In this document: piece by piece, positions 1-60,187 of the stretch
Position numbering within the stretch: position 1 is the stretch's first letter
Layout: each line of letters begins with the position of its first letter
Assembly: GCA_903930675.1 (NCBI GenBank)
Contig: CAIYZJ010000117.1
Coordinates: forward strand, 1-60,187
Direction: 5' to 3'
From: an uncultured Hyphomicrobiales bacterium
Lineage (GTDB): Bacteria; Pseudomonadota; Alphaproteobacteria; Rhizobiales; Beijerinckiaceae
DNA: 60,187 nucleotides
Translations under genes and position numbers: made by a program
Notes under the pieces: model-generated
What the model saw: only the letters and a program-made list of their open reading frames with translations
The model's database searches: none
What the model was told of the DNA's origin: nothing

Positions 1-4
1 TAAC

Positions 5-94
5 TGGCGGAGGGAGCGGGATTCGAACCCGCGATACGGTTTCCCGTATACACACTTTCCAGGCGTGCGCCTTCAACCACTCGGCCACCCCTCC
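5..94 (-). tRNA. tRNA-Ser (GGA anticodon)
   Basis: The reverse complement folds as a class II tRNA: a GGAGGGG acceptor strand pairs with TCCCTCC, the T-arm carries GGTTCGAATCCC, and a long variable arm (TATACGG / CCGTATC) marks a serine tRNA. The anticodon loop reads CTGGAAA, giving anticodon GGA, which reads UCC and UCU codons. The terminal CCA is encoded (positions 5-7). Its 3' end lies at the window edge, so any element integrated at that end would be outside this sequence. Confidence 0.97.
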
Positions 95-225
95 GTCTTG
101 GTGCTTTAAGGCGCACTGAGGCCTTTTTGGTCTTTCTGTCCGCCTGCTGTCCCGCAAAAACGTGCTCTGGTCAGGAGCTTGGGGGGTAACAACAGGCTGC
201 TTGCGCAGCACCGGAAAGAGCGCGC

Positions 226-253
226 ACTATAGTCATACAGGCCGCTGTGACAA
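226..253 (-). promoter_or_regulatory. Probable sigma-70 promoter for tRNA-Ser
   Basis: On the minus strand there is a TTGTCA -35 element (248-253), a 16-base spacer and a TATAGT -10 element (226-231), followed directly by a GC-rich discriminator (GCGCGC). GC-rich discriminators are typical of stringently controlled stable-RNA promoters. The predicted start is about 125 bases upstream of the mature tRNA 5' end, so a leader would need processing. Assignment to the tRNA is inference from position. Confidence 0.5.
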
Positions 254-746
254 GAGCCTTTGCTGCCGATCCATCATTTTATTCCTGCCTTTGGGGCGGT
301 TTCAGCCTCTTTTTCGAACTCTGGTCCGGAGGTTGGAGCGACGCCGAAAGAGAGTACGCCAGCGATAAGTGCGCGGTCATATTTCGATTATGGCCTTTTG
401 CCCGGTTGATTGGCGCCGGGGTCGAAGGCCGTTTTGCCGCAATGGCGGGGTGAGGGTGGCTGGCTTGGCAGGGTGAGGAGTTTTACCGGTGAGAGGGCGA
501 ACTTGCCGGGACATCCAACGGGCTTTTGCAGACATCAAGGTTGGTCCCGAAATTGCTGTTCTATCGGGGGCAACAGGAATGAGGGGCCGAAGGATTGATG
601 CGGAAGGATTGATGCGGATGCTGGCCATGGGCCGGTGGTTGAGTGGATTGTTGCAGTTTTTTTGGGGGCGGGGCAGGCTTTGGCCTGTTCCGGTTCGGTT
701 GCGGTGGGGATCAAAGCCTATGAATTTGATATAAAAACCAAGCAAA

Positions 747-806
747 TTGAATGGTTTGATCGCTTTTTTACTATGCCTTGGCCTTCAAGAGCCGGTTTGA
801 TCGCTT
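747..806 (+). promoter_or_regulatory. Promoter with a repeated 13-bp element, upstream of the giant repeat protein
   Basis: A -35-like TTGAAT (747-752) and a -10-like TACTAT (769-774) are separated by 16 bases. The 13-mer GGTTTGATCGCTT occurs twice in direct orientation, at 753-765 (inside the spacer) and at 794-806 (just after the predicted start). The copies are 41 bases apart, about four helical turns, as expected for a factor binding the same DNA face twice. The promoter is visible; the operator role is inferred. Confidence 0.4.
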
Positions 807-881
807 AGATTCCGTTTCTGGCACAGGACTTGCGAGTCCCGTGCAAGCGCATGAGGCGCAAAGGAGACCAGAAGTAAGGCG

Positions 882-3800
882 ATGACAACCATTTCCAGTG
901 GTGTGAACTCCTATCTGACGACCTATAACACAACGCAGCCACCAGTGGTCAGCGGCAGCAGCGGCGCGCCTACGAATAGTGCCTTGCCTGTGCAATCCTC
1001 GGTGTCGATTTCGTTGTCGGCCAGCAGCAAGTCCATGGCCTCGGCCTATGCGCTGGCCAGCGCGCCGTTGAATCCGGCGAATTTGACGGTAGCGGGCAAT
1101 ACACTGAATATTGCCGAAAGTGTGCCCGGCAGCCTGAATCCCAATGATATTGTGCGGATTTATGACGGCACCAAAGACGTCACCAGCAAATTCTCCGGCT
1201 ATTCTGCCGCAACCACTCCGGCGGGTATCGCAGTGACTACCGCGGGTACCTTGAGCACAACGCCCAATAGCTTGGCCTATAACGGCAAGATTTCGTCGAG
1301 CTTGTCGTTTACCGTCAGTAAATATCTTGGACCGGGGTCTTATGATCCGGAATCGGTCAAATCCAATGTCGTGGTGAGCACGCTGGATACGGCCCCGCCT
1401 TTGACCCCGCGTGCCACGCAAGGTACGGGAGCATCGAGCCGGATCATCACTCTGATTTCGCCCGAGCGCAATACAACCGTTGAAATCTGGAACGGCGATC
1501 CCGCCAGTGGCGGTGTGCAGGTTTATGGCTCTGGCGCAGCAGATACTTTTATGCCGATCGGGATCAACCAGTTCAGTGCCAAATCGGGGGCTTACAACGG
1601 CACCGAAAGCCAGAGTTTGCGCGTTTACTTGCGCGATGCGGCGGGCAATCTTTCGCTGCCTTCGGCCGTCATGACGCGTCAGATTGACTCGCTCAACCGC
1701 TCGGCCAACGCCAATACAGCGGCCTATGTGGCTGCCAGAGATGCAGGAACTCTTGCCAGTTTCACACCGATTGATATCGTTGACCGGTCGTCAGCCATTG
1801 TCGACAATATTGATCTGTTGCAGGAAATGGCGGCTGGCGGCTATGCGCCGAGCATCAAGCTCAATGACTCGCGCCCTTCGGTGCTGACCTTGACGGCCAC
1901 ACAGGTGGCCAATGATGCCGATGCGCTGAATATGCTGACATCGAGTGTAACGCCGCCGGTGGCGTTTTCGATTGATGCCAAGGGCCCGTTTACCGCCGAT
2001 CAAATTCTGACTTTGCCTCCTGCTCTGATAGCCAAGATCAAAAGCATCAATATCAGCCTGAGTGCGCAGGATGCTGTGACCAATCTGACGGCCATCAACC
2101 AATTGCTGGCCACAGCGACGCTCAAAGCGGGGCAGGTTTCCAAATTCGCGGTGAACATCAGCGATACGGTGCAGTCGGTTCAGGATAATTTCGACCAGAT
2201 TGCCACGTTGAAAATTATCACCTCCGTCAGCCTGACCGATCAATTCGTCAATCCGACCGGAAAAACCATTCCGCTGACGCTTAAAGCCTCGCAGTTGAAA
2301 TCGACCGAGTTGGCGCAAGTCAACTTCAAACCCGTGACCGCCGGTGCCACCGATTTGACCCTGACCGTTGCGGGCCAGACGCTGAACGTGAAGGCGGGCA
2401 AGAGCATGACGGCCAATGAAGTGGCCGATGTCTTTGCCGGAACATCGCTGGCTGATCCGACCATTGCGACCCTGACCGGAACCCTGACCGGTTACGCTGT
2501 CACGCGCGGCGCGGGCGCGGGTGTGAGTTACAAGAGCACGGTGGTGGGTGACAATGTGGCCGATCTGGTCATCGGTGGCACGGCCAGCCGTGTGTTGGCT
2601 TCCAAGCCCGGTATGACGGTGGTGCAGGGGGGCGTGGACCTGTCGATCATCAACAAATTGCCGGTCAATTTTGTGGCGCGCATTACCGAAGCCAAGGCCA
2701 AGGATGCGCTTGCTTTGCAGAAAAACGCCCATGTGGTGGATTTCACGATCCAGGATACGGTTGATCAGGCCTTGCTCTATGCCAAGACGCTGAATACCTT
2801 GCCGAAATCCTTTACGATGTCCATCAAGGACACCACAGCCAATCTGGCGGTACGTACCAACAACATGGGTACGATCACCAAGCCCTACACGTTGAACCTG
2901 ACCGATGCGACGGTGGACAAGATCCTGCAATTCGGCAAGCAGCTTAAAACCGTCAAGACGCAATTCAGCATCAAGGATACAGTTCCCAATGTACTGGCCA
3001 AATCGGCTGATCTGGCGGCGATCAAATCCAACTTCGCCATTGCCGATGCCGATAATGTCATCAGCAATGACGGGATTTCGGTGCTGACCAATGCGGGTAT
3101 GACGGTGAGCGGCATTAAATGGAGCGACGCCCAATTTGCCGATGCCAGCAGCAATGTGAAACAGATCCTGATCAACAGCCCGATTGATACGATCTACAAG
3201 AGCACTGATCCGACCACCTTTACCCATGTCGATGTGCTGAAAAGCATCAGCAAGGTGCTGAAGGTGAATATTCTGGTGGATTCAAATACCACATTCGATC
3301 AAATCGACATGTTGCAGGGCATTTCGGATGTGCCCGGGGTACCGCTTGCGGCGCCGCCCGCTATTGATGCCAATCTGAGCATCAATGGTGTGCCCGTGAA
3401 AATCCTTGCCGGATCGGATTTGGCAACCATCAAGGATACCATCAATACGGCCGTCACGGATTATAACCAGCAGATCACTGCGCATAATATGGTGCTGCGG
3501 ACACCTGAAAGTCTGGTGGACATCCATGCCGAACTCGATGCGGCCGGCACGGGCATTGTGCTTTATTCCAATGCGACTTCGGCAATCGAGGTCAAGGATA
3601 TGTCGAATATTACGGCCTTTACCGGCCTGAATTTCGGCGTGTCGGGAGCACGCGTCAATGGCGTGGCGATCACTGCGCCGACCGGATCGATCAAGGGCAC
3701 GATCAGCCTTGATAGCGGGCTGGTGGCGACCACCACCGCAACAGCCGCTCCCTCAGTGGCTTTGAAGCCGGGCGCCACAACACAGGCCGATGTGACCTTC

Positions 3801-4421
3801 ACCGCGCTCAAATCGGGGGCTTCGGTGACGCTGGCCGGACTGACTTTCAAAGCCAATGTCGATCTGACCAAAGAGCAGGTGGCCTCGGCTTTCGCCAATA
3901 TCGCTGACGGCACGGTCTCGAACACGATTACGCCTGCCGCCGACGGCGTTTTCTCAGGCATCATGACGGGCTGGGCGACAGGGGCTGCGACCAATGAATT
4001 GGTCGGCTATACCGCAACCAAACCGCCAGGCTTGGTCAATCTGACGCTGGGCAGCGACGCCATCAAAAACATGGCCGCCATTGTGAAGGCGATCAACGAC
4101 GCCAATCTGGGGATCAAGGCCACCACTGACGGCACGGTGGCGGGCGGTGTCAGTCTGACCTCGAACGACCAGACCCCGATCAGCGTCAGCTATCCGGCCG
4201 ATATGAGCAATGCACTGGGTCTGAAAATGGGTCTGACCTCGAAAGTGCTGCAATTTGATTGTTCGGATGCCTATGTGCTGCCGACCTTGAAGGATTCCTT
4301 CAGCAATCTGCGCAATTTCTTCACCTTGAACGTCATTGATACCCAAGCCAATATCAATGCCAACCGCGCCGCGCTGGATCAGGCGGCACGCAACAATGTG
4401 ATGCTGACCGTCAAACGTTGA
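882..4421 (+). CDS. Giant modular repeat protein, function unknown
   Basis: This 1179-residue protein is rich in Ala, Thr, Ser, Asn and Val, with very few cysteines, and has no signal peptide or evident membrane segment. Three kinds of modules can be seen. A roughly 25-residue unit of the form beta-strand, DT/DxxxN, amphipathic helix recurs near residues 301, 394, 426, 623, 648, 673, 697 and 1151. A module containing AGLTF, then QVASAFAN, then a GWATG-type turn lies near 985-1040, with a weaker copy near 500-555. Segments near 833-895 and 1053-1120 resemble the flagellin hook IN motif (ING...AIN...L.S). Such modules are known from large secreted adhesin or S-layer-like proteins of alphaproteobacteria, but no RTX repeats or other export signal are obvious. 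An AAGGAG sequence lies 15 bases before the ATG. Surface or secreted location is inference. Confidence 0.85.
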   Translation: MTTISSGVNSYLTTYNTTQPPVVSGSSGAPTNSALPVQSSVSISLSASSKSMASAYALASAPLNPANLTVAGNTLNIAESVPGSLNPNDIVRIYDGTKDVTSKFSGYSAATTPAGIAVTTAGTLSTTPNSLAYNGKISSSLSFTVSKYLGPGSYDPESVKSNVVVSTLDTAPPLTPRATQGTGASSRIITLISPERNTTVEIWNGDPASGGVQVYGSGAADTFMPIGINQFSAKSGAYNGTESQSLRVYLRDAAGNLSLPSAVMTRQIDSLNRSANANTAAYVAARDAGTLASFTPIDIVDRSSAIVDNIDLLQEMAAGGYAPSIKLNDSRPSVLTLTATQVANDADALNMLTSSVTPPVAFSIDAKGPFTADQILTLPPALIAKIKSINISLSAQDAVTNLTAINQLLATATLKAGQVSKFAVNISDTVQSVQDNFDQIATLKIITSVSLTDQFVNPTGKTIPLTLKASQLKSTELAQVNFKPVTAGATDLTLTVAGQTLNVKAGKSMTANEVADVFAGTSLADPTIATLTGTLTGYAVTRGAGAGVSYKSTVVGDNVADLVIGGTASRVLASKPGMTVVQGGVDLSIINKLPVNFVARITEAKAKDALALQKNAHVVDFTIQDTVDQALLYAKTLNTLPKSFTMSIKDTTANLAVRTNNMGTITKPYTLNLTDATVDKILQFGKQLKTVKTQFSIKDTVPNVLAKSADLAAIKSNFAIADADNVISNDGISVLTNAGMTVSGIKWSDAQFADASSNVKQILINSPIDTIYKSTDPTTFTHVDVLKSISKVLKVNILVDSNTTFDQIDMLQGISDVPGVPLAAPPAIDANLSINGVPVKILAGSDLATIKDTINTAVTDYNQQITAHNMVLRTPESLVDIHAELDAAGTGIVLYSNATSAIEVKDMSNITAFTGLNFGVSGARVNGVAITAPTGSIKGTISLDSGLVATTTATAAPSVALKPGATTQADVTFTALKSGASVTLAGLTFKANVDLTKEQVASAFANIADGTVSNTITPAADGVFSGIMTGWATGAATNELVGYTATKPPGLVNLTLGSDAIKNMAAIVKAINDANLGIKATTDGTVAGGVSLTSNDQTPISVSYPADMSNALGLKMGLTSKVLQFDCSDAYVLPTLKDSFSNLRNFFTLNVIDTQANINANRAALDQAARNNVMLTVKR

Positions 4422-4540
4422 CGGGATGCGCTTAACCACTTTGCACAAGTCTGATTGTTCAGCCTGCCGGATTTTGGCATGATGGTCCATGTCGGGCCCT
4501 GTTTTTCGGGCTCTGGTTGCATTTTGAGGAGCTTGCCGCT

Positions 4541-5332
4541 TTGTCTTCGCATACCCCATCTCCGGTTGCTCTCGTGACAGGTGCCGCGCGCGGGATCGGT
4601 CTGGCCACGGCACGCCGCTTTCTGGCCGAGGGCTGGCGGGTCGTACTGCTGGATATCGATTCCGAGACTTTGACGCAGTCTATGGCAGAAATCGGCCAGC
4701 CCGATGATGTGCTGGCCATCCATTGCGATGTGGCGGATGTGCGGGCGGTACAGGCGGCGATTTTGAAGGTCGCCTCGCATTTCTCCCGCCTTGATGCGCT
4801 GGTCAACAATGCGGGTGTGGCGGTGTTCAAGCCGATCCTCGAAACCACGCCGGAGGAATGGCAGCGGGTGCTGGATGTCAATCTGTCCGGCCCGTTCTTT
4901 ACCGCTCAGGCCGCAGCCTTGTTGATGCGTGAAACGGGCGGCGGCAGCATCGTCAATATTGCGTCTATTTCGGGCTTGCGCGCCTCCACCTTGCGCGTGG
5001 CCTATGGCACCAGCAAAGCCGCGCTGGTGCATCTGACCAAGCAACAGGCTGCCGAATTCGGTGCGATCGGGGTCAGGGTCAATGCGGTTGCTCCGGGTCC
5101 GGTGGATACCGCCATGGCCAAAGCGGTGCACAGTGCCGAAATCCGTGCCGATTATCACGATGCGATTCCTCTCAACCGCTACGGGCTGGAAGAGGAAATT
5201 GCCGAGGCGGTGTTTTTCCTCTGTTCGAGCCGTTCGAGCTATATCACGGGGCAGACTTTGGCGGTGGATGGCGGGTTTGATGCGACAGGCATCGGATTGG
5301 CCTCTTTGCGCAATCAGCGCCGCAATGGCTGA
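4541..5332 (+). CDS. SDR-family oxidoreductase (3-oxoacyl-ACP reductase / sugar dehydrogenase type)
   Basis: A classical short-chain dehydrogenase of about 263 residues. The N-terminal TGAARGIG is the NAD(P)-binding glycine motif, NNAG follows in beta-4, and the active site has the usual Ser plus a YGTSK (YxxxK) motif. The C-terminal GQTLAVDGG is typical of the FabG/glucose 1-dehydrogenase group. I chose the TTG at 4541 because GAGGAG lies 9 bases upstream; the frame also opens at a TTG at 4517 without a better site. The acidic DID after beta-2 suggests NAD preference. Its substrate cannot be read from sequence; sugars or hydroxy acids are equally possible. It converges on the TPR gene, 9 bases from its stop. 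Confidence 0.88.
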   Translation: MSSHTPSPVALVTGAARGIGLATARRFLAEGWRVVLLDIDSETLTQSMAEIGQPDDVLAIHCDVADVRAVQAAILKVASHFSRLDALVNNAGVAVFKPILETTPEEWQRVLDVNLSGPFFTAQAAALLMRETGGGSIVNIASISGLRASTLRVAYGTSKAALVHLTKQQAAEFGAIGVRVNAVAPGPVDTAMAKAVHSAEIRADYHDAIPLNRYGLEEEIAEAVFFLCSSRSSYITGQTLAVDGGFDATGIGLASLRNQRRNG

Positions 5333-5341
5333 GCGGCTTGC

Positions 5342-5905
5342 TTACAAATCGAGGCCTTCGACTTGCGGGCGCAATTTTTCGATCGCCTCGTTGGTTTTGT
5401 CGTAGAGCGGATAGATGATCTTGGCGCGCTGATAGAGGTGATAGGCCGCTTTGATCTGTCCGCGTTGTTGCATGATGGCACCAAGGCCCATCATCGCCGG
5501 ATAATGGCGTGGCTCCAGCCGCAACACTTCGACCAGATCGGCCATGGCACGGGTGTGGTCTTCGAGTGCGAAAAACACCAGCGCACGGCTGTTCCAGCCT
5601 TCCGCCCAATGCGGGCGCAACATGATGGCGCGGTCGAGCAATTCAATCGCCAGTGCGGGATCATCGGCCATCAATGCGCCATTGGCCCGCGACACCAATA
5701 AATCGGCCGTATCACTGCCCGAGCGCCCCAGCCGTCGCCGGATAGCCTCGGCGACCTGCTGGGCTTGCGCGGGAGCCTGTGCCTTGGCCAAGCGTTCGAA
5801 CAGACTGTCGAGGGTGGGGTCGGGCTTGTTGCGCAATTGTGCCTGCGCTGTCGCCCCCGCGGTGCAGGCGGCAGCCATCAAACATCCCAGAAAAGCGCGG
5901 CGCAT
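5342..5905 (-). CDS. Periplasmic TPR-repeat protein
   Basis: A protein of about 187 residues with an N-terminal signal sequence (MRRAFLGCLMAAACTAG, cleavage probably near the ATAQA stretch; a lipobox at the AAC is possible but weak). The remainder holds three or so tetratricopeptide repeats, with the pattern ALMADDPALAIELLDRAIML / ALVFFALEDHTRAMADLVEVL / ALGAIMQQRGQIKAAYHLYQRA. TPR domains mediate protein-protein contacts; no catalytic motif is present. Three ATG codons stand in a row; the third (5905) is best placed after AAGGG. Convergent with the SDR gene. Partner unknown. Confidence 0.8.
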   Translation of the reverse strand: MRRAFLGCLMAAACTAGATAQAQLRNKPDPTLDSLFERLAKAQAPAQAQQVAEAIRRRLGRSGSDTADLLVSRANGALMADDPALAIELLDRAIMLRPHWAEGWNSRALVFFALEDHTRAMADLVEVLRLEPRHYPAMMGLGAIMQQRGQIKAAYHLYQRAKIIYPLYDKTNEAIEKLRPQVEGLDL

Positions 5906-6118
5906 CATCATCCCTTGATTTTAAGCAAGTTCTGCAGGGCCGCAAGATGCTGTTTTGAAAAAGAATGGCAGACGCCTGCAATCTCATCACACCGATTGTT
6001 GCGCCGCCACAAATCTGTGCATGCGCAATAAGATCAAGGCTTGCCACAGTCACGGGTATGGTTAGCATGGAAGAGGGAAAGCCTGATGATTGCAACAGGC
6101 TGTAAAGGGGGGCTCGAG

Positions 6119-7471
6119 ATGAGCGATCACATCCATCCAGTGGATCAACAATTGCCGTTTGGGCGCATGGCAGCTTTGGGCTTGCAACATGTGCTTGTGA
6201 TGTATGCGGGTGCGGTGGCGGTGCCGCTGATCATTGGCCGCGCTTTGAAACTGCCGCCCGATCAGGTCGGTATTCTTGTCAATGCCGATTTGTTCGCCTG
6301 CGGTCTTGTCACTTTGATCCAGTGTATCGGGATAGGGCCGTTCGGTATCCGGCTGCCGGTAATGATGGGCGTAACCTTTGCCTCGGTAGCGCCAATGCTT
6401 GCAATGGCTGCAAATCCTGCGGTCGGTTTGGGCGGCATTTACGGCGCGGTGATCGTATCGGGTATTTTCGGCCTTCTGGTCGCTCCCTTTGTCAGCCGTA
6501 TGCTGGCCTTCTTTCCGCCTGTTGTGACAGGCACGATCATTCTGGTGATAGGCATTTCCCTGATGCGGATCGGAGTGAATTGGGCAGCGGGTGCGCCAGC
6601 ACCGAACCTGCCCGGCTATGGTGATCCCCTGCATCTGTCGGTGGCGGCCTTTACGCTGATCGTGATTTTGGCACTGATGCGCTACACCAAGGGCTTTGTT
6701 ACCAATATTGCGGTGTTGCTGGGTACGGTTGTCGGCTTTGCGCTTGCTTATGCTTTGGGCAAGGTGAACTTTGAGGCCGTGGCGAAGGCCGAACCGTTCG
6801 GCCTGATCTATCCGTTCCAGCTCGCCACACCCACTTTCGATCTGTTTGCCGCTATTTCAATGTGTCTGGTGATGCTGGTCGTGATGGTGGAATCAACCGG
6901 CATGTTTCTGGCCGTCGGCGAAATGACCGATCGCCCCGTACACGAGCCCGATCTGAAACGCGGGCTGTTGACCGATGGTCTGGGTACGCTGATCGGCGGG
7001 ATTTTCAACACCTTTCCTTACACCTCCTTCTCCCAGAATGTCGGTCTGGTCGGTGTCACCGGCGTGCGCTCGCGTTTTGTGACGGCGGCCGGCGGGGTGA
7101 TCCTGCTGGCTTTGGGCCTGATTCCCAAATTGGGTGCGGTGATGACGGCTGTTCCGGTATTCGTGCTGGGCGGGGCGGGGATTGTGATGTTCGGCATGGT
7201 TGCGGCCACAGGCGTGCGGATCCTCTCCAATGTCGATTTCAAGACCAACCGCTTCAACCTCTATATCGTCGCGGTCTCCATCGGCTTCGGCCTGATCCCG
7301 CTGGTCGCACCGGCCTTTTTCTCGAAATTGCCGAAAGATCTGGAGCCGATCCTCAATTCCGGTATCGTGCTGGCCTCCATTACCGCCGTGATCCTGAATG
7401 CCTGGTTCAACGGTGCATCTGGCAGTGCCAAAGACGCCGCAAGCTCGGCCTCGGCCAGCGATCACGCCTGA
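6119..7471 (+). CDS. NCS2-family purine (uric acid/xanthine) permease
   Basis: About 450 residues with the hydrophobic profile of nucleobase-ascorbate transporters (roughly 12-14 membrane segments). The N-terminal LGLQHVLVMYAGAVAVPLIIG and the later signature SQNVGLVGVTGV, matching the family motif QNxGxxxxT, identify NCS2. The family imports xanthine, urate or uracil by proton symport; the sequence resembles the urate/xanthine branch (UacT/PbuX) more than UraA. The ATG at 6119 is preceded by AAAGGGGGG; upstream in-frame residues look non-coding. A weak promoter-like pair (TTGCCA 6041-6046, TAGCAT 6063-6068) and the near-palindrome TGTGCATGCGCA (6016-6027) lie upstream. No purine-degradation genes adjoin it; an allantoate-type amidohydrolase is 46 kb away. 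Confidence 0.9.
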   Translation: MSDHIHPVDQQLPFGRMAALGLQHVLVMYAGAVAVPLIIGRALKLPPDQVGILVNADLFACGLVTLIQCIGIGPFGIRLPVMMGVTFASVAPMLAMAANPAVGLGGIYGAVIVSGIFGLLVAPFVSRMLAFFPPVVTGTIILVIGISLMRIGVNWAAGAPAPNLPGYGDPLHLSVAAFTLIVILALMRYTKGFVTNIAVLLGTVVGFALAYALGKVNFEAVAKAEPFGLIYPFQLATPTFDLFAAISMCLVMLVVMVESTGMFLAVGEMTDRPVHEPDLKRGLLTDGLGTLIGGIFNTFPYTSFSQNVGLVGVTGVRSRFVTAAGGVILLALGLIPKLGAVMTAVPVFVLGGAGIVMFGMVAATGVRILSNVDFKTNRFNLYIVAVSIGFGLIPLVAPAFFSKLPKDLEPILNSGIVLASITAVILNAWFNGASGSAKDAASSASASDHA

Positions 7472-7491
7472 TTGCCGGCAACAATTGAGCG

Positions 7492-7519
7492 AAGGGGGCT
7501 TCGGCTCCCTTTTTTATTT
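7492..7519 (+). terminator. Rho-independent terminator after the NCS2 permease
   Basis: An 8-bp stem (AAGGGGGC / GCTCCCTT with one G-U pair) closes a TTCG tetraloop and is followed by a T-rich run (TTTTTTATTTTT). It lies about 20 bases after the permease stop. Confidence 0.85.
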
Positions 7520-7691
7520 TTACAAAAAAATCGAAAAACATGCAGATGAACGGATTATGAAGCACGGGCTCAGGCGCCGTTCAGGGCGGGGCGGCTAATC
7601 TCCTTTTAACGATCAGACGGGGAACAAAAACTCCGCAAGCTGATCGGGCAACCGGCCCTGAATGTTCAGGCCACACTAAGGAGAGAGTACC

Positions 7692-8027
7692 ATGACAAAG
7701 TCCCTGACCCGTCTCGTTTCGACCGTTACCCTGATCAGTGCTCTTGGCCTTGGCGCCGCTTTCGCGCAGACGCCCGCACCGACCACCGGCAATTCCGCAG
7801 CAACTCCTGCCATCACGGCTCCGGCCTCCGGCAAGGTTGCCGACAGCAAGGCAAAATCGGCCGAGCACAAAGCGACCAAGGATCATGTTGCAAAAGATCA
7901 GGCAACCGCCAAAACCCACGCGCTGAAGCCCGATGCTGCAAAGAGCGATAAAAAGGCGGTTGTTGATGCTCCCCAGACTTCAGCCAAAACAGGATCGGCA
8001 AGCCCGACAGTTGCGCCAAAATCCTGA
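7692..8027 (+). CDS. Small exported Ala/Lys-rich protein
   Basis: A 111-residue protein with a clear signal peptide (MTKSLTRLVSTVTLISALG..., cleavage after AFA, near residue 25). The mature part is almost entirely Ala, Lys, Thr, Pro, Ser and Asp, with no cysteine or aromatic residues and no hydrophobic core, so it is predicted to be disordered and basic. A strong ribosome binding site (AAGGAGAG) precedes the ATG, and a perfect terminator follows. It is monocistronic. Similar low-complexity periplasmic proteins are common in alphaproteobacteria but have no assigned function; I recognise no family. Confidence 0.75.
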   Translation: MTKSLTRLVSTVTLISALGLGAAFAQTPAPTTGNSAATPAITAPASGKVADSKAKSAEHKATKDHVAKDQATAKTHALKPDAAKSDKKAVVDAPQTSAKTGSASPTVAPKS

Positions 8028-8104
8028 TGCTTCGAAAAGCAAGGACAGGACCTTCTCCCGCTCATGGTCTTGTCCCGCTTCTTCCGCATCGATCCAATCA
8101 TAAC

Positions 8105-8137
8105 AGACGCCGGCTGAACAGCCGGCGTCTTTTGTTT
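8105..8137 (+). terminator. Strong rho-independent terminator
   Basis: A perfect 11-bp stem (AGACGCCGGCT / AGCCGGCGTCT) with a GAAC loop is followed by TTTGTTTG. It ends the transcript of the small Ala/Lys-rich protein. Confidence 0.88.
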
Positions 8138-8204
8138 GTCGGGTAAGTTTTTGTTTGTCCCGGCAGCTTTTAATAGACTGTCAGGGTAAAATTGCGGCGG
8201 GCCG

Positions 8205-8234
8205 TTGACAAGCGGGTGATCAAAGGCAAAATAT
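8205..8234 (+). promoter_or_regulatory. Probable promoter for the second small exported protein
   Basis: A consensus TTGACA (8205-8210) is followed after about 18 bases by an AT-rich AAATAT hexamer, upstream of the 94-residue ORF. The -35 match is perfect, the -10 match only fair. Confidence 0.4.
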
Positions 8235-8275
8235 AGACTATCGTCATAACTTGACGTGACATTGAGGAGATTAAA

Positions 8276-8560
8276 ATGAAAAAGATCGTTGCAGCCGTGG
8301 TCTTGGGCTTGGCATTGATGGGTTCTGCGCAGGCGCAGACCGCTCGTGATACGCGCGAAGTCGGCGCGGCCGGTATTTCCGGCGGTGCTGCTTCCGTGAT
8401 TTTCTGGAACACGATGGCTTCGACCACCGCTCTGGCTACTGCCGGTGTCGGTATTGGTGTCGCAGCTGGCGTCTATGCCATCTACAAGATCTTCGACAGC
8501 GCTTCCACGCCTGCTCCTGCACCTGTTGCAGCGGCTCCGGCCAAAAAGGCCAAGAAGTAA
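8276..8560 (+). CDS. Small exported or membrane protein, glycine-zipper-like, unknown function
   Basis: A 94-residue protein. The signal peptide (MKKIVAAVVLGLALMGSAQAQ) has a canonical AQA cleavage site at about residue 20. The mature chain has a small-residue-rich hydrophobic stretch (about residues 47-70, ATAGVGIGVAAGVYAIYKIF) that could span the membrane or pack as a glycine zipper, then a Pro/Ala linker and a basic KKAKK end. GAGGAG lies at ideal spacing before the ATG. It is monocistronic, between its own promoter and terminator. I recognise no family. Confidence 0.75.
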   Translation: MKKIVAAVVLGLALMGSAQAQTARDTREVGAAGISGGAASVIFWNTMASTTALATAGVGIGVAAGVYAIYKIFDSASTPAPAPVAAAPAKKAKK

Positions 8561-8605
8561 GCGGCAGGAAACAGATGGTTGATCCTGACAGGATCAGCCC
8601 AAGAC

Positions 8606-8636
8606 AAGGACGCTTTGGCAACAAAGCGTCCTTTTT
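8606..8636. terminator. Bidirectional-type terminator between convergent genes
   Basis: A perfect 12-bp stem (AAGGACGCTTTG / CAAAGCGTCCTT) with a GCAA tetraloop is followed by T5 on the plus strand. It lies between the small exported protein and the convergent histidine kinase gene; the A-rich flank on the other side is short, so it is stronger for the plus-strand gene. Confidence 0.87.
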
Positions 8637-8655
8637 GATGACGGATAGAGACCGG

Positions 8656-10584
8656 TCAGGCCGCCGCTTTCCATTCTTCGGTCACGGTGTTTCTGAAGCG
8701 CAACATCACGCTGAAACCGTCATTGCGCGACAGGAAACGGATGTGACCGGCCAGCAGGCGGGCGCGCTTGCGCATGTTTTTGAGCCCGCGCCCCAGTTCC
8801 ATCCGGTCGATCGGCGCCAAACCCTCGCCATTGTCACGGATGACCACCATCAGATGATCGCGATATTGGCGCAAATGCACGGTGATCGTGCTGCATTGGG
8901 CATGTTTGATTGCATTGGCAATGCATTCCTGCACGATGCGGCTGGCATGGAGGCATTGTGCGTCTGAAATATCGTGATTGGCGGCATTTCGCTTTTTGTC
9001 GGGGATGAAGTCGAGCGTGATGCCCAGCCCTTTCAAACGGGGGCGTTGGCGTTCGAGCAGCGCGCAGATCATCTTTGCCGCATTGGCCGGTTTGCCGAGA
9101 GAGATGCAATCAATAATCACGCGCACGTCATCCATGCAGACCTGGAACATGTCGAGCACCGCAGCCTGACTGAGATCCTGCTTCTTGGCCAGCAACATGC
9201 CCGAAATCAGTTGCGAGCCGACCCCGTCGTGGATTTCCATCAGCAACCGTTCGCGCTCGGATTGGATCAACCGGATATTGTTGATGGCATGCTGTTTTTG
9301 CAGCACCTCGCGCAAGCGTTCCTCGCTGTGTTGGAGGGCTTTGGTGATGCGGGTGGCTTCGGCCATCTGGTAATTTTGCGAGATGCGGTAGCGTTTGAAG
9401 ACGATAATACCCATCACCATCAGCAAGACCGTCATACCGAATTGCATCAGATAGATTTCTTCAAACCAGATAGACGGCAGGATGCCGCCGAGCAATTGAT
9501 AGGCATATTTGATCTGCCCCGATGCCACCAGATAATCATGGGCCCCCAATATAATGGTCAGCGAGGATTGGAAGATCAGCATGCGTCCTTCTTTTTTGAC
9601 GAAAATATTTTCGAACAGAACGCAGCGCACCAACACCGATACGAAATAGAAAAAGGCACCGCCGATCCAGTAGATATTGATGTAATAGACGCTGTCGCTG
9701 CCGAAATAGAGGCAGATGATGGGGGCCGAAATGCCAAACAGATTGCGTAATTTCGAGCGTACTGGATTGGACTTGACCTCGGCTATGATTTTGATGAAAT
9801 CGGCAAACGAAAAAATCGTCCAGGCGATAAAGCCGTACATCAAAGCCTGCCAAAGCACATAATATTCGGCTGGCACCGACACCATCATCAGCATGTTGAG
9901 AAAAATAGCCCAAAAGAACATGGTCCTCCCGGCCAGACCGATCAGCCGCTCCCGCTTGAACAGGATGCTGAAGCTGATCAAAAATGCCCCCAAAATACCG
10001 AACAGCACATTCGAGCCATTGATGGTAATTTTGGAAATGAACATAACCTGCCGCATCATGTTTTCGATGACCGGTTCGCTGCCGATATGCAAAAATCCGA
10101 GCTGGAACATCGGCTGGTAATTGAAATATTCAAATGTCAGCACATTGCTTTCACGCACCAGATGCGGGGGAATAGCCACTGCATAGGGTTTGAACCACAA
10201 CACCCGTTGCCGGACATCCGAATGCAGGATGTCGTCGATCTTCTCGCCGTTCAGCCAGACCGTGCCCAGACTGCTGAGCGCATTGATCATCAATTTGGAC
10301 GGACCAGTGTCGGAAATCAATTGTGCGCGGGTCAGGGTCGTTGCCATCCGCATGCACCGCACGGGTGTTTCCAGCCCGGTCTCCCAATGGGGCAAGGTGA
10401 TTTTGGTCCATTCGGTCAGAGGCTTGTGCGCATCATTGCACTGGAATTGCTGGACGCTGCCTTGATTGACAATCAGGGGTTTGGGTCCGCCGCCACCCAA
10501 CGAAAAGTAGAATACACACAGCAATAAACCGATGCCCGTCACAACGAGGCTGGAGGCGAGGAAGGAATTTCTGAGGCGGTTCAT
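8656..10584 (-). CDS. Membrane sensor histidine kinase, NarX/DesK-type, orphan
   Basis: About 642 residues. A membrane anchor at residues 10-30 is followed by a periplasmic domain (about 31-185), which includes a jelly-roll-like stretch resembling 7TMR-DISM extracellular domains, then seven or so membrane segments between about 190 and 400 and a coiled coil (about 410-445). The dimerisation/phosphoacceptor region has the HisKA_3 pattern SERERLLMEIHDGVGSQL with His452. The HATPase domain has an N-box (ECIANAIKH), DNGEGL and GRGLKNMRKRA. The ATG at 10584 follows GGGAGAC; upstream in-frame residues are excluded because a separate small gene lies there. No response regulator adjoins it, so the partner must be elsewhere. 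The ligand is unknown; DISM-type sensors often detect carbohydrates. Confidence 0.88.
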   Translation of the reverse strand: MNRLRNSFLASSLVVTGIGLLLCVFYFSLGGGGPKPLIVNQGSVQQFQCNDAHKPLTEWTKITLPHWETGLETPVRCMRMATTLTRAQLISDTGPSKLMINALSSLGTVWLNGEKIDDILHSDVRQRVLWFKPYAVAIPPHLVRESNVLTFEYFNYQPMFQLGFLHIGSEPVIENMMRQVMFISKITINGSNVLFGILGAFLISFSILFKRERLIGLAGRTMFFWAIFLNMLMMVSVPAEYYVLWQALMYGFIAWTIFSFADFIKIIAEVKSNPVRSKLRNLFGISAPIICLYFGSDSVYYINIYWIGGAFFYFVSVLVRCVLFENIFVKKEGRMLIFQSSLTIILGAHDYLVASGQIKYAYQLLGGILPSIWFEEIYLMQFGMTVLLMVMGIIVFKRYRISQNYQMAEATRITKALQHSEERLREVLQKQHAINNIRLIQSERERLLMEIHDGVGSQLISGMLLAKKQDLSQAAVLDMFQVCMDDVRVIIDCISLGKPANAAKMICALLERQRPRLKGLGITLDFIPDKKRNAANHDISDAQCLHASRIVQECIANAIKHAQCSTITVHLRQYRDHLMVVIRDNGEGLAPIDRMELGRGLKNMRKRARLLAGHIRFLSRNDGFSVMLRFRNTVTEEWKAAA

Positions 10585-10669
10585 CAATGTCTCCCATTGG
10601 GGAATACGCAACAACGAATGAGACAAAAAACGCGGAGAACAGGAAACGGCAATCTGGGCGGTGGCCCGG

Positions 10670-10843
10670 TTATTGTTTGGTCTTGGGCGGGGTTTTTCCC
10701 ATGCGGGCCATGATGCCTGCCACGCGCTCCAGCGTGATGCCTTCGGCAACGGGCTTTGGTTCTCTTACGGTGCGGTCAACCAGCCTTTGCGCAGCCCGTG
10801 CGGTTTGCGGCTTTTCGGCCAGGAATTTTTTAATCTTGTCCAC
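10670..10843 (-). CDS. Small 57-residue ORF upstream of the histidine kinase
   Basis: On the minus strand a GTG start with GGCGGAG about 10 bases upstream opens a 57-codon frame ending at TAA (10670-10672). The translation begins VDKIKKFLAEKPQTARAA and ends GKTPPKTKQ. It is Lys/Arg/Ala/Pro-rich with an amphipathic helix pattern and third-codon-position composition like neighbouring genes. An in-frame stop lies just upstream of the GTG, so the start is well bounded. It precedes the kinase by 85 bases and could be co-transcribed with it. It is basic, cytoplasmic and has no recognised family. Confidence 0.5.
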   Translation of the reverse strand: MDKIKKFLAEKPQTARAAQRLVDRTVREPKPVAEGITLERVAGIMARMGKTPPKTKQ

Positions 10844-10983
10844 GAAACAAAGGCTCCGCCACGCAAGGGGTCAAACACACAAGGAACAATCAAACCTGAA
10901 AATCATTATACCGTGCGAAAGCCTTTTGGTCCATTCACCCCGAAGGACGGGTGCTGACTGGTCCAAACCGGATCAAGTCCCGT

Positions 10984-11406
10984 ATGAAAAACATGAACCA
11001 GATCACTACTCCCCCGCAAGCGTGCAGCACGGTCTATTTCGACGGAAGCTGCCCGCTGTGCAGCATCGAGATCGCGCATTATCAGGCCTGTCTGGGCGCG
11101 CAAGACATTGCCTTTGTCGACGTCTCCGATGCCGGTGCATCGATGGCCGCCGATCTTGACCGTGCGCAGGCAATGGCGCGCTTTCATGTGCGCCTGCCCG
11201 ATGGTTCCCTGCAATCGGGGGCAGCGGGTTTTGTGGCTCTATGGCTGGCCTTGCCGCGCTGGCGCTGGCTGGGGCGTTTGGCCGGACACCGGCGGGTCTT
11301 GCTGGTTCTTGAACGGCTTTACGTGCTTTTTCTGCCGTGGCGAGCGCGGATTGCGCGTCTTGTGTTCAGGCAGGCCAGATCCGCCCGCCCGTCATCGGCA
11401 CTTTGA
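10984..11406 (+). CDS. DCC-family thiol-disulfide oxidoreductase-like protein (DUF393)
   Basis: About 140 residues. The N-terminal VYFDGSCPLCSIEI is the DGxCxxC signature of the DCC/DUF393 family, which carries a thioredoxin-like CxxC pair. A Trp/Arg/Leu-rich C-terminal half (WLALPRWRWLGRL..., ERLYVLFLPWRARIARL) is typical of the family and membrane-proximal in character. The start is uncertain: ATG at 10984 or 10993, or GTG at 10951 with GAAGGA too close upstream. Function in the family is not well defined; a redox role is inferred from the cysteines. Its 3' end overlaps the convergent anmK gene by 41 bases. Confidence 0.75.
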   Translation: MKNMNQITTPPQACSTVYFDGSCPLCSIEIAHYQACLGAQDIAFVDVSDAGASMAADLDRAQAMARFHVRLPDGSLQSGAAGFVALWLALPRWRWLGRLAGHRRVLLVLERLYVLFLPWRARIARLVFRQARSARPSSAL

Positions 11407-12460
11407 CGCCCGTGGTGCCGGGCAGGCTGAGCGGCAGGCCCAATTTGGAGCGCACCGCCAGATAGCCGAAACATTGGGCCTCCAGAAAATCGCCGTCCCA
11501 ACCGATGCTTTCGACGGGGGCGACATGCACGGCGAGGCGTTGCGCGAGACCCTGCATGAAATGCAGATTGTTGCGTCCGCCACCCGCTACAAACCATTGC
11601 AGCGGCGGGGTCGGCACATGGTCAAGCGCGCGGCATGTGGCCTCGATGGTGAAGGCGGCAAGGGTGGCCAAACCATCATGCGGGGACAGGCTATCGACGA
11701 TTTTTGCGCGCTGGTGGAAGTCGTTGCGGTCCAGTGACTTCGGCGGGCGCGTGGCAAAAAACGGGTTGTCGAGCAAGCGGGCCAGCACCGTGCGGTTGAC
11801 CTGTCCGAGCTGGCTCAAACGTCCGCCCTCGTCAAAGGGAAGGCCGAAATGCTTGCGCACCCAATCATCGCACAATGCCGAGGCCGGACCCGTATCGAAA
11901 GCCAGAATGGTCGTGCCGTCGAGATAGGTGACATTGCCGACCCCGCCCCAATTCAGAATCATCACAGGCTGTTGCAGGCGGCTTGCCAGGGCATGATGGT
12001 AAACGGGCACCAGCGGCGCGCCTTGCCCGCCTGCTTTCACATCGGCGAGCCGGAATTGGTCAACGACCGAAATGCCGAGCTGTGCCGCCATGCGCCGTCC
12101 GTCGCCCAACTGGCGTGTAAAGCCCAATTCGGGCCGGTGATAAACCGTCTGGCCATGCAGGCCGATCAGCTCGATCTCTGTGCGGTTGATGTTGTGATGC
12201 TGGAGGAACTGGTCGATGGCCGCGCTGAAGGCGTCGGTCACCTCCTGTTCCAGTCCGAGCAACGGGTCCGACATCGCGCGGCTGGGGTCTTGCAGAAAAT
12301 CCAGCAAACGGTTCCGCAAGGGTTCGGGATAGGGGAGTGTGGCCCCGAAGCCTGCTTCTACAAGGGTTTGGCCATCGGTGCGCAACAGGGCAATGTCGAT
12401 GCCATCCATCGACGTGCCGCTGATGGTGCCGATGACGGTTCTGATCTTGCTGCTGAACAT
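11366..12460 (-). CDS. anmK: Anhydro-N-acetylmuramic acid kinase
   Basis: 364 residues of the AnmK family in the ASKHA fold. The N-terminal GTISGTSMDGID is the phosphate-binding loop, DQFRLADVKAGGQGAPLVPVYH and NWGGVGNVTYLDG are family blocks, FDTGPASALCDDWV contributes the catalytic aspartate, and VAGGGRNN is the adenosine motif. AnmK converts 1,6-anhydroMurNAc plus ATP to MurNAc-6-phosphate in peptidoglycan recycling; MurQ normally follows but is not in the window. The ATG at 12460 begins MFSSKIRTV. It is divergent from the SMP-30 lactonase and convergent with the DUF393 gene. The nearby RpiR regulator is of the same family as MurR, but the operon is not adjacent. Confidence 0.93.
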   Translation of the reverse strand: MFSSKIRTVIGTISGTSMDGIDIALLRTDGQTLVEAGFGATLPYPEPLRNRLLDFLQDPSRAMSDPLLGLEQEVTDAFSAAIDQFLQHHNINRTEIELIGLHGQTVYHRPELGFTRQLGDGRRMAAQLGISVVDQFRLADVKAGGQGAPLVPVYHHALASRLQQPVMILNWGGVGNVTYLDGTTILAFDTGPASALCDDWVRKHFGLPFDEGGRLSQLGQVNRTVLARLLDNPFFATRPPKSLDRNDFHQRAKIVDSLSPHDGLATLAAFTIEATCRALDHVPTPPLQWFVAGGGRNNLHFMQGLAQRLAVHVAPVESIGWDGDFLEAQCFGYLAVRSKLGLPLSLPGTTGVKVPMTGGRIWPA

Positions 12461-12637
12461 GCCTGTTATCCGTCCCTGTCTTGTCCGCTCTAGCGATAAA
12501 CCACTGCGCCAAATGGTGCAATTTCTATGTCCGGTTTCATTGCTCCATGCCTGCTCCACGGGTTTGCTTGTCGGGGTGTCTTGCGTCTGCGGGCGCGGGC
12601 TGGCATGATCAAAGCTGAAAAATTTGGAGGAATGCCG

Positions 12638-13519
12638 TTGCGTATCGATCATCCCGAGCTGACCACTGTCATCGACATCCCGTTGAAACTCGGTGAAGGT
12701 CCGTGCTGGTCGGCCGCAGAAAACGCGCTGTATTTTGTCGATATTCTGGCCCCCAAACTCTACCGCCTCGATCTTGCGGGCAAAGCCTTGCGCGAATGGG
12801 CCATGCCGAGCGACATCGGCAGTTTCGGTCTGGCCAAAGACGGCCGGATGGTGGTTGCGCTGCGTGACGGCGTTTACTGGTTCGATCCGGCCACCGAACA
12901 ATTGAGCCTGCTGGCGTGCCCCGAACCCGGCAATACAACCAATCGCCTCAACGACGGCAAAGTCGGCCCCGATGGCCGTTTCTGGGTCGGCTCGATGGAT
13001 GACCGCCCGACCAAGGAGCCGGTGGCTGCCCTTTATCGCATCGACACCGAAGGACGCTGCGACAAGATGGTGGATGGTCTGATCATTTCCAATGGTCTGG
13101 CATGGTCGCCCGATCACCGCACGATGTATCACTCCGACAGTCGCGGTCCTTTTGCCCAAGCCTTCGATTTCGATGTCAAAACCGGCGATCTTTCGCGCCA
13201 GCGCATCCTGCGGATGCTGCCCGAGGCCGAAGGGCGTCCCGATGGTGCGGCGTGCGATGCCGAGGGCTATTACTGGGCCGCCGGTGTCACCGCGGGCTGT
13301 CTGAACCGCATTGCCCCCGATGGCACGCTGGACCGAAAAGTCATGTTGCCGTTTCCGGCCCCGACCATGCCCTGCTTTGCCGGACCCGACATGAAAACCC
13401 TCTATGTGACCTCGCTGGCCAAGCAGGTCGACGGGCATGATTATGCCGGCACGATTGTCTCGTTCGCGGTGGATGTGCCCGGTGCGCCGGTGGCGCGCTT
13501 CGGCGAGCCTTTGGCCTGA
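12638..13519 (+). CDS. SMP-30/gluconolactonase/LRE-family sugar lactonase
   Basis: About 293 residues forming a six-bladed beta-propeller. The metal ligands of the family can be placed: Glu in LGEGPCWS, Asn in NRLNDGKVGPDGRFWVGSMD, Asn in SNGLAWSPD, and Asp in RPDGAACDAEG. Such enzymes hydrolyse aldonolactones (gluconolactone, arabinolactone, galactonolactone and others) with a divalent metal. The TTG at 12638 is chosen because GGAGG sits 6 bases upstream; ATG codons at 12605 and 12632 are poorer because the site overlaps or is absent. It is followed by the phosphatase gene 33 bases on. It faces the KDPG-aldolase operon, so a role in a sugar-acid pathway is plausible but unproven. Confidence 0.88.
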   Translation: MRIDHPELTTVIDIPLKLGEGPCWSAAENALYFVDILAPKLYRLDLAGKALREWAMPSDIGSFGLAKDGRMVVALRDGVYWFDPATEQLSLLACPEPGNTTNRLNDGKVGPDGRFWVGSMDDRPTKEPVAALYRIDTEGRCDKMVDGLIISNGLAWSPDHRTMYHSDSRGPFAQAFDFDVKTGDLSRQRILRMLPEAEGRPDGAACDAEGYYWAAGVTAGCLNRIAPDGTLDRKVMLPFPAPTMPCFAGPDMKTLYVTSLAKQVDGHDYAGTIVSFAVDVPGAPVARFGEPLA

Positions 13520-13552
13520 TCTGCCTGTTTTGAAGTGGAGTAACGCGTTCAC

Positions 13553-14104
13553 ATGTCTGACGATCTATCCGTCAATGGTGCCTTGCAAATTGACACGATA
13601 GCTCTGCCCAAGGGGGGCAGACTGGGTTTGGTGCATTGTCCGGGACGCTGTGGCTGGGATAGCCACAGCCGCCTCTGGGCCCGTAATCTCGATGAAGACC
13701 TGCAAGCGATCAAGGCTTTCGGGGCGTCGCATCTGGTCACGCTGATCGAGGAAAGCGAATTCGCGTTGTATGGCGTCGAAGACCTGCCCGGTCGTGTCGC
13801 AGAGCACGGCCTGATCTGGCATCACTGGCCGGTGGCCGATATGGCCGTGGCAGGCAGTGTGACGCGCCAGCGCATGGCACTGGAAGTGCCCGATCTGTTG
13901 CGCGATTTGCGCAATGACGGCGTGGCGGTGGTGCATTGCGCAGCGGGTCTGGGACGCACCGGCACCTTTGCCGCCCAATTATTGGTGACCTCCGGTCTGA
14001 CCCCGCAAAAGGCCATTGCGGCGGTGCGGCAGGCGCGTCCGGGAACGATTGAAACCGAGGCGCAGGAACAGGCCGTCTATCAGGCTTTGCTGCCGGTCTC
14101 CTGA
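13553..14104 (+). CDS. Dual-specificity-type protein phosphatase
   Basis: 183 residues. VVHCAAGLGRTGTFAA supplies the CX5R active site (His128, Cys129, Arg135), and HWPVADMAV supplies a likely general-acid Asp96. The layout resembles CDKN3/KAP-like cysteine phosphatases found in bacteria. The reaction is hydrolysis of phosphate monoesters, on phosphoproteins, phosphosugars or phosphoinositides; the substrate is unknown. GGAG lies before the ATG. It is transcribed with the SMP-30 gene and converges on the PfkB kinase gene, 11 bases apart. Confidence 0.85.
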   Translation: MSDDLSVNGALQIDTIALPKGGRLGLVHCPGRCGWDSHSRLWARNLDEDLQAIKAFGASHLVTLIEESEFALYGVEDLPGRVAEHGLIWHHWPVADMAVAGSVTRQRMALEVPDLLRDLRNDGVAVVHCAAGLGRTGTFAAQLLVTSGLTPQKAIAAVRQARPGTIETEAQEQAVYQALLPVS

Positions 14105-14115
14105 TGCTTTGAGGC

Positions 14116-15024
14116 TCAGGCGAATTGGCCCTCGAGCGCGTGTTCGATGGCGGCCAGTTCGGGGATCGAGCTTTGTGCCCCCAATTGCGTGCAGGCCAGA
14201 CTGCCTGCCGCTACCCCGCGTTGCAGGGCCCCTGTCAGGCCGAAGCCGCGATGCAGGGCGGCGGCAAAGGCCCCGCAAAAGGAATCGCCCGCAGCGGTCG
14301 TATCAAGCACGTCGACTTTCAGCGCGTCGATCTGTCTCCGGACACCGTCCGACCATGCCAGAACGCCCTGTTCGCCCATGGTGACAATGGTGGTGATGGC
14401 GCGGTCGCGGTCGAGCTGCATGGCAATCTCGTCGGGATTTGTTGCCACCATGCCCGATTGTCCGGCCAGCGAAAGAATTTCGCCCTCATTGGCAATCAGA
14501 ATGTCGATGTGGTCGAGCAAAGCGGGGTCGAGCCATCCGGCGGGAGCGATATTGAGAATCACTCTTGCCCCTTGCGCCTTGGCCCAGCGGGCAGCCGCAA
14601 GGGTTTGCGCATCGGGCAGTTCGCGTTGCAACAGCACCAGATCGGATGGCTCCAGAGTGAGGGCGGACAAGGCAGCAGCAGAAGCCAGCCGGTTGGCACC
14701 CGATGCCACCGTAATCGCATTTTCGCCCGCATCGCTGACCGCGATAAAGGCCGCACCGGTCGGGGCATCGACGCGCTGGATATGGGAGAGATCGACGCCC
14801 GCCTGTTCGAGCGGTTGCAGTCCGATTTGGGCGAAAGGATCATGGCCGACGGCCCCGATCATGCGGGTCGGCGCACCGGCACGCATGCAAGCCAACGCCT
14901 GATTACCGCCTTTGCCGCCTGCAAACACCTGATAATCGGGACCAAGCACGGTTTCGCCAGCCTGCGCAATATGGGCAACGCGGGTGACAAAATCGACATT
15001 GATGGAACCAAAGACGGTGATCAT
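14116..15024 (-). CDS. PfkB-family sugar kinase (ribokinase-like)
   Basis: 302 residues. The N-terminal MITVFGSINVDFV and GGKGGNQALACMRAGA are PfkB signature 1, and DTTAAGDSFCGAF (Asp241 to Asp247) is signature 2 with catalytic Asp247; the usual DTxGAGD has Ala for Gly. By overall look it is nearest to ribokinase. As the last gene of the amidohydrolase-RidA-PLP enzyme-aldolase operon, its natural substrate may instead be a 2-keto-3-deoxy sugar acid whose phosphate is split by the aldolase 13 bases upstream. That assignment is inference; ribose or another sugar cannot be excluded. Confidence 0.88.
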   Translation of the reverse strand: MITVFGSINVDFVTRVAHIAQAGETVLGPDYQVFAGGKGGNQALACMRAGAPTRMIGAVGHDPFAQIGLQPLEQAGVDLSHIQRVDAPTGAAFIAVSDAGENAITVASGANRLASAAALSALTLEPSDLVLLQRELPDAQTLAAARWAKAQGARVILNIAPAGWLDPALLDHIDILIANEGEILSLAGQSGMVATNPDEIAMQLDRDRAITTIVTMGEQGVLAWSDGVRRQIDALKVDVLDTTAAGDSFCGAFAAALHRGFGLTGALQRGVAAGSLACTQLGAQSSIPELAAIEHALEGQFA

Positions 15025-15037
15025 ATCAGGCCCTTCA

Positions 15038-15688
15038 TCACGGATGGACGGTGCGCCAGCTTGTCACAAAATCGCGCGCACGCTTGCCGACCTCTTCGGC
15101 GGGAACACCGGGTTTATACAGCGAGGAACCGATACCCATGCCCGCCAGCGGCGTATCGCGATACTGTCGGGCCGTATCCAGTCCGACACCGCCGACCAGC
15201 AGCAGCCGCAAGGATTTGGGCAGCACCGCCGACAGCGCCCGGATGCCCGCCGGAGACATAAATTCACCTGGAAACAATTTGGCCAGATCGGCCCCCGTTT
15301 CATGCGCGACAAAGGCCTCGGTGGCGGTAAACACACCGGGTGCCGAAATCAGGCCCAACTGTTTGCTCTGCGCAATCACGGCTGCATTGCAATTGGGCGA
15401 GACAACCAGCGTGCCGCCATGGGCGTGCACCGCATTGACATCCTGTACACTCAGCACGGTACCCGCGCCGATCAGCGCGCGCCCTTCGAAATGGCGCGCC
15501 ATCATGCCGATGCTGGTCAGCGGATCGGGCGAATTCAGCGGCACCTCGATCAAGGTGATGCCTGCTGTCACAAGCGCTTCGCCGACCGCCACGACTTCGG
15601 ACGGGGTGATCCCGCGCAAGATCGCAATCAGCGGGCAACGGTTGAAATGCCGGTCGAAGGCCAGCCGGAGGGGATTGTGTGTGCTCAT
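15038..15688 (-). CDS. 2-dehydro-3-deoxy-6-phosphogluconate/galactonate aldolase
   Basis: 216 residues of the KDPG/KDPGal class I aldolase family. [21 protein letters not shown] (with the general-acid Glu48), [16 protein letters not shown] and the Schiff-base Lys137 in [10 protein letters not shown] are all present. The order and the VPLNSP and LFPGEFMSP wording look closer to DgoA (KDPGal aldolase) than to Eda. The enzyme splits a 2-keto-3-deoxy-6-phospho sugar acid to pyruvate and glyceraldehyde-3-phosphate. It is the fourth gene of a tight five-gene operon, with a kinase directly downstream and a PLP enzyme directly upstream, which together suggest catabolism of an amino-sugar acid or related compound. 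Confidence 0.92.
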
Positions 15689-15697
15689 CGAAGCAGA

Positions 15698-16783
15698 TTA
15701 GACGATGCAGCCGCGCGCCGCTACCGGCCAGTCCCCGAGCAATTCGTGTCCGCGCACGACCACCAACCGGTCCACCATATTGACCACCACGCAGACATGG
15801 TTGGGGATGATGCGCACGACATCGCCGACCACCGGACGGTCATTGCAGGCCGAGAGGTCGAGAAAGCCGTGTTCCTCGGCAAATTGTGCGATCCGCGCCT
15901 GCGGATGTTCGAGGATGAGGCCGTACCCGTCGAGACCGCCGCCTGTATCGGAGGTCAATGTCTTCGAGCCCGAGTCGAGAATGCCGCGCTCGGCACCCGC
16001 GCGCGACACTACGGTGGCATAGACATTGAGTGCGCAATCATCGAGCGTCGCATGGCCGTTGCGCATCATCATCCGGTCGTTGAAAATGCAGGTGCCCGCG
16101 CGGTGTTCGGTCGCCGCTTTGATCTTGCCGAGATTGGCCAGATTGGGCGTGCCGCCGGAGGAGACCTCGTTGATCTCGATGCCCGCCTCGCGCAATCCGG
16201 CGCGGACGGTGGCAATGAAGTCTTCGGTCTCGGCCATTTTGCTTTCGGGCGGATACATCATCAGCCCTGCAAAAATCAGGTGCTTGTTGGCGGCAATCTG
16301 CTTGGCCAGATCAATCGCCTCTTGCGGGGTTTCGACACCGGCGCGCTTGCGGCCGGTATCGCATTCCACCATCACTTCGAGCGGGCGTCCGGCAATGATG
16401 CCGGCTTCGGGCAGGCCGTCAAGCACGGTCTGGTTGTCGCAAGCTACCCGCATTTTGGCGCGTTTGAGCAATTGGCCGAGACGGCCGATTTTCTGTTCGC
16501 CGAGCAGATTGTAGCTGATGAAAATATCGTCGATTCCGGCATCGACCATCACCTCGGCCTCGCCAATTTTCTGGCAGGTAATGCCCTTGGCGCCCGCTTC
16601 GATCTGCATCTTGGCGATGACCGGGCTTTTATGGGTTTTGATATGCGGACGGTTGGCCACGCCCACGGCATCGCACATGGCCTGCACGCGGGCAATATTG
16701 TTTTCAACCACGTTGAGATCGATCACCATGGCGGGCGTGCCATAGTCGCGGGCGATCTGCGCCTTCAATTGTGACAGGCCCAT
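15698..16783 (-). CDS. PLP enzyme of the D-serine dehydratase / D-threonine aldolase family
   Basis: 361 residues, fold type III (alanine racemase-like N-terminal barrel). The PLP lysine is Lys49 in NRPHIKTHKS. The C-terminal metal site reads PNHVCVVVN, giving His329 and Cys331. As I recall, eukaryote-type D-serine dehydratases use a His-x-Cys zinc pair whereas D-threonine aldolases use His and Asp, so this protein looks more like a dehydratase/ammonia-lyase than an aldolase. Possible substrates are D-serine, D-threonine, D-hydroxyaspartate or a 2-amino-2-deoxy sugar acid such as D-glucosaminate. Its neighbour RidA would clear the enamine released by such an elimination. It is the third gene of the operon, 9 bases before the aldolase. 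Confidence 0.87.
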   Translation of the reverse strand: MGLSQLKAQIARDYGTPAMVIDLNVVENNIARVQAMCDAVGVANRPHIKTHKSPVIAKMQIEAGAKGITCQKIGEAEVMVDAGIDDIFISYNLLGEQKIGRLGQLLKRAKMRVACDNQTVLDGLPEAGIIAGRPLEVMVECDTGRKRAGVETPQEAIDLAKQIAANKHLIFAGLMMYPPESKMAETEDFIATVRAGLREAGIEINEVSSGGTPNLANLGKIKAATEHRAGTCIFNDRMMMRNGHATLDDCALNVYATVVSRAGAERGILDSGSKTLTSDTGGGLDGYGLILEHPQARIAQFAEEHGFLDLSACNDRPVVGDVVRIIPNHVCVVVNMVDRLVVVRGHELLGDWPVAARGCIV

Positions 16784-16809
16784 GGGGTGTCTCCCTTTGG
16801 TTTGAAAAT

Positions 16810-17271
16810 TTAGTTGCGGATCAGCAGGATGGCTTCGATTTCAACCGACATGCGGTTGGGCAGCGAGCCCATGCCGACAGCCGAGCGGGCATGGCGTCCG
16901 GCCTCGCCCAGCACTTCGACAAACAGGTCGGAGCAGCCGTTGATGACCTTGGGATGATCGGAAAAATCAGGCTCGGCATTGACCATGCCCAGCAGCTTCA
17001 CCACCGCTTCGATGCGCGACAGATCGCCCACGGCGGACTTGGTGGCAGCCAGCAGGTTGAGGCCGGTCAGTCTGGCTTCCTGATAGGCTTCTTCGATGGT
17101 GATATCGCGGCCCAGCCGTCCGACCCGATAGGTGCCGTCAGCACGCTTGGGGCCCTGACCGGACAGATAGAGCAGATTGCCTGCCCAGCGGAAAGGCACA
17201 TAATTGGCCACCGGAACCGGCATGGCAGGCAAAGTCAGCCCGAGGGCTTCCAGACGTTGTTCGGGTGTCAT
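16810..17271 (-). CDS. RidA (YjgF/YER057c/UK114)-family enamine/imine deaminase
   Basis: About 153 residues. The family core is visible: YVPFRWAGNLLYLSGQGP, TIEEAYQEARLTGLNLLAA, then ARSAVGMGSLPNRMSVEIEAI, which keeps the substrate-binding Arg and the Glu near the end. The longer form resembles the YjgF_endoribonc subgroup. RidA proteins hydrolyse 2-aminoacrylate and other enamine/imine intermediates produced by PLP-dependent dehydratases. It sits directly between the amidohydrolase (10 bases) and the PLP enzyme (26 bases), so it probably serves that enzyme. The ATG at 17271 has AGGA at good spacing; the ATG at 17277 is an alternative. Confidence 0.9.
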   Translation of the reverse strand: MTPEQRLEALGLTLPAMPVPVANYVPFRWAGNLLYLSGQGPKRADGTYRVGRLGRDITIEEAYQEARLTGLNLLAATKSAVGDLSRIEAVVKLLGMVNAEPDFSDHPKVINGCSDLFVEVLGEAGRHARSAVGMGSLPNRMSVEIEAILLIRN

Positions 17272-17281
17272 GCTCATTTCC

Positions 17282-18415
17282 TCACGCTTTGTGCCACAAG
17301 GCTCCGTTGATGATGACATGGGAGGCCAGTAGACGGGTTTTGCTCGTCAACTGCTCGCCTGTCGAGTCGACATAGTCGAACGCGCCTTCGCGCCAGTCAA
17401 TCACCGTCGCATCGCCCGCGCTGCCGGCTTTGAAGGTGCCGAGATCGGGGCGGTTCAGCGCATGGGCGGCATTCTGGGTGGCCGAGCGGATGACCTCGAC
17501 CAGCGGCATGCCGAGTTCGATGAATTTCGACATGGTGGTCAACAAATCGAAGGCCGGACCGTCAATGCACAGCGCATGAACATCGGAGGAGATGCAATCG
17601 GGCATGAAATTGTTTTTCAGCATGGTGCGGGCGGTGGCAAAGGAGAACGAGCCCATGCCGTGGCCGATGTCGAAAATCACGCCGCGCTTGCGCGCTTCCA
17701 GCACTTCGGGAATCACACCGCCCGCGGCTGTGGCCGGCGAATTGGGGAAGGGGCGGAAGCAATGGGTCAAAATATCGCCCTTGCGCAAGCGGGCCAGCAC
17801 ATCCGGCAAAGTGGGCGGCGGATAGTCGATATGCACCATCAGCGGCATGCCGACCTCGTCGGCGACCTGACGGGCAATGTCGAGCGGCACGATGCCGGAA
17901 TTGCCCGAGGCATGGAAGCCCACCCGCACCTTGATGCCAGCCAGCGTATCGCGATGCCCACGCGCGACATCGACGGTATCGAGCGGCGCCATCAACCGCA
18001 AATCGCCGCTTTCACCCACCATGATGCGCTTGGAAAAGCCGTAAATACCGGCAAATGACACGTTCAGATAGGCAATCACCCGCACGGGCGAGGGCTTGAT
18101 CACATGTTCGAGAAAACCGGGATAATTGCCCGGTCCGGCCGATCCGGTATCGACCACCGTGGTGCAACCGCCTTTGCCGAGAATGACAGGATCAACCCCT
18201 AAAGAAGTCCCGCCCCAATAGGTATGTGTGTGCAGATCGATCAGGCCGGGCGTGACAATCTTGCCTTCGACATGTTCGACCGAAGCGGCCTGTGCGGCCA
18301 GCCCGTCGCCGACGGCCACGACTTTGCCTGCTTGAAACGCCACATCGGTGATACGGTCGATCGCTTGGGAAGGATCGATCACACGACCTCCGGTCAGAAC
18401 AAGATCAAATGACAT
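17282..18415 (-). CDS. Amidohydrolase/deacetylase-family metallohydrolase (COG3964)
   Basis: 377 residues, amidohydrolase superfamily. GLIDLHTHTYWGG is the HxH metal motif, followed by a carboxylated-Lys candidate in LAGIKVRVGF, the histidines in MVHIDYPP and TLHC-like DILTHCFRP, and Asp in CISSDVHAL. It is often mis-annotated as dihydroorotase. From memory, COG3964 members of Agrobacterium and Ochrobactrum hydrolyse acetyl-(R)-mandelate and N-acetyl-D-amino acid esters, which fits deacylation of a D-configured substrate. It is the first gene of the leftward operon, so it likely starts the pathway by freeing an amine for the PLP enzyme. It is divergent from the ABC importer across a 221-base regulatory region. 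Confidence 0.87.
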   Translation of the reverse strand: MSFDLVLTGGRVIDPSQAIDRITDVAFQAGKVVAVGDGLAAQAASVEHVEGKIVTPGLIDLHTHTYWGGTSLGVDPVILGKGGCTTVVDTGSAGPGNYPGFLEHVIKPSPVRVIAYLNVSFAGIYGFSKRIMVGESGDLRLMAPLDTVDVARGHRDTLAGIKVRVGFHASGNSGIVPLDIARQVADEVGMPLMVHIDYPPPTLPDVLARLRKGDILTHCFRPFPNSPATAAGGVIPEVLEARKRGVIFDIGHGMGSFSFATARTMLKNNFMPDCISSDVHALCIDGPAFDLLTTMSKFIELGMPLVEVIRSATQNAAHALNRPDLGTFKAGSAGDATVIDWREGAFDYVDSTGEQLTSKTRLLASHVIINGALWHKA

Positions 18416-18469
18416 GCGCCCCTAACTCCTCATGCTGTGCCCGCAAGTCGGGCATTTGATGTCTTTATA

Positions 18470-18484
18470 TGGAAAAAAATTACA
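18470..18484. promoter_or_regulatory. HexR-like operator candidate in the divergent intergenic region
   Basis: TGGAAAAAAATTACA is a pseudo-palindrome (TGNAA-N5-TTNCA). It agrees with the HexR consensus as I remember it (TGTARTWWWAYTACA) at 13 of 15 positions. HexR is an RpiR-family regulator that responds to KDPG, and the RpiR-type gene at the end of the rightward operon is the natural candidate ligand-binding protein. The site is 55 bases upstream of the amidohydrolase start. Binding is inference. Confidence 0.4.
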
Positions 18485-18555
18485 TAAAAAAACATGCGAT
18501 GGTCAATAGCGCTTATTTTTGCGCTGCAATATGACAATAAATTGCAAAATTCGCA

Positions 18556-18595
18556 TTGACAGGGGGTCAGATGTCTTAATAAATTTTCATTTAAG
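18556..18595 (+). promoter_or_regulatory. Promoter of the ABC importer operon with an overlapping palindrome
   Basis: A perfect TTGACA (18556-18561) and ATAAAT (18579-18584) are separated by 17 bases. An imperfect palindrome spans 18575-18595, with CTTAA and TTAAG arms 11 bases apart and inner TAAAT/ATTTA arms, and so covers the -10 element. A repressor bound there would block transcription. The start codon of the solute-binding protein lies about 45 bases downstream. Confidence 0.5.
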
Positions 18596-18636
18596 TCACC
18601 ATTGCATGAAGGTGCAAAATCAAGGGGGAAATTTGA

Positions 18637-20196
18637 ATGTCGACACCGTTTTCCATTCTGACTCATTTAAACCGCAGGCATGTGCTGGGTGCAATCGGTC
18701 TGGCCACTGTGGCGGCAGTCGGCGCACCACTGGCCGCGCTCGCGCAGACCAGCGTCAACCTTGCGATGATCGGCGAACCGCAGTCGCTTGACCCGATGGC
18801 GTCGACTGCCGATCTGGTCTCCATCATCATGCAGCATGTTTACGAGCCGCTTTACACGTTTGACGACAAATGGGTTGTCAAGCCGATGCTTGCCTCCGAC
18901 ATGCCCAAAATCAGCGCCGACGGCAAAACCTACACCATCGAGATCCGCAAAGGCGTCAAACTCCATAACGGCCGCGAACTCGATTCCGGGGATGTCGTTG
19001 CCTCGCTCAAACGCTGGGTCGAGATGACCCCGCGCGGCAAGGCTCTGGGCAAGAGTATCACCGGCATTGTCGCCAAGGACGGCAATACAGTCGAAATCGC
19101 CCTGTCGGATGTCCAGCCTGCTTTGCTGGCGCATCTGGCCCTGCCATCGGGCTTTGCCGGGATCATGGCCAAGGAATCGATTGCCACACCGCTTGTCGAA
19201 TTCGTCGGAACCGGTCCCTATAAATTCCGCGAGCGCAAGCCCGACCAGTTCGTCGTGCTCGTCAAGCATGACGGCTATAATGCCCGCTCGGAAGCACCAA
19301 GCGGCTATGCGGGCAAGCGCGAAGCCAAGGTGGATGAATTGCGGTTTATTCCCGTGCCCAATGCCAATACCCGCACCGAAGGCGTTATTGCAGGCCAATA
19401 TCACTTTGCCGATCAGCTGCCTGTGGAAAGCAACAAGAAAGTCACAGCGGCCGGCAATGTCAGTCCTGTGCTGACCATGCCTTATGGCTTCCCGTATTTC
19501 CCCACCAATACAGTACAGGGCCCGATGAAGGATGTGAAAATCCGTCAGGCCTTCCAGATGGCTTTGAATGCCGAAGAAATCCTGATGGCCGGTTTCGGTG
19601 ATCCGAAATTCTATGCTGTCAGCGCCGAGCATTTCCCCAAGGGCTCGCCCTTCTATTCCGAGGCAGGCAAGGGCCAGTACAACAAGGGCGATGCGGCAGG
19701 AGCCAAAAAACTGCTGGCGGAAGCCAAATATGACGGCACTCCGATCCGCATCCTCAATTCCAAACAATACGACTATCATCACCGCATGGCTCTGGTCATG
19801 GCCGAACAGCTGAAGGCTGCGGGCTTTGCCGTGACACTGGATGTGGTCGATTGGGCCACCTTGGTGCAGCGTCGTGCCGATCCGGCAGTATGGGATATTT
19901 ATGTGACCCATTCCGCCTTCCTGCCCGAGCCGATGCTGTCGCCACCCCAATTGGGTGACGGTGCCCCCGGGGGCTGGAAGTCACCTGCAAAGGATGCGGC
20001 TCTGGCCGCCTTCAACTCCGAGCCCGATGCAGCTAAGCGCGGTGCCTTGTGGGCCAAGGTGCAACAGACTGTCTATGACGAAGTGCCCTATATCCGCGTC
20101 GGCAATTTCGCAGCCCTCTCTGGCGTGTCGAACAAGATGAAGGGCTATACGCCAATGCCATGGCCGGCCTTCTGGAATGTGAGCGTCACACCCTGA
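18637..20196 (+). CDS. ABC transporter solute-binding protein, family 5 (Dpp/Opp type)
   Basis: 519 residues, SBP_bac_5. The leader has twin arginines (LNRRHVLGAIG) and a hydrophobic run ending AALAQ, so Tat export is likely; cleavage is near residue 36. VNLAMIGEPQSLDPMAST, VYEPLYTFDDKW, YTIEIRKGVKLHNGREL and GTGPYKFRERKP are family landmarks. The periplasmic protein captures a peptide, oligosaccharide or amino acid derivative for the permease encoded downstream. It is the first gene of the rightward operon and is followed by a hairpin that may limit read-through, the usual way binding protein is made in excess. The substrate is not readable from sequence; the divergent catabolic genes point to an N-acylated D-amino acid or amino-sugar acid. 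Confidence 0.9.
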   Translation: MSTPFSILTHLNRRHVLGAIGLATVAAVGAPLAALAQTSVNLAMIGEPQSLDPMASTADLVSIIMQHVYEPLYTFDDKWVVKPMLASDMPKISADGKTYTIEIRKGVKLHNGRELDSGDVVASLKRWVEMTPRGKALGKSITGIVAKDGNTVEIALSDVQPALLAHLALPSGFAGIMAKESIATPLVEFVGTGPYKFRERKPDQFVVLVKHDGYNARSEAPSGYAGKREAKVDELRFIPVPNANTRTEGVIAGQYHFADQLPVESNKKVTAAGNVSPVLTMPYGFPYFPTNTVQGPMKDVKIRQAFQMALNAEEILMAGFGDPKFYAVSAEHFPKGSPFYSEAGKGQYNKGDAAGAKKLLAEAKYDGTPIRILNSKQYDYHHRMALVMAEQLKAAGFAVTLDVVDWATLVQRRADPAVWDIYVTHSAFLPEPMLSPPQLGDGAPGGWKSPAKDAALAAFNSEPDAAKRGALWAKVQQTVYDEVPYIRVGNFAALSGVSNKMKGYTPMPWPAFWNVSVTP

Positions 20197-20212
20197 TCAG
20201 GCTTTGACGATC

Positions 20213-20241
20213 GGGCGGCGGCAAATCCGCCGCCCGCTTTT
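20213..20241 (+). terminator. Intercistronic hairpin/attenuator after the binding-protein gene
   Basis: A perfect 9-bp GC stem (GGGCGGCGG / CCGCCGCCC) with a CAAAT loop is followed by GCTTTTGTCTT. It lies between the binding-protein gene and the first permease gene (139-base gap) and is likely a partial terminator or an mRNA-stabilising structure. Confidence 0.7.
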
Positions 20242-20335
20242 GTCTTGTCCCTTTAATTTATTTTTTTCCGGATGATTTGCGGCGCATCACTCTGGCGCGA
20301 TCGGTCTTGTTGCAGGCGAGGGGCGGAGTTCGGCG

Positions 20336-21280
20336 ATGGGACGGTTTTTTCTGCGCAGACTGGCCGGTTTGCTGATCGTGATGGCCCTTGTGGCCACCAT
20401 GGTGTTTTTTCTGACGCGTCTGGCCCCCGGTGATCCGGCGGCTTTGATGCTGGGCGATCAGGCCACGGTGGAAGATATTGCCAAATTGCGCGCCACCTAT
20501 GGGCTGGACAAACCCTTGCTGGTGCAATTCGGATTGTGGGTGAAGGAAATTGTGTCGGGCAATCTCGGCCAGTCGATTTTTCTGCAACGCCCTGTCACCC
20601 AAGCGTTGAGCGAGCGGGCCGAGCCGACCTTTTTCCTCGCGCTGTTTTCTGTCTCGATTGCCGCATTGATCGGGATCCCCGCAGGCATTGCCTCGGCGGT
20701 CTGGCGCGGGCGGTGGCTGGATCAGGCGTTGAGCGGCTTGGCGATGGTGGCCGCCAATATTCCGAGTTTCTGGCTCGGGCTGATTTTCATCCAGATTTTT
20801 GCCGTCAAATTCGGCTGGTTTCCGGTGGCGGGCTATGGCGATCCCGGCGCTTCCTTTCTGGTGCGCTTGCAGCATCTGGTTTTGCCCGCCAGCGTGTTGG
20901 GCATTGTCAATTCCGCGCTGATCACCCGATTCACCCGCGCCAGCATGCTTGACATTCTGAGCGAGGATTTTATCCGCACCGCCCGCTCCAAAGGTCTGGC
21001 CGAGCGGGTGGTGATCTGGCGTCATGCCTTCGGCAATGCGCTGATCCCCGTGATCACCGTGGTGGGGCTGACGGCGGCTTTGCTGGTTGGTGGTGCAATT
21101 GTTACCGAAACCGTATTCGGCCTGCCCGGCATCGGCAATCTGGTGGTCTCCGCCGTGCTGCGGCGTGATTATCCGGTCATTCAGGGCGCGCTGATCGTGG
21201 TGGCGGCCGTCTATGTGCTGATCAATCTGGCGGTCGATCTGATCTATGCTCTGGCCGACCCGCGCGTGAGAGCAGGCTGA
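20336..21280 (+). CDS. ABC transporter permease, DppB type
   Basis: 314 residues with about six membrane segments. The N-terminal FFLRRLAGLLIVMALVATMVFFLTRLAPGDPA is characteristic of DppB/OppB permeases, and the EAA loop reads ARSKGLAERVVIWRHAFGNALIPVITV. It forms the inner-membrane channel with the next gene product. GGCGGAG precedes the ATG; the stop overlaps the next start (TGATG). Confidence 0.93.
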   Translation: MGRFFLRRLAGLLIVMALVATMVFFLTRLAPGDPAALMLGDQATVEDIAKLRATYGLDKPLLVQFGLWVKEIVSGNLGQSIFLQRPVTQALSERAEPTFFLALFSVSIAALIGIPAGIASAVWRGRWLDQALSGLAMVAANIPSFWLGLIFIQIFAVKFGWFPVAGYGDPGASFLVRLQHLVLPASVLGIVNSALITRFTRASMLDILSEDFIRTARSKGLAERVVIWRHAFGNALIPVITVVGLTAALLVGGAIVTETVFGLPGIGNLVVSAVLRRDYPVIQGALIVVAAVYVLINLAVDLIYALADPRVRAG

Positions 21281-22146
21281 TGGAAGCCGCGAGCATGGCG
21301 CAGGCCAATCCTGCCCGCCTGTTTTTCAAACGGCTGTTCCGGCGCAAGCTGGTTCTGGTCGCCACAATCGTGCTGGGCGTGATCGTACTGGCGGCGTTGC
21401 TGGCACCATGGGTGGCACCCTTCAAGCCCGATGCCATGCGGATGGCCCGCCGCTTGAAACCGCCGAGCGATATCAACTGGCTGGGCACCGACGAGTTTGG
21501 CCGCGATATCCTCTCGCGCATCATTTTCGGCGGGCGCGCCTCGCTCGGGATCGGAGCTGCTGTGGTTGTGTTGTCGATGAGCGTCGGCACCGTGTTCGGC
21601 CTGCTGGCAGGCTATGTCAAAGGGCTTGATGCGCTGATCATGCGTTTGGCCGATGCGATGATGGCACTGCCCGATATTCTGCTGGCGATTTTTCTGGTGG
21701 CGATTCTGGGGCCCTCGGCGGGCAATGTCGTGCTGGCTTTGTCGATTGTCTATGCGCCGCGCGTGGTGCGGGTGGTCAGGGCTTCGACGCTGGTGGTGAG
21801 TGAATTGCCGTTTGTCGAGGCGGCGCGGGCTTTGGGGGTCTCGACCTTTCGAATTCTGCGCGTGCATATCCTGCTCAATGTCGCATCCCCCATTCTGGTC
21901 CAGGCGACCTTTATTTTTGCCTATGCGGTGCTGGCCGAAGCAGGCCTGTCCTTCTTGGGGGCCGGTGTGCCGCCCGAAGTGCCGACATGGGGCACGATGA
22001 TCGCATCGGGCCAGCAATATGCCGATGATGCTTTCTGGGTTGTGCTGTTTCCCGGTCTGGCGATTGTTCTGGCTGCTTTGTCACTGCAACTGATCGGCGA
22101 TGGCTTGCGCGATATGCTCGATCCCAAATTGCGCAAGGCCTTGTGA
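21280..22146 (+). CDS. ABC transporter permease, DppC type
   Basis: 288 residues. WLGTDEFGRDILSRIIFGGRASLGIG is the DppC/OppC hallmark after the first membrane helix. The EAA loop is AARALGVSTFRILRVHILLNVASPILV, followed by EAGLSFLGAGVPPEVPTWGTMI. It pairs with the DppB-type subunit. The annotated ATG overlaps the upstream stop by one base; an internal ATG at 21295 is an alternative start. Confidence 0.93.
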   Translation: MEAASMAQANPARLFFKRLFRRKLVLVATIVLGVIVLAALLAPWVAPFKPDAMRMARRLKPPSDINWLGTDEFGRDILSRIIFGGRASLGIGAAVVVLSMSVGTVFGLLAGYVKGLDALIMRLADAMMALPDILLAIFLVAILGPSAGNVVLALSIVYAPRVVRVVRASTLVVSELPFVEAARALGVSTFRILRVHILLNVASPILVQATFIFAYAVLAEAGLSFLGAGVPPEVPTWGTMIASGQQYADDAFWVVLFPGLAIVLAALSLQLIGDGLRDMLDPKLRKAL

Positions 22147-23150
22147 CCATGACCGACCAACAGCAAACCCCTTTGTTGCAGATCGACGGGCTCTCGGTAT
22201 CCTTTCGCACCGAAACCGGCACTGTCACGCCGGTGCGCGGCGTGTCGCTTAACGTGCAGGCGGGCGAGACGCTGGCTCTGGTGGGGGAATCGGGGTCGGG
22301 CAAATCGGTCACCAGCCTTGCCGTGATGGGCCTGCTGCCGCGGCCTTCCGGTTTTATTGCGGCGGGCCAACTGCGCTATCGCACCCGCCAGAACGAGATG
22401 CTCGATCTGGCTGCGCTCGATCAGGACCGCTTGCGGCAATTGCGCGGCATCGAAATGGCGATGATCTTTCAGGAACCGATGACCAGCCTCAATCCGGTGC
22501 TGACCATCGGCGAACAGATTGCGGAATCGGTGCGGCTGCATCTTGGCCTTGATGGATCGGCCACCCGCAAGCGCGTCAGGGATATGCTCGATCTGGTCGA
22601 GATCCCCGATGCCGGCCGGCGGATGGATGATTATCCGCACCAGATGTCCGGCGGGATGCGCCAGCGGGTGATGATCGCGCTGGCAATGTCGTGCAATCCG
22701 GCTTTGCTGATCGCGGACGAGCCGACGACGGCACTGGATGTCACCATTCAGGCGCAAATTCTGGCCCTAATCGACCGCTTGCGCCGCGAAACCGGCATGG
22801 CGGTGTTGTTCATCACCCATAATCTCGGCGTGGTCTCGGAAATCGCCGATCGCGTGGCGGTGATGTATGGCGGGCAGGTGGTGGAAAGCGGGGAGACCGC
22901 GCCGCTGTTTCGTGCCCCGCGCCACCCTTACACCAAAGCCTTGCTGTCCTGCCTGCCGGCGCGGGCGGTTGTGCGTGACGGACGGCGGGTCATTCAGGCC
23001 ATTGCGGGCCAGCCCGGTGATTTCGGCCCCGCTTGCGCCTTTGCGCCGCGCTGTCCGATGGCGCAAGCCCAATGCGGGCTGACGCCGCCTGCCCTGGAAA
23101 GTGATGGGCAAGGCGATATCCGCTGCCTGCGCTGGAGGGAATGGGCATGA
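22143..23150 (+). CDS. ABC transporter ATP-binding protein, DppD type
   Basis: 335 residues. [18 protein letters not shown] is Walker [20 protein letters not shown] the ABC signature, and [20 protein letters not shown] Walker B. The C-terminal oligopeptide-transport extension carries the cysteine cluster ([14 protein letters not shown]) that binds an iron-sulfur cluster in related proteins. A GTG at 22143 overlaps the preceding stop (GTGA); an ATG at 22149 is the alternative start. Confidence 0.93.
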
Positions 23151-24109
23151 CAAAACCTTTGTTGTCTGTCTCGCATCTGGGCAAGGAATTTGTCACCGCC
23201 AAGGGCCGGTTGCGGGCGGTCGAGGATGTGAGTTTCGAGATTGCACCGGGCGAGGCCTTCGGACTGGTCGGTGAATCGGGCTCCGGCAAAAGCACCATCG
23301 GGCGGCTGGTTCTGCGGCTGATTGCGGCCAGCGGCGGGCAGGTGAGTTTTGACGGGCAGGCAATTGACGGCTTGTCCGAACGGCAGTTGAAGCCGTTTCG
23401 CGCACAGGCGCAGATGGTGTTTCAGGATCCCTTCGCCTCGCTCAATCCGCGTTTGCGGGTGCGCGATATTATCGGCGAGGCACTCGATACCCATGGCATT
23501 GCCCAAAACCGCCGCAGCGAGCGGATCGGTGAATTGCTGGAAATGGTCGGTTTGCAAAAATCCCATGCCGACCGGTTCCCGCATGAATTTTCCGGCGGGC
23601 AGCGCCAGCGCATCGGCATTGCGCGGGCTTTGGCGGTCGAGCCGAAACTGATCATCGCCGACGAGCCGGTCTCCGCACTCGATGTCTCGGTGCAGGCCCA
23701 GATCATCAATCTGCTGCAGGATTTGCGCGCCCGCTTCGGGCTGGCCTTGCTGTTCATCTCGCATGATCTCGATATTGTCGAATTGCTGTGCGAGCGGGTG
23801 GCCGTGCTCTATCTCGGCCGCGTAATGGAAATGGGGCCGACCGAGCGCGTGATGCGCCATCCGCGCCATCCTTATACCCGCGCTTTGCTGGCCGCCTCGC
23901 CCAAAGCCGATCCCGACGGACCCAAAGCGCGGCGGCTGATCATGGGGGATATTCCCTCGCCGCTTGATCCGCCTTCGGGCTGCGTGTTCCGCACCCGTTG
24001 CCCGCAGGCCCAAAGCCTGTGCGCGCAGGAGCGGCCCGTGTTGAGACAGGAGCAGGACGGCCATCAATTCGCCTGCCATTTCGATCTGGCAGCCGGGGAG
24101 GCGATCTGA
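23147..24109 (+). CDS. ABC transporter ATP-binding protein, DppF type
   Basis: About 320 residues. [18 protein letters not shown] is Walker A, FSGGQRQRIGIARALAVEP the signature and LIIADEPVSALDVSVQAQII Walker B; the C-terminal oligopeptide extension has CVFRTRCPQAQSLC. The ATG at 23147 overlaps the previous stop (ATGA) and has GAGGGA 7 bases upstream. It completes a two-permease, two-ATPase importer. The stop codon adjoins the regulator gene start. Confidence 0.93.
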   Translation: MTKPLLSVSHLGKEFVTAKGRLRAVEDVSFEIAPGEAFGLVGESGSGKSTIGRLVLRLIAASGGQVSFDGQAIDGLSERQLKPFRAQAQMVFQDPFASLNPRLRVRDIIGEALDTHGIAQNRRSERIGELLEMVGLQKSHADRFPHEFSGGQRQRIGIARALAVEPKLIIADEPVSALDVSVQAQIINLLQDLRARFGLALLFISHDLDIVELLCERVAVLYLGRVMEMGPTERVMRHPRHPYTRALLAASPKADPDGPKARRLIMGDIPSPLDPPSGCVFRTRCPQAQSLCAQERPVLRQEQDGHQFACHFDLAAGEAI

Positions 24110-25081
24110 ATGGAGGAGACTCCGATCCACGCCCCTGCAGAGACGGCGTTCCATGCCGAGAGCGCGGATGCACCCGATGTGCTGCGCGCCATCCGTCTGG
24201 CGATGGAGAGCCTGTCGAGCGGGCAGCGGCGGATTGCCGAACTGGTGCTGGACAATCCCGCTTGGGCGGTCAACACCAATGTCGAGGAACTGGCCCGCGC
24301 CGCCGAAGTCAGTGCGCCCACCATTGTGCGCTTTTGCCGCACGGTCGGCTGCGAGGGGGTCAAGGATTTCAAGCTGAAACTAGCGGGTGATCTGGCGCGC
24401 GGCACGCCCTTTCTGCATCGCGGGGTCAGCGAGGGTGACAGTGCCCACGATGTCGTGCGCAATGTGGTGGGCAGTCTGACGGCGGTCTTGTCGGAATGGC
24501 AAAGGCTGATCGACCCCGCCTTGATCGACCATGCTGCCAAGGCCATCAACGGCGCGCGCCGGATTGATTGTTACGGCACGGGCGCGACATCGAATTTTCT
24601 TGCGCAGGATTTGCAGGCCCGTCTGTTCCGGCTCGATCTGAACACCACGGCCTATTCGGATGCGCATTTCCAGCTGGTGGCCGCGGCCACGCTGACCCCT
24701 GCCGATGTGGTGGTGGCGATTTCCTTTGTCGGGCGCATGCCCTCTTTGCTGGAAGTGGTGCGCCTGGCCAAAGCGCGCGGGGCCACCATCATCGCCATCA
24801 CGCGCGGGCACACGCCGCTGGCCGCTTTGGCCGATATCGTGCTGGCCAGCGATGTGCCGCGCGATGCCACCATGCGGGTCGGCACCGAGGCCTATGTGGT
24901 GCAATTGCTGGTGATCGAGATGCTGATGGTGATGACCGGACTGTTGCGCGGCCCCGCTGTGATTGGCCGCTTGCGGGAAATCCATGACATTTTGCAAACC
25001 CATGGCGTCGACAGCGACGATCCCTCTTTGCTGCATTGGGGTTGGCGGCCCTTGCTGGGCGAGGACGAGGCGCAAGTTTAA
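24110..25081 (+). CDS. RpiR/MurR/HexR-family transcriptional regulator
   Basis: 323 residues. The N-terminal HTH_6 domain (about 25-105) reads AIRLAMESLSSGQRRIAELVLDNP and then VEELARAAEVSAPTIVRFCRTVGCEGVKDFKL. A SIS phosphosugar-binding domain follows (about 140-275), with GTGATSNFLAQDLQARL, ISFVGRMPSLLEVVRLAKARGATIIAIT and an LAxxAD-like stretch. SIS domains in this family sense phosphorylated sugars or sugar acids. GGGGAGG precedes the ATG, one base after the ATPase stop, so it is co-transcribed with the importer and probably controls both divergent operons. KDPG-like intermediates are plausible effectors given the aldolase in the regulon; this is inference. Confidence 0.9.
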   Translation: MEETPIHAPAETAFHAESADAPDVLRAIRLAMESLSSGQRRIAELVLDNPAWAVNTNVEELARAAEVSAPTIVRFCRTVGCEGVKDFKLKLAGDLARGTPFLHRGVSEGDSAHDVVRNVVGSLTAVLSEWQRLIDPALIDHAAKAINGARRIDCYGTGATSNFLAQDLQARLFRLDLNTTAYSDAHFQLVAAATLTPADVVVAISFVGRMPSLLEVVRLAKARGATIIAITRGHTPLAALADIVLASDVPRDATMRVGTEAYVVQLLVIEMLMVMTGLLRGPAVIGRLREIHDILQTHGVDSDDPSLLHWGWRPLLGEDEAQV

Positions 25082-25104
25082 TCAGCCGGCCGGGTCATTT
25101 CAGG

Positions 25105-25118
25105 TTTGAAATTTCAAA
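25105..25118. promoter_or_regulatory. Perfect 14-bp palindrome upstream of malonyl-CoA decarboxylase
   Basis: TTTGAAATTTCAAA is a perfect palindrome in the 108-base gap between the RpiR-type regulator and the malonyl-CoA decarboxylase gene. Its position suggests an operator for the downstream gene; which protein binds is unknown. Confidence 0.4.
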
Positions 25119-25189
25119 ATTAGCCCGTAACCTGACTTTCGCGTTGCGCTGCACCATGGGCGTTCGGCTGTGATGGGGGCAAGAATGGC

Positions 25190-26551
25190 ATGTCGTTTTT
25201 AACCGATTTGATTTCGAGTATTTCACAACGCGGCCGTGAACTGGTCGGGCAGGCGCAATGGGTCGGCGGGCGGCGTGATCTGCCGCCGGTCGCCGACATG
25301 TGCGAGGCTTTGCTGTCGAGCCGCGGCGAAGCCTCCGGCGTGGCTTTGGCGACAATCATTCTCGATCGCTATGCCCTTATGGATGATGCGGAGAAATGCG
25401 GCTTCCTGTGCATGCTGGTCGATCGGTTCGGCGCCGACGAAGATGGCTTGAAGCAGGCCATTGCCGCCTATCAGACTTCGCCAGACCACCAGCATCTGAT
25501 GGCCCTGCATCAGGCCGCAGAGCCGCGCCGTCAGGAATTGATCCGCCGTTTGAACCTGTCTTCGGGTGGCACACAAAATCTGGTGCGGATGCGCGAGGAT
25601 TTGTTCCGTTTCGAGAAGACCCATCCCGGATTAACCGCACTGGATGCCGATTTCCGGCATTTGTTCTCCTCGTGGTTCAATCGCGGTTTTCTGGTGCTCA
25701 GGCCGATTGACTGGCAGACGCCCGCCAATATTCTCGAAAAAATCATCCGCTACGAGGCCGTTCATGCCATCAAGAGTTGGGATGATCTGCGCAGCCGTCT
25801 GGCCCCGCCCGATCGCCGTTGCTTTGCCTTCTTCCATCCGCAGATTGTCGATGATCCGCTGATCTTTGTCGAAGTTGCTTTGACCGCCGATATCCCCGCC
25901 TCGATCACCGATGTGCTGCGCGAGGAGCGGGTACCGCTTGATCCGAAAAAGGCGACAACGGCGGTGTTCTATTCCATTTCGAATTGTCAGGAGGGGTTGC
26001 GCGGCATTTCCTTCGGCAATTTCCTGATCAAACAGGTGGTGGAAGAACTGACCCGTCAGGGGTTCGGCCTGAAAACCTTTGTGACACTGTCGCCCGTGCC
26101 CGGTTTTGCGGCTTGGCTGGGACGCGAGCGCAAACAGGCCGAATCCGAATTTGTCGCACCGGAGATGAAACAAGCGCTCGATTTGCTCGATGATCCGGCT
26201 TGGGCGGGCAATCCTGTCTCGGTCGAGCTTCTCACGCCGTTGTTGCATGGCTTGGCCGCGCGCTATCTGTTGCAGGCGCGCACGCCATCGGGGCGGGTGA
26301 TCGATCCGGTCGCCCGTTTCCATCTCGGCAATGGCGCGCGGCTGGAGCGCATCAATGTGATGGCCGATCCCTCCCCCAAAGGGCTGGCGCAGTCCCATGC
26401 GGTGATGGTCAATTATCTCTATGATCTCGATATGATCGAGGCCAACCACGAGGCTTTCAGCAACAAGAACGAGGTTGTGGCCTCTTCCGGCGTGCGACAA
26501 TTGTTGCGGCATAAAGCCCCCCGCGAGACCCGTAACAGCCATTTGTTGTAA
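25190..26551 (+). CDS. Malonyl-CoA decarboxylase
   Basis: 453 residues matching the MCD family throughout. An N-terminal helical domain is followed by a GNAT-like catalytic domain. Landmarks are ILEKIIRYEAVHAIKSWDDL, FFHPQIVDDPLIFVEVAL, FYSISNCQEGLRGISFGNFLIK, KTFVTLSPVPGFAAWL and YLYDLDMIEANHEAF. The enzyme converts malonyl-CoA to acetyl-CoA and CO2. In rhizobia the MatA homologue sits with matB (malonyl-CoA synthetase) and matC (malonate carrier); neither is adjacent here, so it may serve to remove malonyl-CoA rather than support malonate growth. It has its own upstream region with a palindrome and is apparently monocistronic. Confidence 0.92.
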   Translation: MSFLTDLISSISQRGRELVGQAQWVGGRRDLPPVADMCEALLSSRGEASGVALATIILDRYALMDDAEKCGFLCMLVDRFGADEDGLKQAIAAYQTSPDHQHLMALHQAAEPRRQELIRRLNLSSGGTQNLVRMREDLFRFEKTHPGLTALDADFRHLFSSWFNRGFLVLRPIDWQTPANILEKIIRYEAVHAIKSWDDLRSRLAPPDRRCFAFFHPQIVDDPLIFVEVALTADIPASITDVLREERVPLDPKKATTAVFYSISNCQEGLRGISFGNFLIKQVVEELTRQGFGLKTFVTLSPVPGFAAWLGRERKQAESEFVAPEMKQALDLLDDPAWAGNPVSVELLTPLLHGLAARYLLQARTPSGRVIDPVARFHLGNGARLERINVMADPSPKGLAQSHAVMVNYLYDLDMIEANHEAFSNKNEVVASSGVRQLLRHKAPRETRNSHLL

Positions 26552-26648
26552 ATCGAGCGGCAAGAATAACCCGTCGATGTGTGATTTCTTGCAAGTTCAC
26601 ATGTAAGTTTGCTTGCATGAACAGGCGCGCTCTGGCACACCCTGTGCC

Positions 26649-28481
26649 ATGGCTGCACCTCCTCTCCTGCATTTGCAAAATACCCGTTTGACCTTTGGTG
26701 GCACTCCTTTGCTTGACGGCGCCGAACTGGCCGTTGGCTTGGGAGAACGGGTGGCGCTGGTGGGCCGCAATGGCTCTGGTAAATCGACCCTGCTGAAAAT
26801 CGCCGCCGGCTTGGTGGAAGCCGATTCCGGCACGCGCTTTTTGCAACCCGGTGCCACCGTGCGCTATCTGCCGCAAGAGCCGGACCTGTCCGCCTATGCC
26901 AGTGTGCTCGCCTATGTCGAAGAGGGGCTGGCCCCCGGGGACGATCCCTATCGCGCCCAGCATTTGCTGACCCAGTTGGGTCTGAACGGCGACGAGGATC
27001 CCAAGCGTCTGTCGGGCGGGGAAACGCGCCGCGCCGCTTTGGCGCGTACGCTCGCCCCCGCGCCCGATATTTTATTGCTGGACGAGCCGACCAACCATCT
27101 CGATCTGCCCGCCATCACATGGCTGGAAGAGGAATTGTCGGGCTTGCGCTCGGCCATGGTCATTATCAGCCATGACCGGCGGTTTTTGCAAAATCTGTCG
27201 CGCAATACGGTGTGGCTGGATCGCGGACGTTCGCGCAGGCTCGATCAGGGTTTTGCCGCTTTCGAGGCGTGGCGCGATGTGCAGATCGAGCAGGAGGAGA
27301 TCGAAGCCCACAAGCTCGACCGCCAGATTGCCCGCGAAGAAGACTGGGTCCGCTATGGCGTGACCGCACGGCGCAAGCGCAATGTGCGGCGCATGGCCGA
27401 TCTGGCCGATTTGCGCGAAAAACGCAGCACGGCACGCAAGCTGACCGGCGATGTCAGAATGGCCGCCAGCGAGGCGGACCAATCGGGCGAACAGGTGGTG
27501 GTGCTCGACCATGTCGGGAAATCCTATGGCGAGCGCACCATTGTCAAAGATCTGTCGATGCGGATCATGCGGCGCGACCGGATCGGCATTGTCGGGGCCA
27601 ATGGCGCGGGCAAGACCACGCTGATCAATCTGATGACCGGTGAATTGTCTCCTGATTCCGGTGAGGTCCGTCTGGGCACGCGACTGGAAAAAGTCGTGCT
27701 GGACCAGCGCCGTGCCGCACTCGATGAAAAAGCCTCCGTCATGGATGTACTGACCGGCGGGCGCGGCGACATGCTGACGGTCAACGGCATCCAGCGGCAT
27801 GTGATGGGCTATTTGAAGGATTTTCTGTTCTCCCCGCCGCAGGCCCGCCAGCCGGTGGCTGCTCTGTCGGGCGGCGAGCGGGCAAGGCTGTTGCTGGCGC
27901 GCGCGCTGGCGGCCCCGTCCAACCTGCTGGTGCTCGACGAGCCGACCAATGATCTCGATCTCGAAACCCTCGATCTGCTCGAAGAACTGGTGGCCGATTA
28001 TGCCGGTACCGTGCTGATCGTCAGCCATGACCGTGATTGTCTGGACCGTGTCTGCACGGCGATTCTGATGTCGGAAGGCGAGGGGCAATGGACGCTCTAT
28101 GCCGGGGGCTATTCCGATATGCTGGCGCAGCGCGGCGAGGGCGTCACAGCCCGCAAGTCGCATCGGTCCGGCCTGCCGTCGACCCAAAAGCACGAGGCCA
28201 GTGGTTCAAGTGCCACGCAGGCCACGGGTAGCAAACCGGCGCGTAAATTGTCGTTCAAGGACAAGCATGCGTTGAGCGTGCTGCCCGAAAAAATGGCGGC
28301 GTTGGGACGTGATATCGAGAAGCTGCAAGCAGCCCTTGCCGATCCCCAGCTCTATGCCAAGGACGCCACCCGCTTCAACGCGATGAGCCTGCGTTTGACA
28401 GAAACCCAGGTGGCGTTGATGCAGGCCGAAGAAGAATGGCTGGCGCTGGAATTGCTGCGCGAGGAAATCGAGGGCAGTTGA
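26649..28481 (+). CDS. uup: ABC-F family ATPase, Uup type
   Basis: About 610 residues with two ABC domains and no membrane segment. Domain 1 has GRNGSGKSTLL, LSGGETRRAALARTL and LLLDEPTNHLDLP. A linker (EDWVRYGVTARRKRNVRRMADL) of the ABC-F type follows. Domain 2 has GANGAGKTTLIN, LSGGERARLLLARAL and LVLDEPTNDLDLET. The C-terminal 90 residues hold the Uup coiled-coil DNA-binding-type tail (LSFKDKHALSVLPEKMAALGRDIEKLQ...). ABC-F proteins act on ribosomes; Uup affects translation and transposon excision precision. The ATG at 26649 is the natural start of the conserved N-terminus; an in-frame TTG 36 bases upstream is an alternative. Confidence 0.92.
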   Translation: MAAPPLLHLQNTRLTFGGTPLLDGAELAVGLGERVALVGRNGSGKSTLLKIAAGLVEADSGTRFLQPGATVRYLPQEPDLSAYASVLAYVEEGLAPGDDPYRAQHLLTQLGLNGDEDPKRLSGGETRRAALARTLAPAPDILLLDEPTNHLDLPAITWLEEELSGLRSAMVIISHDRRFLQNLSRNTVWLDRGRSRRLDQGFAAFEAWRDVQIEQEEIEAHKLDRQIAREEDWVRYGVTARRKRNVRRMADLADLREKRSTARKLTGDVRMAASEADQSGEQVVVLDHVGKSYGERTIVKDLSMRIMRRDRIGIVGANGAGKTTLINLMTGELSPDSGEVRLGTRLEKVVLDQRRAALDEKASVMDVLTGGRGDMLTVNGIQRHVMGYLKDFLFSPPQARQPVAALSGGERARLLLARALAAPSNLLVLDEPTNDLDLETLDLLEELVADYAGTVLIVSHDRDCLDRVCTAILMSEGEGQWTLYAGGYSDMLAQRGEGVTARKSHRSGLPSTQKHEASGSSATQATGSKPARKLSFKDKHALSVLPEKMAALGRDIEKLQAALADPQLYAKDATRFNAMSLRLTETQVALMQAEEEWLALELLREEIEGS

Positions 28482-28542
28482 TTTGTCTTTGGTTTGGCGG
28501 ATGTTTTCAGGGCAATCATTCGTGGTTGCCGATGATCTAAAA

Positions 28543-28575
28543 AGACGTGGATGACCGCCACAAGGGTGGTCAAGA
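28543..28575 (-). repeat. Degenerate palindromic (REP-like) element, copy 1
   Basis: AGACGTGGATGACC...GGTGGTCAAG matches, in the opposite orientation and with several changes, the element at 28610-28642. The central arms GACCGCC and GGTGGTC can still pair with one G-U. It is intergenic, downstream of uup. Confidence 0.5.
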
Positions 28576-28609
28576 TTCGCGTTGGGATCTGAATAAATCC
28601 ATCAAAAAT

Positions 28610-28642
28610 GTCATGGCCGGACTTGTTCCGGCCATCCACGAC
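28610..28642 (+). repeat. Palindromic (REP-like) element, copy 2
   Basis: GTCATGGCCGGA-CTTGT-TCCGGCCATCCACGAC forms a perfect 9-bp stem (28613-28621 with 28627-28635). Elements with this GTCATGGCCGG...CCGGCCATCCACG core recur in intergenic regions of many alphaproteobacterial genomes. Together with copy 1 it forms an inverted pair between uup and the M20 amidohydrolase gene. Confidence 0.7.
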
Positions 28643-28700
28643 TTTTCAGTAAAACGCCTTTTCAAGACCAACACCTCAGTGTGCCAGCCAAAGGGCATAT

Positions 28701-28720
28701 CGAGGGGGCAAGCCCCCTCG
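28701..28720. terminator. GC-rich hairpin downstream of the M20 amidohydrolase
   Basis: A perfect 8-bp stem, CGAGGGGG / CCCCCTCG, closes a CAAG loop just after the M20 stop codon. No U-tract follows on either strand, so it may protect mRNA ends or terminate only weakly. Confidence 0.5.
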
Positions 28721-28726
28721 TGATTG

Positions 28727-29890
28727 TCAGGCAGGCATGCCTGTTTCGATCAGCTTGGCCCAATAGCTGACGCCGATCGGGATCACGTGATCATCGAAAT
28801 CATAAGCGGGATGGTGCAGGCCTGCGGTGTCGCCGTTGCCGACGAAAATAAACGCACCGGGGCGGGCTTCCAGCATATAGGAAAAATCTTCCGCGCCCAT
28901 GGTCGGGGCAAGGTGGGTGTCGACCTTGTCCTGACCGACCACCGAGCCTGCGACCGAGGCCGCGAATTGCGTCGGCGTGTCGTGATTGCTGGTGACGGGA
29001 TAGCCGCGGGCATAATCGACCTTGGCTGTAGCGCCGTGCAGGGCGCAAATGCCGTGGACGATTTCCGACATGCGGCGTTCGATCAGATCCTGCACATCCT
29101 TGTTGAGCGTGCGCACCGTGCCTTTCAGCGTGGCGGTTTGCGGCAGGATGTTGAAGGCGTCTCCGGCGCGGATAAAGGTGGTGGAAACCACTGCCGATTC
29201 AAGCGGGTTCACATTGCGCGCGACAATCCCCTGAAACGCATTGATGATCTGGGCGACAATCACCACGGTATCAATCGAGCCATGCGGATTGGCCGCATGT
29301 GCGCCAAGGCCCTGAATCTCGATGGTGAAGCGATCTGCTGCCGCCATCAACGGGCCGGTGCGCAGGCCGAATTGACCGACCGGCATGCCCGGCATGTTGT
29401 GCATGCCATAAACCTCGGTGATGCCGAACCGGTCCATCATGCCGTCATCGACCATGGCCTTGCCGCCGCCGCCGCCTTCTTCGGCGGGCTGGAAGATCAC
29501 CACGGCAGTGCCCGCAAAATTGCGCGTCTCGGCCAGATATTTGGCCGCGCCCAGCAGCATGGATGTATGGCCGTCATGACCGCAGGCATGCATCTTGCCC
29601 GGAGTGGTCGAGGCATAGGCCTTGCCGGTTTCCTCAACGATCGGCAGCGCATCCATATCGGCGCGCATGCCGATCACCTTGTTGCCGGGCTTGGAACCGC
29701 GGATCACTCCGACCACGCCGGTGCGGCCGATGCCGGTGACCACTTCATCGCAGCCAAAGGCCTTGAGCTTTTCAGCCACAATGCCGGCGGTGCGGTGGAC
29801 ATCGTAATCAAGTTCGGGGTGGGCATGCAGATCGTGCCGCCATTCGGCAATTTCCTCGGCAAAAGCGGCAACACGGTTCACGATGGGCAT
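28727..29890 (-). CDS. M20-family amidohydrolase (hippurate hydrolase / aminoacylase type)
   Basis: 387 residues of the M20D peptidase family. WRHDLHAHPEL opens the fold, MRADMDALPI supplies the first metal region, KMHACGHDGHTSMLLGAA has the Cys/His/His metal set, FQPAEEGGGGG the catalytic Glu pair, and GLGAHAANPHGS the dimerisation-domain His. The enzymes hydrolyse N-acyl amino acids, hippurate or indole-acetyl amino acids to a carboxylate plus a free amino acid. It is divergent from the second family-5 ABC importer across a 262-base region with a strong inverted repeat, so the importer may bring in its acylated amino acid or dipeptide substrate. Confidence 0.92.
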   Translation of the reverse strand: MPIVNRVAAFAEEIAEWRHDLHAHPELDYDVHRTAGIVAEKLKAFGCDEVVTGIGRTGVVGVIRGSKPGNKVIGMRADMDALPIVEETGKAYASTTPGKMHACGHDGHTSMLLGAAKYLAETRNFAGTAVVIFQPAEEGGGGGKAMVDDGMMDRFGITEVYGMHNMPGMPVGQFGLRTGPLMAAADRFTIEIQGLGAHAANPHGSIDTVVIVAQIINAFQGIVARNVNPLESAVVSTTFIRAGDAFNILPQTATLKGTVRTLNKDVQDLIERRMSEIVHGICALHGATAKVDYARGYPVTSNHDTPTQFAASVAGSVVGQDKVDTHLAPTMGAEDFSYMLEARPGAFIFVGNGDTAGLHHPAYDFDDHVIPIGVSYWAKLIETGMPA

Positions 29891-30003
29891 CAGAAGACCT
29901 CTTGAATGGGGGCGTATCGAATGGGTGATTTGTCATTATTCATTGGTTGAACGAGCAAAGCAAATCCATAGAGCGCGGGTCAATGACAAAGACCAGTCAC
30001 ATC

Positions 30004-30056
30004 ATTCTGCACCAAATGGGCAATTGCCCCGATTTAACCCGTCAAATGTGCAGAAT
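30004..30056. promoter_or_regulatory. Long-spaced perfect inverted repeat in the M20/ABC divergent region
   Basis: ATTCTGCAC (30004-30012) and its exact complement GTGCAGAAT (30048-30056) are 44 bases apart centre to centre, about four turns. A perfect 12-bp palindrome, GGGCAATTGCCC (30018-30029), lies between them. The geometry fits a regulator binding two half-sites by looping, or two dimers. It lies in the only regulatory region available to the two divergent transcripts. No regulator gene is adjacent. Confidence 0.45.
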
Positions 30057-30152
30057 TAGACTTTACGCTGAGAGGTTATGACGGCTAATCTCTCGCCCAC
30101 GAGTGAACAAGACGAGGCAACGGGGTTTCACTCAACCTAGGGGTAAAGTGCG

Positions 30153-31754
30153 ATGACAATGAAAAGAGGACTAGTAGCCAAAGGTTTCGTGGCGCTTGCA
30201 ACTGCTGCGGTGCTGATGAGCAGCGCGGTCTATGCCAAAACGCTGCGTTACGCAAATCAGGGGGATCTGAAATCTCTTGATCCTTATACGCTGAATGAAA
30301 CCACCACCAACGCCCATCTGGCCAATGTGTATGAAGGTCTGGTCAAACGCGACCGGAGCCTGAACGTGGTGCCCGCTCTGGCCGAGCGATGGGAAACACC
30401 CGAACCGACCCGCTGGCGTTTCTATCTGCGCAAAGGTGTGAAGTTCCAGAATGGTGAAGATTTCACCGCCGACGATGTGATTTTCTCTGCAGACCGTCTG
30501 CGTGCACCCGGTTCCAACCACACCACCCGCGTGCCCAAGGATGCCAAATTCGTCAAGATCGACGACCATACCGTTGACGTGATTTTGGGCGTGCCCAATC
30601 CGATCCTGCTGAACCAGTGGGAATATTGGATGATCGTGTCGAAGAAGTGGGCCGAAGCCAATGGCAGCGCCGCACCGACACCTGCCAATGCCACCACGCC
30701 ATCCTTCATTTCGCTCAACGCCAATGGCACCGGTCCCTTCAAGATCGAAAGCCATCAACCCGGCGTGAAAACCGTGTTCAAGTCCAATGCAGGCTGGTGG
30801 AGCAAGCCCGAACATAATCTGGATGAAATCATCTTCACCCCGATTGCATCGGACGCCACCCGCGTGGCCGCTTTGCTGTCGGGCGAAGTCGACCTGATCG
30901 AGCCTGTGCCGATCCAGGACATCCAGCGCGTCAATTCCGCGTCCAATGTGCAGGTTCTGGCCGGTCCCGAACTGCGCACCATCTATTTGGGCATGGACCA
31001 GACCCGCGATGAATTGCTTGAATCCAGCGTGAAGGGCAAGAACCCCTTCAAGGACAAGCGCGTCCGTGAAGCCTTCTACAAGGCCATTGACATCGAAACC
31101 ATCAAGACCCGCGTGATGCGCGGTCTGTCGACCCCGTCGGCCTTGATGATCGCTCCGGAATTGTTCCCCCTGTCGAAAGACTTCGTGCGTCCGAAATTCG
31201 ATCCCGAAGGCGCCAAGAAACTGTTGGCCGATGCCGGATATCCCAATGGTTTCGAAGTCGGTTTCGACTGCCCCAATGATCGTTACGTCAATGACGGCCC
31301 GATCTGTCAGGCGATTGTCGGCATGCTCGCCCGTGTCGGGATCAAGCTGAATGCTTTGATCCAGCCAAAGGCGCAGTATTTCGCAAAAGTCCTGAAGCCT
31401 AATGGTTTCAAGACCTCCTTCTATCTGCTCGGTTGGACGCCCAACACATTGGATAGCCACAACGTGCTTTATGACATCATCGGCTGCCGCGATGATGAAA
31501 AGTCGGCACGCGGCGAAACCAATCTGGGCGGTTACTGCAACAAGCAGGTGGATGGTTTGACCGACCAGATTCTGGGCGAAACCGATGCGACCAAGCGCAA
31601 TGCCATGATCAAGCAAGCCTTCCAGATTGCTTATGATGAGTATGCCTATATCCCGTTGCACCAGCAGGCTTTGGCATGGGGCGTGTCCAAGAGCTTGAAA
31701 ATGGCTCAACGCGCCGACAATGCCATCACCTTTGGCTGGATCATGAAAGACTGA
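30153..31754 (+). CDS. ABC transporter solute-binding protein, family 5 (second system)
   Basis: 533 residues. A Sec signal peptide (MKRGLVAKGFVALATAAVLMSSAVYA) is cleaved near residue 28. KTLRYANQGDLKSLDPYTLNE, NVYEGLVKRDRSLNVVPALAERW, FYLRKGVKFQNGEDFTADDV and GTGPFKIESHQPG are SBP_bac_5 landmarks. It shares little beyond the family pattern with the binding protein at 18.6 kb, so this is a separate importer rather than a duplication. Two cysteines (FDCPND..., GGYCNKQ) and one in IIGCRDD could allow a disulfide. The substrate is probably a peptide or acylated amino acid, judging from the divergent M20 hydrolase. Confidence 0.9.
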   Translation: MTMKRGLVAKGFVALATAAVLMSSAVYAKTLRYANQGDLKSLDPYTLNETTTNAHLANVYEGLVKRDRSLNVVPALAERWETPEPTRWRFYLRKGVKFQNGEDFTADDVIFSADRLRAPGSNHTTRVPKDAKFVKIDDHTVDVILGVPNPILLNQWEYWMIVSKKWAEANGSAAPTPANATTPSFISLNANGTGPFKIESHQPGVKTVFKSNAGWWSKPEHNLDEIIFTPIASDATRVAALLSGEVDLIEPVPIQDIQRVNSASNVQVLAGPELRTIYLGMDQTRDELLESSVKGKNPFKDKRVREAFYKAIDIETIKTRVMRGLSTPSALMIAPELFPLSKDFVRPKFDPEGAKKLLADAGYPNGFEVGFDCPNDRYVNDGPICQAIVGMLARVGIKLNALIQPKAQYFAKVLKPNGFKTSFYLLGWTPNTLDSHNVLYDIIGCRDDEKSARGETNLGGYCNKQVDGLTDQILGETDATKRNAMIKQAFQIAYDEYAYIPLHQQALAWGVSKSLKMAQRADNAITFGWIMKD

Positions 31755-31762
31755 CCTCTCAT

Positions 31763-31796
31763 CCGGTTGCAGGCTGTTTCGGCAACCTGCAACCGG
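31763..31796 (+). other. Intercistronic hairpin between binding protein and permease
   Basis: A perfect 11-bp stem (CCGGTTGCAGG / CCTGCAACCGG) with a 12-base loop lies directly after the binding-protein stop. There is no U-tract, so a role in stabilising the upstream mRNA segment, and so raising binding-protein yield, is more likely than termination. Confidence 0.65.
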
Positions 31797-31889
31797 TCGG
31801 AGTGTCTTCCGCCTATCGGGTCCGGTACCTTGGGTGTCGGGCCCAGATCCCCGATCCTGTGTTCGGGTTTTCAAGAAGAGTATGATCCT

Positions 31890-32867
31890 ATGCTGGCATT
31901 TGTTATCCGACGGATTTTGCAATCCTGCATGGTTTTGCTGACGGTCGCCTTGCTGGCTTTCACGATGTTCCGTTTTGTCGGCGATCCCGTGGCGCAGATC
32001 GTCAGCCTCGATACGCCTGCCGAAGAAGTGCGCAAGGTGCGCGAAAGTCTGGGTCTGGATGATCCTGTGATCGTCCAGATGGGCCGCTATCTCTATAAAG
32101 CGGTGCAGATGGATTTCGGCATTTCCTACCAATTCCGCCAGCCCGTGATCCAATTGCTGGCCGAACGCGCGCCCGCCACGCTGGAACTGGCACTGATTTC
32201 CTCTTTCCTGTCGCTGGCCATCGGAATTCCGATGGGGGTCTATACCGCGCTTCGGCGCGACAGCCTGTTTGCGCGGGTGTTCCAATCGATTTCGCTGGTC
32301 GGCGTCAGTCTGCCGACCTTTCTCATCGGGATTTTGCTGATCTATCTGTTTGCGGTGACCTTGGGCTGGTTGCCCTCGTTCGGGCGCGGGCAGGTGGTGA
32401 CGGTGTCGGGGCGCTGGAGTACCGGCTTGCTGACCGTCTCGGGGCTGAAAGCGCTGATCCTGCCCTCGATCACTTTGGGGCTCTACCAGATGACGCTGAT
32501 CATGCGGCTGGTGCGTGCCGAGATGCTGGAAGTGCTGCGCTCCGACCACATCAAATTCGCGCGTGCGCGCGGCCTGACCACGCGGGCCATCCATTTCCGC
32601 CACGCGCTCAAAAGCACGCTGGTGCCGGTGATCACCATTGCCGGTTTGCAGTTGGGTTCGATCATCGCCTTTGCAGTGATCACCGAGACGGTGTTCCAGT
32701 GGCCGGGCATGGGTGCTTTGTTCCTGAAAGCGGTCCAGAATGTCGATATTCCGATTATGGCGGCCTATCTGATGATCATTTCGGCCCTGTTTGTCACCAT
32801 CAATATGGTGGTTGATCTGCTTTACGCATTCGTCGATCCGCGTCTGCGTGCGACCATCAAAGGATAA
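31890..32867 (+). CDS. ABC transporter permease, DppB type (second system)
   Basis: About 325 residues, six membrane helices. MLAFVIRRILQSCMVLLTVALLAFTMFRFVGDPV is the DppB N-terminus, and ARARGLTTRAIHFRHALKSTLVPVITI the EAA loop. The ATG at 31890 follows GAAGAG at 31875-31880; the longer upstream frame has no family similarity. Confidence 0.92.
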   Translation: MLAFVIRRILQSCMVLLTVALLAFTMFRFVGDPVAQIVSLDTPAEEVRKVRESLGLDDPVIVQMGRYLYKAVQMDFGISYQFRQPVIQLLAERAPATLELALISSFLSLAIGIPMGVYTALRRDSLFARVFQSISLVGVSLPTFLIGILLIYLFAVTLGWLPSFGRGQVVTVSGRWSTGLLTVSGLKALILPSITLGLYQMTLIMRLVRAEMLEVLRSDHIKFARARGLTTRAIHFRHALKSTLVPVITIAGLQLGSIIAFAVITETVFQWPGMGALFLKAVQNVDIPIMAAYLMIISALFVTINMVVDLLYAFVDPRLRATIKG

Positions 32868-32871
32868 GCCC

Positions 32872-33825
32872 GTGTCGATGCAAACTCCTCCTGCCGGATC
32901 ATCCCCGCCGGGTGACAGCCTCTGGTCACGGATCATGGCGCATGATCTGACCTATCTGTTTTTCCGCTCGCCTTTGACGGTGGTGGCCGCGATCCTGTCG
33001 GTGGCCATCATGCTGGCGGCTCTCATGGCCCCTTTGCTTGCCAGCATGGATCCGTTCGATCCCGCACAGGTGTTTCTGGCCGATGCCAATATTCCGCCGG
33101 TCTGGCAGGATGGCGGCGATCCGCGGTTTGTGCTTGGCACCGATGATCAGGGCCGCGATCTCTATTCGGCTATTCTCTACGGCATGCGGGTCTCGCTGGT
33201 GATCGGCCTGTCGGGCGTGGCACTGGCGGCGACCATCGGCATCACGCTCGGGCTGGTGGCGGGCTATGTCGGCGGACGGGTCGATGCGGTGATCATGCGG
33301 GTGGCCGATGTGCAGCTGACCTTTCCGGCCATTCTGATTGCCTTGCTGGTCAATGGTATCGTGCAGGCCCTGTCCAAAGGCACGTCTCGCGAGACATGGG
33401 CGTTCGGCGTCTTGATCCTGTCGATCGGGTTGAGCTTCTGGGTGCAATATGCGCGCACCATCCGCGGTTCGACTTTGATTGAAAAGAACAAGGACTATAT
33501 CCATGCCGCCCGTCTGGTCGGACAGCCGACGCCGCTGATCCTGTTGCGGCATTTGCTGCCCAATGTGATCGGGCCGGTGCTGGTGATCCTGACCATCAAT
33601 CTCGGTCTGGCGATCATCACCGAGGCGACCCTGTCGTTTCTCGGCGTCGGCCTGCCGCCCACGCAACCCTCGCTGGGCACGCTGATTTCGATCGGCAACA
33701 AATATCTGTTTTCCGGTGATTGGTGGATTGTAACCTTTCCGGGCCTGACTTTGGCGATCTTTGTGTTGTCGATCAATCTGATCGGCGACTGGCTGCGTGA
33801 TGCGCTGAATCCGAGGCTGCAATGA
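32872..33825 (+). CDS. ABC transporter permease, DppC type (second system)
   Basis: About 317 residues. VLGTDDQGRDLYSAILYGMRVSLVIG is the DppC hallmark, and AARLVGQPTPLILLRHLLPNVIGPVLV the EAA loop. GTG at 32872 has AAGGA 7 bases upstream and begins 4 bases after the previous stop; ATG at 32878 is an alternative. The stop overlaps the next start (ATGA). Confidence 0.92.
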   Translation: MSMQTPPAGSSPPGDSLWSRIMAHDLTYLFFRSPLTVVAAILSVAIMLAALMAPLLASMDPFDPAQVFLADANIPPVWQDGGDPRFVLGTDDQGRDLYSAILYGMRVSLVIGLSGVALAATIGITLGLVAGYVGGRVDAVIMRVADVQLTFPAILIALLVNGIVQALSKGTSRETWAFGVLILSIGLSFWVQYARTIRGSTLIEKNKDYIHAARLVGQPTPLILLRHLLPNVIGPVLVILTINLGLAIITEATLSFLGVGLPPTQPSLGTLISIGNKYLFSGDWWIVTFPGLTLAIFVLSINLIGDWLRDALNPRLQ

Positions 33826-34808
33826 CCAGTTCTGCTGTGACACCTCCCGTGCTCGAATTGCGCAATCTTGTTGTCGAATTTGTAAACCGCCACGGCACGT
33901 TGCGGGCTTTGGACGGGATTTCCCTGTCTATCGCGCCCGGTGAGGTGCTGGGCGTGGTCGGTGAATCGGGGGCAGGCAAATCCCTGACCGGTGCGGCGGT
34001 GATCGGCCTGCTGGAGCCGCCCGGCCGCATTGCGTCGGGCGAGGTTTTGCTGGCAGGCCAGCGGATCGACCAACTGCCGGTGGAGGAACTCCGCCATATC
34101 CGCGGCAAGCGGATCGGCACGATTTTTCAGGACCCGCTGACCAGTCTCGACCCGCTCTATCGGGTCGGTGAACAGCTGATCGAAACCATCCGAACCCATC
34201 TGCCGGTGTCCGAGCAGCAGGCGCGCGAGCGGGCGATTGCGCTATTGGCCGAAGTGGGGATACCCGCTCCCGAAAAGCGGATTGACGGCTATCCGCACGA
34301 ATTTTCGGGCGGTATGCGCCAGCGCGTGGTGATTGCGCTGGCACTGGCGGCCGAACCCGAATTGATCATTGCCGATGAACCCACCACCGCGCTGGATGTG
34401 TCGGTGCAGGCGCAGATCATTGCGGTGTTGAAAAAGCTCTGCCGCGAGCGCGGCACGGCCGTGATGCTGATCACCCATGACATGGGCGTGATTGCCGAAA
34501 CCGCTGATCGCGTGGCGGTGATGTATGCCGGACGTGTGATCGAGATCGGTCCGGTCCGCGATGTCGTCAAATCGCCCAGACATCCCTATGCCAAGGGCCT
34601 GATGGGCTCGATTCCCGCGCTGGACGAGCGGCCCGAACGCCTGCTGCAAATAGAGGGGTCGATGCCGCGCCTGACTGCGATCCCGCAGGGCTGCGCTTTC
34701 CATCCCCGTTGTCCGCATGTGATGCCGCGCTGCCACGAGGCCAGACCGGTGCTCGAACCGATCGGTGCCGGACAGGTCGCCTGCTTCTTGCACGAGGTGC
34801 GTTCATGA
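33822..34808 (+). CDS. ABC transporter ATP-binding protein, DppD type (second system)
   Basis: 328 residues. GESGAGKSLTGAAVIGLL is Walker [20 protein letters not shown] the signature and [20 protein letters not shown] Walker B. The C-terminal oligopeptide extension has CAFHPRCPHVMPRC. It overlaps both neighbours by four bases, which indicates translational coupling. Confidence 0.92.
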   Translation: MTSSAVTPPVLELRNLVVEFVNRHGTLRALDGISLSIAPGEVLGVVGESGAGKSLTGAAVIGLLEPPGRIASGEVLLAGQRIDQLPVEELRHIRGKRIGTIFQDPLTSLDPLYRVGEQLIETIRTHLPVSEQQARERAIALLAEVGIPAPEKRIDGYPHEFSGGMRQRVVIALALAAEPELIIADEPTTALDVSVQAQIIAVLKKLCRERGTAVMLITHDMGVIAETADRVAVMYAGRVIEIGPVRDVVKSPRHPYAKGLMGSIPALDERPERLLQIEGSMPRLTAIPQGCAFHPRCPHVMPRCHEARPVLEPIGAGQVACFLHEVRS

Positions 34809-35788
34809 GCACGAAGCCGATGGTGTCGGTCACCCATGCCCGCAAAGTGTTCGACGTGTCCCAGCCGTGGCTGGAACGCGTGTTGTCCGGTCAGGACAAA
34901 CAGATGCTGGTGGCGGTCGATGATGTGTCGTTCACGATCAGAAAGGGCGAGACCTTTGCGCTGGTCGGGGAATCGGGATCGGGCAAATCCACCGTGGCCC
35001 GTATGGTGACCGGCCTGCTGCCTGCCAGTTCCGGCACGTTTGCGATTGATGATGTGCCGCTTGATCCCAAAGCCGGCTATCCGCTGTCCTTGCGCCGCCG
35101 CTTGCAGATGATCTTTCAGGATCCCTATGCCAGCCTTGATCCGCGCTGGCGGGTTGGTGCGATCATCGCCGAGCCGATGAAGGCGTTCGGGCTGGCCCGC
35201 AACGAGGAAGAGGAGCGCGGCCGCGTCAGCAAGTTGCTGAAACTGGTCGGGCTTGATCCCGCCGATGCGGTCAAATTTCCGCACCAGTTTTCCGGCGGGC
35301 AACGGCAACGCATCGCCATTGCCCGTGCGCTGGCGTCCGATGCCGATGTGATCGTCTGTGACGAGCCGACCTCGGCACTCGATGTGTCGGTGCAGGCGCA
35401 AATCCTCAATCTGATGAAAGATTTGCAACGCGACCTCGGTCTGACCTTGCTGTTTATCAGCCATAATCTGGCGGTTGTGCGCTATATGGCGGATGTGATC
35501 GGGGTGATGTATCTGGGCCGTCTGGTGGAAGTGGCGCGGGTCGAAACCCTGTTTGCCCAGCCGCGCCATCCCTACACGCGGATGTTACTGGATGCGGTGC
35601 CCGATCTGGCCATGACCGGACGCAGCCGCCAACCGGTGCAGGGCGAGGTGCCCAATCCGATTTCTCCGCCTTCGGGCTGCACCTTCCATCCCCGCTGTCC
35701 GCTGGCCAATACCCGCTGCCAGCAGGAAGTGCCGCTGATGATCGACGGCGTGGCCTGCCATGCGGTGCAGGAAGGCCGCAAAAGCTGA
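34805..35788 (+). CDS. ABC transporter ATP-binding protein, DppF type (second system)
   Basis: About 327 residues. [18 protein letters not shown] is Walker A, FSGGQRQRIAIARALASDA the signature and VIVCDEPTSALDVSVQAQIL Walker B; a CTFHPRCPLANTRC cysteine cluster lies in the C-terminal extension. The ATG at 34805 overlaps the previous stop (ATGA). An insertion near residues 20-35 (DVSQPWLERVLSGQDKQ) is typical of DppF-like subunits. It converges on the O-antigen-ligase-like gene with 8 bases between stops. Confidence 0.92.
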   Translation: MSTKPMVSVTHARKVFDVSQPWLERVLSGQDKQMLVAVDDVSFTIRKGETFALVGESGSGKSTVARMVTGLLPASSGTFAIDDVPLDPKAGYPLSLRRRLQMIFQDPYASLDPRWRVGAIIAEPMKAFGLARNEEEERGRVSKLLKLVGLDPADAVKFPHQFSGGQRQRIAIARALASDADVIVCDEPTSALDVSVQAQILNLMKDLQRDLGLTLLFISHNLAVVRYMADVIGVMYLGRLVEVARVETLFAQPRHPYTRMLLDAVPDLAMTGRSRQPVQGEVPNPISPPSGCTFHPRCPLANTRCQQEVPLMIDGVACHAVQEGRKS

Positions 35789-35796
35789 TTGGTTGT

Positions 35797-37011
35797 TCAG
35801 CGGAAGGTCGTGGAAATCGAACGGGGGCGGGTGGTGCGATACTGCCCCTGTTCGATGGCAAACCACATGATCACCACCAAGCCGATCAGCGTGATCCACC
35901 AGCCCTGCAAGGCTACCTGACCCAGAACGGTGAGGCTGAAAGCCGTGATCAGGGTCGCCAGAATTCCGGGTGCCAGCACGGGGGTCGCTTTGGAGCTGGC
36001 ACGGATGATCATTATCAGCACCATCACCACCCCGACCACACCGAGCAGGCCGAGATCATACCATAATTCGAACAGCAGGCCGCGCGGGGCCATCGGCTCG
36101 ATCAATCCGGCGGCTTTGGCGCGCGTGGTGACATCGAAACCGTGTCCGGTGATCAGCCGCAAGGGTTCGCGCTGCACCAGCCGTCCCCATGCCCGCAAGG
36201 CATCGACATTGAGATCGGTCGCACCAAAGGCCCATTTGGTCACAGGGCGCAGCAAAAACGGCAGCACGGGAGCAAGGGTCAGCAGGCCGATGGTCATGAT
36301 GCCGGCCAGCCAGCGTCCCCATGTGGCGCGCCACAGGGTGAGGCAGTAAAAGACCAGACCCAGCGTCAGGCTGAACACAGCCGCATAGGCCTCTTGCAGG
36401 ATCATGAATGAACTGGTCACCGCCAGCAGCATCACCGCCCCGCTTGTGCGCCGGCGCGACAACAGCCAGCCGATGCAGGGAAACACCAGCACCGAGGCAA
36501 ACAAAGGCAGGCGTTCGGTGGTCATCGGGTCGATCACACTGTCGGGATCATTCATCGTCCACAGCAACAACCCGTTGGCCAGCACGAGGGCTGCAGCAAG
36601 GCCGATGGTCAACAGATGCAGATTATTGGCGCGGCTGTGGAGCGGCAGGCTGGCCACCGTTGCCATCACCAGCACCACCAACCCGACCAGATTGGCCAGA
36701 CGCGCCATGGCCTCGCTTTTGAACGGCGTCCACACCAGCGACAATCCGGCCCAGAGCAGTACGAACAGACCGGCAATGCCGCAAACCGACAGCAGCATGC
36801 GGCCAAAGCTCTGCCACGGTTCTTTGTTCTCGGTTTCAATCAATGCCGCCAGTATCAGCAGGATCGCGCCGAACGGCACCGCAATCACGAAGCCGCGGCG
36901 GGTGGCCATTGACAGCAACGGCGCAACAGCCAGTGCAAAAAACCCGACACGCCGCAATAGGCGCGCCGCAGAGGCCGCCGGTTGGGGAGAGGGGATTGTT
37001 TGTAACGCCAT
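35797..37011 (-). CDS. O-antigen ligase/polymerase-like membrane protein
   Basis: About 404 residues with ten or more membrane segments. A hydrophilic loop in the middle-to-late part reads RAWGRLVQREPLRLITGHGFDV, then GLLFELWYDLGLLGVVGVV. This resembles the conserved (R/H)...GxGf...HN...ELGLLG pattern of Wzy_C/O-antigen ligases, although the usual His-Asn pair is not obvious. Such proteins transfer or polymerise polysaccharide on lipid carriers at the periplasmic face. It is the last gene behind mmsA/acd/mmsB, with a 31-base gap, so it may be read through from that operon despite no metabolic link. No other glycan genes are nearby. ATG at 37011. Confidence 0.72.
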   Translation of the reverse strand: MALQTIPSPQPAASAARLLRRVGFFALAVAPLLSMATRRGFVIAVPFGAILLILAALIETENKEPWQSFGRMLLSVCGIAGLFVLLWAGLSLVWTPFKSEAMARLANLVGLVVLVMATVASLPLHSRANNLHLLTIGLAAALVLANGLLLWTMNDPDSVIDPMTTERLPLFASVLVFPCIGWLLSRRRTSGAVMLLAVTSSFMILQEAYAAVFSLTLGLVFYCLTLWRATWGRWLAGIMTIGLLTLAPVLPFLLRPVTKWAFGATDLNVDALRAWGRLVQREPLRLITGHGFDVTTRAKAAGLIEPMAPRGLLFELWYDLGLLGVVGVVMVLIMIIRASSKATPVLAPGILATLITAFSLTVLGQVALQGWWITLIGLVVIMWFAIEQGQYRTTRPRSISTTFR

Positions 37012-37042
37012 GACTCTACTCGAAGGCCAATCGGAAACCGGT

Positions 37043-37927
37043 TTATGATCGTAGCATCGCAATGATACCGGAGAAATCTTTTTCCGAGGCCCCTGAATCC
37101 AGAAAACGCTGATAAAGTTCTGTCGCCTTGGCCCCCAACGGGGTCTGTGCCCCCGCGCTCTGCGCCGCATCCTGCGACAGGGCCAGATCCTTCAGCATCA
37201 AGGGCGTGGCAAAGCCCGGCTGATAATCGCGATTGGCCGGGCTGGTCGGCACGGGACCGGGCACCGGGCAATAGGTGGTCAAAGACCAGCACTGGCCCGA
37301 CGAGGTCGAGGCGACATCGAACAGGGCCTGATGCGACAGGCCGAGCTTTTCGGCCAGCGCAAAGCCTTCGCATACCGCAATCATCGAAATGCCCAAAATC
37401 ATGTTGTTGCAGATTTTGGCCGCCTGTCCGGCCCCTGCCTCGCCGCAATGGACGATCTTTTTGCCCATGGCTTCGAGAACGGGCCTGGCGCGGGCAAAGT
37501 CTGTCGTCGCCCCGCCGCACATGAAGGTCAGCGTTGCACCCTGCGCCCCACCGACGCCGCCCGAAACCGGCGCGTCCAGCGCGGTCAATCCATGTCCAGT
37601 CGCCAGTGCATGGGCGGCGCGTGCGCTTTCCACATCGATGGTCGAGCAATCGATCAGCAAAGCACCGGCTTTGGTGGCGGCCAGCACATCCTGCCAGACA
37701 CCCAGCACATGCTTGCCCGCTGGTAACATGGTGATGACCACATCGGCCGCTTTGACAGCGTCTTGCGCCGAGGATGCGGCGGCAACGCCCTGTGCCTTGG
37801 CTTGGTCGAGATGGCTGGCCGACAGGTCGAAACCGGTCACCTGAAAGCCCGCTTTGACCAGATTGGCGGCCATCGGCCCGCCCATATTGCCAAGCCCGAT
37901 AAATGCGATGGAGACTGTCTTGCTCAT
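37043..37927 (-). CDS. mmsB: 3-hydroxyisobutyrate dehydrogenase
   Basis: 294 residues of the beta-hydroxyacid dehydrogenase family. AFIGLGNMGGPMAANLVKAGFQVTGFD is the NAD-binding Rossmann motif, DAPVSGGVGGAQGATLTFMCGG the substrate-binding signature, and GEAGAGQAAKICNNMILGISM carries the catalytic Lys. It oxidises 3-hydroxyisobutyrate to methylmalonate semialdehyde, the substrate of MmsA encoded two genes upstream. The ATG overlaps the stop of the acyl-CoA dehydrogenase (ATGA), so the two are translationally coupled. Confidence 0.94.
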   Translation of the reverse strand: MSKTVSIAFIGLGNMGGPMAANLVKAGFQVTGFDLSASHLDQAKAQGVAAASSAQDAVKAADVVITMLPAGKHVLGVWQDVLAATKAGALLIDCSTIDVESARAAHALATGHGLTALDAPVSGGVGGAQGATLTFMCGGATTDFARARPVLEAMGKKIVHCGEAGAGQAAKICNNMILGISMIAVCEGFALAEKLGLSHQALFDVASTSSGQCWSLTTYCPVPGPVPTSPANRDYQPGFATPLMLKDLALSQDAAQSAGAQTPLGAKATELYQRFLDSGASEKDFSGIIAMLRS

Positions 37928-39087
37928 GATCCGCTTCCCTGTCCGCGACCGACCAACTGGCGCGCAATGATGACGCGCATGATTTCGTTGGTGCCTTCCA
38001 ATATCTGATGCACGCGCAGATCGCGCACGATTTTTTCGACGCCGTAATCGGCCAGATAGCCATAGCCGCCATGCAGCTGCAGCGCCTGATTGGCGACCTC
38101 GAAGCCTGTATCGGTGACAAAGCGCTTGGCCATGGCCGAGAGCTGTCCGGCATCATGGGCACTGGCATCGAGCGCAGACGCCGCCCGCCACAAGAAGGTG
38201 CGCGCCACTTCAAGCTCGGTGGCCATATCGGCGAGCCGGAATTGCAAGGCCTGAAAGTCCTGCAATTTCTTGCCGAAGGCCTTGCGGTCGCCCATATAGG
38301 CCAGCGATTTTTCAAGCGCAGATTGCGCACCGCCGAGCGAGCAGGCCGCGATGTTGAGGCGGCCGCCATCCAGTCCCGACATGGCGATCTTGAAGCCGAT
38401 CCCTTCTGGGCCCAAACGGTTGGCCACCGGCACGCGGCAATTCTCCATGATCACCTGGCGGGTCGGTTGTGCGTTCCAGCCCATTTTCTTTTCGACGGCC
38501 CCGAAGGACAGGCCGGGTGTGCCTTTTTCGATCAGCAGGGTCGAAATGCCGGACGGGCCTTCGCCCCCCGTGCGCACCATTACGGCATAGACATCGGCCA
38601 CGCCCGCGCCGGAAATGAACTGTTTGACCCCGTCGACAATGTAATGGTCGCCATCCAGCCGAGCGCGGGTTTTCAGCGCTGCGGCATCCGAGCCGGAGCC
38701 CGGTTCGGTCAGGCAATAGGCGGCGATTTTATCCATGGTGACAATCGACGGCAGCCAATGCCCGCGTTGTTCGGGCGAGCCGTTCTGGTCGATCATCCAC
38801 GCCACCATGTTGTGGATCGACAGATAGGCCGCAATCGCCGGGCAACCGGTGGCCAGCGCCTCGAAAATCAGCGCGGCATCCAGACGGCCCAGACCGGAGC
38901 CGCCGACATCCTCGCGCACATAGATGGCGGCCATGCCGAGTTTGGCGGCTTCGCGCATCACGTCGACCGGAAAATGGCTCGTCTGATCCCATTCCAGCGC
39001 ATGGGGCGCAAGCTGGCCATCGGCAAAGTCGCGCGCCATATCGCGGATGGCGATCCGGTCTTCGTCGAGGGCGAAAAGTTGAGCCAT
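37924..39087 (-). CDS. Acyl-CoA dehydrogenase (isobutyryl-CoA dehydrogenase type)
   Basis: About 387 residues. AYCLTEPGSGSDAAALKTRA and YIVDGVKQFISGAGVADVY are the FAD/substrate signatures, and the catalytic base is Glu364 in ILEGTNEIMRVI, as in short/branched-chain enzymes. Context between mmsA and mmsB makes isobutyryl-CoA (valine degradation) the likely substrate, as for human ACAD8, although 2-methylbutyryl-CoA is possible. The missing hydratase and 3-hydroxyisobutyryl-CoA hydrolase are not in the window. ATG at 39087 follows GGGAGG. Confidence 0.92.
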   Translation of the reverse strand: MAQLFALDEDRIAIRDMARDFADGQLAPHALEWDQTSHFPVDVMREAAKLGMAAIYVREDVGGSGLGRLDAALIFEALATGCPAIAAYLSIHNMVAWMIDQNGSPEQRGHWLPSIVTMDKIAAYCLTEPGSGSDAAALKTRARLDGDHYIVDGVKQFISGAGVADVYAVMVRTGGEGPSGISTLLIEKGTPGLSFGAVEKKMGWNAQPTRQVIMENCRVPVANRLGPEGIGFKIAMSGLDGGRLNIAACSLGGAQSALEKSLAYMGDRKAFGKKLQDFQALQFRLADMATELEVARTFLWRAASALDASAHDAGQLSAMAKRFVTDTGFEVANQALQLHGGYGYLADYGVEKIVRDLRVHQILEGTNEIMRVIIARQLVGRGQGSGS

Positions 39088-39171
39088 TGGTGAACCTCCC
39101 TTTTTGCCCAGTGAAAACAAATCAGGGGCAGCACGCTACCCCTGATTTCGTCTCATATGATTGGTCTGCGC

Positions 39172-40671
39172 TCAGCGCATGGTCGGGATCACGAATTCCG
39201 CCCCGTCCTTGATGCCCGAAGGCCAGCGCGAGGTGATGGTTTTGGTCTTGGTGTAGAACCGGAACGCATCGGGACCGTGCTGGTTGAGATCGCCGAAGCC
39301 CGAACGCTTCCAGCCACCGAAGGTGTAATAGGCCAGCGGCACCGGAATCGGCACATTGATCCCGATCATGCCGACCTGCACTTTGGAGGCGAAATCACGC
39401 GCCGCATCGCCGTCACGGGTGAAAATGGCGACGCCATTGCCATATTCATGGTCATTGGCCAGCGACAGTGCCTTTTCATAGGTCGGCGCACGGATCACCG
39501 AGAGAACCGGACCAAAGATTTCCTCTTTGTAGATGCGCATGTCTTCGGTGACATTGTCGAACAGGCAGCCGCCCATATAGAAGCCGTTTTCATAGCCCTG
39601 CATTTTGAAATTGCGGCCGTCGACAACCAGCTTGGCGCCTTCTTTCACGCCGACATCGACATAGTCTTTCACCTTGTCGAGATGGGCTTTGGTGACCAGC
39701 GGGCCGAAATCGGCCGACGGATCGGTCGAGGGGCCGACCTTCAGGCTTTCGACGCGCGGAACCAGTTTTTCCATCAAACGGTTGGCGGTGCCTTCGCCGA
39801 CCGGAACCGCCACCGAAATCGCCATGCAGCGTTCGCCGGCCGAGCCATAGCCGGCGCCCATCAAGGCATCGACAGCCTGATCCATATCGGCATCGGGCAT
39901 GATGATCATATGGTTCTTTGCGCCGCCGAAGCACTGCACGCGCTTGCCGCTGGCGCAACCGCGCGTATAGACATATTCGGCAATCGGGGTCGAGCCGACA
40001 AAGCCGATCGCCTTGACGTCTGGATCATCGAGCAAGGCATCGACGGCTTCCTTGTCGCCATTGACGACGTTGAGGATACCGGCAGGCAGGCCCGCCTCAA
40101 GGAACAGTTCGGCAATCCGCAGCGGCACGCCGACGTCACGCTCGGACGGCTTCAGGATGAAGGCATTGCCGCAGGCAATCGCCGGCGCGCATTTCCACAG
40201 CGGAATCATCGCAGGGAAGTTGAACGGGGTAATGCCCGCCACCACGCCGAGCGGCTGGCGGATCGAATAGATGTCGATATTGGGGCCCGCGCCGTCGGTG
40301 AATTCGCCTTTGAGCAAATGCGGCGCACCGATGCAGAATTCCACCACTTCCAGCCCGCGCTGGATATCGCCCTTGGCGTCGGCCACGGTCTTGCCGTGCT
40401 CTTTGGCCAGCAACAGGGCCAGATCGTCATATTCCTTGTGGACGAGTTCGAGGAACTTCATCAACACGCGGGCGCGACGCTGGGGATTGGTCGCCGCCCA
40501 GGCTGGCTGTGCCGCCATGGCGTTCTCAACCGCGGCACGGACTTCCCGGGTGGAGGCCAGCGGCACGCGCGAGGCCACTTCCCCGGTCATCGGCCAATAG
40601 GCATCCGCAAAACGGCCGGACGTGCCTTTGACATGCTTGCCGCCGATAAAATGGGTCAGTTCAGTCGCCAT
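39172..40671 (-). CDS. mmsA: CoA-acylating methylmalonate-semialdehyde dehydrogenase
   Basis: About 499 residues of the ALDH superfamily. GVVAGITPFNFPAMIPLW and GSAGERCMAIS (Cys282) identify the fold. The motif CFGGAKNH replaces the usual ELGGK, so the general-base Glu is absent, the hallmark of CoA-dependent MMSDH. It turns methylmalonate semialdehyde into propionyl-CoA, or malonate semialdehyde into acetyl-CoA, linking valine and inositol breakdown. AGGAGGA precedes the ATG at 40671. It is the first gene of the mmsA / acyl-CoA dehydrogenase / mmsB operon, with an inverted repeat 103-125 bases upstream. Confidence 0.95.
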   Translation of the reverse strand: MATELTHFIGGKHVKGTSGRFADAYWPMTGEVASRVPLASTREVRAAVENAMAAQPAWAATNPQRRARVLMKFLELVHKEYDDLALLLAKEHGKTVADAKGDIQRGLEVVEFCIGAPHLLKGEFTDGAGPNIDIYSIRQPLGVVAGITPFNFPAMIPLWKCAPAIACGNAFILKPSERDVGVPLRIAELFLEAGLPAGILNVVNGDKEAVDALLDDPDVKAIGFVGSTPIAEYVYTRGCASGKRVQCFGGAKNHMIIMPDADMDQAVDALMGAGYGSAGERCMAISVAVPVGEGTANRLMEKLVPRVESLKVGPSTDPSADFGPLVTKAHLDKVKDYVDVGVKEGAKLVVDGRNFKMQGYENGFYMGGCLFDNVTEDMRIYKEEIFGPVLSVIRAPTYEKALSLANDHEYGNGVAIFTRDGDAARDFASKVQVGMIGINVPIPVPLAYYTFGGWKRSGFGDLNQHGPDAFRFYTKTKTITSRWPSGIKDGAEFVIPTMR

Positions 40672-40773
40672 GGTCGTTCCTCCTCGCATCATGGATGCCT
40701 ATGCTTGTGTCATCGGCAATTGGAATGGCTCACGCTTAACACCGCTCCGGCTGCAAGGCTATGCCCAGATCGG

Positions 40774-40796
40774 GTAAGAGCAATGATTTATCTTAC
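40774..40796. promoter_or_regulatory. Inverted repeat upstream of mmsA
   Basis: GTAAGA (40774-40779) and TCTTAC (40791-40796) form a 6-bp inverted repeat with an AT-rich 11-base spacer, in the 155-base gap between the lactonase and mmsA genes. Spacing and AT-rich centre fit a dimeric regulator such as a LysR-type protein. No regulator gene is adjacent. Confidence 0.35.
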
Positions 40797-40826
40797 GATC
40801 AATAAGCTCAAAGGATCACTCCGGCC

Positions 40827-41657
40827 CTAGGACAACCGGTAAAAACGGCGGGCATTGCCGCCAAACAGAGCCGCCTGCTGGTCATGGGTCCAATGGCTTG
40901 TGGCGGTGCGGACGGTTTCAATCCAGCCCGCATAATCGCCCGCCAGCGTCAAAACCGGCCAGTCCGAGCCGAAGATCAGCCGTTCGGGGCCGAATGACCC
41001 GAACAGATGGTCGAGATAGGGGGCGAGATCGGCGGGTGTCCAATCGGCACGGGCCTCTGTCACCAGCCCCGAACATTTGCACAAGGCACCGGTGTCGCGC
41101 GCAAGCCTTGCCATATCGCGGGCCCATGGTTCGAACAGCCCATCCCTGATCTGCGGCTTGGCCCCATGGTCGATCACCACGCGCAAATCGGGATAGCGGT
41201 CGATCAAACGGTGCAGATTGACGAGATGGTGCGGCAACACCAGCGCATCGAAAGCCAGATCATGACGGATCAAGGCCCTGAAAGCCCAATCGAGATCGGA
41301 CCGCAGCATCCAGTCGGGATCGGCAATGTCCTGAATCATCGGCCTGATCCCCTTGAGCAGGGGATTTTGGGCCCGCCTGTCGAGCTCTTGTGCCTGTCCG
41401 GGCTCTTCAAAATCGACCCAGCCGACCACGCCTTTGACAAAGGGTGTGCGGCTGGCCATCTCCAGCAGATAGTCGGTCTCGGCAAGGCTAGGGGCGGCTT
41501 GGACCAGCACTGTGCCGCTGATGCCATGGGCTGTCAGATGGGGGGCGAGATCGTCGGGCCCGAAGGGCTTGAACAAGGCAGGCAGATCGGCGGTCAGCCA
41601 GCCGTAATCGCCGCGGGCCGGATCCCAGAAATGCTGATGGGCATCAATGAACTGCAT
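40827..41657 (-). CDS. Amidohydrolase-family lactonase (L-fucono-1,5-lactonase type)
   Basis: 276 residues, amidohydrolase_2 TIM barrel. FIDAHQHFWDP gives the HxH metal pair, VIDHGAKP a His and LIFGSDWPVL the Asp; this layout with HFWD and GSDWP is typical of L-fuconolactonase/L-rhamnono-lactonase-like COG3618 enzymes. It hydrolyses an aldonolactone to the acid. It is the third gene of an operon with an aldo-keto reductase and FucU, so it should open the lactone made by that reductase from L-fucose or D-arabinose. ATG at 41657 follows GAGG; the gap to fucU is 13 bases. Confidence 0.88.
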   Translation of the reverse strand: MQFIDAHQHFWDPARGDYGWLTADLPALFKPFGPDDLAPHLTAHGISGTVLVQAAPSLAETDYLLEMASRTPFVKGVVGWVDFEEPGQAQELDRRAQNPLLKGIRPMIQDIADPDWMLRSDLDWAFRALIRHDLAFDALVLPHHLVNLHRLIDRYPDLRVVIDHGAKPQIRDGLFEPWARDMARLARDTGALCKCSGLVTEARADWTPADLAPYLDHLFGSFGPERLIFGSDWPVLTLAGDYAGWIETVRTATSHWTHDQQAALFGGNARRFYRLS

Positions 41658-41670
41658 GGGGGCCTCGTGT

Positions 41671-42099
41671 TCAGGGGCGGATTACGCCTTTTTTGAGGAT
41701 CAGATTGCCATAGAGCCGCGTTTCGCCGCTGACGACAATGGCAAAGGCTTTTGCAGCGCGCTCGTAAAAGGCAAAACGTTCGAGCGGGGCGAGCACCGCG
41801 CCATCGCCATGGGTGGCGAGCGCCGCGCGGAAATCGTCAAAGATCGGCATTTGGGACGCGGGGTCGCCGACCACCTGCATGTGCCACGCGCATTCGGGCA
41901 CAAAATCATCGAGCGGCATGACCGACAAAATCGCGTTGGCGATGCGCGGCGCATCGATACCGTCGAGCCGGATCAGCGGACGGCCCGCACTCGCAGCCGG
42001 AAAATTGGCATCCGCTATCACGATCTCGTCGCCATGGCCCATGGCGCGCAAGGTGGACAGCAGGTCGGGACCAAGCAGCGGATCAATGTTTTTGAGCAT
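41671..42099 (-). CDS. fucU: L-fucose mutarotase (FucU/RbsD family)
   Basis: About 142 residues. MLKNIDPLLGPDLLSTLRAMGHGDEIVIADANFPA is the RbsD/FucU N-terminus with the catalytic His in GHGDE, and the C-terminal ETRLYGNLILKKGVI is the family end with Tyr and Asn ligands. It interconverts alpha and beta anomers of fucose or related pyranoses, which feeds the beta-specific dehydrogenase. An ATG at 42099 has AGGA 7 bases upstream; a GTG codon 3 bases before it is also open. Confidence 0.92.
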   Translation of the reverse strand: MLKNIDPLLGPDLLSTLRAMGHGDEIVIADANFPAASAGRPLIRLDGIDAPRIANAILSVMPLDDFVPECAWHMQVVGDPASQMPIFDDFRAALATHGDGAVLAPLERFAFYERAAKAFAIVVSGETRLYGNLILKKGVIRP

Positions 42100-42117
42100 C
42101 ACGATGTCCTTGTGTGA

Positions 42118-43146
42118 TCAGGCCGGAACCGGCGCATGGGCGGCAATCAGGCCTGCCGTTTTCAAATCGGCCCAGAAGGCGGGCGGAATGGCAACCTCAA
42201 GCTGGGCGGCATTGCGGCGCACCTCGTCCGCCGTCTTGCCGCCGGGAATGACCGAGACAATCGCCTGATGGGCGAGCGGAAATTGCAGGGCCGCACAGGG
42301 CAGCGAGACCCGATGGGCGGCGCAGACGGCTTCGATCTTGCGCACGCGCTCCACAACAGAGGGCGGAGCTAGTTCGTAATTATAGACAGCCCCTTCGCGT
42401 GCGCCGGTTGCGAGAATGCCCGAATTATACGGCCCGCCGCACAGGATGCCGATGCCGCGCTGTTCGCACAGGGGCAAAAAAGTCTCGAGCGGGTCTTGTT
42501 CGAGTAAAGTATAGCGGCCAGCCAGCAGGAACAGATCGAAATCACCGGCGCGGGCCAGCCGCTCGCACATCTGCCAGACATTCAATCCCGCCCCGAAAGC
42601 GGCAATGCGCCCTTCCGAGCGGAGGCGTTCAAGCGCCTTGTAGCCGCCTTCCATGAAGGTTTTGAAATGCTGTTCGCTGGTCTCGACACTGCCATGGGTT
42701 TCGGCGTCGATGTCATGGCACAACAGCACATCGATGGTGTCGACGCCGAGCCGTTCCATCGAGAAATCAAACGAGCGCAGCACGCCGTCATAGGAATAAT
42801 CGAACACCACCTCGCGGGCGGGCGTGTCGAAATAGTGATCCTGCGCCGAGCGTTGATCGCGCGCACAAGGACGCAACAAGCGGCCGATCTTGGTCGACAG
42901 CACCATCTGTTCGCCGCGATGGGCGCGCAAAAACGGGTTCAGCCGTGTTTCGGCAATGCCGAGGCCGTAAAACGGGGCCGTGTCAAAGGCGCGGCAGCCG
43001 ACGTCCCAAGCCGCATCCAGCGTGGCACGGGCGGCTTCTTCGCTGACCGGCGCAAACAGATTGCCCAAAGGCGCGGTGCCGAAGCCCATCGGGGTGAAAG
43101 GCAGTTGCTTGCCACGGCGGGTTGTAAAAGCACGGGTGTGAAGCAC
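42118..43146 (-). CDS. Aldo-keto reductase (L-fucose / D-arabinose 1-dehydrogenase type)
   Basis: About 342 residues of the AKR superfamily. The tetrad is visible: Asp and Tyr in FDTAPFYG, Lys in VLSTKIGRLL and His in VLLCHDID. A C-terminal VIPGGKTADEVRRN is the cofactor loop. The overall layout resembles the D-threo-aldose 1-dehydrogenase/Pld1-like group that oxidises L-fucose, L-galactose or D-arabinose to the lactone. With fucU and a fuconolactonase downstream this is the first enzyme of a non-phosphorylating route. I prefer the GTG at 43146 (AGGA 8 bases upstream) over the ATG at 43182, which has no binding site. Confidence 0.85.
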   Translation of the reverse strand: MLHTRAFTTRRGKQLPFTPMGFGTAPLGNLFAPVSEEAARATLDAAWDVGCRAFDTAPFYGLGIAETRLNPFLRAHRGEQMVLSTKIGRLLRPCARDQRSAQDHYFDTPAREVVFDYSYDGVLRSFDFSMERLGVDTIDVLLCHDIDAETHGSVETSEQHFKTFMEGGYKALERLRSEGRIAAFGAGLNVWQMCERLARAGDFDLFLLAGRYTLLEQDPLETFLPLCEQRGIGILCGGPYNSGILATGAREGAVYNYELAPPSVVERVRKIEAVCAAHRVSLPCAALQFPLAHQAIVSVIPGGKTADEVRRNAAQLEVAIPPAFWADLKTAGLIAAHAPVPA

Positions 43147-43257
43147 AGTCCGGTGTCCTGATCCTGATGTCGCTGCAATCATTTTGTTGAAGCTTGTGTT
43201 ATGCTATTCAATAATCATTATCCAGACGAGCAGAATTGTTGCGTGAAAGGCCGAAAC

Positions 43258-44217
43258 ATGTCCTCGAAACTTGATCAACTCAAAAGCATGACCGTGGTGG
43301 TCGCCGATACCGGCGATATCGAGGCGATTCAGGCCTTCCAGCCGACCGATTGCACCACCAATCCGACGCTGATCCTCAAAGCCGCCCAAATGCCCGCTTA
43401 TGCGCATCTGGTCGACGAGGCGGTGCAATGGGGGCGTGCGCAGGGGGGTGATCAGGCTGCGGTGGTCGCAGGTGTTTGCGACAGGCTGGCGGTGACCTTC
43501 GGTACCGAATTGAGCCGGATTGTCCCCGGTCGTGTGTCGACCGAAGTCGACGCCGATCTGTCCTTCAATACGGCGGCCAGCGTCGCCAAGGGCCGCGCCA
43601 TCATCGCCGATTACCAGTCGCGCGGGGTCGGGCGCGAGCGGGTGCTGATCAAGCTGGCTTCCACCTGGGAGGGGATCCGCGCCGCCGAAATTCTCGAAGC
43701 CGAAGGCATCAATTGCAATCTGACGTTGCTGTTCTGTCTGGCGCAGGCGGCGGCTGCGGCCGAAGCGGGGGCCTTTCTGATCTCGCCGTTTGTCGGCCGG
43801 ATTCTGGATTGGCACGCCAAAGCCGAAGGGCGCACCTTTGCGGCCGACGAAGATCCCGGCGTGCTGTCGGTGCGTGCGATTTACGCCTATTACAAACGCC
43901 ACGGCTACAACACCGTGGTGATGGGCGCGAGCTTCCGCAATCAAGGCGAGATCGAATCGCTGGCAGGTTGCGACCGTCTGACCATCGCACCCGCTTTGCT
44001 GGACTCGCTTGCCAAGGATCAGGGCACGCTGGTGCGCCAGCTCGATGCGGCAACGGCGGCGAAACAGGGAGGCGACAAGCTGGCCAGCGACGAGGCCAGC
44101 TTCCGCTTCGCGCTCAACGAGGACGCGATGGCCACCGAAAAACTGGCCGAGGGCATCCGCTCCTTTGCCAAGGATCTGCGCTCGCTGCGCGCCATGGTGC
44201 AAACCAAGCTGGCATAG
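43258..44217 (+). CDS. tal: Transaldolase, TalB type
   Basis: 319 residues aligning with E. coli TalB without gaps at the active site: Asp17 (VADTGD), Glu96 ([11 protein letters not shown]) and Schiff-base Lys132 ([11 protein letters not shown]). TSIxTxxxxx-like blocks CTTNPTLIL and [10 protein letters not shown] are also present. It moves a dihydroxyacetone unit between sedoheptulose-7-phosphate and glyceraldehyde-3-phosphate in the pentose phosphate pathway. GAAAGG lies 7 bases before the ATG at 43258. It is divergent from the fucose operon and apparently monocistronic, ending at a shared terminator. Confidence 0.95.
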
Positions 44218-44242
44218 ATTTCAGCCGCGATGGTGACAAAGA

Positions 44243-44268
44243 AAATCCGGCTCAAGGCCGGATTTTTT
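44243..44268. terminator. Bidirectional terminator between transaldolase and the ThDP enzyme
   Basis: A perfect 9-bp stem, AAATCCGGC / GCCGGATTT, with a TCAAG loop has T-runs on both sides in the relevant orientation. It serves the two convergent genes. Confidence 0.88.
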
Positions 44269-45934
44269 ATGCCTTTGCGGCCGCAGCCCTGAGGCTGGTA
44301 ATTGTCGCCCCCGGCGTCAGCACTTCCGGATTGGTCAGGCAGTGGATGATCGCAGGTTTGCCGGAGGCGAGAGCGCGCTCGAAAGCGGGTCCGAATTCTT
44401 CGGTGCTTTCCACCCGCTCGCCATGGCCACCAAAGGCGCGGGCATAGGCGGCAAAATCCGGATTTTTCAGGGCCGTGGCCGAAACGCGGTTAGGATATTC
44501 GCGCTCCTGATGCATGCGGATCGTGCCATACATGCCGTTGTCGACCACCACGACGATGACCGGCAGGTCATATTGCACGGCCGTGGCAAATTCCTGTCCG
44601 TTCATCATGAAACAGCCGTCGCCCGCAAAGGCCACAACCATCCGGTGCGGCTGGGCGCGTTTGGCGCCGACGGCGGCCGGAACGCCGTAGCCCATCGAGC
44701 CCGAGGTCGGAGCCAGTTGCGCGCCGTGCTGGTGATAATGCAGGAAGCGGCCGACCCAGATCGCATAATTGCCCGCGCCATTGGTGACGATGGCATCTTT
44801 GGGCAGCTTGCCGCGCAATTCCATCATCACAGTGGCCATGTCGAGCTTGCTGCCATGCACGGGGGCCTGATTGGTCCAGCCGAGATAGTCGTCATGGGCG
44901 CTCCGGGCATCGGCTTCCCATGATATCTGGTTGGGCGGCTGTACGGTTTCGAGCGAGGCGGCAAAGGCTTTCGGACTGGCATGGATTCCCAAAGTCGGAT
45001 GATAGACGCGGCCCAGTTCCTGCGCATCGGCATGGACATGCACAAAGCCCATCTGCGGCTGCGGAATATCGAACAAAGTATAACTTTGCGACGGCATTTC
45101 GGCCATGCGCCCGCCGATCAGCAGGACCAGATCGCTGGTGGCAATGCGCTCTTTCAGCTTCGGGTTGGGTCCAATGCCGATTTCACCGGCATAAAGCGGA
45201 TGCGCATTGGGAAACAGCATGGCGCGCCGGAACGAGGTGGCCACGGGAAGCTGGAATCGTTCGGCAAAACGCACCATCGAGGCTATCGCCTTCTCGTTCC
45301 AGCCGGACCCACCCAGAATGGCCACGGGCTTTTTGGCCGCCCAGAGCAGCTTTTGCAACTCGGCCATCTGTGTCAGGCCGGGCCATGTCTCGACGGGCTC
45401 GACGCGCGGCACCACCGGCACGCTGGCCATTTCCAGCAAGACATCTTCGGGCAGGCCGATCACCACAGGGCCGGGCCGGCCCTGCATGGCGACGTGGAAG
45501 GCACGCGAGATGATTTCGGGGATACGGGCGGCATTGTCGATCTCGGTTACCCATTTGGCGGTCGAGCCGAAAAAGGCGCGGTAATCCATTTCCTGAAACG
45601 CGCCGCGTTCGCGCATGCCCTGTTCGATCTGGCCGACAAACAGGATCAGCGGCACGCTGTCATGCTCGGCAATGTGGATGCCGGGCGAGGCATTGGTGGC
45701 ACCGGGTCCGCGCGTGACCATTACAATGCCCGGACGGCCCGACAGCCGCGCCGTCGCATCGGCCATCATTGTCGCCCCGCCTTCCTGACGGCAGACGGTG
45801 ACATTGATGGCGGCATCATGCAGCGCATCCAGCACGGCCAGATAGCTTTCGCCCGGCACACAAAACACATGCTCGACCCCTTGGGCCTGCAAGGCATCGA
45901 CGATCAATTGTCCGCCCGTCCGCGCTGCTGTCAT
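44267..45934 (-). CDS. Thiamine diphosphate-dependent enzyme, acetolactate-synthase (IlvB)-like
   Basis: 555 residues with the three-domain ThDP architecture. The activating Glu is in CRQEGGATMMADA, TRGPGATNASPGIHIAEHDSVPL is the PYR-domain block, and GDGCFMMNGQEFATAVQYDLPVIVVVVDN is the ThDP/Mg motif (GDG...N). It resembles large subunits of acetolactate synthase and relatives (glyoxylate carboligase, sulfoacetaldehyde acetyltransferase, oxalyl-CoA decarboxylase) but has no small subunit beside it, so anabolic acetolactate synthase is unlikely. Decarboxylation or ligation of a 2-keto acid is the general reaction; the substrate is unknown. Confidence 0.85.
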   Translation of the reverse strand: MTAARTGGQLIVDALQAQGVEHVFCVPGESYLAVLDALHDAAINVTVCRQEGGATMMADATARLSGRPGIVMVTRGPGATNASPGIHIAEHDSVPLILFVGQIEQGMRERGAFQEMDYRAFFGSTAKWVTEIDNAARIPEIISRAFHVAMQGRPGPVVIGLPEDVLLEMASVPVVPRVEPVETWPGLTQMAELQKLLWAAKKPVAILGGSGWNEKAIASMVRFAERFQLPVATSFRRAMLFPNAHPLYAGEIGIGPNPKLKERIATSDLVLLIGGRMAEMPSQSYTLFDIPQPQMGFVHVHADAQELGRVYHPTLGIHASPKAFAASLETVQPPNQISWEADARSAHDDYLGWTNQAPVHGSKLDMATVMMELRGKLPKDAIVTNGAGNYAIWVGRFLHYHQHGAQLAPTSGSMGYGVPAAVGAKRAQPHRMVVAFAGDGCFMMNGQEFATAVQYDLPVIVVVVDNGMYGTIRMHQEREYPNRVSATALKNPDFAAYARAFGGHGERVESTEEFGPAFERALASGKPAIIHCLTNPEVLTPGATITSLRAAAAKA

Positions 45935-45982
45935 GGTGCTGGTCCTATCGAAGAATGGGGATTTTAACCGTAGTCAATTGCC

Positions 45983-46012
45983 AAAAAGGCGCGCCCTTTC
46001 GGGGCACGCCTT
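45983..46012 (-). terminator. Rho-independent terminator after gcdH
   Basis: On the minus strand, AAGGCGTGCCCC and GGGCGCGCCTT pair with one mismatch across a GAAA-type loop, followed by T5. It lies about 24 bases after the gcdH stop. Confidence 0.8.
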
Positions 46013-46035
46013 GGAGAGTTTCAGCGGTCAGGCTC

Positions 46036-47241
46036 TCAAAAGAACGCCTGCAAGCCGGTGATCGCGCGGCCAAGGATCAGCGCATGGATGTCATGCGTGC
46101 CTTCATAGGTGTTGACCGTTTCCAGATTCTGGGCATGACGCATCACGTGATATTCTTCCGAAATGCCGTTGCCGCCGTGCATGTCACGCGCAATGCGGGC
46201 AATGTCGAGCGCCTTGCCGCAATTGTTGCGTTTGACGATCGAGATCATTTCGGGCGCCATCTTGCCTTCGTCGAACAACCGGCCAACCCGCAGCGAGCCT
46301 TGCAGGCCGAGCGAGATTTCGGTGACCATATCGGCCAGCTTTTTCTGCACCAGCTGGGTCTGGGCCAGCGGACGGCCGAACTGCTTGCGGTCGAGTGTAT
46401 ATTGGCGCGCGCGGGTGTAGCAATCTTCGGCCGCACCCATCACCCCCCATGAAATACCGTAGCGGGCGCGGTTGAGGCAGCCGAACGGACCCTTGAGGCC
46501 GGACACGTTGGGCAGCAGATTTTCTTCCGGCACCACAACGCCATCCATCACGATTTCGCCGGTGATCGAGGTGCGCAGCGACAGCTTGCCGCCGATTTTC
46601 GGTGCGCTGAGGCCTTTCATGCCCTTTTCGAGCACGAAGCCGCGGATTTCATTGTCATGCACCGCCGACTTGGCCCAGACCACGAACACATCGGCAATCG
46701 GTGAATTGGAAATCCACATTTTCGAGCCGGTCAGGCGGTAGCCGTCCGAGACTTTTTCGACACGGGTCCGCATGCCAGCCGGATCGGAGCCTGCATCGGG
46801 TTCGGTCAGGCCGAAACAGCCGATCCATTCGCCCGACGCCAGTTTGGGCAGATATTTCATCCGCTGTTCTTCGGTGCCATAGGCATAGATCGGGTGCATG
46901 ACCAGCGAGGATTGCACGCTCATCATCGAGCGATAGCCCGAATCAACACGTTCGACCTCGCGCGCCACCAAGCCATAAGAGACATAGCTGGCATGGGCGC
47001 AGCCGTATTTTTCGGGGATGGTGATACCCAACAGGCCCAATTCACCCATTTCGTTGAAAATGGCGCGGTCGGAATGTTCGTCCGAATAGGCCTTGATCAC
47101 GCGCGGCAACAGTTTTTCCTGCGCATAGTCGCGGGCCGTGTCGCGGATCATCCGCTCGTCTTCGGTCAGCTGGTAATCAATCAAAAAGGCATCATCCCAC
47201 TGGAAGGCTGCCGCTTTCTTCATGCTGTCTGAGGCACTCAT
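46036..47241 (-). CDS. gcdH: Glutaryl-CoA dehydrogenase
   Basis: 401 residues. [36 protein letters not shown] is the GcdH N-terminus, [19 protein letters not shown] the FAD signature, and [20 protein letters not shown] carries the catalytic Glu380, the sequence pattern diagnostic of glutaryl-CoA dehydrogenases. The enzyme oxidises and decarboxylates glutaryl-CoA to crotonyl-CoA in lysine and tryptophan degradation. It sits 15 bases downstream of the amaB-type gene in the same direction, so they form a lysine-catabolic operon. Confidence 0.94.
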
Positions 47242-47256
47242 AATCTCTTTTTCCCC

Positions 47257-48795
47257 TTATCCTGCGTCGATATCGAAGCTTACACCTTGTGCCAGAGGCA
47301 GGCTGGTGCCGTAATTGATCGTGTTGGTCGCACGACGCATATAGGCTTTCCATGCATCGGATCCAGCCTCGCGGCCGCCGCCCGTTTCCTTTTCGCCGCC
47401 GAAGGCCCCGCCGATTTCGGCACCCGACGGGCCGATATTGACATTGGCAATGCCGCAATCGGAACCGTCAGCCGCTATAAAGCGTTCCGCTTCGCGCATG
47501 TCGAGCGTAAACAGCGAGGAGGACAGGCCCGCACCCACGCCGTTTTGCATGGCAACGGCCTCTTCAAACGCCGAATAGCGGATGACATAAAGGATCGGCG
47601 CAAAGGTCTCGCGCAATGCAGGGCCGCTATGAGACGGGAGTTCGACCAGTGCGGGGGCGACATAATAGCCGCCTTCGCAATGATCGGTTTTGACGCGCCC
47701 GCCGCCCGTGACCGTGGCACCCGCAGACTTGGATTCGGCCAGCGCCTTGTCCATCACCTCGAAGGCCTGCCGGTCGATCAGCGGGCCGACCAGCACGCCG
47801 TCGCGGCGCGGATCGCCGATCTGGACCGAACCATAGACCTTGCGCAGTTTCGGCAAGAGTTGATCGTAAATGCTCTCATGCACAAACAACCGCCGCAAGG
47901 TGGTGCAGCGTTGTCCGGCTGTGCCGATCGCCGCAAAGGCAATGCCGCGCAGGGCCAGATCGAGATCGGCAGAGGGGGCGACGATGGCGGCATTGTTGCC
48001 GCCCAGTTCCAGAATGGCGCGGGCGAAACGGGCCGCCAGCTTCGGGGCAACCTGCCGTCCCATCGCGGTCGAGCCGGTGGCCGAGACCAGTGCGACGCGG
48101 TGGTCATCGACCAAAGCCTCGCCGATCTCGCGGCCTCCCACCAGCACAGTGGCGATTCCCTCCGGCAAACCGCCGAATTTGGCTGCCGCGCGCTCGACAA
48201 TCGCTTGCGTGGCCAAAGCCGTGAGCAATGTTTTTTCCGAAGGCTTCCAGACCACCGCATTGCCGCAGACCAGTGCCAGAGCCGCATTCCATGACCAGAC
48301 GGCAACCGGAAAATTGAAGGCCGAAATCACACCGCAAATGCCCAGCGGGTGCCATGTTTCCATCATCCGGTGGTCGGGCCGCTCGGTGGCGATCGTCAAC
48401 CCGAACAATTGGCGCGACAGGCCGACCGCATAATCGCAAATATCGATCATTTCCTGCACTTCGCCCAAGCCCTCGGAGATGATCTTTCCGGCCTCCAGCG
48501 TCACCAGACGGCCCAGATCGGCTTTGCAGGCGCGCAGTTCCTCGCCCAGCAAGCGGACGAATTCACCACGGCGCGGGGCAGGCACTTTGCGCCACACCTG
48601 AAAGGCGGCTTGCGCCTTGCCCAGTTGCGCCTGTGTTCCGGCCAGCGAGGTGGTTTTGACATAGGTGATGACGCTGCCGTCAATCGGCGAATGTGCGGCA
48701 AGGTGCGAGGCGGAACCGGTCTCGTCAAAAAGGGTCGGGGACACGCCGAGGCGTTTGAGGATGGCAAGAGCTTCGTCGCGCGGGGAAACAGACAT
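47257..48795 (-). CDS. amaB: Alpha-aminoadipic semialdehyde dehydrogenase (ALDH7/AmaB type)
   Basis: 512 residues of ALDH family 7. WHPLGICGVISAFNFPVAVWSWNAALALVCGN and the catalytic Cys in GTAGQRCTTLRRLFVH, with Glu in ILELGGNNAAIV, are the family 7 (antiquitin) versions of the active site. NVNIGPSGAEIGGAFGGEKETGGGREAGSDAWKAYMRR is the diagnostic C-terminal block. It oxidises 2-aminoadipate 6-semialdehyde (piperideine-6-carboxylate) to 2-aminoadipate. It is divergent from a FAD amine oxidase that could produce this substrate from L-pipecolate, and co-transcribed with gcdH. Confidence 0.92.
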   Translation of the reverse strand: MSVSPRDEALAILKRLGVSPTLFDETGSASHLAAHSPIDGSVITYVKTTSLAGTQAQLGKAQAAFQVWRKVPAPRRGEFVRLLGEELRACKADLGRLVTLEAGKIISEGLGEVQEMIDICDYAVGLSRQLFGLTIATERPDHRMMETWHPLGICGVISAFNFPVAVWSWNAALALVCGNAVVWKPSEKTLLTALATQAIVERAAAKFGGLPEGIATVLVGGREIGEALVDDHRVALVSATGSTAMGRQVAPKLAARFARAILELGGNNAAIVAPSADLDLALRGIAFAAIGTAGQRCTTLRRLFVHESIYDQLLPKLRKVYGSVQIGDPRRDGVLVGPLIDRQAFEVMDKALAESKSAGATVTGGGRVKTDHCEGGYYVAPALVELPSHSGPALRETFAPILYVIRYSAFEEAVAMQNGVGAGLSSSLFTLDMREAERFIAADGSDCGIANVNIGPSGAEIGGAFGGEKETGGGREAGSDAWKAYMRRATNTINYGTSLPLAQGVSFDIDAG

Positions 48796-48958
48796 TGAAT
48801 AACCTTTGCAATCAGCCTTTGAGGATGCGGCCTTTTAGGGTGTATCGGGATTATAGGCATCAAAACGCTATTTTGTCAGGGCTGGCAAATAGGTTTTGTC
48901 TCGTTTAGCCTAGAATGGCAGCCTTTCGCACAGAGTATCATCGTTCAAAGGAATAAAA

Positions 48959-50191
48959 ATGTCCGGGTCAGTGCCTGTTTCAGCCGATGTGGTGATCGTC
49001 GGCGGTGCCGTAATCGGCTCGTCCATTGCCTATCATCTGGCACGCGATCCGGCGTTTTCCGGCCGTATTGTGGTGGTTGAAAAAGACCCGACCTATGCCA
49101 AAGCCGCCTCGGCCCTGTCGGCCGCCTCGATCCGCCAGCAATTCTCCACCGCCGTCAATATCCGGATTTCGCTCTACGGGATCAATTTCCTGCGTCATCT
49201 GGGCGAACACCTGACGGTGGATGGCGAGGTGCCGGTGATCGACCTGCACGAGGGCGGCTATCTCTATCTGGCCAGCGGTTCCGGCCCCGCGGATGCCGGT
49301 GCCGTGACCCTGCATGACAATCACGCCATCCAGACCCGTGAAGGCGCGGATATCGCGCTGTTCGACAGGGCCGGACTGGCCGCGCAGTTTGCGTGGTTGC
49401 ATGTCGATGATCTGGCCTGCGGCTCGTGGGGACGCACCGGCGAGGGCTGGTTCGACGGCTGGGCCTTGATGCAGGCCTTTCGCCGCAAGGCGCGTTCGCT
49501 CGGTGTCACCTATGTGACTGACGAAGTGGTCGATGTGGTGCGGCAGGGGCGCAAGGTTGTGTCCGTTGTGTTGAAATCGGGAGAGGTGATCGCGTGCGGC
49601 ACGCTGGTCAATGCGGCGGGTGCCAATGGACGCAAGGTGGCAGCCCTTGCGGGGATCGACATTCCGGTCGTCCCCAAGAAACGCTTTGTCTATACCTTCC
49701 ATTGCAAAGAGGCTTTGGCGGGTGTGCCCTTGCTGATCGACCCGAGCGGGGCGTGGTGCAGGCCCGAAGGGCGGCCCGATGCCTCGGGCCAGTTGTTCAT
49801 CGGAAGCATCGCGCCAGCCGAGGGCGAGCCCGACCCCGAGATGGACGGTAATGATTTCAGCGTGGATCCGCATCTGTTCGAAGATCAGCTCTGGCCTTTG
49901 CTCGCCCACCGGATTCCGGCCTTCGAGCAGATCAGGCCGGGCCGCGCATGGGCCGGTCCCTATGATATGAACCTGTTCGATCACAATGCGATTTTGGGGC
50001 CGGTCGGGGACATCGACAATCTGTTGCTCGCCAACGGCTTTTCAGGCCACGGCCTGCAGCAAAGCCCCGCCGTGGGCCGCGCTTTGGCGGAATGGGTCAT
50101 CCATGGCCATTACCGCACGCTGGATGTGTCCGATCTCGGCTTCGACCGCATCGCCAAACAGCGGCCGGTGCTGGAAAAGTGCATTATCTGA
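48959..50191 (+). CDS. FAD-dependent amine/amino acid oxidoreductase (DAO family)
   Basis: 410 residues. ADVVIVGGAVIGSSIAYHLA is the dinucleotide-binding motif, followed by a VVEKD acidic end of beta-2. The C-terminal DNLLLANGFSGHGLQQSPAVGRALAEWV is the second FAD-contacting block of the DAO superfamily. The overall sequence resembles the FOXRED1/sarcosine-oxidase-like group. Because it is divergent from amaB and beside a LysE-type exporter, I suggest L-pipecolate or another lysine-derived secondary amine as substrate (an AmaA-like role); glycine, sarcosine or a D-amino acid remain possible. AAAGGAAT precedes the ATG. Confidence 0.85.
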   Translation: MSGSVPVSADVVIVGGAVIGSSIAYHLARDPAFSGRIVVVEKDPTYAKAASALSAASIRQQFSTAVNIRISLYGINFLRHLGEHLTVDGEVPVIDLHEGGYLYLASGSGPADAGAVTLHDNHAIQTREGADIALFDRAGLAAQFAWLHVDDLACGSWGRTGEGWFDGWALMQAFRRKARSLGVTYVTDEVVDVVRQGRKVVSVVLKSGEVIACGTLVNAAGANGRKVAALAGIDIPVVPKKRFVYTFHCKEALAGVPLLIDPSGAWCRPEGRPDASGQLFIGSIAPAEGEPDPEMDGNDFSVDPHLFEDQLWPLLAHRIPAFEQIRPGRAWAGPYDMNLFDHNAILGPVGDIDNLLLANGFSGHGLQQSPAVGRALAEWVIHGHYRTLDVSDLGFDRIAKQRPVLEKCII

Positions 50192-50194
50192 GCC

Positions 50195-50818
50195 TTATCC
50201 GCGTTGCGGCAAAGCGGCTGCGGCCAGCCCCGCGCCGATCAGCAGCACTGCGCCGGACCGGTTGAACCAGCGGATGGCGCGCGGCGAGCCCATCATGTGA
50301 CGGGCGCGGCTGGCGGTCAGCGCATAAAACAGCGCATTGGCAAAGGCCAGCACCAGAAACGTGCTTTCAAACACCAGCATTTGCAGCCAGAAATCACCCT
50401 CCCGATCAATGAATTGCGGCAGGAAGGCAATGAAAAAAGTCAGGCTTTTCGGGTTCAGGGCCGTCACAATCCAGGCATGAACAAGCATCCTTGAAGAACG
50501 GGTTCCGGCCTGCCGCGGCGCAATCTCGAAGGTGCCGCCCGCCCGCCACAGCCCGATGCCCAGCCAGACCATATAGGCCGCGCCGAGCCATTTCAACCCG
50601 AGATAGAGCATGGCCGAGGTTTGCAGCAGCGCGCCAAGCCCCAGCATCGACAGGCTCATGGCGGTAAAATCGCCCAGAGCGACGCCGATGGCGGTCGGCA
50701 AAGCCGCCCGCCAGCCTTGACCGAGCGCATAGGACACCACCAAAAGCACGGTGGGGCCGGGGATCAGCACCAGAATGGCCGAGGCGGCAGCAAAGGCCAG
50801 CCAGATCTCGAATTCCAT
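50195..50818 (-). CDS. LysE/RhtB-family amino acid exporter
   Basis: 207 residues with five or six membrane helices. The N-terminal PGPTVLLVVSYALGQGWRAALPTAIGVALGDF is the LysE/RhtB signature, followed by AAYMVWLGIGLWR and a central ALNPKSLTFFIAFLPQFI block. The family exports lysine, arginine, homoserine, threonine or other amino acids. It converges on the FAD oxidoreductase with 3 bases between stop codons. Its position in the lysine-degradation group suggests lysine or pipecolate, but no residue decides this. Confidence 0.9.
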   Translation of the reverse strand: MEFEIWLAFAAASAILVLIPGPTVLLVVSYALGQGWRAALPTAIGVALGDFTAMSLSMLGLGALLQTSAMLYLGLKWLGAAYMVWLGIGLWRAGGTFEIAPRQAGTRSSRMLVHAWIVTALNPKSLTFFIAFLPQFIDREGDFWLQMLVFESTFLVLAFANALFYALTASRARHMMGSPRAIRWFNRSGAVLLIGAGLAAAALPQRG

Positions 50819-50840
50819 TGCTGCTCCCCTCGTGGATCGC

Positions 50841-52019
50841 TCAGATCAGTTTGCGTTTGGCCAGATTGCGCATCAGTTGTGCGGTGCCGAAGGTCCATGG
50901 CGCGCAATCATTCGACCGCTTCATGCGGTTGACCAATGCGCCCAATTCCGGTGTCGCAATGGTCACGACATCGCCCATTTTATGGGTAAAGCCTTCACCG
51001 GGATGGTCGCGGTCGTCAATCGGGGCAAACAGCGTGCCGGTGAACAGCACCGCACCATCGGGATATTGATGGTTGCGGTTGAGCATTTGCGCGGTCAGAT
51101 CGGTATAGTCACGGCTGATCTGGTCGAGCCGCGACGAGCCTTTCAGCACATAGCCGTCGGTGCCTTCGACCGTCAGCGACAGCACGCAATGGCGCATCTG
51201 GTCGAGCGTGAAACTGGCATCGAAAAAGCGGATGAACGGGCCGATGCTGGCCGAGGCATTGTTGTCCTTTGCCTTGCCGAGCAGCAGAGCCGAACGTCCT
51301 TCGACATCGCGCAAATTGACATCATTGCCGAGTGTGCCGCCGACAATGCGCCCGTCGGATGATACCACCAGCACCACTTCCGGCTCGGGATTGTTCCAGT
51401 TCGATATCGGGTGCAGGCCCGCGTCAAAACCGGTGCCGACCGCCGACATGCTCGGTGATTTGGTGAAAATCTCCGCATCCGGTCCGATCCCGACTTCCAG
51501 ATACTGGCTCCATGCCCCTTGCTTGATGAGCACGTCTTTAAGCCGCATGGCCTCGGGCGAACCGGGCTTGAGTTTGGACAGGTCGTCGCCGACCAGCGCG
51601 ACGATTTCCTTGCGGATTTCGGCTGCCGCTGCGGCATTGCCGCGGGCCTTTTCCTCGATCACCCGTTCCAGCATGGAAATGGCAAAGGTGACACCAGCGG
51701 CTTTGACGGCCTGCAGATCGATCGGCGCAAGCAGCCATGGCTTGTGCGTATCACGGTTGTCTTCCGGCGTATTGGCGAGCAAGGAGGCGAGATCGCCGAT
51801 GCGCTCGCCTGCGACAGCGCGCATCGCTCCGGCAGGGTCTTCCTGTTCGCACAGATCGTGCATGGTGGGGAAACGGGCGGAGATGTCATAGACACCATCG
51901 GCGCGGATGGCCACCACCGAGGGGCCGTCCACTTGCGGAAGCCAGACACGGCCCGCAAGCGCGCCTGTGGTGCCGTCCTGCGGCAGGGTCTGTTCCGGTG
52001 TCAACAATAGTTTGCTCAT
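50841..52019 (-). CDS. FAH-family enzyme (2-keto-3-deoxy sugar acid dehydratase/hydrolase type)
   Basis: About 392 residues. The C-terminal fumarylacetoacetase fold carries the metal triad, with Glu in NNPEPEVVLVVSSDGRIVGGTLGNDVNLRDVEG and Asp in the same block, plus AVGTGFDAGLHP before it. The length with a 150-residue N-terminal part resembles the 2-keto-3-deoxy-pentonate dehydratases (KdaD/AraD1-like) of rhizobia and relatives. Such enzymes dehydrate 2-keto-3-deoxy-arabinonate to 2-ketoglutarate semialdehyde; others hydrolyse 2,4-diketo-3-deoxyfuconate. The divergent UxaA-family dehydratase makes a sugar-acid pathway likely. ATG at 52019 (MSKLLLTPEQ); longer upstream frame looks non-coding. 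Confidence 0.85.
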   Translation of the reverse strand: MSKLLLTPEQTLPQDGTTGALAGRVWLPQVDGPSVVAIRADGVYDISARFPTMHDLCEQEDPAGAMRAVAGERIGDLASLLANTPEDNRDTHKPWLLAPIDLQAVKAAGVTFAISMLERVIEEKARGNAAAAAEIRKEIVALVGDDLSKLKPGSPEAMRLKDVLIKQGAWSQYLEVGIGPDAEIFTKSPSMSAVGTGFDAGLHPISNWNNPEPEVVLVVSSDGRIVGGTLGNDVNLRDVEGRSALLLGKAKDNNASASIGPFIRFFDASFTLDQMRHCVLSLTVEGTDGYVLKGSSRLDQISRDYTDLTAQMLNRNHQYPDGAVLFTGTLFAPIDDRDHPGEGFTHKMGDVVTIATPELGALVNRMKRSNDCAPWTFGTAQLMRNLAKRKLI

Positions 52020-52233
52020 GCGTTTCCCGTCCCGTATTTCTTTTTTGGCTGCGTGTGATGGCCCTACAGTGTCGGGCTTTTGGACTTCGGGCAAGATGAA
52101 ACTGGCAAAAAAACACCCGCCCGTCGGCCGTTCAGATTTGGTCTGCGCCCCGCGCATGGCCCCTGTCAGCACTTAACCCGACAAAAACAGCCAGCCAGAG
52201 GTTGAAATTGTCGGTCTGTCGTGGTGTTGTAAC

Positions 52234-52250
52234 TGTTATAAATACTAACA
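52234..52250. promoter_or_regulatory. Operator-like inverted repeat in the FAH/UxaA divergent region
   Basis: TGTTA-TAAATAC-TAACA is a perfect 5-bp inverted repeat with a 7-base AT-rich centre, 23 bases upstream of the UxaA-family start codon and probably overlapping a -10 region (TATAAAT). GTAAC (52229) and GTTAC (52262) flank it as a second, wider pair. A GntR- or IclR-type regulator is typical for such genes, but none is adjacent. Confidence 0.4.
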
Positions 52251-52272
52251 TGTTGAAACGAGGTTACGTCTG

Positions 52273-53805
52273 ATGAATGGTTCTGCGGCGCAAACGCCAC
52301 GTACAATTTTGCTTTCGCCTTCCGATAATGTTGTGGCTGCCGTCGATACCGTCGACAAGGGCGTTGTGGTCAACGGCGTGACCGCCATCGACCGGATTCC
52401 GCGCGGTCATAAAATGTCGCTGGTGGGCCTTGCCGAAGGGGAGCCGGTGATCAAATTCGGCCAGATCATCGGCTTTGCCACCAAAGCGGTACCGCCCGGT
52501 TCATGGTTGCACGAGCACAATGTCGGCATGCGCGATTTCGCCCGTGATTATCGTTTCTCGGAAGATGCGCGCGAGGAAGAGATTCTGCCCGTAGCACAAC
52601 AGGCCACGTTCGAGGGCTTCCGCCGCACCAATGGCAAGGTCGGCACCCGCAATTATATCGCGATACTGACCTCGGTGAACTGCTCGGCCTCTGCCGCGCG
52701 TTTCATGGCGCAGGAGATCGAACGCTCGGGTATTCTCAACGACTATCCGCATATTGACGGCGTGATCCCGCTGGTGCATGGCGGCGGCTGCGCGCTCGAC
52801 ATCAAGGGCGAGGGCTACGAGATATTGAAGCGCACCCAATGGGGCTATGCCTGCAACCCGAATATGGCGGGTGTGGTGATGGTGGGTCTGGGCTGCGAAG
52901 GCTTCCAGATTTCGCGCTGGAAGGACGCCTATGGCATTACCGAAAGCGACATGTTCCGCACCATGACCATCCAGGAGGTCGGCGGCACCAAAAAGACGGT
53001 CGAAGCCGGTGTGGAAGCGATCAAGACCATGCTGCCGACTGCCAATGCGGCGCGCCGCCAGACAGTGCCTGCGTCCGAACTGATGCTGGCTTTGCAATGC
53101 GGCGGCTCGGACGGCTATTCCGGCATTACCGCCAATCCGGCTTTGGGCGCTGCGGTCGATTTGCTGGTCCAGCACGGCGGCACGGCGATCCTGTCCGAAA
53201 CCCCCGAAGTCTATGGCGCGGAACATCTGTTGACCCGTCGCGCCGCAACACCGGAAATCGGCAAGAAGCTGGTCGACATGATCCATTGGTGGGAGGATTA
53301 CACCGCCCGCAACAAGATGGAGATGAACAACAATCCGTCGCCTGGCAACAAGGCGGGCGGTTTGACCACGATTTTGGAAAAATCACTCGGCGCGACCGCC
53401 AAAGGCGGCACCAAGACCATGACCGGCGTCTATCATTATGCCGAGCAGGTCACCGCCAAGGGTTTTGTCTATATGGATACCCCCGGCTATGACCCCGTGG
53501 CGGCGACCGGTCAGGTTGCGGGCGGGGCCAATATTCTGGCCTTCACCACCGGACGCGGTTCGGCCTATGGCTGCAAGCCGACGCCTTCGGTCAAATTGGC
53601 GACCAATTCGGAAATCTACCGCAAGATGATCGACGATATGGACATCAATTGCGGTGATATTGTCGACGGTGTCAGCGTCGAGGACAAAGGCAAAGAGATT
53701 TTCGATGTGCTGCTGCGCGTCGCATCCGGCGAACAGTCGAAGTCCGAACAGATGGGCTATGGCGATGCCGAATTCGTGCCTTGGTCCGTCGGGGCGACCA
53801 TGTAA
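52273..53805 (+). CDS. UxaA-family sugar-acid dehydratase (altronate/galactarate dehydratase type)
   Basis: 510 residues. An N-terminal SAF domain (about 15-90) is fused to the UxaA C-terminal domain, with GFRRTNGKVGTRNYIAILTSVNCS, VHGGGCALDIKGEGYEIL, LQCGGSDGYSGITANPALGAAVDLLV and FTTGRGSAYGCKPTPSVKLATNS. The conserved cysteines probably hold an iron centre. Family members dehydrate altronate, galactarate or other aldonates/aldarates to 2-keto-3-deoxy acids. The divergent FAH-family gene would act on such a product. It may supply the missing fuconate/arabinonate dehydratase for the operon at 40.8-43.1 kb. GAGG precedes the ATG; a terminator follows. Confidence 0.88.
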   Translation: MNGSAAQTPRTILLSPSDNVVAAVDTVDKGVVVNGVTAIDRIPRGHKMSLVGLAEGEPVIKFGQIIGFATKAVPPGSWLHEHNVGMRDFARDYRFSEDAREEEILPVAQQATFEGFRRTNGKVGTRNYIAILTSVNCSASAARFMAQEIERSGILNDYPHIDGVIPLVHGGGCALDIKGEGYEILKRTQWGYACNPNMAGVVMVGLGCEGFQISRWKDAYGITESDMFRTMTIQEVGGTKKTVEAGVEAIKTMLPTANAARRQTVPASELMLALQCGGSDGYSGITANPALGAAVDLLVQHGGTAILSETPEVYGAEHLLTRRAATPEIGKKLVDMIHWWEDYTARNKMEMNNNPSPGNKAGGLTTILEKSLGATAKGGTKTMTGVYHYAEQVTAKGFVYMDTPGYDPVAATGQVAGGANILAFTTGRGSAYGCKPTPSVKLATNSEIYRKMIDDMDINCGDIVDGVSVEDKGKEIFDVLLRVASGEQSKSEQMGYGDAEFVPWSVGATM

Positions 53806-53830
53806 CCGCAGCTGGCTTTTGCGGGAGTTG

Positions 53831-53859
53831 AGCCGGCGCCCCAAGGCGTCGGCTTTTTT
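53831..53859. terminator. Terminator between the UxaA-family gene and the amidohydrolase
   Basis: A 10-bp stem (AGCCGGCGCC / GGCGTCGGCT, one G-U) with a CCAA loop is followed by T6 on the plus strand, 25 bases after the UxaA-family stop. The T-run reaches the stop codon of the convergent gene. Confidence 0.87.
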
Positions 53860-55114
53860 ATGCGCTGTGGTTGCGGGCCAGATGCTCGACCGCATCGAGC
53901 AAAATCCGGATCGCCTGATCCATGTCGCTCTGGCTCGCAAATTCTGCCGGATTGTGGCTGATGCCATCGGTGCAGCGCACGAACAACATGCCGATCGGGC
54001 ACAAAGCCGCCATGGCCATGGCATCATGGCCCGCACCCGAGGGCAGATGCAGCGGCCTGATCTGGTGGCGGGCGACGGCTTCGCTCAAAGCAGCCTGCAA
54101 AGACGGCGAGCAGGGGCATGCAGGGGCATCGTAAAACGGGGCAATATCGATCTCCACCGAGCGGCGCGCGGCAATGGCCCGACAGGCCTCCTCGATCGCC
54201 TGCACCATGGCGATGCGCTCGCCATCATCGGGCCCGCGCATGTCGAGGGTAAACTGCACCCCGCCGGGGATGACGTTGACGGCATTGGGTGATACCGCCA
54301 ATCGGCCGACAGTGGCAACCGTCAAAGCGGCTTTGGCGCCCAAAGCCTCGACTGCCAACACCATTTCGCTCGCCGCTGTCAGAGCGTCCTGCCGCAAAGC
54401 CATCGGCACGGTGCCCGCATGGCCCGCTTGGCCCGTCACCATGACGCGGCGGCGCGAGGCACCGTTGATCGCGGTCACAATGCCGACAGGCAGGGCCTCG
54501 TGCTGCAACACCGGGCCCTGTTCGATATGGACTTCGAGATAGCCGATCACCTTGGAGGGATCACGCGCCAGCGCGCCGATGGCGTCTGGCTTGCCGCCGA
54601 AGTCCAGAAGGGCTTTGCGGAACGACATTCCGTCCTCGTCTGCCCCGTCCAGCGTCGCGGGATCGAAAGTGCCCGCAAGCGCACGCGAGGAGGAGAGATT
54701 GCTGGGAAAGCGCACATTCTCCTCGTCGCCAAAGGCCAGAATGTCGAGCGCGAAAGGCAGGCGGCGGCCTGACTGTTTCAAGGCTTCGATCACGCCGATC
54801 CCCGCCACCACACCCAAAGTGCCGTCATAGGAACCGGCATCTTTGACCGTATCGATATGCGAGCCGATGAGCAGAGCTGGCGCATCCACGCTTTCGCCGT
54901 GGTAGCGGCCGACCACTGTGCCGAGGGCGTCGATGCTGACCTCATCGCAGCCCGCCTCGCGCATCATCACGCTTACCGCCTCCGCTGCTTGTCGATGGGC
55001 GGGGGACAGGAACAGCCGGGTCAGATTGTCGGGATGATCGCTGAACCCGCGCAACTGCATCAGGCGATTATAGGCGCGTCGGCCGAAGGAAGGGAGGGAG
55101 GTTGAAGCGGCCAT
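53858..55114 (-). CDS. M20-family allantoate amidohydrolase / N-carbamoyl-L-amino acid hydrolase
   Basis: About 418 residues. LLIGSHIDTVKDAGSYDGTLGV (His and Asp ligands), FGDEENVRFPSNLSSSRAL (Glu pair), YLEVHIEQGPVL, MVTGQAGHAGTVPMALRQDAL and LPSGAGHDAMAMA are the AllC/HyuC landmarks. The enzyme hydrolyses allantoate or N-carbamoyl amino acids, releasing ammonia and CO2. FPSNLSSSRALAG and the RRMQLRGFSD-like start resemble AllC more than beta-ureidopropionase. It would fit purine use with the NCS2 permease at 6 kb, though the two are far apart. ATG at 55114; copA ends 7 bases upstream on the same strand, so they may be co-transcribed. Confidence 0.88.
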   Translation of the reverse strand: MAASTSLPSFGRRAYNRLMQLRGFSDHPDNLTRLFLSPAHRQAAEAVSVMMREAGCDEVSIDALGTVVGRYHGESVDAPALLIGSHIDTVKDAGSYDGTLGVVAGIGVIEALKQSGRRLPFALDILAFGDEENVRFPSNLSSSRALAGTFDPATLDGADEDGMSFRKALLDFGGKPDAIGALARDPSKVIGYLEVHIEQGPVLQHEALPVGIVTAINGASRRRVMVTGQAGHAGTVPMALRQDALTAASEMVLAVEALGAKAALTVATVGRLAVSPNAVNVIPGGVQFTLDMRGPDDGERIAMVQAIEEACRAIAARRSVEIDIAPFYDAPACPCSPSLQAALSEAVARHQIRPLHLPSGAGHDAMAMAALCPIGMLFVRCTDGISHNPAEFASQSDMDQAIRILLDAVEHLARNHSA

Positions 55115-55121
55115 AATGATC

Positions 55122-57338
55122 TCAACGGTTTGATGGAGGACGGGAAAACCAGCGCAAAGTGAGGGCGTTGGCCACCACGCTGACGCTTGACAATGCCATG
55201 GCGGCCCCTGCCACAACGGGTGACAGCAGTCCGGCGGCCGCCAGCGGCAAGCCGATCATATTATAGATGAAGGCAAAGAAAAGTCCGCGCCGGATGGTGG
55301 CAACAATCCGCCGCGTCAACACAATGGCGGTTGCCACCAGCCGCGGATCGGCCTGCATGAGCGCGACGCCGCTGGATTCAATGGCAATGTCGGTGCCGTC
55401 CGCCATGGCAATGCCGGTATCGGCCCCCGTCAAAGCGGGGGCATCGTTGAGCCCGTCGCCCACCATGGTCACCACCAGATTTTTGGCCTGCAAGGCGGCA
55501 ATGGCGGCCGATTTGTCGGTGGGGGACACTTCCGAAATCACCTCGCCGATTCCCAAAGCCGCGCCGATGCGCGCCGCCGCCCCCTTGCTGTCGCCTGTCA
55601 GCATCAAAAGCCCAAGGCCAAGCTGTTTGAGCCGGCTGACGGCTTCGGCCGCAGTGGGGCGCGGCATGTCGGCAAAGCTGATCAGGGCCAGTACGCGGTG
55701 ATCCGATACCCGCCCCAGCCATGACTGGCCCGCTCCCTCATTGTGCCGAAGGCTGGCCTGATCCGCAAAAGGAGCCAGATCAAAGCCCGCATGACGCAAG
55801 GCCGCGCCGGACCCGAACAGATAGGTTTCCCCCTCGATCCGCGCCGTGATGGCACCGGCTTGCGACCGGAAATCAAGCGCGGTCAAAGCGGGCAGATGCG
55901 CGGCGGCTGTGATCAGGGCCTTGGCGAGCGGATGCGTGCTGCCTGCTTCCAGGGCGGCGACACGCTGCAAAATCCGGTCTTTGTCCATTCCGCCGAAGGT
56001 GTCGATGCCCGTAATGGCAGGCTTGCCGGTGGTCAATGTGCCGGTTTTGTCGAACACCACAACCTGTGTGCGCGCCAGCGATTCAATGGCGCGGGCATCG
56101 CGCAGCAAAATCCCGTGCCGCGCCGCCACCCCCGTGCCGGCCAGAATGGCGGTCGGCGTGGCCAGTCCCAAAGCGCAAGGGCAGGCGATTACCAGCACCG
56201 AGACGGCATTGAGGGTGGCCAGCGACAGGGAGCCGTCTTTGACCAGCCAGAACAAAAACGTGGCAATCGCAATGCCGGTTACCACCGGCACAAACACCGC
56301 GCTGATCCGGTCTACCAGCAGCTGCACGGGTGCTTTCGAGCTTTGCGCGGCTTCGACCGCCGCCACGATGCGCGCCAGCACGCTGTCAGCCCCCAGCGCG
56401 GTCACTTGCACCACCAAGAGCCCGTCGGTGTTGAGCGTGCCGCCGATCACCGTGTCGCCCATTGCTTTGGTGACCGGCAGGCTCTCGCCCGTCACCATCG
56501 ACTCGTCTATCCCCGCACCGCCCTCGATGATGAGGCCGTCGCAGGCGATCCGTTCTCCGGCTTTGATCAAAAGCCTGTCGCCTGTTGCCAGTTGATTGAT
56601 CGGCACGGCGGCGGCATGGCCTTGCGGATCGATCCTGTTGGCCTGATCCGGCTGCAGGGCTTGCAGGCCGCGCAAGGCAGATGCGGTTTCCGACATCGCG
56701 CGTTCTTCCAGCCATTTGCCGAGCAGCACAAAGGCAATCACCATGCTGGAGGATTCAAAATAAAGCGGCAAAGCCGATCCATGATCCATGCCATGCGCGC
56801 CAAAGCCCATGCTCCAATGGACCAGACTCAAACCGTAAGCCGCGGAGGTGCCCAGCGCGACCAGCACATCCATCGTGGCCGCACCACTGCGCAAGGCCTT
56901 CCATGCCCCGCGATAAAACCGTGCCCCAAGCCAGAACTGCATCAGACTGGCCAATGCCAGCTCGATTTCCGGCGGCAACAGCATCGGCTGATCAAACATC
57001 ATCAGCCCCATCGACAGCAGAAACGGGCTGGCGATCAGCCCGCCGGTGATGGCAGCGCGACGCGCCTCGTGTTCGCGCAATAGAGCCCGCGATGGTTCGT
57101 CGGCCTGATCCTGCGCGCTCATCACACTGGCCCCGTAGCCGATCTCCTCGACCGCCTCCGCCAGCGCATCGGGCGCGGCCGCTCCGGTGATACGGGCCGA
57201 ATGGGTGGCCAGATTGACGCTTGCCTCGACCACGCCCTCCACCCCGGTCAGGGCTTTTTCCACCCGCGCGACGCATGCCGCACAGGTCATGCCCTCGATG
57301 GCCAATTGGGTGGTTTTCGGGCTTGTTCGGGTATTCAT
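55122..57338 (-). CDS. copA: P1B-type copper-exporting ATPase
   Basis: 738 residues. One N-terminal heavy-metal-associated domain (IEGMTCAACVARVEKAL, residues about 10-75) precedes eight membrane helices. The translocation motif CPC is in VLVIACPCALGLATPTA, VVFDKTGTLTTGKPAI has the phosphorylated Asp, GSTHPLAKALI is the HP motif and MLTGDSKGAA and MVGDGLNDAPAL complete the P and hinge motifs. It pumps Cu+ (or Ag+) out of the cytoplasm. No CueR-like regulator, chaperone or dyad-symmetric CueR operator is visible nearby. The ATG at 57338 follows a short AT-poor leader. Confidence 0.94.
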   Translation of the reverse strand: MNTRTSPKTTQLAIEGMTCAACVARVEKALTGVEGVVEASVNLATHSARITGAAAPDALAEAVEEIGYGASVMSAQDQADEPSRALLREHEARRAAITGGLIASPFLLSMGLMMFDQPMLLPPEIELALASLMQFWLGARFYRGAWKALRSGAATMDVLVALGTSAAYGLSLVHWSMGFGAHGMDHGSALPLYFESSSMVIAFVLLGKWLEERAMSETASALRGLQALQPDQANRIDPQGHAAAVPINQLATGDRLLIKAGERIACDGLIIEGGAGIDESMVTGESLPVTKAMGDTVIGGTLNTDGLLVVQVTALGADSVLARIVAAVEAAQSSKAPVQLLVDRISAVFVPVVTGIAIATFLFWLVKDGSLSLATLNAVSVLVIACPCALGLATPTAILAGTGVAARHGILLRDARAIESLARTQVVVFDKTGTLTTGKPAITGIDTFGGMDKDRILQRVAALEAGSTHPLAKALITAAAHLPALTALDFRSQAGAITARIEGETYLFGSGAALRHAGFDLAPFADQASLRHNEGAGQSWLGRVSDHRVLALISFADMPRPTAAEAVSRLKQLGLGLLMLTGDSKGAAARIGAALGIGEVISEVSPTDKSAAIAALQAKNLVVTMVGDGLNDAPALTGADTGIAMADGTDIAIESSGVALMQADPRLVATAIVLTRRIVATIRRGLFFAFIYNMIGLPLAAAGLLSPVVAGAAMALSSVSVVANALTLRWFSRPPSNR

Positions 57339-57486
57339 ACCCCTAAAATGGGCCTTTTAAGGTTGCAGCGCAAGCGGCAAAGCCCGATTGCCGCACTTTG
57401 CGTGGAGCCGTGCTGCGTTCGGGGCAATTGACACGACAAGGCATGAGGCGGCACTGTGGGACATCAATTCCAACACGAGAAATCCC

Positions 57487-58269
57487 ATGCCGCATTTTGC
57501 CGCCAATCTGACGATGATGTTCAATGAATGGTCGTTTCTCGACCGCTTCAAAGCGGCCGCTGATGCGGGCTTTTCGGCGGTTGAATTTCTGTTTCCCTAT
57601 GAGCACAGCCCCGATGCGGTGGCCAAGGCCTTGCAGGGGGCGGGGTTGCAGCAGGCTTTGTTCAATATGCCGCCCGGTGACTGGGCCAAGGGCGAGCGCG
57701 GCATGGCGGCTCTGGTCGGCCGCGAGGCCGAGTTCAAGGCCGGTGTCGCCACGGCTTTGACCTATGCCGAAGCCACCGGCGTGAAGCGGCTGCACATGAT
57801 GAGCGGGCTGGTCAGCAATCTCGATCCCGCAGCGATGGCCTGTTATGAGGCCAATCTGCGCTATGCGGGCGAGCAATTGGCGCGGCACGGGCTGGATCTG
57901 GTGATCGAGCCGATCAATGGCCGCAATATGCCGGGCTATTTCCTCAATGATTTCGATCTGGCCGCGCGTCTGATTGGGCAGGCGGGACTGCCCAATATCA
58001 AATTGCAGTTCGACCTCTATCATTGCCAGATCATTCACGGCGATGTGACGATGCGGATGCGGCAGGCCATGCCCCTGATCGGCCATATCCAGATCGCCAG
58101 CGTGCCGTCACGCCACGAGCCGGACGCGGAGGAGTTGAATTATCCCTTCCTGTTCGACGAGCTGGACCGTTTGGGCTATCAGGGCTTTGTCGGTTGCGAA
58201 TACAATCCGAAAGCGGGCACGCTGGAAGGCTTGGGCTGGTTTCGGGAGTGGAGCCGCACCCGTTCCTGA
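57487..58269 (+). CDS. hyi: Hydroxypyruvate isomerase
   Basis: About 260 residues of the xylose isomerase-like TIM barrel. PHFAANLTMMFNEWSFLDRFKAAADAGFSAVEFLFPYE is the Hyi N-terminus, LVIEPINGRNMPGYFL carries a metal Glu, KLQFDLYHCQIIHGDVT the Asp/His pair, and GCEYNPKAGTLEGLGW the last Glu. It interconverts hydroxypyruvate and tartronate semialdehyde in glyoxylate metabolism; OtnI-type relatives act on 2-oxo-tetronates. ATG at 57487 is the conserved start, with GAGAA upstream. It is divergent from copA. The IlvB-like enzyme at 44-46 kb could supply tartronate semialdehyde if it is a glyoxylate carboligase, but its motifs do not settle that. Confidence 0.9.
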   Translation: MPHFAANLTMMFNEWSFLDRFKAAADAGFSAVEFLFPYEHSPDAVAKALQGAGLQQALFNMPPGDWAKGERGMAALVGREAEFKAGVATALTYAEATGVKRLHMMSGLVSNLDPAAMACYEANLRYAGEQLARHGLDLVIEPINGRNMPGYFLNDFDLAARLIGQAGLPNIKLQFDLYHCQIIHGDVTMRMRQAMPLIGHIQIASVPSRHEPDAEELNYPFLFDELDRLGYQGFVGCEYNPKAGTLEGLGWFREWSRTRS

Positions 58270-58362
58270 TCTTCACCATATTGCGTGAAGCCTGAAATTG
58301 GCTATCGCACAGCGGTCCTGCCTTTGCTAAAGAGGCATGATGTCGATTTGGGAACTGCCATC

Positions 58363-59475
58363 GTGGTGAATTCACGCCTCTCTGCCGAAGATCTGGTCGC
58401 CCGCTTTGCGCGGCTCGGCTATGCGCGGGTCGAACCGCCCGTGCTGCAGCCTGCCGATATTTTTCTCGACCAGTCGGGCGAAAACTTCCGCCGCCGGATG
58501 TTTGTGACCACCGACAGCGAAGGCCGCGAAATGGCTTTGCGGCCGGAATTTACCATTCCGGTGGTCCGCCTTTATCTGGCGGGCGATGATGCGGGTGCGC
58601 TGGCGCAATATTCCTATTGCGGGCGGGTGTTCCGCATGCAGGCGGGTGAAAGCGGCGAATTCGTGCAAGCCGGCATTGAATCCTTTGGTCGGACCGACAC
58701 GGCCGCAACTGACGCCGAGATCGTCGCACTGGCCCTCGAAGCCCTGAACGAGTTCGGCGTGCATGATCCCGATATCCATCTGGGCGATATGGGCCTGTTC
58801 AATGCCGTGATGGAGGCTCTGGCCCTGCCGGATGCCGTGTTGCGCCGTTTGAAACGCGCCTTTGCCTCGGGCCGGTTGACGGTCGATACGCTCGATCAGG
58901 TGTTGGGCGGGCAGGGCCAGGCCGATGCCAGCCATGCCGGACTGAGTGCGGCGCTGGTCGGGCTTGATCCGGCGACAGCGCGCAATCTGGTCGAAGACAT
59001 GCTGAAAATCGCCCGCATCTCGACGGTGGGCGGGCGCACCAGTGCAGAAATCGCCGATCGTTTCCTTCGTCAGGCCGGACAGGCCGAAGTGACCTTGCCC
59101 GATCAGGCGCGCGCCGTTCTGGCCGCCTATCTGGCGATAAGCGGCGAACCGGACGAGGTGTCGGATCTTTTGCGCGCTCTCTCCGTTGACGAAGGGCTTG
59201 ATCTGGCGGCTGTCCTCGCTGTGTTTGACGAGCGCACCGGCTTTTTGGCGGCGCGCGGGGTTGATGTCTCCAAAATCCGTGTGGCCACGGCTTTCGGCCG
59301 CGATCTCGATTATTACACCGGCATGGTGTTTGAAATGCGCGCATCTTCCGAAAGCCGATCTTTGGTGGGCGGGGGACGTTATGACCGGCTGGCGCAATCC
59401 CTGGGCGCGACACACCCCGTCCCCGCTGTCGGCTGCTCGATCTGGATGGACCGCTTGATCGGATCAACCCCATGA
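58363..59475 (+). CDS. hisZ: ATP phosphoribosyltransferase regulatory subunit
   Basis: About 370 residues, histidyl-tRNA synthetase-like. [48 protein letters not shown] is the HisZ version of motif 1/2, [28 protein letters not shown] follows, and [19 protein letters not shown] with [13 protein letters not shown] is the C-terminal catalytic-like part without aminoacylation function. HisZ activates the short HisG in histidine synthesis. The frame opens at 58285 (GTG), but the pair of GTG codons at 58363/58366 places 22 residues before the conserved [10 protein letters not shown], as in other alphaproteobacterial HisZ. hisG starts 25 bases downstream. Confidence 0.92.
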
Positions 59476-59500
59476 TCCGGCTGACGTTGCGAGAGATGCC

Positions 59501-60187
59501 ATGACTTCACAGGCCGATAAAGCCCCGCTCATTCTGGCTGTGCCGTCCAAGGGCCGGTTGCAGGAAAATGCCAACGCGTTTTTCGCACGTGCCGGATTGG
59601 TGTTCAGGCAATCGCGCGGCGAGCGCGATTATCGCGGCACCATTGCCGGTTTCGACAATGTCGAGGTGCTCTATCTCTCGGCGTCCGAAATCGCGCGCGA
59701 ATTGGCCCAGGGCGGCGCGCATCTCGGCATTACCGGCGAGGATCTGATCCGCGAGGGCATCGATGATGCCGCAACAAAGCTCGAATTGCTGACCCCGCTC
59801 GGTTTCGGCCATGCCAATGTGGTGGTGGCGGTGCCGCAGGCCTGGATCGACGTCCGCACGATGGCCGATCTGGAAGATGTGGCGGCGGCGTTTCGCGCCC
59901 GTCACGGCCACAAGATGCGGGTTGCGACCAAATATATCAATCTGACGCGCCGCTACTTCACCAGCCACGGCATTACCGATTACCGCATTGTCGAAAGCCT
60001 CGGTGCGACCGAGGGTGCACCGGCTTCGGGTGCGGCCGAACTGATCGTCGACATTACCACGACAGGCGCGACCCTGTCGGCCAACGCGCTGAAGATCATC
60101 GATGACGGGGTGATGCTGCGGTCCGAGGCCAATCTGGTGGCCTCCATGGCAGCCCCCTGGGGTGCCAATCAACGGGCTGCCGCCGCA
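59501..60187 (+). CDS. hisG: ATP phosphoribosyltransferase, short form (3' end cut by the window)
   Basis: 229 codons are visible with no stop before the window edge, close to the full length of short-form HisG (about 230 residues), so only a few residues are likely missing. [59 protein letters not shown] and the PRPP-binding loop [28 protein letters not shown] are present. It makes phosphoribosyl-ATP, the first step of histidine synthesis, and lacks the C-terminal regulatory domain, which explains the adjacent hisZ. The ATG at 59501 follows GAGAG. Confidence 0.94.

Follow-up and report, generated by a model that had tools for sequence, protein, structure and literature searches.

A His-x-Cys PLP enzyme of the D-TA/DSD family, probably a dehydratase, in a proposed amino-sugar-acid operon of a Hyphomicrobiales bacterium

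The question raised by this locus is whether a PLP enzyme whose nearest solved relatives are aldolases works as an aldolase or as a dehydratase, and on which substrate. The gene lies at 15698..16783 on the minus strand of the window, i.e., the whole stretch of 60,187 nucleotides from an uncultured Hyphomicrobiales bacterium that was analysed here, and is an open reading frame of 361 amino acids with an ATG start. Its product is a fold-type III PLP enzyme of the D-TA/DSD family with a His-x-Cys (HxC) metal motif. The initial annotation had expected databases to label it more or less as a D-threonine aldolase, and this proved right: of 25 listed from 269 matching plasmid records, 23 carry the label 'D-TA family PLP-dependent enzyme', the other two being one record without annotation and one without a listed gene.

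Metal site and loop of the PLP enzyme

The window enzyme consists of an N-terminal Ala_racemase_N domain (PF01168, 75.6 bits, cut-off 24.1) and a C-terminal 'putative serine dehydratase' domain (PF14031, 79.9 bits, cut-off 22), both passing the Pfam gathering score. With these domains, the PLP lysine in an RPHxK motif and the metal histidine, it belongs to the fold-type III D-TA/DSD family, and it is the only PF14031 match in the source genome at E 0.001. Its AlphaFold2 model has a mean pLDDT of 91.2 and a pTM of 0.89.

The division into His/Cys dehydratases and His/Asp aldolases that had been drawn at the outset is true of the solved enzymes (3wqc and 3anu are HxC, 4v15 and 6qkb are HxD). According to the available part of PMC4401734, the metal ligands are His347 and Asp349 in AxDTA and a His and a Cys in both chicken D-serine dehydratase and 3LLX, the chicken enzyme binding Zn by these two residues beside the PLP. 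The motif PNHVCVVVN, with His329 and Cys331, is present near the C-terminus of the window enzyme as first described, and structure and sequence alignments place Cys331 on the metal ligand Asp349 of AxDTA (4v15), the position that had been assumed for it. In the family alignment, K59, H347, and D349 of AxDTA map to K49, the PLP Schiff-base lysine (codon at 16637..16639), H329, a predicted metal ligand (15797..15799), and C331, the predicted ligand that replaces the Asp (15791..15793; all on the minus strand). Cys331 also aligns with the cysteine of D-threo-3-hydroxyaspartate (D-THA) dehydratase (3wqc) that is altered in the C353A mutant, whose structure carries the title 'in the metal-free form'.

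The family sample comprised 223 members from 222 loci, including one duplicate pair (L036/L066), and was drawn from three sources: the window locus with 33 regions from 39 matches in other genomes, of which the six with E above 1e-13, the lowest-ranking ones, were omitted; 80 named GTDB loci, the best 80 of 593; and a phylum draw of 398 genomes, 95 of them with a match, which gave 115 matches including the window's own gene (108 new regions, 6 already in the sample, 1 own). By metal motif, 164 members are HxC, 58 are HxD and one is YxD. The YxD member (L133:17625-18725, from an Anaerolineaceae genome) has its metal histidine replaced by Tyr and shares its locus with an HxC paralogue. All members but L111, which is cut by a contig end, entered the family alignment (222 of 223), together with five solved chains. 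The PLP lysine column holds K in 163/163 HxC and 59/59 HxD/YxD rows, and the metal column holds Cys in 163/163 HxC rows, a class defined by that residue. PNHxC is found in 20/20 relatives of at least 43% identity, while the 13 more distant ones comprise 12 HxD and 1 HxC. Because of this column and the conservation in all 20 closer relatives, Cys331 is not a chance substitution.

A second site differs as well. Chicken D-serine dehydratase and 3LLX both lack His193, the base of AxDTA, as stated in the available text of PMC4401734. In our alignment, the His193 column holds a His in 57/59 HxD/YxD rows versus 3/163 HxC rows, and a gap in 129/163 HxC rows, the window enzyme included. A short turn, YPPESK (residues 177-182; 16238..16255, minus strand), stands there in place of the aldolase loop, and YPPE or a similar stretch replaces the lost loop in the displayed members of the window clade too. 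Thus, of the features of an HxD aldolase, the window enzyme has neither Asp as second metal ligand (Cys331 instead) nor the catalytic base His193 (a gap and no loop), and the alignment predicts for it the His and Cys ligands of an HxC dehydratase. Metal residue and His193 loop, two separate sites, thus point the same way.

Phylogenetic analysis agreed with this division. In a quick tree of 102 rows, the metal residue changes a single time, the YxD row being taken as HxD. A careful tree of 59 rows was computed with the metal-motif and His193-loop columns removed; it omitted the long L064, L133_1, and L211, the OngC-like L277, L278, and 3gwq (see below), L063, and 36 more for thinning. Here a branch supported at 100/100 sets all HxD rows apart from the rest, a split recovered in 100% of 200 bootstrap trees, and the window enzyme lies outside the HxD side. 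Its own clade of 25 rows (support 100/97) stands, like the known dehydratases 3wqc and 3anu, opposite the HxD side; a sister relationship of the window clade to these dehydratases appears solely in the quick tree (SH-aLRT 95), which is rooted on the OngC-like rows and 3gwq by a very long outgroup branch (3.49). The outgroup likewise has HxC, which suggests that this motif is the ancestral one and that HxD arose from it. The window enzyme is very probably a beta-eliminating dehydratase and not a threonine aldolase.

RidA genes beside HxC genes

RidA proteins are reported to be enamine/imine deaminases acting on products of PLP enzymes (as cited in the available part of PMC9537276). The gene preceding the PLP gene (16810..17319, minus strand) encodes a RidA-family protein (PF14588/PF01042, 94.1 and 44.4 bits; best solved match 3d01) that we propose as enamine/imine hydrolase partner of the enzyme. 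In its predicted extent it shares 38 bases with the preceding gene; were translation to begin at 17271, the two would lie 10 bases apart.

A search with an iterated RidA profile, seeded from the neighbours of HxC genes, and a distance limit of 3 kb found RidA near 27/65 HxC versus 0/49 HxD genes of the phylum draw (Fisher p 1.4e-8, a value that ignores kinship) and near 61/164 versus 0/58 over all loci of the sample. When the sample was reduced to representatives at 68% identity, the figures were 27/66 HxC versus 0/31 HxD/YxD (p 4.5e-6, again ignoring kinship). Directly adjacent RidA genes on the same strand accompany 15/65 HxC and 0/49 HxD genes of the phylum draw. Since the metal label changes once on the tree, this association amounts to few independent events, and the 38/65 HxC genes of the phylum draw without RidA within 3 kb count against the link. 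Several HxC branches have RidA, in different forms: the PF14588 type in the window operon and a protein of about 128 amino acids in a second clade (clusters 13 and 5). RidA also adjoins D-THA dehydratase-like genes. A check with PF01042 covered 40 of the 46 HxD-bearing genomes of the draw, with 42 of the 49 HxD genes. Each of the 40 has 1-15 RidA-like genes; among the matches listed, none comes as close as 3 kb to an HxD gene. The first reading had held that the metal residue and the adjacent RidA favour beta-elimination, and both the missing His193 and the bias of RidA towards HxC genes (27/65 versus 0/49) speak for it.

The operon and its proposed pathway

Five genes follow each other on the minus strand, coding for a COG3964 amidohydrolase, RidA, the HxC enzyme, a KDPGal/KDPG-type aldolase, and a PfkB kinase; the junctions comprise one overlap and otherwise gaps of at most 26 bases. 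The first gene (17282..18415) encodes a COG3964-type amidohydrolase (NF006689, 405 bits, cut-off 371), a proposed N-deacylase with the loosely named solved relatives 2ogj, 8wzy, 8je0, and 2ics; N-acetyl-D-amino acids and acetyl-(R)-mandelate are substrates of some COG3964 members. The aldolase gene (15038..15688), 9 bases after the PLP gene, matches NF006600 with 256 bits (cut-off 207). As a second, stronger PF01081 aldolase exists elsewhere in the genome (C192, 225.7 versus 81.4 bits), the operon copy looks dedicated. The last gene (14116..15024) encodes a PfkB sugar kinase (PF00294), whose best NCBIfam match is the ribokinase model with 268.9 bits (below the cut-off of 299.65) versus 70.7 bits for KDG kinase, which counts against a KDG role.

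Divergent from the operon, a peptide/opine-type ABC transporter is encoded on the plus strand (18637..24109; SBP_bac_5, two permeases, two ATPases, according to domain matches), followed by a MurR/RpiR-family regulator (24110..25081, plus strand; PF01418 and PF01380). The arrangement of operon, transporter, and regulator is kept in four other genomes of the genus (L032-L035), i.e., in five genomes in total. On the other side, a gene at 12599..13519 (plus strand) encodes an SMP-30/gluconolactonase-like protein (PF08450, 278.7 bits), a possible aldonolactonase that is kept in the genus and whose membership in the pathway is uncertain. A PTP/DSP-like phosphatase gene (13553-14104, plus strand) adjoins it and is also kept in the genus, with just 48% identity in L035. 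Farther out lie a malonyl-CoA decarboxylase gene after the regulator (25190-26551, plus strand), such a gene being present in the loci of the relatives L070, L079, L086, and L089 as well, and a second peptide-type ABC transporter (30153-35788, plus strand) near an M20 peptidase/amidohydrolase (28727-29890, minus strand).

Considered as a whole, the locus probably encodes a metal/PLP D-amino-acid dehydratase working in the pathway of an amino-sugar-acid operon. An N-acyl substrate would be taken up by the ABC transporter and deacylated by the COG3964 amidohydrolase. In the dehydratase, Lys49 would hold the PLP, and His329 and Cys331 would hold a divalent metal beside it, probably Zn. The substrate, a 3-hydroxy D-amino acid, would form an aldimine with the PLP and then give up its alpha proton; the metal, bound to the 3-OH, would turn it into a leaving group, and water would be lost without any C-C bond being broken. 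That water would leave, and that the C-C bond would not be cleaved, is suggested by the missing His193, the proposed base for the 3-OH in aldolases. The released enamine or imine would lose ammonia, aided by the RidA protein encoded just before.

The first reading went no further than a dehydratase, but the operon points beyond D-serine to an amino-sugar acid, and the substrate is probably a 2-amino-2-deoxy-hexonate. D-glucosaminate or its galacto epimer would yield KDG or KDGal, which the PfkB kinase may phosphorylate and the aldolase may split into pyruvate and glyceraldehyde 3-phosphate, all of these steps being putative. A sugar-acid product is suggested since it would require a KDG kinase and a KDPG aldolase, which pyruvate or 2-oxobutyrate would not. 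The galacto epimer is considered because the operon aldolase is of the KDPGal type, and the epimer is not fixed in the name because the aldolase reaches the KDPGal model while the kinase is more ribokinase-like.

As to the origin of such a compound, no match to LPMO10 or GH20 was obtained in the own genome (98.39% complete), so that chitin was rejected as a source there, chitin oxidation of the ong type (see below) being unlikely, and any hexosaminate would need an outside origin. Peptidoglycan recycling was set aside as main reading because the MurQ and NagA models matched the source genome only below cut-off and anhydro-N-acetylmuramic acid kinase is encoded outside the operon. This AnmK gene (11366-12451, minus strand; 450.8 bits, cut-off 352) lies near the operon.

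In the window clade, taken as 58 loci of at least 575 bits (57 different proteins, with the own locus and one duplicate included), RidA accompanies 20 genes, COG3964 17, and both together 16. Aldolase and kinase lie within 3 kb in 5 of these 58 loci, all of one genus, and these low numbers count against the proposed reading. The Bradyrhizobium loci among the best 80 of 593 have no homologue of the window RidA, COG3964 protein, aldolase, or kinase. In Microvirga lenta (L071), a culturable relative, the COG3964, RidA, and HxC genes follow one another. Other relatives in the window clade have COG3964, RidA, and the HxC enzyme together without aldolase or kinase, some with a gene of the CN_hydrolase family (cluster c24), and they lend weight to the strongest alternative, which we regard as rather unlikely all the same. 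In that view, the enzyme would dehydrate a simple D-amino acid (D-serine, D-threonine, or a 3-hydroxy-D-amino acid) released from peptides or from N-acyl or N-carbamoyl derivatives, and aldolase and kinase would serve another sugar. It would suit the peptide-type transporter and the COG3964 amidohydrolase alongside, the HxC pair is common to D-THA dehydratase and chicken D-serine dehydratase, and OngC also accepts D-Ser and D-Thr (PMC9537276, available part). Against it stand the compact operon that joins aldolase and kinase to the HxC gene in each of the five sampled genomes of the genus, the apparently dedicated aldolase copy beside another KDPG-type aldolase in the genome, products such as pyruvate that require neither enzyme, and the recurrence of KDG-type kinases, once with an aldolase, beside HxC genes elsewhere.

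This last point is illustrated by a locus of Anaerolineales (L113, Chloroflexota), in which an HxC enzyme about 49-51% identical to that of the window is encoded in the order M19 dipeptidase, RidA, HxC enzyme, aldolase, and PfkB kinase. The kinase matches the KDG/KDGal kinase model best (264 bits, under the cut-off of 440), and the aldolase reaches 169.6 bits where the KDPGal model requires 207, and 169.3 bits where the eda model requires 156.05. In L129 (274.6 bits) and L199 (264.4 bits; cut-off 400), the gene that immediately follows the HxC gene encodes a KdgK-like kinase. Within 3 kb, an aldolase is found near 6/164 HxC genes (five of the genus and L113) and a PfkB kinase near 9/164, each versus 0/58 for HxD.

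The second HxC clade (clade II) has sugar ABC transporters, SDR, RpiR, RidA, M81 metallopeptidase, and GH20 beta-N-acetylhexosaminidase as neighbours in varying subsets, which would be the company expected of an oxidative amino-sugar pathway. An HxC enzyme with a similar neighbourhood is annotated on a plasmid of Rhizobium sp. Pop5 (L282). The clusters of L282, L123, L127, L142, and L143, with subsets of GH20, sugar ABC transporter, SDR, Gfo/Idh, RpiR, RidA, M81, and HxC enzyme, likely represent an oxidative route for GlcNAc among rhizobia and related bacteria. Next to or near their clade-II HxC gene, 12 of 101 loci encode a conserved protein of some 163 amino acids that has no Pfam match (cluster c19, e.g., L134:9434-9925), and its gene is frequently placed between those of RidA and M81; in L281 and L282, an annotated 'hypothetical protein' near the HxC enzyme is of similar size.

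Known relatives and meaning for the family

The closest known parallel is the ong pathway of Pseudoalteromonas prydzensis, as far as described in the available parts of its publications. OngB deacetylates N-acetyl-D-glucosaminate (PMC9537276; structure in PMC12017989), OngC, a fold-type III PLP enzyme, forms KDG and ammonia from D-glucosaminate and deaminates D-serine and D-threonine as well, and KdgK phosphorylates KDG, so that OngB, OngC, and KdgK together lead from N-acetyl-glucosaminate to KDG-6-P (PMC9537276). The RidA protein OngD is required in vivo, for a reason that the available text of this paper leaves unknown. Like the window enzyme, OngC is a fold-type III PLP enzyme, and its cluster likewise includes RidA, a deacetylase, a KDG kinase, and an RpiR regulator (PMC9537276). 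The window has the corresponding neighbourhood of deacylase, RidA, sugar kinase, and RpiR, the last lying beyond the divergent transporter genes. It differs in that the deacylase is of the COG3964 type and not a D-aminoacylase, the transporter is a peptide-type ABC and not an SSS system, and the aldolase lies inside the operon.

In four draw genomes of a single genus (L277-L280), a D-aminoacylase-like gene, RidA, and RpiR accompany a distant HxC member with a TSHPC motif, which we take to be OngC-like by gene context only. Kinase and aldolase lie within about 6 kb in L277, L279, and L280, and L277 and L278 have a GH20 match. The HxC member of L277 and L279 has 427 amino acids and is nearest to 3gwq. 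In the quick tree, a long starred branch separates 3gwq and these context-defined OngC-like rows, L277 and L278, from the remaining 99. Orthology of the window enzyme with OngC was rejected, as these context-defined rows form a distant branch. The window enzyme would, by analogy, work like OngC from outside the OngC branch. Within the journals covered (most subscription journals being outside coverage), we found no paper on the HxC clade of the window enzyme.

Two solved dehydratases share its HxC motif. D-THA dehydratase of Delftia sp. HT23 (3wqc) has the His-x-Cys pair, an aligned PLP lysine, and no aldolase His193, and L249 carries an almost identical gene next to RidA; D-THA dehydratase differs in its 29% identity, a THAGSSY loop where the window enzyme has YPPESK, and its place in a separate clade. 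Chicken kidney D-serine dehydratase (3anu) has the same fold (Z 37.9), but is eukaryotic, only 28% identical, and also in a separate clade.

Sequence and fold comparison rank the aldolases above these dehydratases, which counts against the dehydratase reading. The top solved sequence relatives are the aldolases 7dib and 4v15, and the fold search placed 4v15 (Z 41.9) before 3wqc (38.8) and 3anv, chicken DSD (38.5), the aldolase top matches having 34-36% identity in fold alignments. D-threonine aldolase of Alcaligenes xylosoxidans (4v15), the closest solved fold with 36% identity, shares the PLP lysine and the metal histidine, but has Asp349 for Cys331, possesses the catalytic His193, and sits in the HxD clade. 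BhcC, the 3-hydroxy-D-aspartate aldolase of Paracoccus denitrificans (6qkb), has the same fold and provides the sole NCBIfam match of the window enzyme, but is HxD with His193, and the score of 182.7 bits falls short of the cut-off of 690 and bears on BhcC only. An enzyme in which Cys replaces Asp without a change of reaction, i.e., a D-threonine or 3-hydroxy-D-aspartate aldolase, is improbable to our mind, since His193 and its loop are absent, the tree parts the window enzyme from the HxD rows at 100/100, and the neighbouring RidA has no obvious role in aldol cleavage; the D-threonine aldolase annotation was rejected on Cys331, the absent His193, and the tree, despite aldolases being the nearest folds. 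A racemase, epimerase, or mixed-activity enzyme, as the Ala_racemase_N domain and the alanine racemases lower in the fold list might suggest, is very unlikely, given a PF14031 domain with full metal pair, which to our knowledge does not occur in alanine racemases, and a drop in Z from 36.6-41.9 for solved D-TA/DSD members (except 3gwq, 30.9) to about 25 for alanine racemases.

With the window enzyme read as a dehydratase, a wider picture may be drawn tentatively, in which the HxC branch of the 'D-TA family' would unite a great many so far unstudied dehydratases for amino-sugar acids, from Alphaproteobacteria and a part of the Chloroflexota. This branch might have been recruited independently of gammaproteobacterial OngC for 2-keto-3-deoxy sugar acids, repeatedly with RidA and a KDG-type kinase and in places with a KDPG-type aldolase, and loss of the aldolase loop might have opened the pocket for a sugar-length substrate. 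If the main reading of the window enzyme is right, one residue and one loop separate dehydratase from aldolase within the lumped 'D-TA family', and a good number of genes would need new names; at 1e-40 there are matches in 269 plasmid records, counted irrespective of metal motif. The role of RidA (OngD) in dehydratase chemistry, left unknown in the available part of PMC9537276, would become testable. There would also be a second, separately assembled route from an N-acyl amino-sugar acid to pyruvate, outside the Gammaproteobacteria where the first was found.
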